A stretch of DNA of 35,686 nt from Limisphaerales bacterium (GCA_003159675.1 PLQC01000025.1:1-35686), one strand, 5' to 3'. Positions 1 to 35,686 are shown, numbered from the stretch's first letter. Notes: a model not told the origin generated them from the sequence alone. A program made the numbers and translations.

Positions 1-3
1 GCT

Positions 4-27
4 GCGGCTGGGCTTCGCCACAGCCGC
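4..27. other. Strong GC-rich hairpin at left edge
   Basis: Positions 4-10 (GCGGCTG) are the perfect reverse complement of 21-27 (CAGCCGC). The interior 11-19 can pair further (GGC/GCC around a small loop). No T-run follows on the + strand, so it is not a standard intrinsic terminator in that direction. It may be the end of an upstream transcription unit outside the window, or part of the leader of the gene starting at 129. The structure is seen; the role is unknown. Confidence 0.35.
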
Positions 28-128
28 GGTCCTGTGTGCTTGTTAACGCTCACTTCCAATCGCACCCGCAGCCCGCAGGCGGGCAAATCGCGGTTGCCAT
101 GCGGGGGCGATTCCGGTATAGGGCATGC

Positions 129-797
129 ATGAGGGAACTGCGGCAGATCGCCACCTGCCACGCGAACCTTCCCTGCAAAGTTCGCCGTCCTCAGTCGTCT
201 GTCCGATCCGGCTTTTCACTGATCGAACTGCTTGTTGTCCTGGGGCTGCTCATTGTGCTGACGACGATGTATTGGGGATTCAGTTCGCCCAGCTACCAGC
301 GGCGGCAGCGGGTTGCCTGCGAACAGAATTTGCAGAAGATTTATATTGCGATGGAAATCTACGCCAATGACTCGCGGGGAAAGTTTCCGGTGACGGCCGG
401 CGCGCAGGCATCGGAAGAAGCGCTGGACGTGTTGGTGCCTCGGTACACGGCGGACACGGCCCTGTTCATCTGCCCGGGCAGCGAGGGCGCGTCTTTGCCC
501 TTCGGGGAGTCGTTTCGCAAACGGAAGATCAGTTACGCCTACTATATGGGAAGGGAATTGAGCGATTCGCAAGAGTCGTTGATGTCGGACTGCCAGATTG
601 ATACCGGGGCCAAGACGGCGGGCGAATTCGCCTTCTCCTCCACAGGGCGGCCGCCGGGGAACAATCATTCCAAGTACGGCGGGAATTTCCTTTTTTGTGA
701 CGGGCATCTGGAATCGAGCCCGCCGCGCGTTCCGTTCTCACTCCCATTGAGCCGGGGTGTTGTTTTGCTGAATCCGAAACCTCGGCGCGTTCCATGA
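129..797 (+). CDS. Prepilin-like protein with H-X-DG type C-terminus
   Basis: The 222-residue protein has a type III (prepilin) signal. A basic leader of about 28 residues ends in RSG, then FSLIELLVVLG begins the hydrophobic stem, with Glu at mature position 5. After the stem the globular part resembles the pseudopilin-like proteins that are abundant in Planctomycetes and Verrucomicrobia: an N-terminal helix followed by NNHSKYGGNFLFCDGH, an H-X-DG signature in which the His is ten rather than nine residues from DG. A prepilin peptidase would cleave it after Gly28. The ATG at 129 is chosen because it gives a normal leader; an upstream GTG at 36 would give an unusually long one. Its stop overlaps the next start as ATGA (794-797), so the two genes are translationally coupled. 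The exact role in secretion or surface display is unknown. Confidence 0.8.
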   Translation: MRELRQIATCHANLPCKVRRPQSSVRSGFSLIELLVVLGLLIVLTTMYWGFSSPSYQRRQRVACEQNLQKIYIAMEIYANDSRGKFPVTAGAQASEEALDVLVPRYTADTALFICPGSEGASLPFGESFRKRKISYAYYMGRELSDSQESLMSDCQIDTGAKTAGEFAFSSTGRPPGNNHSKYGGNFLFCDGHLESSPPRVPFSLPLSRGVVLLNPKPRRVP

Positions 798-3184
798 AGA
801 TTCAATGCTCGTGCGGCGCGAAATACTCCTTCGACATCACACCGGGAATGAGGCAGACACCGATCCGGTTTGTATGCCAGAACTGCGGGCTGGATTCGTC
901 CGACCTCGTGAACGAATTGATTCGCCAGGAACTGGCGGCTGCGGCTCCGGTGGATGCGCCTCCTCCGTTGGTGGCCGCTCCGACGCCGGCGGGAGCGCCT
1001 CCGGCCGGAACATCGCGCATGAGAATCCAGGCCTCCAGGACTGCGGCGGCGGCGGACACGGCCGCCGTTGAATTCTGCGCGAGGCATCCGGGCCAGCCGG
1101 CCACGCACCGTTGTCTGGTCTGTGAGAAGCCAATCTGCCGGAAATGCCTGGAACTTTTCGGCCAGGTCTGTTCTCCCCTGTGCAAAGCCAAAGCCGAAGC
1201 GCAGGGAACGGCGATTCCGGAATACAAGGGAAAAAAGTCAGCCGTTGAAGCGGGGCAATGGCGAAAGGTATGCCTGGCGGCGTGGGCGATTGGCGTAGTT
1301 GTGGCCGGGTTGCTCGGCTTCTGGTTTTGGTACGCCTGGTTCGGCTCCGTGCCGAAGCCCGTGTTCTCGATTCGATTCACCGAGCCGGCTCACTCCGGGG
1401 AATCGGTGTTGTGCGGGAAGGACCAGCTCGTGTTTCTGCACGGCGATACGCTCGCGCGCTGCGATCTGATGGCGACGCGGGAGGTCTGGTCGCGTCAATT
1501 GATCGACAGGCAACAGGTTGCCGATGCGGCCGCTTTGGAATTGAAGGAGATGCGGGCCGAGAAAATCCAGCTTTCCGCTCGGAACCCCGATGCCGCCGAC
1601 CGTTTTAAAATCCCTTCACTCGAAGAGTTAACCAGGAACGTGGAGTTGGCCGAGGAAGCGGCGCTGCAATTGTATGTTTGCGGGGAGAACGTCTGGGTGG
1701 CCGCGGCCGACAAGCTGGTCCGTTACGATTGGGATACAGGAAAGCCCGGACAGGAGTTTTCGCTCGGTTACGGGGCAAACCGCCTGATTCGGCGGGCGGA
1801 CGAGTTGTTGCTCGCGGGCAGCGCCAGGACCGGGCAGGGGGTCATCGCTCATTTCAACCTGGCGAATGGAGAATCACGCGTTGAGACGATTGGCGGACAG
1901 CCGGGATTGGTGACTGCGCCGGGGAGCGCGAGAAAATCCGGCGTCGGCGCGGGGACCGCGAATTCCGGCGGGGAGGGGATGGCCGGGTTGCCGCAAGGGG
2001 CGCCGGGTTCGGATGCGGGAAAGCCGCTGGACCCGGCGAAGGTTGCCGAGCAGGTGCAACGCCTGTCGGTCCCTGCAAAGATCGCGCTGCCCGTTGTCCT
2101 GGCAAACGACCTGCATCAGGAACAGATCATGGCGGAAGTGAATGATGAACCCGGGGCCAGGACGCCAGACGCGACCGAGCCGGTGCCGCAACCGACGGAA
2201 CGCTTTTCAATCATTCCGAGCGAATACGGCTGCGTCGAATTCTCGACGCGATTGTTGGAAGCCCGGTTCATCGCCCGCAACGCGATGAAGGCTCCGCCGT
2301 CGAAATCCGCGCTGGATGGCGAGTTGACGGCCGCCAAGACGGCCGATGTTGCGAATGAAACCGCCAACGAGATACAGCGCTCGCGCGGGGGGGACAAGAT
2401 CACGGAGGACGAAAGCCGGTATCAGGTGACCGTGCGCCGTCCGGACGTGAAGGAGGCGCCGGACTGGACGGGAGAAGTGATTGGACCCCCTTCGCTGTGT
2501 TGCCTGAAAACCGTCAATGTGGTTGCCGGCGGCAAGATGCTTGTTGTGCTGGACAAGATGAACAAGAAACTGTGGCAAACGACGCTGACGTACAACCTCG
2601 GTGGCGGCAGGGGCTCATTCGGTGAAGAAGCGGGGCCATTGGGCGCGGGACCCTGTGTGGAACGAGGGGACATGCTCTACGTCTTCGACCAGGCGGTGCT
2701 GACCGCATTTGATTCAAGAACGGGTGCCGTGCGGTGGCGCCTGCCGTCCATTGGAATAGTGGGGATGTTCTTCGATGACAAAGGAATGATGTATTTGAAC
2801 ACCACGACTGCGAGTCCGGACACGATCAAGTACTCGCGGCAGATTGATGTGACACAGACGATCCGCGCCATCATCCTCAAAATGGATCCGAGGGTCGGCA
2901 AGATCCTGTGGAGCGTGGACCCTGGGGGCTTTGTTTCGTACGTTTCAGGGAGGTATATTTATGTGGTGCAGTCGTATGATGCCGATGACCAGAAGGAGAA
3001 CCCCTGGAGCATCGGGCTGGAACCGAAGTCCCATGTCTGGATCAGGCGGTTGAATCCCGGAAACGGCCGCGTGATGTGGGAACATTATCAGGACCGGGCT
3101 CCGCTGGATGTCCGATTCAGCGGGAACACCATTCAAATCGTATTCAAGAAGGAAGTGCAGGTGCTGAAATTCCTTTCACTCTAA
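794..3184 (+). CDS. Membrane protein: zinc ribbon, zinc finger, one TM, PQQ-like propeller
   Basis: The 796-residue protein starts with a CxC...CxxC zinc ribbon (C5, C7, C28, C31). An Ala/Pro-rich linker follows, then a second metal-binding module (C95, H98, H105, C107, C110, C115, C118, C126, C130) of RHP-x4-THRC-x2-C type. One transmembrane helix spans about 160-183. The remaining 600 or so residues contain motifs of PQQ-like/WD-like blades, such as GAVRWRLPS near the middle and GKILWSVDPGG later, so a beta-propeller outside the cytoplasm is likely. The topology suggests a cytoplasmic zinc-binding sensor or tether joined to a periplasmic propeller. It is coupled to the pseudopilin-like gene by ATGA overlap. 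The function is not recognised; the propeller assignment is from repeat texture, not a database match. Confidence 0.75.
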   Translation: MKIQCSCGAKYSFDITPGMRQTPIRFVCQNCGLDSSDLVNELIRQELAAAAPVDAPPPLVAAPTPAGAPPAGTSRMRIQASRTAAAADTAAVEFCARHPGQPATHRCLVCEKPICRKCLELFGQVCSPLCKAKAEAQGTAIPEYKGKKSAVEAGQWRKVCLAAWAIGVVVAGLLGFWFWYAWFGSVPKPVFSIRFTEPAHSGESVLCGKDQLVFLHGDTLARCDLMATREVWSRQLIDRQQVADAAALELKEMRAEKIQLSARNPDAADRFKIPSLEELTRNVELAEEAALQLYVCGENVWVAAADKLVRYDWDTGKPGQEFSLGYGANRLIRRADELLLAGSARTGQGVIAHFNLANGESRVETIGGQPGLVTAPGSARKSGVGAGTANSGGEGMAGLPQGAPGSDAGKPLDPAKVAEQVQRLSVPAKIALPVVLANDLHQEQIMAEVNDEPGARTPDATEPVPQPTERFSIIPSEYGCVEFSTRLLEARFIARNAMKAPPSKSALDGELTAAKTADVANETANEIQRSRGGDKITEDESRYQVTVRRPDVKEAPDWTGEVIGPPSLCCLKTVNVVAGGKMLVVLDKMNKKLWQTTLTYNLGGGRGSFGEEAGPLGAGPCVERGDMLYVFDQAVLTAFDSRTGAVRWRLPSIGIVGMFFDDKGMMYLNTTTASPDTIKYSRQIDVTQTIRAIILKMDPRVGKILWSVDPGGFVSYVSGRYIYVVQSYDADDQKENPWSIGLEPKSHVWIRRLNPGNGRVMWEHYQDRAPLDVRFSGNTIQIVFKKEVQVLKFLSL

Positions 3185-3398
3185 GCCGTCTTTGATGCCA
3201 GCAGAATCGAACTTCCTGAGGGATTATCGGGGGCATCCCTGCCACTGCGGGGCACGCGGCTGCGTTGGATTCATCGTGGCGGAAGAATTGTTTCAAGATG
3301 TGCGAATGAGTTCAAATAATGCAACAGACTGCGGTAAAAGGGGTTGAGGATTTGATCTTCCGTGAAACAGCGGCGGATGGAATCGGATCACTCTGATA

Positions 3399-3426
3399 TT
3401 GACGCGCGAGAGCGGTCTGTTAGAAA
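3399..3426 (+). promoter_or_regulatory. Candidate sigma-70 promoter for RRM gene leader or small RNA
   Basis: TTGACG (3399-3404) and TAGAAA (3421-3426) are separated by 16 bases. The first matches the -35 consensus in five of six positions, the second matches TATAAT in four of six. Transcription would start near 3433 and give a leader of about 120 bases before the RRM start at 3552. It is based on pattern only. Confidence 0.35.
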
Positions 3427-3507
3427 TAGCGGCGTCGGTTCAAACAAACAGTGTCGGTGTCAGAAGACAGATTGTCAGTGAACCCTAAACGACATTCAGC
3501 GATTCTG

Positions 3508-3535
3508 CCGGCGCAGTCCTCCTACGCGGTTTTTT
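3508..3535 (+). terminator. Candidate attenuator or small-RNA terminator
   Basis: CCG-G-CG at 3508-3513 can pair with CGCGG at 3525-3529, giving five GC pairs with one bulge. Six T (3530-3535) follow immediately. The 11-base loop contains TCCTCC, similar to an anti-Shine-Dalgarno core. It lies 16 bases before the RRM start. The stem is short, so termination would be weak or conditional. Confidence 0.3.
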
Positions 3536-3551
3536 GAGCCAAAACAGCATT

Positions 3552-3872
3552 ATGAATCCAATCAGGCTATTTGTGGGCAATTTATCGTACGAGACGATGG
3601 AAAAGGACCTTCAGGATTATTTTTCCCAGGCAGGTGTTGTCACTTCGATCAATCTCATGATGGACAAGATGACCGGTAAATCGCGCGGGTTCGCGTTCGT
3701 CGAATTCGGGAATCCGGACGAAGCAAACAAGGCGATCGAACAGTTTCACAACAAGGAGTTTCAGGGACGCGCGCTGACGGTGAATATAGCGCGCCCTCGG
3801 GAAGAACGTCCTCAGCAGCAGCGCTGGGGTGGTGAACGCGGCGGCGATTACGAGCGCCGCGAGCGCCCCTGA
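3552..3872 (+). CDS. RRM-domain RNA-binding protein
   Basis: The 106-residue protein is a single RNA recognition motif with a short charged tail. RNP2 is LFVGNL near residue 6 and RNP1 is KSRGFAFVEF near residue 44; the aromatic residues of RNP1 that stack on RNA bases are present. The C-terminal tail is rich in Arg, Gly and Gln, as in the glycine-rich RRM proteins found in cyanobacteria, Verrucomicrobia and other bacteria, several of which are cold-induced RNA chaperones. The ATG at 3552 starts directly before the domain; an in-frame TTG at 3534 would overlap the candidate terminator T-run and is less likely. It seems monocistronic, with a long leader that may carry regulation. Confidence 0.9.
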   Translation: MNPIRLFVGNLSYETMEKDLQDYFSQAGVVTSINLMMDKMTGKSRGFAFVEFGNPDEANKAIEQFHNKEFQGRALTVNIARPREERPQQQRWGGERGGDYERRERP

Positions 3873-3977
3873 GCGCGGAGAGCATTTTCACAGGGCCGGA
3901 CTGACTTTCGAGCCGGCCTGTGTCTTGAGGAATTGGATTTGACAGGCAGCTTGCGCCCCTTATCTTGATTACGCTTT

Positions 3978-4385
3978 ATGGCCGAGAACGTTCCTAATAC
4001 TCCGACCGGTGCTGTTCCTCCGAAAAAGGAAACAGGCAAGGTGCAGCCCAAGAAAGAAACTGTCCGGATCAATTTGCCGCCCAAGCCGTCCGCGGCGCCG
4101 ACGATCAAGCTGCCGACGCTTCCGCCGAGCGGTCCGACCGGAGCTGGGAGTGCGGCGCCGGCGCCGGCTCACGCCGCAGCCGCCGCACCGGCGGCGGCGC
4201 GCACCGGAACTGCCGCCCCCATTGCACCACGCTCTTCGGGAGCCTCACGGACCTCGGCCGCCCCGATTGCTCCGGCCGCTCCCGAACTTAGCCCGGTGGA
4301 TGTCCTCCTGGCGATCGCCGCGGCGGTGGTGGGATTGTTGGCGGTCGGCACGACGGCGTATGTGGCCTTCATGGTCCTGGACTAG
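3978..4385 (+). CDS. Ala/Pro-rich protein with C-terminal membrane anchor
   Basis: The 135-residue protein has a low-complexity region rich in Pro, Ala and Lys over about residues 1-105. A single hydrophobic helix follows at about 108-133 ([20 protein letters not shown] and on) and reaches nearly to the C-terminus. There is no signal peptide, so it is probably a tail-anchored inner-membrane protein with a disordered cytoplasmic part. The repeat-like segments RINLPPKP and TIKLPTLPP could be docking sites. No family is recognised. It lies 50 bases upstream of thioredoxin and may be cotranscribed. Composition-driven reading frames are common in GC-rich DNA, but the terminal TM helix and clean start support a real gene. 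Confidence 0.65.
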
Positions 4386-4435
4386 GCCTGCGGCTCCGCC
4401 AAAGTCATCCTTCACCTTTTTTCAGCCACCCCATT

Positions 4436-4768
4436 ATGGCATCCGAGAAAATCGTCAGCCTGACGCAGGAAAACTTTGCGCAGGAAGTGCTGCAATCCTC
4501 TTCGCCCGTTCTGGTGGATTTCTGGGCTGAATGGTGTGGCCCCTGCAAAATGATTGCGCCGATTCTCGACGAACTGGCCGAGGAATACGACGGCCGGGTG
4601 AAGATTGGCAAAGTGAACATTGACGAGCAGCAGGGAGTGGCCGCCGAGTACGGAATCCGGGCCATCCCCACCTTGCTGCTTTTTCACAAGGGACAGGTGG
4701 CCGACCAGATCGTGGGCCTTCACAGCAAACGCGATTTGAAAGCGAGTTTCGATCGCGTGGCCGCTTGA
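4436..4768 (+). CDS. trxA: Thioredoxin
   Basis: The 110-residue protein has the full thioredoxin fold length and the redox active site WCGPCK (C34 and C37). The preceding strand is [10 protein letters not shown] and the cis-proline is in RAIPT (P78). It would act as a cytoplasmic disulfide reductant, reduced by a thioredoxin reductase not present here. The ATG at 4436 places the active site at the standard position. No clear Shine-Dalgarno is seen upstream, as with many genes in this window. Confidence 0.97.
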
Positions 4769-4817
4769 TTTCTGACAATTGAGTTGAATTCCTGCGGTTT
4801 TGTGGCTTTGTGTTGAG

Positions 4818-5804
4818 ATGATGGTCACACCCGGACAATTCACTCAGCGCGCCGAGTTTTACCATCAGCTCGCCCAGCTTACCGCCGCCGGCCTCGGGCT
4901 GGTTGCCGCGCTGCAGCAACTGCAAAGCCATCCTCCGGCGCGTTCCTATCGAGAGCCGCTCCGGAAACTGCTTCTTGAACTCGCCGCCGGCCGCACGCTG
5001 GCCGAGGGCCTGTCGAACATCGGTCCCTGGCTGCCGGCATTTGACGTGACGCTGATTGAGGCCGGCGAGAAAAGCGGGCGGCTGGACCAGTGTTTCCGGT
5101 TGCTGTCGGATTACTATGGCGACCGCGCGCGGATGGCCAAACAGTTTATTGGCGATCTGGCCTATCCCGTTTTCCTTTTTCATTTTTCGGTCCTGATTCT
5201 TGCTTTCCTGCAGCTTGTCGGGTCGGGCAACTGGCTGCTGGTGCTGGTGGTCGGGCTGGGGCCGGTGTACGGAATCACCGCATCCTTGATTTATGCGGCG
5301 CAAAGCCGGCATGGCGAGGCCTGGCGCGCGCGGGTGGAAGCCATTTTGCACCGGGTGCCGGTGCTGGGGACGGGGCGGCGTTACCTCGCGCTGTCGCGGC
5401 TGGCGGCGGCGCTGGAGGCGCTGCTCAGCGCGGGGGTGACGATTATTGAAGGCTGGGAGCTGGCGGCTGCGGCGAGCGGCTCGCCCGGCCTGAATCGGAC
5501 GGTCACGGGCTGGAGGCTGCTCCTGGAAGCGGGCCGGACGCCCGCAGAGCTGATCCGGAGTTCGTCCGGCTTTCCCGAACTTTTCATCAACCAATACGCC
5601 ACGGGAGAGATGAGTGGAACGCTCGACGACACCCTGCGGCGGATGCAGGCGTATTACCAGGAGGAGGGATCGCGCAAACTTCACTCCGTGGCCGTGTGGG
5701 CGCCACGCTTGATTTATATCGGCGTGCTGTTCATGGGCGGGTACATCGTGGTCCGGTTCTGGGTGCGGCAATTCCACGATATCCGGAATGCGGGCGGGTT
5801 CTGA
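4818..5804 (+). CDS. GspF/PilC-like inner-membrane protein
   Basis: The 328-residue protein has two T2SF domains: residues about 8-130, with the family motif LIEAGEKSGRLDQC, and about 195-310, with INQYATGEMSGTLDDTLRRM. Hydrophobic helices lie after each, three in all, the last near the C-terminus (IGVLFMGGYIVVRFW). Members are the polytopic platform proteins of type II secretion and type IV pilus machines. It is shorter than the usual 400 or so residues, missing most of the N-terminal cytoplasmic extension. It stands alone on the opposite strand from the pil-like cluster that begins 2 kb away, with no ATPase gene beside it. Start at 4818 or the adjacent ATG at 4821; an in-frame TTG at 4800 is less likely. 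Confidence 0.85.
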   Translation: MMVTPGQFTQRAEFYHQLAQLTAAGLGLVAALQQLQSHPPARSYREPLRKLLLELAAGRTLAEGLSNIGPWLPAFDVTLIEAGEKSGRLDQCFRLLSDYYGDRARMAKQFIGDLAYPVFLFHFSVLILAFLQLVGSGNWLLVLVVGLGPVYGITASLIYAAQSRHGEAWRARVEAILHRVPVLGTGRRYLALSRLAAALEALLSAGVTIIEGWELAAAASGSPGLNRTVTGWRLLLEAGRTPAELIRSSSGFPELFINQYATGEMSGTLDDTLRRMQAYYQEEGSRKLHSVAVWAPRLIYIGVLFMGGYIVVRFWVRQFHDIRNAGGF

Positions 5805-5895
5805 ACCGGGTTTCATGACTTGCGGACGATTCCCGATGGCCTAGAGTGATCGCCGGATCGGCAATGATTTTTGGCAATGAATACAGGTTTCTTCC

Positions 5896-7047
5896 ATGAC
5901 CTTGACTGACATTCTGGCAGACGAGGAACTGCGGCGGCGCGAGTTTCCGGTGACCCGCAACAAGATTTTTCTGGCGCATGCCGGGGTCTGCCCATTGCCG
6001 CGCCGTGTCTCCCAGGCGATCGGGGATTACGCGCTCGAAGCCGGCACCGGCGACCAGGAGAAATTTGTTTACCCGGGCATGCTGGATGAGGGCCGCAAGC
6101 TTGCCGCGCGGTTGCTCGATTGTCAGCCGGAGGAGGTTGCGTTTGTCGGTCCCACGTCACTGGCCCTGAGTTTCGTCGCCAGCGGCCTGAAATTCGGCAG
6201 CGGCGACAACATTTTGATCTATTTCGACGATTATCCGTCGAACGTTTATCCCTGGATGGCGCTGGCGGAACAGGGTGTGGAGGTGCGGCTGATGAACACG
6301 CGCGGGTTGGGCGTGATCCGGCCGATGGACGTGATGGGGCAGGTGGATGAGAACACGCGCCTGGTGGCGCTGGCGTCGTGCCATTTTATCAGCGGATACC
6401 GGATCGATATTTCAGCCATCGGCGCCTTCTTGCGCGAGCGAGGGATCCTGTTCTGCCTCGACGCCATTCAGACGCTCGGGGCATTTCCGACTCCGGTCGG
6501 GCAGGTGGACATGCTCGCGGCGGATGCGCATAAATGGTTGCTGGGTCCGTGCGGCGCGGGCGTGCTCTATGTGCGGCGCGAAGTCCAGGAGAAGATGAAC
6601 CCGCCGATTTTCGGGTGGCACAATGTGCATTGCCCCGATTTTGTCGCGCAGGAACGAATCGCATTTCGAAATGACGCCAGGAAATATGAAGCCGGGACCC
6701 ACAACCTGCTGGGGGTGGTCGGTCTGGTGGCGGCGATGGGGTTGGTTTTGGAGATTGGGATCGAAAATATCTCCAGGGAGCTGTTGCGGAAGCGGGCGCG
6801 ATTGGCCGCGGCCCTGCAGGCGAAGGGTTACACCGTTTTGCTGTCCGATGCGCCGATCGGAGCGGACGGCGGCATTGTTTCATTTCACCGTGACGGCGAT
6901 GATCCATCGGGACTGCATCAGAAGCTTTCCGAGGCGAACATGGTCACGTCGTTGCGAACGGATCGCGCGGGACGGCGTTACATCCGGTTATCGCCGCATT
7001 TCTACAACACGGATGAGGAATTGGACCGGGTTCTGGAAAGGCTCTGA
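5896..7047 (+). CDS. Class V PLP-dependent aminotransferase (cysteine desulfurase-like)
   Basis: The 383-residue protein has the fold-type I PLP motifs. D189 in LDAIQTLG would contact the pyridine nitrogen, and K213 in ADAHKWLLGPCG forms the Schiff base. The N-terminus (HAGVCPLPRRV) resembles class V enzymes that begin with a small-molecule-binding loop. A SufS/NifS-type catalytic Cys loop is not evident in the C-terminal part, so a cysteine desulfurase role is doubtful. Related proteins include isopenicillin-N epimerase-like and selenocysteine lyase-like enzymes. The substrate cannot be told from the sequence. The universal stress gene follows 71 bases downstream on the same strand. Confidence 0.9.
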   Translation: MTLTDILADEELRRREFPVTRNKIFLAHAGVCPLPRRVSQAIGDYALEAGTGDQEKFVYPGMLDEGRKLAARLLDCQPEEVAFVGPTSLALSFVASGLKFGSGDNILIYFDDYPSNVYPWMALAEQGVEVRLMNTRGLGVIRPMDVMGQVDENTRLVALASCHFISGYRIDISAIGAFLRERGILFCLDAIQTLGAFPTPVGQVDMLAADAHKWLLGPCGAGVLYVRREVQEKMNPPIFGWHNVHCPDFVAQERIAFRNDARKYEAGTHNLLGVVGLVAAMGLVLEIGIENISRELLRKRARLAAALQAKGYTVLLSDAPIGADGGIVSFHRDGDDPSGLHQKLSEANMVTSLRTDRAGRRYIRLSPHFYNTDEELDRVLERL

Positions 7048-7118
7048 ACGGGAACCGCTCGAAAGGGCGCGGGGCGCATCGCCGCGGCAGGGAGCGCGCC
7101 CAAGGGAAACGCACTGGC

Positions 7119-7535
7119 ATGTATAAGACAATTCTTGTGACACTGGATTGCACCCCGACCGACCGGGCGATCATCGATCACGTCAAACTGCTTGCGAAAG
7201 CGATGCAAAGCCGGGTTGTGTTGCTTCACGTGGCGAGCGGAGCGCCGGCCCAGTATCACGGCCCGAATGCGGCGGGCCAGGAAGTCGAGGAAAGCCGGGG
7301 TTATTTGGACCGCGTCCAGGCCGAGTTTGTTTCCGCCGGCATCGTGGCCGAGTCGGAACTGGCCTGCGGCGAACCGGTGAAGGAGATCCTCAACTGGGTC
7401 CAGCGGAGGAGGCCCGACCTGGTGGCGATGAGCACGCACGGCCACCAATTTGTCGCGGATCTTGTCCTGGGGACGACGGCCATCCGGGTGCAACACAGCA
7501 TCAGCGTGCCAATGCTGCTCCTGCGGGCAAAGTAA
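7119..7535 (+). CDS. Universal stress protein (UspA family)
   Basis: The 138-residue single-domain protein starts with YKTILVTLDCT, the usual first strand with the Asp that contacts adenine. It ends with STHG-x9-GT (residues 105-119), the nucleotide-binding loop of the ATP-binding USP class with the first Gly replaced by Ser, a common variant. The closing strand SVPMLLLR is typical. It would be cytoplasmic and probably binds ATP; its regulatory role is unknown. The DUF971 gene starts 10 bases after its stop, suggesting cotranscription. Confidence 0.93.
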   Translation: MYKTILVTLDCTPTDRAIIDHVKLLAKAMQSRVVLLHVASGAPAQYHGPNAAGQEVEESRGYLDRVQAEFVSAGIVAESELACGEPVKEILNWVQRRRPDLVAMSTHGHQFVADLVLGTTAIRVQHSISVPMLLLRAK

Positions 7536-7545
7536 GAGCGGCGTT

Positions 7546-7842
7546 ATGAAACCTGTCGATATCCAGGCCATCGGCGAGGAACTGGCCGTGAAATGGGAAG
7601 ATGGAAGCGAAAGTTTCATCGCGCTGGAAAAGTTGCGGCGGCACTGTCCGTGTGCCGGGTGCAAAGGGGAGGTGGACGTCATGGGCAATGTCTATAAGAA
7701 CCCGGATCGCCCGTTATCGGCCGAGGCCTTCCGGCTGATCCGCGTGGCGCAGGTGGGCGGGTATGCCGTGCAGCCGGTTTGGGCGGACGGCCACGCGTCG
7801 GGGATTTATTCGTTTGACTATCTGAAGCGGATCGCGGGGTGA
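7546..7842 (+). CDS. DUF971 (GBBH-like N-terminal domain) protein
   Basis: The 98-residue protein matches the small domain found at the N-terminus of gamma-butyrobetaine hydroxylase and as a stand-alone protein. LAVKWEDGSESFIALEKLR is followed by a metal-binding CPCAGC cluster (residues 34-39), and it ends with the conserved WADGHASGIYSFDYL. The Cys residues together with the late His probably bind zinc. Stand-alone members often sit near iron-sulfur or Mrp-type genes, but that context is missing here. The ATG at 7546 is chosen because it starts the domain directly. A bidirectional terminator lies 30 bases downstream. Confidence 0.9.
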   Translation: MKPVDIQAIGEELAVKWEDGSESFIALEKLRRHCPCAGCKGEVDVMGNVYKNPDRPLSAEAFRLIRVAQVGGYAVQPVWADGHASGIYSFDYLKRIAG

Positions 7843-7871
7843 CCCCGGGACGGCGGTCTTAACCTGTAGCG

Positions 7872-7899
7872 GAAAACCGCCGTGGGGACGGCGGTTTTC
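7872..7899. terminator. Bidirectional intrinsic terminator
   Basis: A perfect 12-base stem (7872-7883 and 7888-7899, GAAAACCGCCGT and its complement) closes on a GGGG loop. The stem has four A on the left and four T on the right, so it can terminate from both sides. It lies exactly between the + strand DUF971 gene and the - strand secretin gene, which converge here. Confidence 0.85.
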
Positions 7900-7936
7900 G
7901 CGGGAGTGAATTCAGCTTTGCTGATCGGGCATCGAT

Positions 7937-9646
7937 TCAGTCGGCGCTCTTGCTCCAGTCCCACGGCTTGCCGGTGTCCCAGAAGGACCAGTCGGGAATT
8001 TTGTCCTTAGCCACGGTCACGGGAGTCTTGAGGAAGTTGCTCGGGGTCTCCTGAAAGTCCGAATCCTGCACGATGGTCGGCGTGATGAAGACAAGCAGAT
8101 TTTGTTTTGTGCGCTGCTTGGAATCGCTGCGAAAGGCATAGCCCAGAACCGGTATATCGCCCAGCAACGGCACCTTGGTGTTCTGGGTGGTGAGATCGTC
8201 CGAAACGAGCCCGCCCAGCACCAATGTATTCCCGCTGGGAATCATGACGCGTGTCTCGATTCTCCGAAGGTCATATTCATCCGCCTGGAACAACTGGCCC
8301 GAGATGGTTTTGGAGATCGTATCCGCGTACCTCGACACTTCCGGCACCACCTTGAGATTGATGAAGCTGTTGGCGGAGATGCGCGGGGTCACGTCGAGGA
8401 TAATGCCCAGGTTGGTGTAAGTGATCTGGGAACCGCCGGTTGTATTTGCGGTGCCTGCGGTGACGTTGATGATCGGGGTGGCGCGGACGACTTCGAGGTG
8501 CGCTGTTTCATTGTCCAACGTGACGGCTCGCGGCTCTGAGATCACCTTGGTGTCGGAATTCTGGTTCAGGAAGGAGACGACGGCATTGACGCCATCCGCG
8601 TTCAGGAAGGCAGTGGCCGGACTGAAGAAGCTGCCCCTGGCCAGGCTGCCAATCACCTGGGGATTGGAAAGAAGGCCGCCGATGATGCCCTGGGACGCCC
8701 CAACCTCTGCTGTCCCCAGGCTAGGATTTGCTGGAATCGCCGCTTGCGCCGGGATGCCCGGCAAGGCATTGTTGCCCACGGTGACGTGTTGCGCGGCGAG
8801 CGTGCCGGCCCAGTTGATGCCTTTCTCCGTGCTGGGGCTTACGACAGTTTCCAGCAATCGCGCTTCGATGAGCACTTGTCTGGTCTGGGTATCGAGGCGC
8901 GCGACCAGTTGATCGACTGCGTCCAATTCCCTTTCCGTGGCGAGTACCACCAATTGGCTGGTGCGCACATCGGCCATCACCTTGCTGCGTTTGTCGATCA
9001 GCGTCGTCTCCACGGCTGCGAGAAGATTGCTTGGGCTGGCGTATTTGAGCTGGATGACCCTCGACTGCAGGGGATCGGGAACCGCGGGATCCTTGATGGT
9101 CACGCGGAAGATTTTTGTTTTGGGATCAGCCACCAACTGCAGGCCATAATTATTGATGAGCGCAGTCAACGCCTGTTCAGCGGTGATGTTTTCCCAGCGG
9201 ATCGAGACGGTGGGTTGGGGGATGGGTCTGCCATCCGGACCCATTTGGCCATAGGAGAGTTTCGGGTCGAGCATGTAGTTTATGTTGGCCTGTCTTGCCA
9301 GATTCTTGATGGCATCGGTCAGGGGCACGTCATCCATGACGATCAGCGGGATGATCGGCGCGGCGGTCGCGTCCGCCACGGTGCTGGTGTCAGTCGCGGC
9401 CTGGACCGCGGCATTGGTTGAAGTGGCGTCGGCGCTCTGGGTGGCGGCATCCGCCGTCGGGGCCGCAGCGTTCGTCAAAGCGGCGCCGGAATTTGCGGCC
9501 GCAACGCCAGCGCTCGTATCGGTTGTCGCGGCGTTGGTTGATGTCGCGGCAGCGTCCGTGGCGGCTAGCGTATAGTTTTGGGCTGACACCGCCACACTAC
9601 CGGCGAGAAGCCCGCTGAACATCATGATGATGATTTTAGCTTTCAT
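7937..9646 (-). CDS. Secretin of type IV pilus / type II secretion (PilQ/GspD-like)
   Basis: The 569-residue protein has a cleavable signal peptide ending near VSAQN (residues 19-23). An Ala/Thr/Ser-rich low-complexity stretch runs to about residue 98. An STN/N0-like domain (IVMDDVPLTDAIKNLARQ) follows, then a secretin_N domain (VIQLKYASPSNLLAAVE) and the C-terminal secretin barrel with VPLLGDIPVLGYAFRS and NLLVFITPTIV. It would form the outer-membrane gate. It lacks the AMIN domains and several N domains of longer PilQ proteins, and no pilotin gene is seen. It is preceded by its own sigma-54-like element at 9707-9722, separate from the pilMNOP unit, and ends at the terminator at 7872-7899. 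Confidence 0.92.
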   Translation of the reverse strand: MKAKIIIMMFSGLLAGSVAVSAQNYTLAATDAAATSTNAATTDTSAGVAAANSGAALTNAAAPTADAATQSADATSTNAAVQAATDTSTVADATAAPIIPLIVMDDVPLTDAIKNLARQANINYMLDPKLSYGQMGPDGRPIPQPTVSIRWENITAEQALTALINNYGLQLVADPKTKIFRVTIKDPAVPDPLQSRVIQLKYASPSNLLAAVETTLIDKRSKVMADVRTSQLVVLATERELDAVDQLVARLDTQTRQVLIEARLLETVVSPSTEKGINWAGTLAAQHVTVGNNALPGIPAQAAIPANPSLGTAEVGASQGIIGGLLSNPQVIGSLARGSFFSPATAFLNADGVNAVVSFLNQNSDTKVISEPRAVTLDNETAHLEVVRATPIINVTAGTANTTGGSQITYTNLGIILDVTPRISANSFINLKVVPEVSRYADTISKTISGQLFQADEYDLRRIETRVMIPSGNTLVLGGLVSDDLTTQNTKVPLLGDIPVLGYAFRSDSKQRTKQNLLVFITPTIVQDSDFQETPSNFLKTPVTVAKDKIPDWSFWDTGKPWDWSKSAD

Positions 9647-9706
9647 GTTTTTGCTCTTGTTCCTGTTTTGCCCAAAAAGGGTGAATCACTTTCCGGGGGC
9701 GTGTTC

Positions 9707-9722
9707 AGCAGCCGAGGTGCCA
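9707..9722 (-). promoter_or_regulatory. Candidate sigma-54 promoter of the secretin gene
   Basis: On the - strand this reads TGGCACCTCGGCTGCT. It matches the -24 box TGGCAC exactly and the -12 box as TGC(T), with the obligatory GG-N10-GC spacing. A transcript would begin near 9696 and give about a 50-base leader. Three similar elements lie before other units of the cluster. Confidence 0.6.
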
Positions 9723-9781
9723 AGGTTGGGCGGGAAAGAATTTTTGGATTTTGGTAAAAAAATCAACTAACGGAGAAAGGG

Positions 9782-9804
9782 TGTTGTCCATCATTGGGAC
9801 AACA
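9782..9804. promoter_or_regulatory. Perfect dyad upstream of secretin promoter
   Basis: TGTTGTCC (9782-9789) and GGACAACA (9797-9804) form an 8-base inverted repeat around seven bases. No T-run follows at once on either strand. Its centre lies about 85 bases upstream of the sigma-54 -12 box, a usual distance for an enhancer-binding activator site. It could instead be a weak processing or termination hairpin after the pilP-like gene, which ends at 9864. Confidence 0.45.
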
Positions 9805-9863
9805 AACACTCTGTGGCGCCTTCGTGCCCGTTGCACGACAGGTCAGTGAGTGTTTTCAGGGCA

Positions 9864-10319
9864 TCAGTCGCGGAGGTGCAGTTCCCGGCGTTCGCCACCG
9901 ACGACCTCAACGACAGCCGATTCTCCCTTGATTTCGATGCAATGGATTCGGACGCGACCGGCGACGGTATTGATCTCATTGGTTTCGCCTTCAGCCATGG
10001 TGCGACCATTGATCATCGCCAGTTTATGATCGGGAGTGCCGCCGATGCCGTTTAGAACAAGTGCTTCGGCCGCCGCGGAAGGGGTTTGTGTGAGAGCCGT
10101 TGAGGCGGCGCCATGAAAGGAATTGGGGAAGAATGGATCACGTCCTTCCTGTGGGGCGGCGGGGATACTGAAAGTGGATTGGGGAATGTCATTCGTTCCG
10201 CTCATTTGCGCGTCGGATTTGCGTTTGATCTCCGGGGGGGCAGCGAGGACGGCCATTATTGCGAAGAACATCACCGCCAGAAGGGACGCACCGGAAACAG
10301 AATGAAATGGGTTTTTCAT
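9864..10319 (-). CDS. PilP/GspC-like periplasmic protein
   Basis: The 151-residue protein has an N-terminal hydrophobic segment (about 10-28) with no lipobox Cys. A linker contains GRDPFFPNSF, typical of PilP-type proteins. The C-terminal HR/PilP beta-domain has LVLNGIGGTPDHKLAMING, then GETNEINTVAGRVRIHCI, then VEVVGGERRELHL. In type IV pilus systems PilP links the PilNO inner-membrane complex with the secretin. Its start overlaps the end of the pilO-like gene as ATGA (10316-10319), and the order pilM-N-O-P is the canonical one. The absence of a lipid-modified Cys brings it closer to GspC-like anchoring. Confidence 0.75.
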   Translation of the reverse strand: MKNPFHSVSGASLLAVMFFAIMAVLAAPPEIKRKSDAQMSGTNDIPQSTFSIPAAPQEGRDPFFPNSFHGAASTALTQTPSAAAEALVLNGIGGTPDHKLAMINGRTMAEGETNEINTVAGRVRIHCIEIKGESAVVEVVGGERRELHLRD

Positions 10320-10915
10320 GGAGTGTTGGCCGGATGGGATCCATCAGGATGGACAAGGCACACGATGTCCATCCTGAATGCCAGCTTGTCTTTTTCCTCC
10401 GGCCCCGACGCTGAAGCTGGAACCAATTCGAGATTCAAAATGCGGGAGGAAGGAAACTGGTTTTCAAAATCGGCGATAAATTTGCCCAGATCATGGTAGT
10501 GCGCAGTTCCGGAGATGGTCATGGTGACCTGCTTGTAGGGAAACTTGGGCAGCAGATTCACGTCCACGGCCATTCCAGCCGAGTCAAATTGTGGAATCTC
10601 GATTTTGTGGCGAAGCTTGAACTTGCGGATGGAATTGACCATGGCGGAATAGAGATCGCCGGAAACCATGTCCTCTTCCTCAGTTGCCAGCGTTTTACTG
10701 ACGGAGAGGAGATCTTCCTCCAATTCTTTGCTGTGCTTGATGGTATCCTGAATTTGCGACAATTTGGTTAACGCCACATTTCGTTGATCGTCGATTTTCT
10801 TCAGGTTCTCCTGCTGGTAACGGATCAGGCTGTACCACAGACCGACCACGACCAGGAGCGTCATCAATGCGACGAGGATGACCTGGTTTCTCTTGTCTTT
10901 GGAAAGCCTGCTCAT
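10316..10915 (-). CDS. pilO: PilO-like inner-membrane assembly protein
   Basis: The 199-residue protein has a short basic N-terminus and one TM helix (about 12-30, VILVALMTLLVVVGLWYSL). A coiled-coil region follows (about 32-80), then a ferredoxin-like fold with FPYKQVTMTISGTAHYHDLG near residue 125, which matches the PilO core (sequence for GTY..L..FL). PilO dimerises with PilN in the inner membrane to form the alignment complex. It overlaps both neighbours by ATGA (10912-10915 and 10316-10319), so the operon is tightly coupled. Confidence 0.85.
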   Translation of the reverse strand: MSRLSKDKRNQVILVALMTLLVVVGLWYSLIRYQQENLKKIDDQRNVALTKLSQIQDTIKHSKELEEDLLSVSKTLATEEEDMVSGDLYSAMVNSIRKFKLRHKIEIPQFDSAGMAVDVNLLPKFPYKQVTMTISGTAHYHDLGKFIADFENQFPSSRILNLELVPASASGPEEKDKLAFRMDIVCLVHPDGSHPANTP

Positions 10916-11580
10916 CTCGTTTTCTCCGGGAAACGGGCTCCAACCGTGAAAAGGACAAACGGTTTTCCGTCCGGACCCGTTTGTGGCGAACCCAGGGCAG
11001 TCAGGCGAAACCCGCCTCCTTTTCCGAGGGCGTACTGGAAATAGGGCGCGCTCGACAAGGCATCCTGATACTTGCTGACCCCGTCGCCTGAAGTGGGGCT
11101 GCTGTCTCTGGCATTGAGTGTCAGGACAATTTTTTCCGTTGTAGTCGCCGGCTTGCCGCTCGAGTGGCCGGTGTCGTCCTTCGGTTTGGTTTCCTCGGTC
11201 ATTGTGTACGACTGATCGATCTTGAGCCGCAGCAACTGGACGTTGTTCACGGTGGTTTTTTGGAGGGCATCGAGGAGATTGCCAACCAGGAAGCGATTGA
11301 CTGCCAATCGATGGAGAGCCTGCAGTTTCTGTTTGTCGTCCTCGATCTTTCTTTGGTTTTCGAGAATCTGGCGATACTCATTGGTGCGCGAGCTGAGATT
11401 GTTCTCAAACCCATTCAAGTCGCCTTTCACAATCATCGTCTTGACCAACAAGGAACTGCTCCAGACCAAAATGAGCATGACGGCAACCACTCCGGCCAGG
11501 ACGAGTCGTTTCACCGGATCGCGGCGGCGCTGCCCTTCAAGGGCCTGAGCATCTGCCAGCAAATTGATGCGGATCGGCAT
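10912..11580 (-). CDS. pilN: PilN-like inner-membrane assembly protein
   Basis: The 222-residue protein starts MPIRINLL, the short cytoplasmic INLL motif that binds PilM. A TM helix follows (about 27-46), then a coiled coil (about 55-90) and a C-terminal fimbrial-assembly fold. Residues 131-148, rich in Lys, Thr and Ser, form an insertion in the periplasmic domain. It starts three bases after the pilM-like stop, consistent with the canonical pilM-N-O order. Confidence 0.88.
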   Translation of the reverse strand: MPIRINLLADAQALEGQRRRDPVKRLVLAGVVAVMLILVWSSSLLVKTMIVKGDLNGFENNLSSRTNEYRQILENQRKIEDDKQKLQALHRLAVNRFLVGNLLDALQKTTVNNVQLLRLKIDQSYTMTEETKPKDDTGHSSGKPATTTEKIVLTLNARDSSPTSGDGVSKYQDALSSAPYFQYALGKGGGFRLTALGSPQTGPDGKPFVLFTVGARFPEKTR

Positions 11581-11583
11581 GAT

Positions 11584-12660
11584 TCAGAGGGCGGTCAATG
11601 CCGCGCCGATTGCGACGGTGAGTTGCGGCGCGATGTGTTCGAGCTCCGCTGTTTGCTCCGGTGACAGCGCCAGCTTCAACGTTGTCGTGGGGTTCCAGGT
11701 CCTGCAGTCTGCCATCAGTTGGCGCCGCAAGGTTTCCACGACAAAGTCTGACCGCGATGAACCGCCCGAGAGGAACACCTGGGACACCGGACGGTCGTGC
11801 TGGTGTTCAAAGAAGTCGAGGGAAGCGCGTAATTCACGGCCGAGAGGAGTGAGCAACGGTTCAAGCTGGCTTTGAACTTCATTCGCCATGCCGATTTTGA
11901 TTCCTTCCGCTTCGGCATAGGTGATGTTCATCGCCTCGGCGAGACCTGCGGTGAGCCGGTCTCCGCCGATGGCGACAACCCGGTTTAAGATCAGGTCCTT
12001 TTCTTTCAGGATCGAGATGGAGGAAGACTTGAAACCAATATCGACGAGGGCCACCGACTCCTTCTCAAAAACCTCCGGCAGCGCCCTCTCGAAGGCATTG
12101 ATGGGGCCAATGACACCGGGCACGATGTGGTCGGGGATGAAACCGGCATTCCTGGCTGCCAGGACGAAATCATCGATCAGTTGGTTCTTTGCGCTGGCCA
12201 CCAGGACCTTTTGCTTTTGCTGGCCGGGGGGGCCTTTTGTCGATTCATTTGGCTTGGATTGCGGTGCCGGCGAGGCGACCTGACAATCGAAAACGTAGCC
12301 GGACATATCCTGCTGCAGATAAACCCTGGAGTTGTTTTTCAAGACCAGACGCATGTCTTCGACGGGCATGGAAGGCATCTCCACGTGTCTGACCAGGGCA
12401 TCCGAAACTCCCAACGTCAGGGTCAGCCATTTGCATTTGCAATCCAACGCATGGCTCACCGCCTTGAGATGTTCGGTGAGCAAATCGACCGGGAGGGTCT
12501 TTTCAAAAATAGGCGCATCCAAGAGAAGATAGCCGCACAGGGCAAAACCATCGCCGCGCCGCTGCATATGGACGGCTTTGGTGGTGCGACCGCCCAGATC
12601 AACTGCCAACATCTGGTCGCGTCTCTTTCGTGCTCCGCTATCCCCGAATGGCAACGCCAT
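11584..12660 (-). CDS. pilM: PilM-like actin-fold assembly ATPase
   Basis: The 358-residue cytoplasmic protein has actin/FtsA-fold nucleotide motifs. Phosphate 1 is LAVDLGGRTTKAV (about residues 18-30), phosphate 2 is ALVDIGFKSSSISIL, and the adenosine motif is VFLSGGSSRSDFV. The sequence VVAIGGDRLTAGLAEAMNITYAEAE is typical of PilM. It would bind ATP and the N-terminus of PilN. It is the first gene of the pilMNOP unit, with a sigma-54-like element at 12755-12770. The ATG at 12660 is used; an internal ATG at 12612 is possible. Confidence 0.9.
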   Translation of the reverse strand: MALPFGDSGARKRRDQMLAVDLGGRTTKAVHMQRRGDGFALCGYLLLDAPIFEKTLPVDLLTEHLKAVSHALDCKCKWLTLTLGVSDALVRHVEMPSMPVEDMRLVLKNNSRVYLQQDMSGYVFDCQVASPAPQSKPNESTKGPPGQQKQKVLVASAKNQLIDDFVLAARNAGFIPDHIVPGVIGPINAFERALPEVFEKESVALVDIGFKSSSISILKEKDLILNRVVAIGGDRLTAGLAEAMNITYAEAEGIKIGMANEVQSQLEPLLTPLGRELRASLDFFEHQHDRPVSQVFLSGGSSRSDFVVETLRRQLMADCRTWNPTTTLKLALSPEQTAELEHIAPQLTVAIGAALTAL

Positions 12661-12754
12661 AGTCGTAGTCGTGTCTTTATCCAGTTAGCAACGTGATTGC
12701 AAGCAGCATCTCACGCGGATGCATCGGTACGAACCTTAAACAAGCAGGTTGCAA

Positions 12755-12770
12755 AGCAGTCGGCGTTCCA
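12755..12770 (-). promoter_or_regulatory. Candidate sigma-54 promoter of the pilMNOP unit
   Basis: On the - strand this reads TGGAACGCCGACTGCT. The -24 box differs from TGGCAC by one base, and GG-N10-GC spacing is kept. It lies in the 179-base gap between the secreted-protein gene (ending at 12840) and pilM (starting at 12660). The leader would be about 84 bases. Confidence 0.5.
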
Positions 12771-12839
12771 TGGCGGCTGACGGCCCTTCCCGGGGCGGGA
12801 ATGTGCCTTACGGAAGCGACAGAGTGTCACCGGGGTGTC

Positions 12840-13490
12840 TCAGCTTTTGTCAGAAAGCGGGGTGATTTCGAGCCTGCCACCTTCGTTCGTACGCAAGCTC
12901 GCCAGCAGCACTCTCAAGACATAGCGGCCGGCGTCGAAGTATTTGGGGCTGGAAATGAGATTGAACTCCATGACTCCGGCTCGCGAGGGAATGAACACGA
13001 TACGCGCTGCTTGTTCCGCTCCGCCGGAGTTGACCCACCGAAGTTCGTAGGCCTGGCCGGCGTGACTCCCGGCGAATTCCGAGGTCTGATCCGTAACGAT
13101 TGCGCCAGGGTACCGGCTGAGAGCGAGGTTGCGCCAGGAATCGGTCCCCGATTGGTCCGACGCGTCGGGCGAAGGATCCATGAAGTGGAACGAGATGAAG
13201 CAGGTGTCATGGGCGTCGGAAAACACCATTTTCTGCGGATCCGACGCATCCACCCGATAACCTTCCGGCACGGTCAGGGCAAATTGATTCGTTCCGAGGG
13301 TCAGGTAAACGCGCCGCACCTGCCTGTCATTTGAGGTTCCGAGGAACTCCTCGTTCCTCAAGGCGACCTGGAGAGGCGGCTTGTTGGTGACGTCCTCCGT
13401 GTCCGCCGGATCCGCGAAGGCGTGGGTAGCGGAAAGGCACAAGCCTGGGAGAATGATTGCCAGCAGATGACTTGCTCTATGGAACGACAT
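12840..13490 (-). CDS. Secreted protein of unknown function in the pilus cluster
   Basis: The 216-residue protein (from the ATG at 13490) has a signal peptide whose h-region is HLLAIILPGLCLSATHAFA, with a likely cleavage after AFA. The mature part is beta-rich with no known motif: YLTLGTNQFALTVPEGYR, then CFISFHFMDP, then YELRWVNSGG. The phrase on fitness of the residues after YLTLGTNQ suggests a PsbP/Mog1-like or similar sandwich fold, but this is a weak impression. The start overlaps the end of the PilX-like gene by 14 bases, so it belongs to the prepilin operon. It may be a periplasmic accessory or adhesin partner of the large pilin. Function is unknown. Confidence 0.75.
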   Translation of the reverse strand: MSFHRASHLLAIILPGLCLSATHAFADPADTEDVTNKPPLQVALRNEEFLGTSNDRQVRRVYLTLGTNQFALTVPEGYRVDASDPQKMVFSDAHDTCFISFHFMDPSPDASDQSGTDSWRNLALSRYPGAIVTDQTSEFAGSHAGQAYELRWVNSGGAEQAARIVFIPSRAGVMEFNLISSPKYFDAGRYVLRVLLASLRTNEGGRLEITPLSDKS

Positions 13491-15336
13491 TATAGTTGAT
13501 TGTTCCAGGAGGGGGGACGGCCCAATTGTATCGCAAGGCCACAAGGGCATTGGGGATGCCCGGAGGGACTTTGGTGGGGTCCGAGAAATTAAGATCGTAG
13601 CTGAATTTCCGGGTGGGCGGTTCGTAGTACGTGCCTGGATTGACAAATTTGCTTGTGGCTCGCGTGCTATTGTACAAATTGATGATGGAGGTATTGAGCC
13701 ACAGCGTGGAACTGCTCCAATCCTCGAGCAGGCGCGGGAGGTTGTGGACGCCGCCGCTGAAATTCATGCTGTCGGTGCCGGTGGAAGGAACGATGCCGGT
13801 GACGATGGCGGCATTCACGGTATCGGCGCTGGCGGCGTTCCAGGCGCTGGCACTGGTGGAAAAGCCGCTGGTAAGGCTGTTGCGATCGTTGAAGCTCGAC
13901 GAGAGAATTGTCAATGCATCAGAAATCAGCGCGCAGGGAACGGTTCCCGCCGAGGTATTGTTGGTGCCGAGAAGGCTGGAGTTTGTCTGATTGTAGTTGC
14001 CCCACACATAGAGCGGGTTGGGGGTGGCGACCGACCATCCCTCGGCTCCGTTGGAAGGAGGTGCGATCCCGTTCGTGAGCCGGACGACGGCGAGCTGCCC
14101 CGCTGTCACCGTGCGGTTGTCCGCGACGTAGAGAATGGTCGGGTAGGTGCCGGAAGTGAACTTCGTATGGCCTGGCCCCATGATGTTCACGTTCGTGCTC
14201 ATCCAGTTTGCATAACTGCCCACATCGATTTGCGTGGTGAGATTGGTTTTATTTTCTCGCCCATCAAAAAAGCGGTTGGTGAGGGTAAGGAAAGGAAGGT
14301 TTGTAGCCAGGATGGCCACATTCGTGCCATACGAGGGTGATTTGTACGGGGTTGGATCGGCGGCGGATACGGACGAGGAGTTGGGCGCCTGCTGGACGAT
14401 ATAATTCACGGTTGTGTTGCTGACCAGCAGAACCACCTGAGCCTGGTTGTAAAGGCGCTGCGATCCCGCCGTTGTCGAGTAGTCGTTCGTGAGGGGCATG
14501 TCGATGATGGAATGTGTGTTCGTCATGGGCAGCGCCAGTTGAAGGGTGGCGATGTTGGTGACGTAATTGGTCGGGGTGCCGGCAAAAGTGGTGTTCCAAC
14601 CGCTGTTGAAATTGTAAGCGTTTCCATAACTGGCGCCGTTGTCGGTGGGTGCTGAAATTGTGCCGGACGCGGTCACCATGGTGTTAAACAGCAGGGTTGC
14701 GCTTGTGCCGACATAAATGTTCGTATTGCAGTGGACGGGCCCGTTCACGGTCATGGTGGCGCACGTGCTGAATTCCAGCAGGCCGTTGTAGAAGATGGCG
14801 TAGGTTGTGAGCGGGACAAGCGCGAGCATCACGTCCTCCTGGCAGGTGCCGATGACCGAGCTGCTTCCATTGCGCCATTGTGCATTCGACATGATGCGAT
14901 AAATTGGGGCGTTGGCAGTGATTCTGCCTGGATAGGCCGCGGGGAGATTGCTCGAATAGATGCCGTTTGTAACCACGTAAGTCGCGTTGTTGTTCCCATT
15001 GCCATCTGAAAACTGAAAATTGCTCCAGAAGGAATCTTCGTTGGGATAACTCGCGCGATACCCGGTCCCCGCTGTCGCCAGATTGTTGGCAACCGTTGCG
15101 GGGCCGCCGCCGGACTGGAAGTCATATTGCATTCGGGCGAACACCTTCTCGACGGCAGCTTCAGCGGCATTTTGACACAGAATAAGCTGGTTGCTGTGGT
15201 TGTTGAGGTTCGCGACGGTATAAGTGCGATTCAAGGTGCTGGCCATGAGCAGCAGACTCACGGCGATGATGACCATCACCATCAAGAGCGCATAGCCGGA
15301 GCGGGTGCAACGTTTGAGGAAAAGTCTCGTTTTCAT
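13477..15336 (-). CDS. Large PilX/GspK-like minor pilin with 570-residue extracellular domain
   Basis: The 619-residue protein has a prepilin signal ending RSG before YALLMVMVIIAVSLLLM. Like PilX and GspK it lacks the Glu at mature position 5. The stem helix continues with NQLILCQNAAEAAVEKVFAR, typical of PilX. After about residue 75 the protein becomes a very long Asn/Thr/Ser-rich beta domain. One part, YNGLLEFSTCATMTVNGPVH with the following residues, resembles a right-handed beta-helix texture. The usual PilX is under 200 residues and GspK about 330, so the extra length suggests a tip or adhesin role. It overlaps the preceding prepilin gene by ATGA (15333-15336) and the next gene by 14 bases. 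The function is inferred from position and stem only. Confidence 0.8.
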   Translation of the reverse strand: MKTRLFLKRCTRSGYALLMVMVIIAVSLLLMASTLNRTYTVANLNNHSNQLILCQNAAEAAVEKVFARMQYDFQSGGGPATVANNLATAGTGYRASYPNEDSFWSNFQFSDGNGNNNATYVVTNGIYSSNLPAAYPGRITANAPIYRIMSNAQWRNGSSSVIGTCQEDVMLALVPLTTYAIFYNGLLEFSTCATMTVNGPVHCNTNIYVGTSATLLFNTMVTASGTISAPTDNGASYGNAYNFNSGWNTTFAGTPTNYVTNIATLQLALPMTNTHSIIDMPLTNDYSTTAGSQRLYNQAQVVLLVSNTTVNYIVQQAPNSSSVSAADPTPYKSPSYGTNVAILATNLPFLTLTNRFFDGRENKTNLTTQIDVGSYANWMSTNVNIMGPGHTKFTSGTYPTILYVADNRTVTAGQLAVVRLTNGIAPPSNGAEGWSVATPNPLYVWGNYNQTNSSLLGTNNTSAGTVPCALISDALTILSSSFNDRNSLTSGFSTSASAWNAASADTVNAAIVTGIVPSTGTDSMNFSGGVHNLPRLLEDWSSSTLWLNTSIINLYNSTRATSKFVNPGTYYEPPTRKFSYDLNFSDPTKVPPGIPNALVALRYNWAVPPPGTINYNVVP

Positions 15337-15986
15337 CGTCCTGGTGGAACATGTGGGGTAACCCTGAATTCCATTTTGTAAAAGTCGTACATGTAGCCGC
15401 TCCCGACCATCGTCAGCGGATATTGGTACTGGAGAAAGCCTAGTGTAAAATGCACCACACGCCTGTCCAACAGGTCGGTGACGGGGTTCCCGTTGAAGTC
15501 CTCGGCGGTGAACGTCAGCGCGCCGCCGTAATAGTTGGTGAGGTTGGAGGCCAGGGTGGTGGCGCCGGCGTCCCCGGTGTGAATGCGCATCAGTTTAGAG
15601 TTGCCCGGGGTGCTGGTATCAAAATAGTAAACGATGTTGGTAGTGTTGTTGGCGACGAGAAAGATTTGGATGGCGGCGCCCTGCTGCAATGAGCCATTGG
15701 AAATCGGGGTAAAAGTGCCTCCTGAATAATTGCCGACACCCCAGATTTGGGCGCTTCGCATGTCGCGCATGATTTGTCCGAAATCCCGACGCGACTGGTC
15801 GCTCGCGCCCAACTTGCTCTCGACAAGCTCGTCCTGTCGCAGGCCGAAGATCTGTCCGTAAACCAGCGCGATGACGACGTAACCAAATACAGCCATCGTG
15901 GTCATCATCTCAACGAGGGTGAGAGCCCGCATCTTTAAAGGATCTCCACCCTCCGCACATTGCCCTTTATTCTGAAGGAGTTTCAT
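15333..15986 (-). CDS. PilW/GspJ-like prepilin
   Basis: The 217-residue protein has a leader ending MRA before LTLVEMMTTMAVFGYVVIAL, with Glu at mature position 5 and Ala rather than Gly at -1; that exchange is frequent in Verrucomicrobia and Planctomycetes. The C-terminal region is beta-rich and ends with YDFYKMEFRVTPHVPPGR. Its size and place between a GspI/PilV-like and a GspK/PilX-like gene suggest the J/W minor pilin. The start at 15986 gives a 20-residue leader; an internal ATG at 15932 would give only MRA. It begins 13 bases after the previous stop. Confidence 0.82.
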   Translation of the reverse strand: MKLLQNKGQCAEGGDPLKMRALTLVEMMTTMAVFGYVVIALVYGQIFGLRQDELVESKLGASDQSRRDFGQIMRDMRSAQIWGVGNYSGGTFTPISNGSLQQGAAIQIFLVANNTTNIVYYFDTSTPGNSKLMRIHTGDAGATTLASNLTNYYGGALTFTAEDFNGNPVTDLLDRRVVHFTLGFLQYQYPLTMVGSGYMYDFYKMEFRVTPHVPPGR

Positions 15987-15999
15987 AAGCGGCCAACTC

Positions 16000-16560
16000 T
16001 TACAGCGTCGAATTGTCCCGATTATCCGGCGCTTCGTAGGTGCAGATGGTGTTGGTATAGAGCCTGGTCGTCGTCCCGGCTCCCGATCCCCAGGTGAACG
16101 GCCAAACCGTGTCCACCCTCACCATTTGCAATTGAACGCCGGTCAACGTGCTCGAACCGGTGTTGTAGTTGAGCATGCGAATGGTGACGTAATTGGTGGC
16201 GGTGACAAAATTTCCTCCCGACGTCGGGAGATCCAGGTAGGTACAGGTGTAACCGGTGTAGGTGTAGTTCGGCGGGTTCGTCGTGAATAGCCGAGAATTG
16301 AGGTTCAAGTTGGTGAAGTCATTCTCGGGTTTCGAAGGATCCCAGACGGCGGCCCGAGCCTGTTCGATTTGTTGGATCGCCAGTGCCTGCGCCGCGAGGG
16401 AATAGCCCGTCCACTGGGCGCGCTTTGTGGATTGCGTATAGGCCATAAACATGCCGCCATAGACGATCGCGACGATGGCGATGGCGATGACCACTTCTGC
16501 CAGTGTGAAGGCAGAGTACTGTCTCCTTGGCTCTAAAGTTTTCGATAAAGTCAGACGCAT
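16000..16560 (-). CDS. PilV/GspI-like prepilin
   Basis: The 186-residue protein has a basic 17-residue leader ending SA before FTLAEVVIAIAIVAIVYGG, with Glu at mature position 5 and Ala at -1. The globular part contains SLAAQALAIQQIEQARAA, the helix continuation common to PilV/GspI proteins, then a beta-rich domain with several Thr and Tyr. It is the first gene of the prepilin operon and has a sigma-54-like element at 16622-16637, about 50 bases before it after the expected start site. It probably nucleates pilus or pseudopilus assembly with the next two genes. Confidence 0.83.
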   Translation of the reverse strand: MRLTLSKTLEPRRQYSAFTLAEVVIAIAIVAIVYGGMFMAYTQSTKRAQWTGYSLAAQALAIQQIEQARAAVWDPSKPENDFTNLNLNSRLFTTNPPNYTYTGYTCTYLDLPTSGGNFVTATNYVTIRMLNYNTGSSTLTGVQLQMVRVDTVWPFTWGSGAGTTTRLYTNTICTYEAPDNRDNSTL

Positions 16561-16854
16561 TGGTTTACGATCAGAAGCAATGGATATTCCAAACTTTTTT
16601 GCTTAATCGAGTTTCTGTTTTAGCATTTCCTCTGCCACGGCTGGGGTTTCGCCAGGTGCCGAGGCCTGGAAAACCGGGATGGCCGGCTCCACAGATACCA
16701 ACGTTAAAAGTCGGTCCTTCGAGGCGTTGAGCGGGAGTTGTATTCTGGCAGATGGGTATTCCAGGTTTCTCGTCAATCGCCCTCCTGTCCTGAATCAGGG
16801 CAATAATGGCAACCTTCTCCACAGATCCGGCAGACTGCTTAAGGCGCGAAATCG
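16561..16854. other. Intergenic region before the prepilin operon
   Basis: This 294-base stretch holds the sigma-54-like element at 16622-16637 and an imperfect dyad CCTGAATCAGG near 16791-16801 that could be an activator site. No convincing coding frame is present. A weak reading frame at 16571-16822 on the - strand was not accepted because it has no conserved features. Confidence 0.45.
16622..16637 (-). promoter_or_regulatory. Candidate sigma-54 promoter of the prepilin operon
   Basis: On the - strand this reads TGGCAGAGGAAATGCT. The TGGCA core and TGCT are kept and GG-N10-GC spacing is exact. The inferred start is near 16611, about 50 bases before the first prepilin ATG at 16560. It matches the secretin element in promoter-to-gene distance. 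Confidence 0.6.
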
Positions 16855-18609
16855 TCAGGGAATCAGGTTTTGAGTCCGTTCCTGGGGATCGGCGACGGGG
16901 TCACCGAGAATCTCATCGAGGTTGTAGTGCTGAAGGGCGAGGCGCACCAGGCGCAAGTTCCGCTCGGTCACAGGGTCCTCTCCGAACATGATCTTCGCGA
17001 CCACAACAGCGATCTTGTCAAATTTTTCGTTCGATTCCTTGTTCGCAATATTATCTGGATGCGAGCCATTGTTGCCGGGCGGCGCAATGAGGGCTCCGAC
17101 GTCCAACGGGAGGTTGTTGGCGTCTGGAACGGTCTCAGACACGTTGCTGGTGCCTGTTTCGGTTGCAGAAGTGGCGATACTGAACGCAGGCGCACCCTCG
17201 GGGCCCGGTTCACTCAAGGGCAACGCGGCAATGGGAATGGTTGCGTCCTGCCCATTCTCCATCGCCGGCTCCATAGGAGGCTGTTCCACCATCGAGGGGG
17301 CGGCAGGTTGTGTCTGACAGACTGCGGTTTGATCGGCCTGCTTTTGCGTCGCGGGGAGTGACGGATTAATTGAGACGTCGGCCGTGGTGTGGTGAGTATC
17401 TGTATGTGGAGTGGAAGTGCGCTGAGATCGATCTCTCAGCAGATGGAGGGTTGCTTTGAGCGCGAGTTCCGAAGGAGACACCGGCTTGGTGATGAAGTCG
17501 TGACCTCCGCTCAGCACGCTTTGTTTGCGATTGTCAAAATTATTGTGGCCGGTGATGAAAATGACGGGTGTCGATTTGCAGTGAGGGATGCGGCGCAGCT
17601 TTTCGCAAAGTTCGAAGCCGGTCATATCGGGCATGTTGATGTCCAGGAAGACCAGGTCGTAATGGTTGGTTTGGAGCAGTTGCAGCGCGGCGAGAGGATC
17701 CTCGACACAATGGGCATCGAACTTGGCACGTTTGAGGGTCGTCACCATCACGTGATTGCAGACGACATCGTCATCGACGGCGAGCACTTTGACCTGGGGC
17801 ATGGGTTCGGCGAGATCCGTTTCGCTGCTGGTCAGCAGGAGGTCCAGGCAGTCCACCGCCTGAGCGATGGTTTGGAGTATCGATGGTGTGACCCAGGAGG
17901 GCTTGACCATGATTTCAGAGAGCAGCGCATCGAAGGCCGCAGTAAGCAATGCGATTCGAGTGCAGCCGACGTTGGCGGCGTTGGCGCTCATGGACCGCAC
18001 GCGCTGATAAAGGTTGGGCAGATGCTGCAGGCTGGCCGGGGATGAAGGCGCCTTGATGTAAGCAAGGCAATGCTCGCGGATTTTCGGAACCTCGGCGAGT
18101 GCCTCGTTCATGAATTCAGCGCATCTGCTCGGGGCCTCTTGGGGAATCGCGGGCGTCTCGGCCTCACTGTTCCCGGTTTGGGCCTGGATCGCGGGAGTGT
18201 CCGTGGGTGGGGCCTCCACCGACCCTCCGGTCGAGGCTGCAGCGAGAAGGTCCTGGATGGTTTGAAGCAGCATCGGGAAGGTGGAATCCGTCTTGACCAG
18301 GTGCCGTGTCAGACCTGTCGCAGTGATGTCCTGGGGCAGTTCACTCATGCGTGCGTTTGAGAAGACTACAACCGGCAGGGATTTCAGTCGCGGATCCGCG
18401 CGCACGAACTTAATGACATCGTCACCATTGAGTTTGGGGAGCATGATGTCGAGCACAACCAGATCGGGTGTGAACTGGGAAAGAGCCTTGAGCGCTTCCA
18501 AACCGTCTTGAGCAGTCTGGAGGTGAAAACCTTCGCGTTCGAGACGATTGCGGTACATCTGCAACGCGACCGGGTCATTCTCGACGAAAAGGATTGTCTT
18601 GACGTTCAT
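16855..18609 (-). CDS. Double-receiver response regulator with degenerate Hpt-like middle
   Basis: The 584-residue protein starts with a receiver domain (1-122): acidic pocket E10/D12, phosphoacceptor D54 in VVLDIMLP, S84 and K106. A helical region (about 160-265) looks like an Hpt domain, but the expected HxxKG is replaced by YQRVRSMSANAANVG, so it has no phosphorylatable His. A second receiver follows (273-395): D279-D281 pocket, D323 in FLDINMPDMTG, T353 and K375 in ITKPVSP. The remainder is disordered, ending with a conserved-looking helix near 525-570. There is no DNA-binding or sigma-54 activation domain. Its place just upstream of the prepilin operon suggests control of pilus activity rather than transcription. 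It has its own sigma-54-like element at 18693-18708. Confidence 0.85.
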   Translation of the reverse strand: MNVKTILFVENDPVALQMYRNRLEREGFHLQTAQDGLEALKALSQFTPDLVVLDIMLPKLNGDDVIKFVRADPRLKSLPVVVFSNARMSELPQDITATGLTRHLVKTDSTFPMLLQTIQDLLAAASTGGSVEAPPTDTPAIQAQTGNSEAETPAIPQEAPSRCAEFMNEALAEVPKIREHCLAYIKAPSSPASLQHLPNLYQRVRSMSANAANVGCTRIALLTAAFDALLSEIMVKPSWVTPSILQTIAQAVDCLDLLLTSSETDLAEPMPQVKVLAVDDDVVCNHVMVTTLKRAKFDAHCVEDPLAALQLLQTNHYDLVFLDINMPDMTGFELCEKLRRIPHCKSTPVIFITGHNNFDNRKQSVLSGGHDFITKPVSPSELALKATLHLLRDRSQRTSTPHTDTHHTTADVSINPSLPATQKQADQTAVCQTQPAAPSMVEQPPMEPAMENGQDATIPIAALPLSEPGPEGAPAFSIATSATETGTSNVSETVPDANNLPLDVGALIAPPGNNGSHPDNIANKESNEKFDKIAVVVAKIMFGEDPVTERNLRLVRLALQHYNLDEILGDPVADPQERTQNLIP

Positions 18610-18930
18610 TCTCGTTTTGCACTTTCAGGCCCAATTCGGGAATCCAAAATCCATTCCAGCACCGCCCGCATACGACTTCCCAAGTCATTGGGAGCACCGT
18701 TTATGCCACACCCTAGTGGAGGGACGGTATGGGATGTCTGCACATTGCGTGGTCGATGCCGGGGGGGTGAACCTCAATCTGTCACGGAGCACAACGCCCG
18801 AGACCCCGGGTGAGGCTCAAAAATGGACATTGCGAAAGTGGATGTGCCCGAATGGGGTCTGCAAGACCCGATGCGGTTTTTCTGCTGCAGCGGCAAATTG
18901 CTTGCGCGGAATGTCCCCTGAGACGGGCAC
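18610..18930. other. Intergenic region upstream of the response regulator
   Basis: This 321-base gap lies between two genes on the - strand. It holds the sigma-54-like element at 18693-18708. No coding frame or clear terminator is seen in the remainder. Confidence 0.5.
18693..18708 (-). promoter_or_regulatory. Candidate sigma-54 promoter of the response regulator
   Basis: On the - strand this reads TGGCATAAACGGTGCT, with the TGGCA core, TGCT and GG-N10-GC spacing. It lies 84 bases before the ATG at 18609, giving a leader of roughly 70 bases. Confidence 0.55.
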
Positions 18931-19551
18931 TCAGCGAGCGTCGTCGTCCAGATGAATGGCGTGGGTGAATTTCATCTTGACCGTTTCACCCACGCGCGCG
19001 AGGAGTGACTTCTTCCTCGGTTTTTGAACGCCACCGATTGGCTCCGCCGCATGACTGCAGATGGGGCAAAGGAACAAAATGGTCCGGCTTCCTTTGCGGT
19101 GGATTCGATGAACACACGGCTCGCACATGACTTCGTGGCAATGGATGCACCGATGGGTGACACGCGCGTGCGGATGACGCGGGCAGACAAGGGATCCATC
19201 CGCCATAACGACGGGGGGGGCCGGTAGTTCCATGTCAACAAATTTGGGAATCGCCACTCTGAACTCGGTGCTTTCGACGGACAATTCGACGTCGCCCAGG
19301 CGGACAATCTGGCCGGCGGACAATCTGGCTTCTCGAACAGGTCTTCCATCCACGAACGTGCCGTTTGTGGACTCCAGATCGCGTATCGTCACGCCTTCCT
19401 CCATCAACACCACTTCACAGTGAAGGCTCGACACGGTCGGATGGGTGATGGTGAAGTCCGTATCCGGGCTGCGGCCAATGCGATTCACCCCCAGTTTGAG
19501 CTCGATCAACCGGTTTTCTATCCCATCCGTTTTGATTAAAAGTCTCGCCAT
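18931..19551 (-). CDS. FHA-domain protein with zinc-finger module
   Basis: The 206-residue protein starts with an FHA domain (about 1-95) carrying the phosphothreonine-binding residues: GR at 26-27, S41-x2-H44 and STNGTFVDG at 61-69. A zinc-binding module follows (C123, H126, H133, C135, C138, C143, C146, C162, C165) with the pattern CPRHP-x4-THRC. It closely resembles the module at residues 95-130 of the propeller protein encoded at 794-3184. The tail is basic. No membrane helix is seen. It would read phosphothreonine signals and may bind a partner through the zinc module. A GGGAGA Shine-Dalgarno lies directly before the ATG at 19551. It starts 112 bases downstream of the ferredoxin gene. 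Confidence 0.88.
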   Translation of the reverse strand: MARLLIKTDGIENRLIELKLGVNRIGRSPDTDFTITHPTVSSLHCEVVLMEEGVTIRDLESTNGTFVDGRPVREARLSAGQIVRLGDVELSVESTEFRVAIPKFVDMELPAPPVVMADGSLVCPRHPHARVTHRCIHCHEVMCEPCVHRIHRKGSRTILFLCPICSHAAEPIGGVQKPRKKSLLARVGETVKMKFTHAIHLDDDAR

Positions 19552-19663
19552 GCTCTCCCTTTCACTTTCCCACTTTTCACGGACTACCTTAACGGAGGCA
19601 AGAAGTCGAGCTTATTTCTTCCTTCTCCGCGGCCCCAACCGCCCCTGCGTGCACGTGCCAAGT

Positions 19664-20029
19664 CTATGATTTCAATGGATTAATCGCGAACGCGAATTCC
19701 TTGACGATGCGTCCGTGGATCAAGTGCTCCTGAATAATACGTTCGAGCACTTCGGGATGGCAGGAGTGATACCACACGCCTTCCGGATAAACGACGGCGA
19801 TGGGTCCTTGAATGCAAATGCGAAGGCAATTGGCTTTCGTGCGATACACAAGAGGTTCCGGACCCGCAAGCTGCAATTCCTTCAACCGACGCTTCAAGTA
19901 TTCCCAGGCCATTAATCCAGATTCCTTCGTCGCACATTTCGGCTCGCTCTGGTCGGCGCAGAGAAAAATGTGTCGGCGGCATTGTTCCAGCCCGAGTGAC
20001 TGCTTCAGATCTTCCAGAGTAATTGCCAT
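19664..20029 (-). CDS. Thioredoxin-like [2Fe-2S] ferredoxin
   Basis: The 121-residue protein has four Cys in the spacing C24-x7-C32 and C68-x3-C72, as in the thioredoxin-fold [2Fe-2S] family. The C-terminal [20 protein letters not shown] is a characteristic segment. The ATG at 20029 starts the family region; further upstream frame is unrelated. The protein would carry electrons in the cytoplasm; its partner is not evident. It lies 80 bases downstream of the EamA gene on the same strand. Confidence 0.9.
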
Positions 20030-20109
20030 GGCGGCCCATAGGTTGAATTCATCCCCTGCAGAGTACGGGGCGGCGTGGAAAGGGCAAGTTCTGCCGTCTG
20101 GCACCCCCA

Positions 20110-21030
20110 TCAACGGGACAAGGCAAGGGCGCTGACTCCGGCGACGGCAATGGCGCCGCCAATCAGGGAACGGAGGCTGGGGTGGTCTCCTTCGACCAAT
20201 AGCGTGATCGGGATCACGACGATCGGCGCCATCGCGACGATCGGGAGCACGACTCCGGCAGGGGTTGTCTGGAGAGCCCATTGCAGGCAACTGACTCCGA
20301 CCGTTTGACCGGCCAGGGCATTCAGCACGATCCAGAGCCAAACACCCCGCCATTTCTTGCGTGACGCTTCGACCGCGAGATCGCGCTGCGATCGAGTTTG
20401 GATGCGAAACTCCCGCCGTTTGACCACAAGAAGGCAGATTCCGGCGAGCATCAATCCTCCCAGCATGCGTTGGTAGCCGGCGTTCACCGGGTCGATGTGC
20501 TCTCCGCTCGCCCGCACGGTGAAGTACGCTTTCCGGCTGAAAACAGCCCCGCCCGCGCCGCCGAGGGCTGCGATCACGCCAAACAGCGTTCCCAATGTCA
20601 GTTCGCGCCGTGTGAGTTTGAGATGTTCACCCGGCGCCAGGACAATTCCCACACCGGCGAGCGTTGTCAACCCGAACAAAACCTGCCAGAGGGTCAGGGT
20701 CGTTCCGAGCCAGAGCCACTCGATCAAAGCCCCCAGCGGTGCCGTCAGACACTGAACGAGCAGCAGGGACAGGCGTGCTCCCAGCCGGGGCAAAGCCTGG
20801 AAAAATGCGACATCCCCGATGCCGATTCCTAAAATGCCGCTGGCAACAAAGGCCGGAAATGCGGCGCCGGCCAGGCCCTTGCCGAAGGTATGGGACCATG
20901 CGGCCAGCAGGAGGGTGGCCAGAGCCGCGCGCCAGAAATTGGCTTCAGTGCCGCCGATCAGCTTGGCCGAACGATGGCCGCAAACGGCGGAGATGGAAAA
21001 CAAAACGGTTGTCAGGAACGCCGCCAGCAC
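20110..21030 (-). CDS. EamA/DMT-family transporter
   Basis: The 306-residue protein has ten predicted hydrophobic helices in two five-helix EamA repeats, about 1-137 and 153-305. It is of the usual length for the drug/metabolite transporter superfamily. The segments [20 protein letters not shown] and [14 protein letters not shown] fit the family. Substrate unknown. It is transcribed divergently from the carotenoid-type gene; the 132-base gap could hold promoters, but no clear one is seen. Confidence 0.88.
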
Positions 21031-21162
21031 GCCCCGAATTTAGGGGGCCCAACCGGTGGGTCGAGGATCGATGCGGCCTTCCTACATCCCGTATTCCGAC
21101 CGCTCCGGTGGGAAGAATTCGAGTGTCTCGACGGAGGCTCCCGGTTAGTGTGACTGGAACAG

Positions 21163-22002
21163 ATGATTCAAATTGCGCCACCTCCAGTCCGCGCAGACAA
21201 CCGCGCTTCAGTGGATCGGTTGAGGACGGTGCATTGTGTTTTTTCGGCTCTCAGTCTGGCATTGTGGGCGTGGCTTGTGGCCGGATTGTCGCTCGGGTTC
21301 CGTCCGCTTGCAGAAACCGGATGGCTCGAAGGCGCGCTGGTCGTCTCGGCGCTGCTGTCCACGATGGTTGCCTGGTCGCGCCAGTTGCCAGCCCAGAACG
21401 TGCTGCTGGCGGGGATGATCATGGGTGGGGGCGGCGCGTTGGCACAGACGATCGGCACACTCACTTCCATCCCGTTCGGCCCCTACATCTACACCGACGC
21501 GGCCGGTCCCCGGTTGCTGAACACGTTGCCCTGGTGGATTCCCTTCATGTGGGTGATTCTCCTGCTGAATTCGCGGGGCACGGCACGGACGGTTTTGCGG
21601 CCCTGGCGGAAGACCCGATATTACGGGTTCCGGCTTCTGGGCCTGGCGGCGGTGCTTTCGCTGGCATTGGTCGCGGGTTTGGAGTCTTTCGCAGGGCGGG
21701 GCAAAGGCTGCTGGGTTTGGGGCCCGACCAGGCTCGGGTGGACCTGGTATGGGACACCGGTCACCGGCTTTGTGGGCTGGGGCACCACCGCGCTGCTTAT
21801 TCTGGCCTTTGCGACGCCCGCGTTGATCAACAAGAGACCGAAGGAACTGGGCCCGGATTATTCCTCGGTGGCTCATTGGGTCCTGCTGGACATTCTGTTC
21901 GTGGCCGGCGCCGCGGAGCATCAGTACTGGCTTGCGGCGCTGTTCGGTTCCGGAACAGTTCTGGGCGTGGTCTGCCTCGCCTTGCACGGCGCAAGGCGGT
22001 GA
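21163..22002 (+). CDS. Carotenoid biosynthesis-like membrane protein (DUF422/CruF type)
   Basis: The 279-residue protein has about seven hydrophobic helices. It carries the family signature FGPYIYTDAAGPRLLNTLPW followed by WIPFMWVILLL, as in the DUF422 group that includes the carotenoid hydratases CruF and bisanhydrobacterioruberin hydratase. No carotenoid genes such as crtB or crtI are nearby, so the reaction is inferred only from the family. The stop lies 12 bases from the convergent stop of the CorC-type gene at 22015, leaving no room for a shared terminator beyond a small GGCG/CGCC hairpin. Confidence 0.75.
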   Translation: MIQIAPPPVRADNRASVDRLRTVHCVFSALSLALWAWLVAGLSLGFRPLAETGWLEGALVVSALLSTMVAWSRQLPAQNVLLAGMIMGGGGALAQTIGTLTSIPFGPYIYTDAAGPRLLNTLPWWIPFMWVILLLNSRGTARTVLRPWRKTRYYGFRLLGLAAVLSLALVAGLESFAGRGKGCWVWGPTRLGWTWYGTPVTGFVGWGTTALLILAFATPALINKRPKELGPDYSSVAHWVLLDILFVAGAAEHQYWLAALFGSGTVLGVVCLALHGARR

Positions 22003-22014
22003 ACGCCGCGCGAC

Positions 22015-23361
22015 TTAAATCATCGGCGAGGTCTGCGATTCCGCGTCCGCCCGTTTTGTGATGCTGAGCCGTGCCACTCGCATCCCCTCCATTTCCTCGA
22101 CGCGCAATTTGCAGGCGCCGACCGTCAGCACATCGCCGACTTTGGGAAAACCGCCAAGCCGTTGGGTGACCCAGCCGCTGGTTGTGGTGATGCCTTCTTC
22201 CTGCAGCGGTTCTCCGGCAAGTTCTTCGAGTTCGTGCAAAGGCAGTGTTCCTGAAGCGTCCCAGGTATTCTCGCCCGTGAGCGCCAACAGAGGTTTCTCC
22301 TGATCGAATTCGTCCTGAATTTGTCCCACCAGTTCCTCGAGGATGTTTTCGAGAGTGACCATGCCGAGCGTGCCGCCGTATTCGTCCACCACGATCGCCA
22401 GATGGAGTTTTCGTTCCAGAAACAGTTGGAGCAACTTCTCCAGCCGGCCCATTTCGGGGACGTAAATCAGCTTTCGCGCAACGGGCAGCAACTCCGCGCC
22501 GGAATGCGCTCGGATCCGCATGGCATACAAATCCTTGATGTGAACGACCCCGAGGCTTTCATCCACGTCGCCGCCCTGGCATAGCGGGAAGCGTGAGTAG
22601 TGAGTTTTCTCGGCAACATCCATGCATTCCGTGAGGCTCGCTTTGGTATCGAGGACCACGATTTCGTGCCTGGGACGCATGGCGTCCCGGACGACCCGTC
22701 GTCGCAGATCGAGCGCGTTGAGGGCGATGCCGCGGCTGAACGCCTGGGCGCCTGGGAATTGTGCGACCGGGGACAGCAGCAACCGCAGTTCCTCCTCCGA
22801 ATGACCGCCCCGGACCTCGGTGGCGGCTTCGATTCCGAGTCGCCGGAGCAACCATTGCGCGGAATGGTTGAGCGCCCAGATGAAAGGGTACGACAGACGG
22901 AAAAACCATTGCAGCGGAGTGGCCACCGCCAGAATTGTCTGCACCGTCTTGCGAATGGCAATCGCCTTGGGGGCCAGTTCGCCGACAACGATGAGCAGGT
23001 AGCTGCTGATGAAGAATCCCACGAAGATGGCGACCGTGCTTTGTGCTTGAGGCGACCCGATTCCGGCAAGCAGGAACAGAGGTCCCAGCAGACGCCGGAA
23101 CACGGGCTGGACGACCACGCCCAGCGCCATGCTCGCGAGCGTGATCCCAAGCTGGGTCGCACCGATGTAGGCGTCAATATTCGCGATGATGCTTCGCGCG
23201 ACTTTGGCGCGGCGGTTTCCCTTGGCGGCCAGGGGATCCAACTGTGTGGCCCGGACTCGGACCAGGGCCAGTTCCGCCGCCACGAAAAACGCGTTCAGCA
23301 GAACGAGCGCGATGACGGCCAGGATTTTCAGGCCATCGTCGGGGAGTTCGTTCCAGTTCAT
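22015..23361 (-). CDS. CNNM/CBS (CorC/HlyC) membrane protein, full length
   Basis: The 448-residue protein has an N-terminal CNNM (DUF21) transmembrane domain (about 1-200) that includes AELALVRVRATQL. Two CBS domains follow (about 220-340; YSRFPLCQGG and AIVVDEYGGTLGMVTLENIL), then a C-terminal transporter-associated CorC_HlyC domain (about 355-435). The family includes proteins for magnesium and cobalt export and is often annotated as hemolysin-like. Last of three tandem paralogues; the start follows the previous stop by one base, so the set is an operon. Confidence 0.92.
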   Translation of the reverse strand: MNWNELPDDGLKILAVIALVLLNAFFVAAELALVRVRATQLDPLAAKGNRRAKVARSIIANIDAYIGATQLGITLASMALGVVVQPVFRRLLGPLFLLAGIGSPQAQSTVAIFVGFFISSYLLIVVGELAPKAIAIRKTVQTILAVATPLQWFFRLSYPFIWALNHSAQWLLRRLGIEAATEVRGGHSEEELRLLLSPVAQFPGAQAFSRGIALNALDLRRRVVRDAMRPRHEIVVLDTKASLTECMDVAEKTHYSRFPLCQGGDVDESLGVVHIKDLYAMRIRAHSGAELLPVARKLIYVPEMGRLEKLLQLFLERKLHLAIVVDEYGGTLGMVTLENILEELVGQIQDEFDQEKPLLALTGENTWDASGTLPLHELEELAGEPLQEEGITTTSGWVTQRLGGFPKVGDVLTVGACKLRVEEMEGMRVARLSITKRADAESQTSPMI

Positions 23362-23362
23362 G

Positions 23363-24358
23363 TCAGAGGTTCACTTCGCCAAAAACGAGTTTCAAAATGT
23401 CCTGCAGGGTGACGATTCCGATCTCGCGCCGGTCCCGGCCGAGCACCACCGCCAAACGCTGTCCGCTGCGTTGCATGCGGCGCAACGCCACTTCGAGCCG
23501 CAGGTCTTCGTCGAGGTAGAGCGCCGGTCGGACATAGTCCGCCGCCGTCTTGTTCACATCCAGATCCGGCTGGTAAAGCAGGGTCGCCATGCTGGCCAGG
23601 CCCGCGATGCGGCGCCGCTGGTCCCGCATTTCCCACACGGGCAACCGTGTGAAACGCAGGGAACGGCTCATGGCCATCATCTCGCGGACCGGGGTTTGCA
23701 TCGTCACGGTCGCGACGATGGAAATGGGTTTGGTGATCTGCCGCACCGTCCGGCTCTGCAGATCCAGCACGCGGTTGATGATGGCGCGCTCTTCGGTCGT
23801 GAACGCCCTTCCCGATTCCTGCATGACGAATCGCAGTTCCTCACGGTTTCCGAACAGGTGGCCGGTGAACGCCCTGACGCCGGTCCAATGAAGCAGCACG
23901 GCGGAAACACCTTGCACGAGCCAGACCAACGGTCGCAGCGCCAGGTGGATCAATCGGAATGGCCGCGCCAGGGTCACGCACAGCCGGTTGGGGTAAATCC
24001 TGAAAAGCATCTTCGGCAGCAAATCGAAAAATGCGTAGAAGAAAAAAACAATGACCGAGAATGCCGCCACGAACCAGAAGCGCCGGCTATGGAGCGAATC
24101 GTACAGAACGACGACAGCCGTCCCCAGAATGATGAAATTGGCCACCGTGTTGCCGACGAGGATCGTCCACAGAAAGTCCTCGGGATTCTCCAGATAACCG
24201 TGGAGCAACTCGGCGGAATGTCGTCCGGCACGCATCTGTTGTCGGATGCGCAACCGGCTCAACGCAAACACGCCCGCCTCCATGCCCGAGAGCAGGAAGG
24301 AAAGCGCCAGGCATGCCGAGAATACCAGCCAGTTGAATGCTTCCGCGCCCATGTTCAT
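23363..24358 (-). CDS. CNNM/CBS membrane protein lacking the CorC domain
   Basis: The 331-residue protein has a CNNM transmembrane domain (about 1-175) starting AFNWLVFSACLALSFLLSG and a CBS pair (about 195-325). It stops at VTLQDILKLVFGEVNL, where the CorC_HlyC domain would start, so that domain is absent. The ATG at 24358 overlaps the previous stop as ATGA, which decides the start; upstream frame is not conserved in type. Middle member of the three-gene operon. It may pair with its neighbours as a heteromer, which is a guess. Confidence 0.9.
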   Translation of the reverse strand: MNMGAEAFNWLVFSACLALSFLLSGMEAGVFALSRLRIRQQMRAGRHSAELLHGYLENPEDFLWTILVGNTVANFIILGTAVVVLYDSLHSRRFWFVAAFSVIVFFFYAFFDLLPKMLFRIYPNRLCVTLARPFRLIHLALRPLVWLVQGVSAVLLHWTGVRAFTGHLFGNREELRFVMQESGRAFTTEERAIINRVLDLQSRTVRQITKPISIVATVTMQTPVREMMAMSRSLRFTRLPVWEMRDQRRRIAGLASMATLLYQPDLDVNKTAADYVRPALYLDEDLRLEVALRRMQRSGQRLAVVLGRDRREIGIVTLQDILKLVFGEVNL

Positions 24359-25587
24359 GTGATCCGTTCCACCAGCACCTCGCGCACACGGCGGTCGTCG
24401 GCGACTTGCGCCGTCAGTTTCAGCCCTCCAAACGCCGCCGACTCGCCTGCGGCCGGCACCCGGCTGCACAAAGTCATCAGCAGCCCGCCCATCGTTTCCA
24501 CTTCCGGCATGTCGCCCAGCGGCGGATATTCCCGGCGGAAATCATCCAGCCGCATCGTGCCGTTGACCCGCCAGCGCCCCGGTCCGAGTTGTTCCACCAC
24601 GAAACCCTCCGATTCGACTTCGTCGCGGATCTTGCCGACGAGTTCCTCCAGGATATCCTCCGTCGTCACCAGCCCGGCAGTGCCGCCGAACTCATCCAGC
24701 ACGATGGCCATGCCGCGCTGCTGGCGCTGCAGACTCTTCAACAACTGCAGCAGATTCATCGATTCGGGCACACAAGAGGGGAACTCGATGGCATCGGCCA
24801 GATCGATTTGCGGGTCCAGCAACAGGGCGCGGGTGTTCAGGATGCCGACGATGGTGTCCAGGGTTTCGTCGTAAATCGGCAGGCGGCGGTGTTTGTATTT
24901 GCGCGCTGCGGCGATCATCTCATCGATTGACAAATCGTCGGATATGGCAGCCATCTGGGAGCGGGCTTTCATCACTTCCTTCGCCGTGCGCCGGTCGAGG
25001 GTGATGACCTGCAGAATGATTTCCTTTTCGGACTGGGCAAGTGTCCCCTGCTGATACGCCATTTCCAGCAACTCCTGGTATTCCTCGTCGGTCAAGCCCG
25101 GTGATGGCTGGGGGGGGCGTGGCGCCAGGGAGGCAAGGATGGCCCTGTTGATTCCCTGCGCGGCTCCGCGCATCGGAAGGCTGAATTTTTCGAGGAACAT
25201 CAGCGGGCGCGCCACGCGTATCGACCATTGCTCCGGCTTCCGCACCGCAAGTGTTTTGGGCAGGACTTCACATCCGAAAAGAGTCAGCGCGAGCAGGCCG
25301 AGGATCGTCGGAATGGTGGGCCAGCGATCATGCAAGGCCATCCAAAAGGCGACTGCGAGCATCGCGGCACTCGCGAACGTGTTGCCCAACACCATGGTGG
25401 CGAGCAGATCCTGTGGATCCGCGAGCAGCCGCGCCACAATGCCTCCCGAGCGCGGGTCGCGATCCGCCAATTGGCGCACCTGCCATTGGCTGAGGGAAAA
25501 GAGCGCCGTTTCCGCGAGCGCGAAGAAGAAGCTCGCCCCGGCGGAGACCAGAACTATCACGATAGCCGCTATCGCCGTCGGCCCCAT
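24355..25587 (-). CDS. CNNM/CBS (CorC/HlyC) membrane protein, full length
   Basis: The 410-residue protein has the CNNM domain (about 1-165, FFFALAETALFSLSQWQVRQ), a CBS pair (about 205-325, with AIVLDEFGGTAGLVTTEDIL) and a C-terminal CorC_HlyC domain (about 335-408). It is the first gene of the three-gene set. The gap of 180 bases to the PPK2 gene upstream shows no clear promoter. Confidence 0.92.
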   Translation of the reverse strand: MGPTAIAAIVIVLVSAGASFFFALAETALFSLSQWQVRQLADRDPRSGGIVARLLADPQDLLATMVLGNTFASAAMLAVAFWMALHDRWPTIPTILGLLALTLFGCEVLPKTLAVRKPEQWSIRVARPLMFLEKFSLPMRGAAQGINRAILASLAPRPPQPSPGLTDEEYQELLEMAYQQGTLAQSEKEIILQVITLDRRTAKEVMKARSQMAAISDDLSIDEMIAAARKYKHRRLPIYDETLDTIVGILNTRALLLDPQIDLADAIEFPSCVPESMNLLQLLKSLQRQQRGMAIVLDEFGGTAGLVTTEDILEELVGKIRDEVESEGFVVEQLGPGRWRVNGTMRLDDFRREYPPLGDMPEVETMGGLLMTLCSRVPAAGESAAFGGLKLTAQVADDRRVREVLVERIT

Positions 25588-25767
25588 GCGTGCAGCATGA
25601 TGGGAATCGAGCCCAAAGGCAAAATGTAAAAACCGGTCGGAAAGAACAGCCCGTTGATTTTGCAGGACCCCTGTCCCGTTTTAGGGGGAAGCGGAATCCA
25701 ACGGATTCGATGCAATTGTCAATGGTCCGGTCCGACCCCTTCGCTGGAGAGGGTTGCCGCCGGTGTT

Positions 25768-26625
25768 TCAGTGATAATGATCCGGCACGAATGTTTGGTC
25801 GGTAATCGGCGGCCGGATGTAGCCTTTGTCGGGGGGGCGGCGAGGCAGGTCAACCGGTTTCGGAGTCAAATCCTCATAAGGGATGTGATCGAGCAGGTGC
25901 CGGATGCAGTTGAGGCGGGCCCGCTTTTTACTATCGGCGTTCACCACGTACCAGGGCGACTGCTTGATGTCGGTATGGGCCATCATCGCATCTTTGGCGC
26001 GGGAGTAATCCTGCCAGCGCCGGCGCGATTCGAGATCCATCGGACTGAGCTTCCATCGTTTCGTCGGATCATGGATGCGTTCCTGGAAGCGTTGTTCCTG
26101 GATTTCGTTGCTGACGGAGAACCAGAACTTGATGAGAATGATCTCCGACCGGATCAGCATCCGTTCGAACTCCGGGCAGGAATGGAGGAACTCCTCATAT
26201 TCCGTGTCGGAGCAAAAGCCCATCACGCGCTCGACGCCGGCCCGGTTGTACCAACTGCGATCAAACAGCACCAGCTCCCCGGCCGCGGGCAGGTGGGCGG
26301 TGTAGCGCTGGAAATACCATTGGGTCTTTTCCCGTTCAGTGGGGGTCCCCAGGGCGACGACGCGGCAGATGCGCGGATTCATTCGTTGGATGATCCGTTT
26401 GATGGTGCCGCCCTTGCCGGCGGCGTCGCGTCCCTCGAAGAGGACGACCACTTTGAGGCCTTCGTGTTTGATCCACTCCTGCAGCTTGACCAGTTCGGTT
26501 TGGAGGCGTTTCAGCTCCTTCTGGTAGCGCTTGTTTTTGAGCTTGCCGTGTCCGCCGTCCCCATCACCGTTTCTGGAACGGCCGGCGTATTCGAACTCCA
26601 GGTGCCTGCGTTTGTCGGTCTTCAT
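25768..26625 (-). CDS. ppk2: Polyphosphate kinase 2 family protein
   Basis: The 285-residue protein carries Walker A GRDAAGKGG (65-73), Walker B with D122 in LVLFDRSWYNRAGVERVMGF, and a lid segment with RRRWQDYSRAKDAMM. The length and single domain fit the one-domain PPK2 class, which phosphorylates nucleoside di- or monophosphates from polyphosphate. Subclass (ADP/GDP versus AMP) cannot be decided by eye. The charged N-terminal 30 residues are an extension. It lies 113 bases downstream of ftsZ. Confidence 0.95.
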   Translation of the reverse strand: MKTDKRRHLEFEYAGRSRNGDGDGGHGKLKNKRYQKELKRLQTELVKLQEWIKHEGLKVVVLFEGRDAAGKGGTIKRIIQRMNPRICRVVALGTPTEREKTQWYFQRYTAHLPAAGELVLFDRSWYNRAGVERVMGFCSDTEYEEFLHSCPEFERMLIRSEIILIKFWFSVSNEIQEQRFQERIHDPTKRWKLSPMDLESRRRWQDYSRAKDAMMAHTDIKQSPWYVVNADSKKRARLNCIRHLLDHIPYEDLTPKPVDLPRRPPDKGYIRPPITDQTFVPDHYH

Positions 26626-26738
26626 AGTGCCCGTCCGAGGACTGTAATCGGTTCAATCCAGCCGGCACCTTAGCTGTATCTGCGCGATCAAACCACGAAT
26701 GGACACGGATGAAACGAACCCAGGACGCGACAGTCCGC

Positions 26739-28058
26739 TCAATTCAGCGACACGCCGCGGCGGATGTAAGTCGGGACGTCCAGGTCTTCCCCTTTGTGGA
26801 TCGTGGGCTCGCTTTTGTCGAAGCGGCCTTTGGAAATGATCTCCAGCGGCAACTGGCCCTGGCGCATCCTGGCGGATGTTTTGCGGGGACGCGCGGCTCC
26901 CGTCGCCTGTTTGGCCATGAGCTGTTCCATTTGTTCGGGTGCCATGGAGGGAGGCGGTGGAACGAAGCGGGAATGGGGCCGCGCGCCGCTCACCCGGTTC
27001 AGCAGTTGTTTATCCAGTTGTTCGACGGGATGCGCGGCCTCGGTCCGGGCCGCAGCCTCGGATCCCGCCTGGGCGGCGGGCGACTCATTGCGCCGCGTCG
27101 CGATCAACGTGATCGCAAGGCGTTCGCGAAAATCCTCGTCGATCGCCGCGCCCATCATCACCTGCGCCCGGGGGCACTTGCTGTTGATGTGCTCCATGAC
27201 GCGGCTCACCTCCACCATGGTCAGGTCCGGGCCGCCCACCATGCCGACCAGCACGGCGTCCGAGTCCGCGAGGGTTTTCCCGGCGTCGAGCATGGGATGG
27301 GCGAGCAATTGGTCAACGGCTTCCCGCGAGCGGGTTGGGCCGTCGGCTTGCGCCGTCGCGAAGGCGCTTTCGCCGTGGCGGTCGCGGAGCAGGGCGCAGA
27401 GGTCTGCGAAATGAATTTCGATCAGCCCCTTGCGCGCCAGCAAACGCCACACCCCCTTCAATCCGTCGGCCAGGAATTCATTGGTGATCTTGAAGGTATC
27501 GGCGACGCTGGTGCGGTCATCGATCAGCTTGAACATTTTTTGATTGGGCAGACAAATCACGCCGTCGGCCTCGGCTTTGAGCTGCAGGAGGCCATGCTGG
27601 GCCTGGTTCCGCCGCCGGTTGCCCTCGCAATCGAACGGCAGTGTGACAAAGGCGAGCACGAGCGCGCCGGTCTCCCTGGCGATACGCGCCAGGACGGGGC
27701 TGATGCCGGTCCCCGCGCCGCCGCCCAGCCCGGCCACGATGAAAACGACATCGGCGCCTTCGCAGGACGCTTTCAATCGGTCGGCGCTTTCCTCCGCCGC
27801 GGCCCGGCCCCGCTCCGGGTCTCCGCCGGTGCCCAGACCGCGCAACAACTTCGACTCGAGGCAGATTTTTTCAGCGGCGGACGAAGGCGCCAGCGAATCG
27901 GCGCGGGTTCCGACCGCGATGCAGGCGGCGCCCTGCAGGGTCTTGCCGGCGATTTGCTCGAGCATATTCAAACCGGCGCTGCCGACGCCGAATATTTTCA
28001 AGGAAATCGGTTTTGCGGCGCTGCCGGCCGGGAGATGGGTTTCAGGGGCGGTGTTCAT
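26739..28058 (-). CDS. ftsZ: Divergent FtsZ, cell-division tubulin homologue
   Basis: The 439-residue protein (from the ATG at 28058; a GTG at 28079 would add seven residues) has the FtsZ order of motifs. T1 is GVGSAGLN instead of GVGGGGGN, T3 is VGTRAD instead of VNTDAQ, the tubulin signature is GGGAGTG instead of GGGTGTG, and the T7 loop is EIHFAD instead of NxDFAD. The second catalytic Asp of T7 is kept and the first is His. The C-terminal FtsA/ZipA-binding tail LDVPTYIRR is intact, after a linker. It is the last gene of the dcw cluster, directly after ftsA. The changes suggest altered GTP hydrolysis, though polymerisation may be kept. Confidence 0.93.
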   Translation of the reverse strand: MNTAPETHLPAGSAAKPISLKIFGVGSAGLNMLEQIAGKTLQGAACIAVGTRADSLAPSSAAEKICLESKLLRGLGTGGDPERGRAAAEESADRLKASCEGADVVFIVAGLGGGAGTGISPVLARIARETGALVLAFVTLPFDCEGNRRRNQAQHGLLQLKAEADGVICLPNQKMFKLIDDRTSVADTFKITNEFLADGLKGVWRLLARKGLIEIHFADLCALLRDRHGESAFATAQADGPTRSREAVDQLLAHPMLDAGKTLADSDAVLVGMVGGPDLTMVEVSRVMEHINSKCPRAQVMMGAAIDEDFRERLAITLIATRRNESPAAQAGSEAAARTEAAHPVEQLDKQLLNRVSGARPHSRFVPPPPSMAPEQMEQLMAKQATGAARPRKTSARMRQGQLPLEIISKGRFDKSEPTIHKGEDLDVPTYIRRGVSLN

Positions 28059-28071
28059 GGATGGGACCGGG

Positions 28072-29295
28072 TCAGGCACGCCGGAACATTTGGCCGAACG
28101 TGCTCAGGATTTCGTCGGTGAAGGAAGCCCTGGCGGCCCGTTTGCGCTGTTGGAACGAGCCGAACTTCACGAGGCCGATCGCCGTGGCGAACTCGGGCTG
28201 ATCGAGCGCCGACTTCAATCCGCTGATCGAATTGGTTTTCCCGACGGTGACCGGCATGCGCAGGATCTGTTCGGCGAGCCGGGCGATGTGCGGGACGCGC
28301 GAACCGCCTCCGCAAAGGAAAACGCCGGCGCGGAGATAATCCATCAGGCCGGCTTGCTCGAGGTCCTGTCCGATGAGGTCAAAGATCTCCTCGAGCCGCA
28401 CGGACATGATCCGGCGCAGTTTCGCGAGATTCACCGTTTTGAGCGGGAGGCCGACTTCATTGGTGAGGGTGATGGATTGATCCCGGGACGGGTCGTCCAC
28501 GAAGGCGGAGCCGTGTTCGAGCTTCAGTTGTTCCGCCCGGCCGAGCGGCACCTTCAGGCCGTAAGCGAGGTCGTTGGAGACATGGTCGCCGCCGACAGCG
28601 AGGACGCCGACGTGTTTGATGACACCGTCGGCATAGAGGACGTAATCGGTGGTGCCGCCGCCGATGTCGATGACCAGCGCGCCCAATTCCTTCTGTTCGT
28701 TATTGAGCAACGCGAGAGACGACGCCAGGCCGTTGAAGACGATTTCGTCCACTTCGAGCTGAAGACCTTTGACCGTGCGGATCGCGTTCTGGAGCCGGTT
28801 CAGGTTTCCGTGCACGACGTGGACGTCCACCTCGACGCGGGCGCCAAGCATGCCGACGGGGTTGGTGATGCCGTCCTGTCCATCGACGAGAAAGTGCTGG
28901 CGGATGGCATGGATGACGTGATTTTGAGCCGGGAGATTGATGGTTTTTGCGTTTTTAACAACATCCTGCACGTCCTCCTCGGAAATCTCGCGGTCAGCCG
29001 ACACGACCGGGTGCACCCCACGATTGTTGAACCCGCGAATGTGGCCGCCGGTGACACCCAGATACGCGCTGCGGATTTCGACGTCGGCCATCTTCTCGGC
29101 TTCGACGATGGCATTGCGCACGTCTTCTTCGGCCGTCGGCGCGTCGCAGATTTCGCCTTTGCGCACGCCGCGGGATTTGGACTGGCCGAGGCCGACAATA
29201 TTGAGCGTGCCTTCCGAGTTCATTTCGCCGACGACGGCGCAGACCTTGGACGTGCCGATTTCCAATCCGACGATGATGGTGGAGGCGTCAAACAT
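28072..29295 (-). CDS. ftsA: FtsA, actin-like divisome membrane tether
   Basis: The 407-residue protein has actin-fold motifs: phosphate 1 GLEIGTSKVCAVVG (about 10-23), phosphate 2 VIDIGGGTTDYVLY, and adenosine motif VFLCGGGSRVPHI. The 1C domain lies near 85-160. The C-terminus FTDEILSTFGQMFRRA is the amphipathic membrane-targeting helix. It anchors FtsZ to the membrane. Its start overlaps the end of ftsQ by 8 bases. Confidence 0.97.
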   Translation of the reverse strand: MFDASTIIVGLEIGTSKVCAVVGEMNSEGTLNIVGLGQSKSRGVRKGEICDAPTAEEDVRNAIVEAEKMADVEIRSAYLGVTGGHIRGFNNRGVHPVVSADREISEEDVQDVVKNAKTINLPAQNHVIHAIRQHFLVDGQDGITNPVGMLGARVEVDVHVVHGNLNRLQNAIRTVKGLQLEVDEIVFNGLASSLALLNNEQKELGALVIDIGGGTTDYVLYADGVIKHVGVLAVGGDHVSNDLAYGLKVPLGRAEQLKLEHGSAFVDDPSRDQSITLTNEVGLPLKTVNLAKLRRIMSVRLEEIFDLIGQDLEQAGLMDYLRAGVFLCGGGSRVPHIARLAEQILRMPVTVGKTNSISGLKSALDQPEFATAIGLVKFGSFQQRKRAARASFTDEILSTFGQMFRRA

Positions 29296-30250
29296 TTTTC
29301 TTCCTGCTGCGTAGAGGTTTGGCGGTTTTGGGGGTGGGCGGGGGCAGGGCGCTCGCTTCGAGCCAGCGTGCAGGGACGTTGTTGGGCACCGCCAGGTCCA
29401 GGGTTGCGATGACCTTGTTCATTTTGAGTCCGAGTTCGTGGACGGCCTGCCAGCGGGGCAACTGCCGGTCGAAATTCTCCGGTCCGAACGTGATTTCGCT
29501 TCCCTGTCCGGTGGTGACGACCAACACTTCGGGCTCGGAGACGTCAATTCTCTTCAACTCCACCAGGCCGGCCATGGGGGAGCTTTCGAATGAGGCGATC
29601 AACTGCAGCGCGGCGCGCGCCTGGGCAGACTCGATCCTGCGCCCGGGTTGCAGCTCGCAGACGTTGAGCCCGGAGATCACGGGCAGTTGGTCCTCTCCCG
29701 GGGCCAGCGGTACGGAGCGTTGCCGGGGATCGAGCGGAAACATCACGCATCCTTCGGAATCGATCTCGAAAACCATGAGATCGAGTCCACCGCCGGCGCG
29801 GGGTCGGGGCACGCGGGCTTGCGCGGCGGGTTCGCGTTCGGTGATCTGGATGCGAAGTGTGCCCGGCAGAATGCGTTCCACCGAAGCGGATTCAATCATG
29901 GGGACGAGTTCCAAATTGCGTTTCACGCCGGCGAGATCGAGTGCCAGGAGGTTGTCTCCCGTTTTGACCCCGCTCCAACGCCGAAGCTGGTCGGCGGAAA
30001 TCACGCCGTCGGTCACCACGTCGATTTGCTGGATGGCGAAGGATTTGTTGTCATAGATGAGCCGGTCGAGCGCCCATTCGCCCGCCTGCCACAGACAATA
30101 AAGGCCCAGAATGGTTCCGAAGCAGACGGCGAGCGCGATGCTCGCGAGCCGTGTCCGTCCGGCCCGGAGGCGGCTCGATCGGAGTTTCACGTCGAGCACA
30201 TCCTGAGCGCGGGCTGTTCGCCGGTTTCTTGTTTTATGTTTGAACCACAT
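29288..30250 (-). CDS. ftsQ: FtsQ/DivIB cell-division protein
   Basis: The 320-residue protein has a basic cytoplasmic N-terminus, one TM helix (about 36-55, ASIALAVCFGTILGLYCLW), a POTRA domain (about 68-142, IQQIDVVTDGVISADQLRRW and RILPGTLRIQITEREP), and a beta domain. It recruits FtsB/FtsL to the divisome. The ATG at 30250 starts the protein with a normal tail; an in-frame GTG at 30310 would overlap ddl. The Pro/Lys-rich C-terminus ends in RSRKKNV. It lies 49 bases after the ddl stop. Confidence 0.92.
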   Translation of the reverse strand: MWFKHKTRNRRTARAQDVLDVKLRSSRLRAGRTRLASIALAVCFGTILGLYCLWQAGEWALDRLIYDNKSFAIQQIDVVTDGVISADQLRRWSGVKTGDNLLALDLAGVKRNLELVPMIESASVERILPGTLRIQITEREPAAQARVPRPRAGGGLDLMVFEIDSEGCVMFPLDPRQRSVPLAPGEDQLPVISGLNVCELQPGRRIESAQARAALQLIASFESSPMAGLVELKRIDVSEPEVLVVTTGQGSEITFGPENFDRQLPRWQAVHELGLKMNKVIATLDLAVPNNVPARWLEASALPPPTPKTAKPLRSRKKNV

Positions 30251-30299
30251 TTTTTCGTTTGCCGCCGGCGTCTCGCCGCCGGCTCTGTTCAGGGTGCCG

Positions 30300-31238
30300 T
30301 CAATCCCCACCGGCGACCGGTCGCGGACCGCGCGTTCGCCGGATCGCCAGGTCGATGATTTGCCGGCACAATTCCTCGTAACCGATTCCCGCGACGGCGG
30401 CGGCCTTGGGCAGCAGGCTGGTGGGCGTCATGCCCGGGAGCGTATTGACCTCGAGCACCACCGGCTCGCCGGCCGGGCGCACCATGACGTCCACCCGCGC
30501 ATAGTCGCGTCCGCCGATCGCCTGGAACGCGCCGAGGGCGGCGTTCTGAATCCGCCGCGTCACCGCCTCCTCGAATGGGGCCGGGCAAAGATACTCCGTG
30601 CAGCCGGGTGTGTATTTGTTCCGGTAATCATAGGCGCCGGATTTCGGCCGGACTTCGACGACCGGCAGCGGCCTGCCGTCCAGGATTCCGACGGTGGTTT
30701 CACGGCCCTGGATTTGTTCCTCGACCAGCGCCTGTGAATCGAAGCGAAACGTTTCCTGCAAGGCCGCACTCCAGTCGGAGACGCGCTCGACGAATTGCAG
30801 GCCGACGCTCGATCCCTGGTGAACCGGCTTGACGACCACCGGGGGTTGCCAACCCATCGGCCATGGAGTTTTTTCCGAGTCGATGACCAGGTATTTGGCG
30901 GTGGGAATCCCGGCTGCGAGGCAGCGCTGCTTCGTCTGCGCCTTGTCGAAGGCGATCCGGCTCGAGAGGGCGTCGCAGCCGGTGTAAGGCACGCCCAACG
31001 CCTCGAGTTGCTCCTGAACGGTCCCGTCCTCGCCGTAGGTTCCGTGAAGCGGCGCGAGGCAGACGACTTCGGTCCGGGGCGGCAGAACCCAGTCCGGCGT
31101 CTTGGGATCCAGCTCGAACACGGTATGGCCGAGGGAACGCAGCGCCTTGACCACCCCGGCGCCGCTGCTCAAGGAAACTTCGCGCTCGGCGCTGGGGCCA
31201 CCGAGCATCACGGTGATCGTCAGGCGCTGCCGGTTCAT
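30300..31238 (-). CDS. ddl: D-alanine--D-alanine ligase
   Basis: The 312-residue protein (from the ATG at 31238) has the ATP-grasp Ddl fold. The N-terminus is LTITVMLGGPSAEREVSLSS, followed by LHGTYGEDGTVQEQLEALG, then PVVVKPVHQGSSVGLQFV, and the C-terminal EVNTLPGMTPTSLLPKAA that binds Mg and the second Ala. It makes the D-Ala-D-Ala dipeptide for peptidoglycan. In-frame starts at 31286 and 31313 would add an N-terminal extension without family similarity. It follows murB and precedes ftsQ. Confidence 0.95.
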   Translation of the reverse strand: MNRQRLTITVMLGGPSAEREVSLSSGAGVVKALRSLGHTVFELDPKTPDWVLPPRTEVVCLAPLHGTYGEDGTVQEQLEALGVPYTGCDALSSRIAFDKAQTKQRCLAAGIPTAKYLVIDSEKTPWPMGWQPPVVVKPVHQGSSVGLQFVERVSDWSAALQETFRFDSQALVEEQIQGRETTVGILDGRPLPVVEVRPKSGAYDYRNKYTPGCTEYLCPAPFEEAVTRRIQNAALGAFQAIGGRDYARVDVMVRPAGEPVVLEVNTLPGMTPTSLLPKAAAVAGIGYEELCRQIIDLAIRRTRGPRPVAGGD

Positions 31239-31330
31239 GGGCGATGCGGCCTGGTTCGCGCGCTGTTTGAGTTCTGCCGGTTCCATATCGTTTGCCAGTC
31301 GTCCATTCTGCAATCCGTCATCCGCAAGGA

Positions 31331-32281
31331 TCAGTCAACGCCGATGATTTCCACTTCCGCGCGCAGCTCGATGCCGCGTTCCGCCCGGGCGCGTGCTTTG
31401 ATGGTGTCGATCAGTTCCAGTACGTCGCGCGCCGTGGCGGTGCCGTCGTTGACGATGAAATTCGCGTGCTCGGCGGACACCACGGCGCCGCCGACGCGAA
31501 ATCCCTTCAATCCCATCTCGTCGATCAACCTGCCGGCCGGGATCCCGGGTGGATTCTTGAAGAGACAGCCTGCGCTGGGCGCGGCCGGCTGGGAGGCCCA
31601 GCGTTTCTGGCTGAAGGCGTTCATGCGCTGCTCGATTGCTTCGCGCGCGTCCGGCCTGCCCTTCAGCACCGCTTCCAGGGCAATGTGCGATTTCAATGTT
31701 TCGCAGCCGCGATACTCGACCGTGATGCCGCCGAGCGGCAGTTCGCGGGCGATGCCTTTGAAATCCATCAGGCGAACCGACTGGACCACGTCGAAGATGG
31801 TGCCGCCCATGGCCCCGGCGTTCATCCGGAGGGCACCGCCGATGCTGCCGGGGATTCCTTCGAGGAACTCGAGTCCGCCCAAGCCTTGCCGCCGGGCTTC
31901 CACGGCGACGATCTTGAGTTTCGCGCCCGCTCCGCAACGCAGGCATTCGCCCGCGGCTTCCACCCGGCTGAAGTGCGGATGCGCCAGGCAGACGACCATG
32001 CCACGAAACCCGCCGTCCCGGACGAGCAGATTCGAACCGCGGCCCAGCACGAAAAACGGGATGTCCCGGCGGCCGCAAAAGCCCAACACGACCGTCAGGT
32101 CCGCCTCCGAGGCGGGTTCCACATAAAGATCGGCCGGGCCGCCCACGCGGAGTGTCGTGCGCTTGGCGAGCGGTTCATTGCGGCGCACCTGTGATTCGCC
32201 GGACAGGAGCCCGGTCAACTGGTCGGCGGGGTGGGAAAGGCTTGGCATGGGACGTTCCAACATGGCGTTCGGGGCGCTCAT
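31331..32281 (-). CDS. murB: UDP-N-acetylenolpyruvoylglucosamine reductase
   Basis: The 316-residue flavoprotein has FAD-binding motifs FVLGRGSNLLVRDGGFRG and GIPGSIGGALRMNAGAMGG. The catalytic segment is AGCLFKNPPG, where Cys replaces the usual Ser proton donor. It reduces UDP-GlcNAc-enolpyruvate to UDP-MurNAc. The start at 32281 overlaps the murG stop as ATGA, which decides it over an upstream ATG at 32428 inside murG. The lack of a Tyr insert and the sequence texture suggest the type II form, but this is a guess. Confidence 0.95.
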   Translation of the reverse strand: MSAPNAMLERPMPSLSHPADQLTGLLSGESQVRRNEPLAKRTTLRVGGPADLYVEPASEADLTVVLGFCGRRDIPFFVLGRGSNLLVRDGGFRGMVVCLAHPHFSRVEAAGECLRCGAGAKLKIVAVEARRQGLGGLEFLEGIPGSIGGALRMNAGAMGGTIFDVVQSVRLMDFKGIARELPLGGITVEYRGCETLKSHIALEAVLKGRPDAREAIEQRMNAFSQKRWASQPAAPSAGCLFKNPPGIPAGRLIDEMGLKGFRVGGAVVSAEHANFIVNDGTATARDVLELIDTIKARARAERGIELRAEVEIIGVD

Positions 32282-33465
32282 GCAGCGGAGAAGTGATGTC
32301 GCCCGGCGGTGGAGGAGGGCGGGCAGTTTTGTTCGTCCGTTGCGGGGCGGCTGCAGGGCGCTTCGCGGGTGACCGCGTTCCTCCAAAGTTCCTCGGCGAT
32401 TTGCTCCGCGGCATTCGGCGAGTGCCATTGTGCCAGGGCGGCCTGCATTGATTCCCGGGCGGCGGCGCTTTCCAGCAGTGCCAGGACGGGGCGCGCGAGG
32501 GATTCGGGAGTTGCGGTCTTTTGTTCGAGCAAACGCGCGGCGCCGGTTTGTTCGAAGGCGCGGGCGTTGTGAGACTGGTGGTCGTCGGTCGCGGCCGGAT
32601 AGGGAATCAGCACGGCAGGGACGCGCATGGCGGCGAGTTCGGCGAGGGACGACGCCCCGGCGCGGCTGATGGCGACGGTTGCGGCGCCCAGGGCCAGTTC
32701 CATTTCGGTCAGGAATATGTGGACGACAGCTTTGAGCCGGAGCTGGTTGCAGGCGGCTGTGATTTTTTCCGCATCGTTCGGTCCGGCGAGGTGCAGGAGT
32801 TGCAATTCGGGTGCGTCCTGGCAGAGCAGCGGGAGGGTGCGCGTGAGCAGTTCATTGATGCCGCTGGCGCCCTGGCTGCCGCCCATCACGAGCAGGACCG
32901 GCCGCTTGGGATCCAGACCCAGCGCGACCCTGCACGTGTAGGCATCGCGCGGCTGAAACTGGCGCCGGACGGGAGTGCCGGTGAGCAGCACGCATCGATT
33001 GCGCAACCGCGCGGCGGCCTGCGGAAATCCGACGAACACTTCGTCCACGACCCACGCCAGCCGCCGATTTGCCCGGCCGGGAATGGTGTTGGATTCATGG
33101 AGGAATGTCCGGGCCCCGAGTCTTTTCGCGGCGAGAATCGGGGCCGCGGCGGTGAATCCGCCCATGGCCAATGCCGCGCGGGGAGGCGTGGTTTTGAAAT
33201 GGTTCCTCGCGGCGCGGTAGGATCGAACGAATCCCCTCAGGAAGGCCAGGCTGTGTCCGCGGCTCAGTCCGACTGCCGGGAGCGTGACGACGTCCATGCC
33301 GGAGGCAGTTTTCACGGCCTGTTGGTCCACTTCCTTGGGAGAGATGAGCAGCAGGGGCCTGCAACCACGGCGCACGAGCTGTTCCGCCACGGCCACGCCG
33401 GGGAACAGATGGCCGCCGGTGCCGCCACATGCAATGGCAATCGTGGGTGCCGGCTGGGATGTCAT
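32278..33465 (-). CDS. murG: Lipid II-forming GlcNAc transferase MurG
   Basis: The 395-residue peripheral membrane glycosyltransferase has the N-terminal G loop IACGGTGGHLFPGVAVAEQL, the second G loop VMGGSQGASGINELL and the UDP-GlcNAc site AISRAGASSLAELAAM followed by IPYPAATDDHQSHNA. It transfers GlcNAc to lipid I. The C-terminal 30 residues (Pro/Ser/Arg-rich) exceed the usual length. The start overlaps the ftsW stop as ATGA (33462-33465). The next gene is murB, where many bacteria have murC. Confidence 0.97.
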   Translation of the reverse strand: MTSQPAPTIAIACGGTGGHLFPGVAVAEQLVRRGCRPLLLISPKEVDQQAVKTASGMDVVTLPAVGLSRGHSLAFLRGFVRSYRAARNHFKTTPPRAALAMGGFTAAAPILAAKRLGARTFLHESNTIPGRANRRLAWVVDEVFVGFPQAAARLRNRCVLLTGTPVRRQFQPRDAYTCRVALGLDPKRPVLLVMGGSQGASGINELLTRTLPLLCQDAPELQLLHLAGPNDAEKITAACNQLRLKAVVHIFLTEMELALGAATVAISRAGASSLAELAAMRVPAVLIPYPAATDDHQSHNARAFEQTGAARLLEQKTATPESLARPVLALLESAAARESMQAALAQWHSPNAAEQIAEELWRNAVTREAPCSRPATDEQNCPPSSTAGRHHFSAA

Positions 33466-34583
33466 GCGGTCTGGGCTTCTTCGGTTTTGAAAGGATCGAC
33501 GGGAATGCTCTCCGGCACCCGGGCCTGGCGGGCGATGCTGAGGAGGAGTCCGACGCTGGCCAGCATCGCCAACAGGTTCGATCCGCCGTAGCTGATGAAC
33601 GGCAGCGGGAGGCCTTTATTGGGCAGTGCGCTGGTGACGACGCCGATGTTAATGGCGGCCTGCAAGCCGATGAGGAGAGTGAGGCCGGAGGCCAGCAGCA
33701 AGCCGAAGGTGTCGCGCGCCCTCATGGCGATGTGGAGGCCGCAAAAGACGATGGCCACGAAGGCGAGGACGATCAGCAGGGTGGCGATGAGGCCCAGTTC
33801 TTCACCGATGATGGAGAGGATGAAATCGGTATGATGTTCGGGAACAAACCCCAGTTTCTGCCGGCCGTTGCCGAGCCCGAGTCCGGTCCAACCGCCGGAG
33901 CCCAGGGCGATCATGGCCTGGCGGGCCTGGTAGCCGACGGTGTCCTTGTATTCCTCCGAATACAGCCAACTGAAAACCCGTTTCATGCGGAGGGGATCGT
34001 GCCAGATCGAAACAGCGAAGCCGCAGGCGCCCAGCACGATGGGGGGGAGAAAATACCTCCAGCGGACACCGGCGATGAGGAGCATGGCGCTGCTGACGGC
34101 GGCCAGAAGGATGGTTGTGCCGCGGTCGGGTTCGACAAAGATGAGGCCGAGGAGCAGGCCGATGAAGGAGGCGGGGACGAGGATGCCGCGTTTCCAGCCG
34201 GGCATTTGCCGCTGGAAATGTTCGCCGTACCAGGCCAGCGCGATGATGAGGGCCAGTTTGGCCATTTCCGAGGGTTGAAACCGGAAACTGTGGAAATCAA
34301 ACCAGCGCCGCGCTCCATTGATCCGCCGTCCGATGTGCGGAACCAGGACCAACAACAGGAGAAGAACAGCCAGGGTGAAAAGCGGCCACGCCACTTTTCT
34401 CAGGAGTTGATAATCCATGGAAGCGGCCGTCACGCACAGCACGAGCCCGAGCGCGCACCAGATCAACTGCATGACCAGGTACCGCGCACCGACTTGAGTC
34501 ATGCTCGAGCTGTACAGCATCACCATCCCCAGCGCCAGCAGGGCAGCGACACAAAAAGCCAGAACGGTGACAGCCGCTTTCAT
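33462..34583 (-). CDS. ftsW: FtsW, SEDS-family peptidoglycan polymerase
   Basis: The 373-residue polytopic membrane protein has the SEDS signatures NGARRWFDF and FQPSEMAKLA, then FVEPDRGTTILLA, GLGLGNGRQKLGFVPEHHTDF, and LPFISYGGSNLLAM near the end. About ten helices are expected. With a class B PBP outside this window it would polymerise septal glycan. It lies between the LysM gene (51 bases upstream) and murG (overlap). Confidence 0.96.
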   Translation of the reverse strand: MKAAVTVLAFCVAALLALGMVMLYSSSMTQVGARYLVMQLIWCALGLVLCVTAASMDYQLLRKVAWPLFTLAVLLLLLVLVPHIGRRINGARRWFDFHSFRFQPSEMAKLALIIALAWYGEHFQRQMPGWKRGILVPASFIGLLLGLIFVEPDRGTTILLAAVSSAMLLIAGVRWRYFLPPIVLGACGFAVSIWHDPLRMKRVFSWLYSEEYKDTVGYQARQAMIALGSGGWTGLGLGNGRQKLGFVPEHHTDFILSIIGEELGLIATLLIVLAFVAIVFCGLHIAMRARDTFGLLLASGLTLLIGLQAAINIGVVTSALPNKGLPLPFISYGGSNLLAMLASVGLLLSIARQARVPESIPVDPFKTEEAQTA

Positions 34584-34634
34584 TCGCCGTGAACGGGCGT
34601 CGGGTCGAGGTCACCCGACACCCGGAAACCTCCG

Positions 34635-35333
34635 TCAGGCAGTCGGGCTGGTGGCGGGCGGGGCGGGCGCCGGAGCGGCCGGGGCGGCCGGGGCGGAAGC
34701 CTTCGCCGGGATCTTCAGTTTCTGGCCGACCTTGATTTTATCGGTCGTCAGATTGTTTTCAGATCGGAGCGACTTGACCGTCACTCCGAACTGCGACGCT
34801 ATTTTCGTCAGGGTATCGCCGGACTTGACGGAGTAGGTCTGTTCTCCTCCGGTTCCCGCATCCATGGTGGCGGCGGCCGAAGGAGCGGCGGTTGCGCCGG
34901 CGGAAGCCGGCGCCGGAATCTGAAGTTTCTGGCCGATCTTCAGTTTGGTGGGCTGGACCTCCGGATTGGCTTCCTCAATCGCCTTCACCGTCACGCCCGT
35001 CTTCTTCGCGATCGACGAAAACGTATCGCCTTTGGCGACGACGTATTCCTGGGCGCCGGGTGCTGCGGCGGGCGGCGCCATGGCTGCCGGGGGCAGGTTG
35101 GTGTCCACCGCCGGCGGATTGGTGGCCTCCATTGAAGGCGGAGCCGTCGCGTTGGTGTCGGTCGGGGGTTGTTCCGGTTCGGTGGGTTTGCGGCAGCCTT
35201 GCATCAGCAAAGCCATCAAGCCGATGACGTGGATCGACAAGACAAAAAACACGGCCAGCCGCACGCGTGCGCGGGTTTTATTTTTTTGCTCCAGCATGGA
35301 GCCCTGTGGGACAAGTGGACTTGGATTGTTCAT
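34635..35333 (-). CDS. Membrane-anchored protein with two LysM domains
   Basis: The 232-residue protein (from the ATG at 35333) has one TM or signal segment (about 24-44, VRLAVFFVLSIHVIGLMALL) followed by MQGC, which is a poor lipobox. A Pro/Thr/Ala-rich linker follows, then two LysM domains: EYVVAKGDTFSSIAKKTG through KIGQKLQIP, and TYSVKSGDTLTKIASQFG through KVGQKLKIP. The tail is Ala/Pro repeats. It would bind peptidoglycan in the periplasm; its position beside ftsW suggests a role in septal wall synthesis. An ATG at 35297 and a longer frame from 35429 are possible starts. Confidence 0.87.
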   Translation of the reverse strand: MNNPSPLVPQGSMLEQKNKTRARVRLAVFFVLSIHVIGLMALLMQGCRKPTEPEQPPTDTNATAPPSMEATNPPAVDTNLPPAAMAPPAAAPGAQEYVVAKGDTFSSIAKKTGVTVKAIEEANPEVQPTKLKIGQKLQIPAPASAGATAAPSAAATMDAGTGGEQTYSVKSGDTLTKIASQFGVTVKSLRSENNLTTDKIKVGQKLKIPAKASAPAAPAAPAPAPPATSPTA

Positions 35334-35686
35334 TGGATTTGGCGCTAAGGCGTCCTTTCTGTGAGGTGAGTTGTGAGGTGATTCGTCCCATGGTTTTCCC
35401 TCAAAAAACCACGAGGCGAAAAAAAGCAAACTTCAGTGCTGATTCTATCGTGCTTCAAATTGCCGCTGTACTTACCATTCATATGGTGGTTGGCGCCGCG
35501 CCTACCCCTACTAATTGATTCTACCGAGCGACAAAATCCTTCACGACGTTTAGGATAGTTTTGAAACCGATCAAAGCTCGAACAAGCGATTGAGCTACCA
35601 ACTACATCTCCACGCGTCGCATTTTTTGCCGCTTCAGATATTGCTTCTAACAGCGAATCGGCCGGTGTGCAAGGAGTAAAAAGACG
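35334..35686. other. AT-richer right edge, doubtful partial reading frame
   Basis: This 353-base stretch is visibly more AT-rich than the rest of the window from about 35430 on. On the - strand a frame is open from the window edge at 35686 to a TAG at 35345-35347 (113 codons), 11 bases before the LysM ATG. Its translation begins RLFTPCTPADSLLEAISEAA, then becomes Arg/His/Asn-rich without recognisable motifs. The dcw order would predict murD or another wall gene here, and this is not one. It may be a gene fragment, a mobile-element remnant, or noncoding. Confidence 0.25.

Follow-up and report, generated by a model that had tools for sequence, protein, structure and literature searches.

Results

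The pilus-like cluster and its -24/-12 elements

The window, by which we mean the whole stretch of 35,686 nucleotides analysed here (Limisphaerales bacterium, GCA_003159675.1 PLQC01000025.1:1-35686), carries on its minus strand a pilM-like gene, genes at the pilN, pilO and pilP positions, a secretin gene, a prepilin unit and the adjacent gene for a double-receiver protein (Table 1). PilM, the secretin and the conserved gene order, which mark a type IV pilus assembly group (pilMNOPQ), were all found. Scores against NCBIfam models fall short of the curated cut-offs (for the pilM-like protein, 93 bits with TIGR01175, whose cut-off is 133), and the pilus proteins are therefore distant members of their families. 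The pilN-position gene had no significant family match in a Pfam search, a family search gave no match for the pilP-position gene, and in the double-receiver protein no DNA-binding or RpoN-activator domain was found. By its sequences the machine appears to be type-IV-pilus-like; it may also have a T2SS-like role. The order of the prepilin-unit genes adjoins pilM in four other loci (L087, L088, L092 and L095), and in part in a fifth (L078).

Table 1. Genes of the pilus-like cluster and predicted regulatory elements in the window
Feature	Position	Strand	Evidence and remarks
Secretin gene (PilQ/GspD-like)	7937..9646	-	PF00263 E=1.1e-45
Predicted secretin -24/-12 (RpoN) promoter, TGGCACCTCGGCTGCT	9707..9722	-	exact pattern match; weight-matrix rank 1 in window
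Dyad TGTCCCAATGATGGACA, predicted enhancer (UAS) of secretin promoter	9785..9801	-	10/10 match; 62 bases before -24 element
pilP-position gene	9864..10319	-	synteny in relatives
pilO-position gene	10316..10915	-	weak PilO/T2SSM matches, E=0.003; synteny
pilN-position gene	10912..11580	-	order pilM-N-O-P-secretin kept in relatives
pilM-like gene	11584..12660	-	PF11104 E=4.7e-23, above Pfam cut-off
Predicted pilMNOP unit -24/-12 promoter, TGGAACGCCGACTGCT	12755..12770	-	exact pattern match; weight-matrix rank 3
Remaining prepilin unit	12840..15986	-	15333-15986 (weak prepilin-like), 13477-15336, 12840-13490
Prepilin-like gene with N-methylation motif, first in unit	16000..16560	-	PF07963 E=4.5e-5
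Second match of prepilin unit, TGGAATATCCATTGCT	16576..16591	-	exact match; rank 6; alternative or decoy site
Predicted prepilin unit -24/-12 promoter, upstream copy, TGGCAGAGGAAATGCT	16622..16637	-	exact match; rank 5
Dyad TGCCCTGATTCAGGACA, predicted enhancer of prepilin promoter	16786..16802	-	10/10 match
Double-receiver protein (response-regulator) gene	16855..18609	-	PF00072, two stretches
Response-regulator gene -24/-12 candidate promoter, TGGCATAAACGGTGCT	18693..18708	-	exact match; rank 4

A preliminary description of this DNA had listed four 16-base elements resembling RpoN (sigma-54) promoters, before the secretin gene, pilMNOP, the prepilin unit and the response-regulator gene. All four are present on the minus strand, and the distances to the start codon, there given as 60-95 bases, were measured as 60 (secretin), 94 (pilM), 61 (prepilin) and 83 bases (response regulator). 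The claim of a single site per transcription unit, however, fails for the prepilin unit, which has two: a search of both strands of the window for TGG(A/C)A-N7-TGCT returned five exact matches, all on the minus strand and all within 9707-18708, the additional one lying 15 bases before the prepilin ATG. Transcripts are predicted to start near 9696, 12744, 16611 and 18682; because the start predicted from the 16576 copy leaves a leader of only ~5 nt, the prepilin unit is more likely to use the copy at 16622.

All positions on both strands were then scored with an RpoN weight matrix derived from the general consensus TGGCACG-N4-TTGCW, which is approximate and was not fitted to the window. The five sites took ranks 1, 3, 4, 5 and 6, the second rank falling to an intragenic position on the plus strand (2100). 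Eight matches in the window exceed 12 bits. Five of them are on the correct strand and no more than 150 bp upstream of a start, and positions of this kind account for 3.5% of the available space; the resulting binomial p of about 3e-6 is descriptive only, since the region had been chosen by the reader of the sequence, a bias from which the tests in other genomes are free. Across the source genome, surveyed by pattern searches and sampled stretches, the bare pattern occurs 71 times, compared with 80 for a control read backward, and a stricter pattern 20 times, compared with 17; neither is enriched, although five of the 71 matches fall in a single 9-kb part of the window. For the genome as a whole, an outcome that the preliminary description had named as refuting its reading therefore does occur; locally, the cluster exceeds chance. 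The bare pattern is therefore weak evidence alone, and the case rests on conservation.

Conservation of the sites in relatives

The relatives examined belong to the same order of Limisphaerales-like Verrucomicrobiota; PilM orthologues were found in most of its approximately 146 genomes, and 80 pil loci were extracted. Close relatives of this genome's pilC, with identities of up to 84%, occur among others in records named Limisphaerales, Limisphaera, Pedosphaera and 'Verrucomicrobia subdivision 3', and the window is accordingly assigned to this branch of the Verrucomicrobiota. Nearly all loci keep the gene order pilM-N-O-P-secretin; a few have the prepilin unit next to pilM. At a threshold of >12 bits, RpoN sites occur before pilM in 32 of 80 loci (3 of 80 when the same regions are read antisense), before the secretin gene in 19 of 62 (antisense, 1 of 62) and before the prepilin gene in five of seven (antisense, none). 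As controls within the operon, the regions upstream of pilN and pilO gave 5/73 and 0/72, respectively, and shuffled sequences gave 0-2%. Position 16 is T in 53 of 59 sites; since the matrix prefers A there, the T is information contributed by the sequences and not by the matrix. Orthologues of the response-regulator (double-receiver) gene were absent from the fetched loci of relatives.

Spacing provides a further control. With the native spacer there are 25 matches before pilC (see below), 32 before pilM, 19 before the secretin gene and five before the prepilin gene; when the spacer is altered by 1-3 bases (six variants), these fall to 0-2, 0-1, 0-5 and 0, respectively, so that the GG-N10-GC spacing with its TGG and TGC boxes, noted in the preliminary description, proved to matter. 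At the orthologues of the secretin gene, pilM, the prepilin gene and pilC the sites persist and the flanks diverge. We regard this conservation as the decisive evidence for reading the elements as putative RpoN promoters. It also bears on the rival idea that a short pattern, picked out by eye in a cluster selected by the reader, recurs here by chance, the backward control being just as common in the genome: strand, position and spacer-controlled conservation in dozens of other genomes, together with the linked dyad described below, make this explanation highly improbable. More than half of the relatives lack a strong site before pilM or the secretin gene, so control has been gained or lost within the order, or variants are missed by the matrix.

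The genome itself has rpoN (G000:C8:26382; PF04552 E=3e-59), in line with the RpoN reading of the preliminary description, which also gains from the kept motifs before pilM, the secretin gene and the prepilin gene, from the antisense, in-operon and spacer controls and from the dyad. The gene is found in 136 of 146 genomes of the order, and most of those without it are incomplete; with almost all genomes having rpoN, its absence was dropped as a natural test.

pilC and other pilus genes outside the window

The pilC gene lies on another contig (C45) and has an element, TGGAATAGAGTCTGCT, 82 bases before it. In 25 of 29 relatives a site of >12 bits precedes pilC, at about -50 to -120 and between unrelated flanks, with the consensus TGGAAY-R-N4-Y-TGCT. 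Elements before pilC also occur in records labelled Chthoniobacterales or Spartobacteria; at proteobacterial and planctomycete pilC loci no such element was found before the gene. The pilB/pilT (motor) genes, on contig C127, have no strong site upstream, and control therefore does not cover every pilus gene: the proposal that the whole assembly set is under RpoN goes too far, although pilC does have the promoter. A prepilin gene on C86 has an RpoN site and no dyad, and was left out of the regulon for that reason.

An enhancer-like dyad upstream of the -24 box

Alignment of the regions before pilC in relatives drew attention to a 17-base dyad, TGTCC-N7-GGRCA, located upstream of the -24 box. 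It was read by eye from the pilC promoters, the copies in the window being seen at the same time, and was then tested on the other promoters of the relatives, where 9 or 10 of the 10 fixed positions were taken as a match. The window holds exactly two 10/10 copies, before the secretin and prepilin promoters. In the relatives, the dyad stands before 15 of 19 secretin promoters with an RpoN site and 2 of 43 without one, and before 13 of 35 pilM promoters with a site and 4 of 44 without, the rate in shuffled sequences being about 3%. At the secretin promoters, 12 of 16 dyads begin 78-81 bases from the -24 box, the copy in the window being at this standard distance, and in the alignment the dyad can be lengthened to TTGTCC-N7-GGACAA. 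The dyad of our pilC gene is weaker (8/10); it lies 92 bases upstream of the promoter element, as do other dyads of pilC and pilM. No good dyad was found within 220 bases of the window's pilM and response-regulator promoters; their site may be degenerate, they may depend on a shared activator that is bound elsewhere, or they may answer to a second activator.

The genome (4.1 Mb) has 17 exact copies of the dyad in the form TGTCC-N7-GGACA. Among the 15 that were fetched, only the two in the window have a TGG/TGCT RpoN site within 320 bases, and one further copy is followed by a weaker GGG/TGCA match. A search of the 146 genomes for the combined signature, dyad plus TGG-N9-TGCT, returned about 50 matches against about 17 for the backward control; 30 of these loci were read, and the noncoding ones include the secretin gene, pilM, pilC, two prepilin-like genes and some other membrane proteins. 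Most likely, the dyad is a predicted enhancer to which an activator would bind. Since element and dyad are known from sequence alone, and a repressor or some unrelated factor could bind the dyad, either might instead be the site of another regulator, neither RpoN nor its activator. We think this improbable: the element fits, with strict spacing, the consensus TGGCAC-N5-7-TTGCT published in an RpoN survey (PMC12316311), and the dyad is enriched only where an RpoN site is present.

Candidate activators

The activator had been said to lie outside the window, and indeed the genome codes for 13 strong RpoN activators, none on the contig of the window. The one acting here is probably among these 13, the leading candidate by position being the protein encoded directly after pilC on C45 (490 aa), which has receiver, sigma-54 interaction and Fis-type HTH domains and a GAFTGA motif; the neighbourhood reads pilC, activator, aldolase-like gene. 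Of 30 pilC loci examined, about a dozen likewise have a PilR-type activator gene directly after pilC, two more Verrucomicrobia records have one there with 51% and 42% identity to the C45 protein, and the activators downstream of pilC in delta-proteobacterial loci find their best match, among the 13 of this genome, in the C45 protein. Downstream of pilC is where PilR is encoded in known genomes; by position and similarity, therefore, the C45 activator is PilR-like.

If this protein were the cognate activator, the RpoN promoter of the pilC unit, which is of the same type, would create a self-reinforcing loop. We view this as possible but somewhat doubtful. No PilS kinase gene lies beside the PilR-type gene on C45, and the dyad of our pilC gene is the 8/10 copy. 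Moreover, 14 genomes of the order, chosen as those in which no orthologue had been found, have only activators 41-50% identical to the C45 protein; most of them have sites at pilC, pilM or the secretin gene, and several keep both the promoters and the dyad. As the sole cognate activator the C45 protein was thus rejected, and where its gene is absent another, widely conserved activator is probably needed.

The dyad might instead be bound, and the pil units controlled, by another widely conserved activator (C87 or C7 type), a reading to which we give almost an even chance. Six relatives have a C87-type gene on their fetched pil locus, in four of them downstream of and convergent to the secretin gene, and one more has it on the pil contig. 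In the genomes without a C45-type activator, orthologues of the C87 type (70-86% identity) occur in ten and of the C7 type (78-83%) in three. Of the proteins scanned, that of C87 comes closest to NtrC (508 bits, with a cut-off of 558.6), and NtrC sites are 17-base dyads. Four of the loci with the C87-type gene beside the secretin gene, however, have no good promoters before pilM and the secretin gene, and no dyad was found upstream of the C87 or C7 activator genes of our genome. Two further ideas were abandoned: activator genes beside the pil cluster are only of the C87 type, in few relatives and most without good sites, and the activator genes examined have no dyad before them that would signal self-control.

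Discussion

We consider it very likely that the elements described here are RpoN promoters with an activator at the dyad, one activator turning on the pilus-like set. Closed -24/-12 complexes opened by an NtrC/PilR-type ATPase are established for this family. In the mechanism that we propose, RpoN-polymerase would sit at TGG-N9-TGCT and stay closed until an ATPase of this type, bound to the 17-base dyad TTGTCC-N7-GGACAA, remodels the complex to the open form; a single activator would in this way switch on the pilMNOP scaffold, the secretin, the prepilin unit, the adjacent double-receiver protein and the distant pilC. The sites with their exact spacing and their conservation, the linked dyad, rpoN and the candidate activator genes are seen directly; transcription from the sites, binding of the activator to the dyad and common control are what we infer from the sequences. 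As RpoN sites and dyad are both kept in relatives, the genes of the machine are probably switched on together.

In Pseudomonas, Myxococcus and Geobacter it is established that RpoN controls pilA by way of PilR (PMC6058289, PMC2725144), and PilR sites contain TGT/GTCT elements (PMC6058289). The PilS-PilR/RpoN systems of Pseudomonas aeruginosa, Myxococcus xanthus and Geobacter sulfurreducens share with the present case an RpoN promoter, an NtrC-type activator next to pilC and pilus targets. In those systems the established target is the pilin gene, whereas here pilMNOP, the secretin gene, pilC and the prepilin unit are predicted; moreover, no kinase gene neighbours the PilR-type gene found here, and some genomes have kept the sites but not this gene. 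In Geobacter, pilus and flagellum genes are preceded by predicted PilR/RpoN sites (a survey cited in PMC6058289); in Desulfovibrio, the activator DVU2114 binds upstream of pilus genes, mainly those of a Tad-type pilus (PMC3333781). Both link an RpoN activator to pilus assembly genes, but they belong to another phylum, and a fixed dyad such as the one seen here is not described for them in the portions of these papers at hand.

Among the enriched T2SS/pilus groups is COG4972, which we take to be the COG of PilM. The enrichment was seen in Myxococcia RpoN regulons, and the same surveys, in the parts consulted, treat RpoN as a controller of surface structures (PMC12316311, PMC3162934). For the Verrucomicrobiota (Opitutia), the consulted part of the 2025 survey names motility, nitrogen fixation and transport as targets and does not report pilus assembly (PMC12316311). 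A full-text search of the literature on RpoN and type IV pili in Verrucomicrobia returned no paper on such a regulon. RpoN control of pili is itself known; what is new is that the predicted pilus regulon is broader, belongs to an order that has been little studied and has a conserved enhancer of its own. Tentatively, and at slightly worse than even chances, we suggest that throughout this order of the Verrucomicrobiota the whole pilus-like assembly complex is coordinated by the dedicated enhancer TTGTCC-N7-GGACAA and by an RpoN activator other than the PilR orthologue linked to pilC; the regulon would then have persisted whether the PilR gene stayed, moved or disappeared.

Limisphaerales-type Verrucomicrobiota are known here mainly from metagenomes, and the signature of this regulon, dyad plus RpoN box, can be read from DNA alone. 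With it, members of the pilus-like machine can be predicted, among them prepilin genes and genes for small membrane proteins on other contigs, and the search for the activator becomes a direct binding experiment. Finally, because promoters before pilC also appear in the Chthoniobacterales-labelled records, the sequences suggest that RpoN control of the assembly scaffold and the secretin, beyond the pilin, is an old trait in the phylum.

Predicted RpoN promoters at pilus genes elsewhere in the genome

In an apparent operon on contig C45, pilC is followed by the gene for a PilR-type RpoN activator, and an RpoN promoter of the type found at the window's pilus genes lies ahead of the pair. Thirty pilC loci were read from the order, and about 12 of them keep these two genes together. 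A prepilin-like gene on C86 has an RpoN-type site 92 bases upstream, where the predicted enhancer dyad (TGTCC-N7-GGACA) is absent; the motor genes on C127 have no strong RpoN sites upstream.

Coordinates of the features (G000, the genome of the window)
Feature	Position	Locus
pilC and PilR-type activator genes	G000:C45:617-3578	L156
RpoN-type site, prepilin-like gene	G000:C86:51709-51724	L045
pilB-like, pilT, second pilB-like, pilC-like, then several prepilin genes	G000:C127:4544-10599	L147
Kinase-activator pair, divergent to LysM-protein gene	G000:C166:2082-5073	L160
RpoN-type site TGGCATTGCCGATGCT, Hsp70/DnaK gene	G000:C13:3558-3573	L022
B-box-type zinc finger/PQQ-like repeat protein	window 794-3184	
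FHA protein	window 18931-19551	
Three consecutive CNNM/CorC-type transporter genes	window 22015-25587 (- strand)	

Other RpoN-type sites

The RpoN site of the LysM-protein gene on C166 (TGGCACCTGTGCTGCT, at 2706) adjoins an inverted repeat, CTGTAAACAGGCCTGTTTA, that differs from the pilus enhancer dyad; this is probably a separate RpoN regulon. Four loci of relatives (L300, L320, L321 and L322) carry the dyad and an RpoN box ahead of genes whose products are membrane proteins of unknown function, either small or with a single membrane pass; these are possibly further members of the pilus regulon. The site on C13 lies 81 bases upstream of the Hsp70/DnaK gene; in Bacteroidota and Planctomycetota, chaperones are reported to be under the control of RpoN.

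Other genes in the window

The B-box-type zinc finger and PQQ-like repeats are combined in a single protein, whose zinc-finger region is resembled by a Cys/His-rich stretch in the second half of the FHA protein; both proteins are unusual among bacteria.
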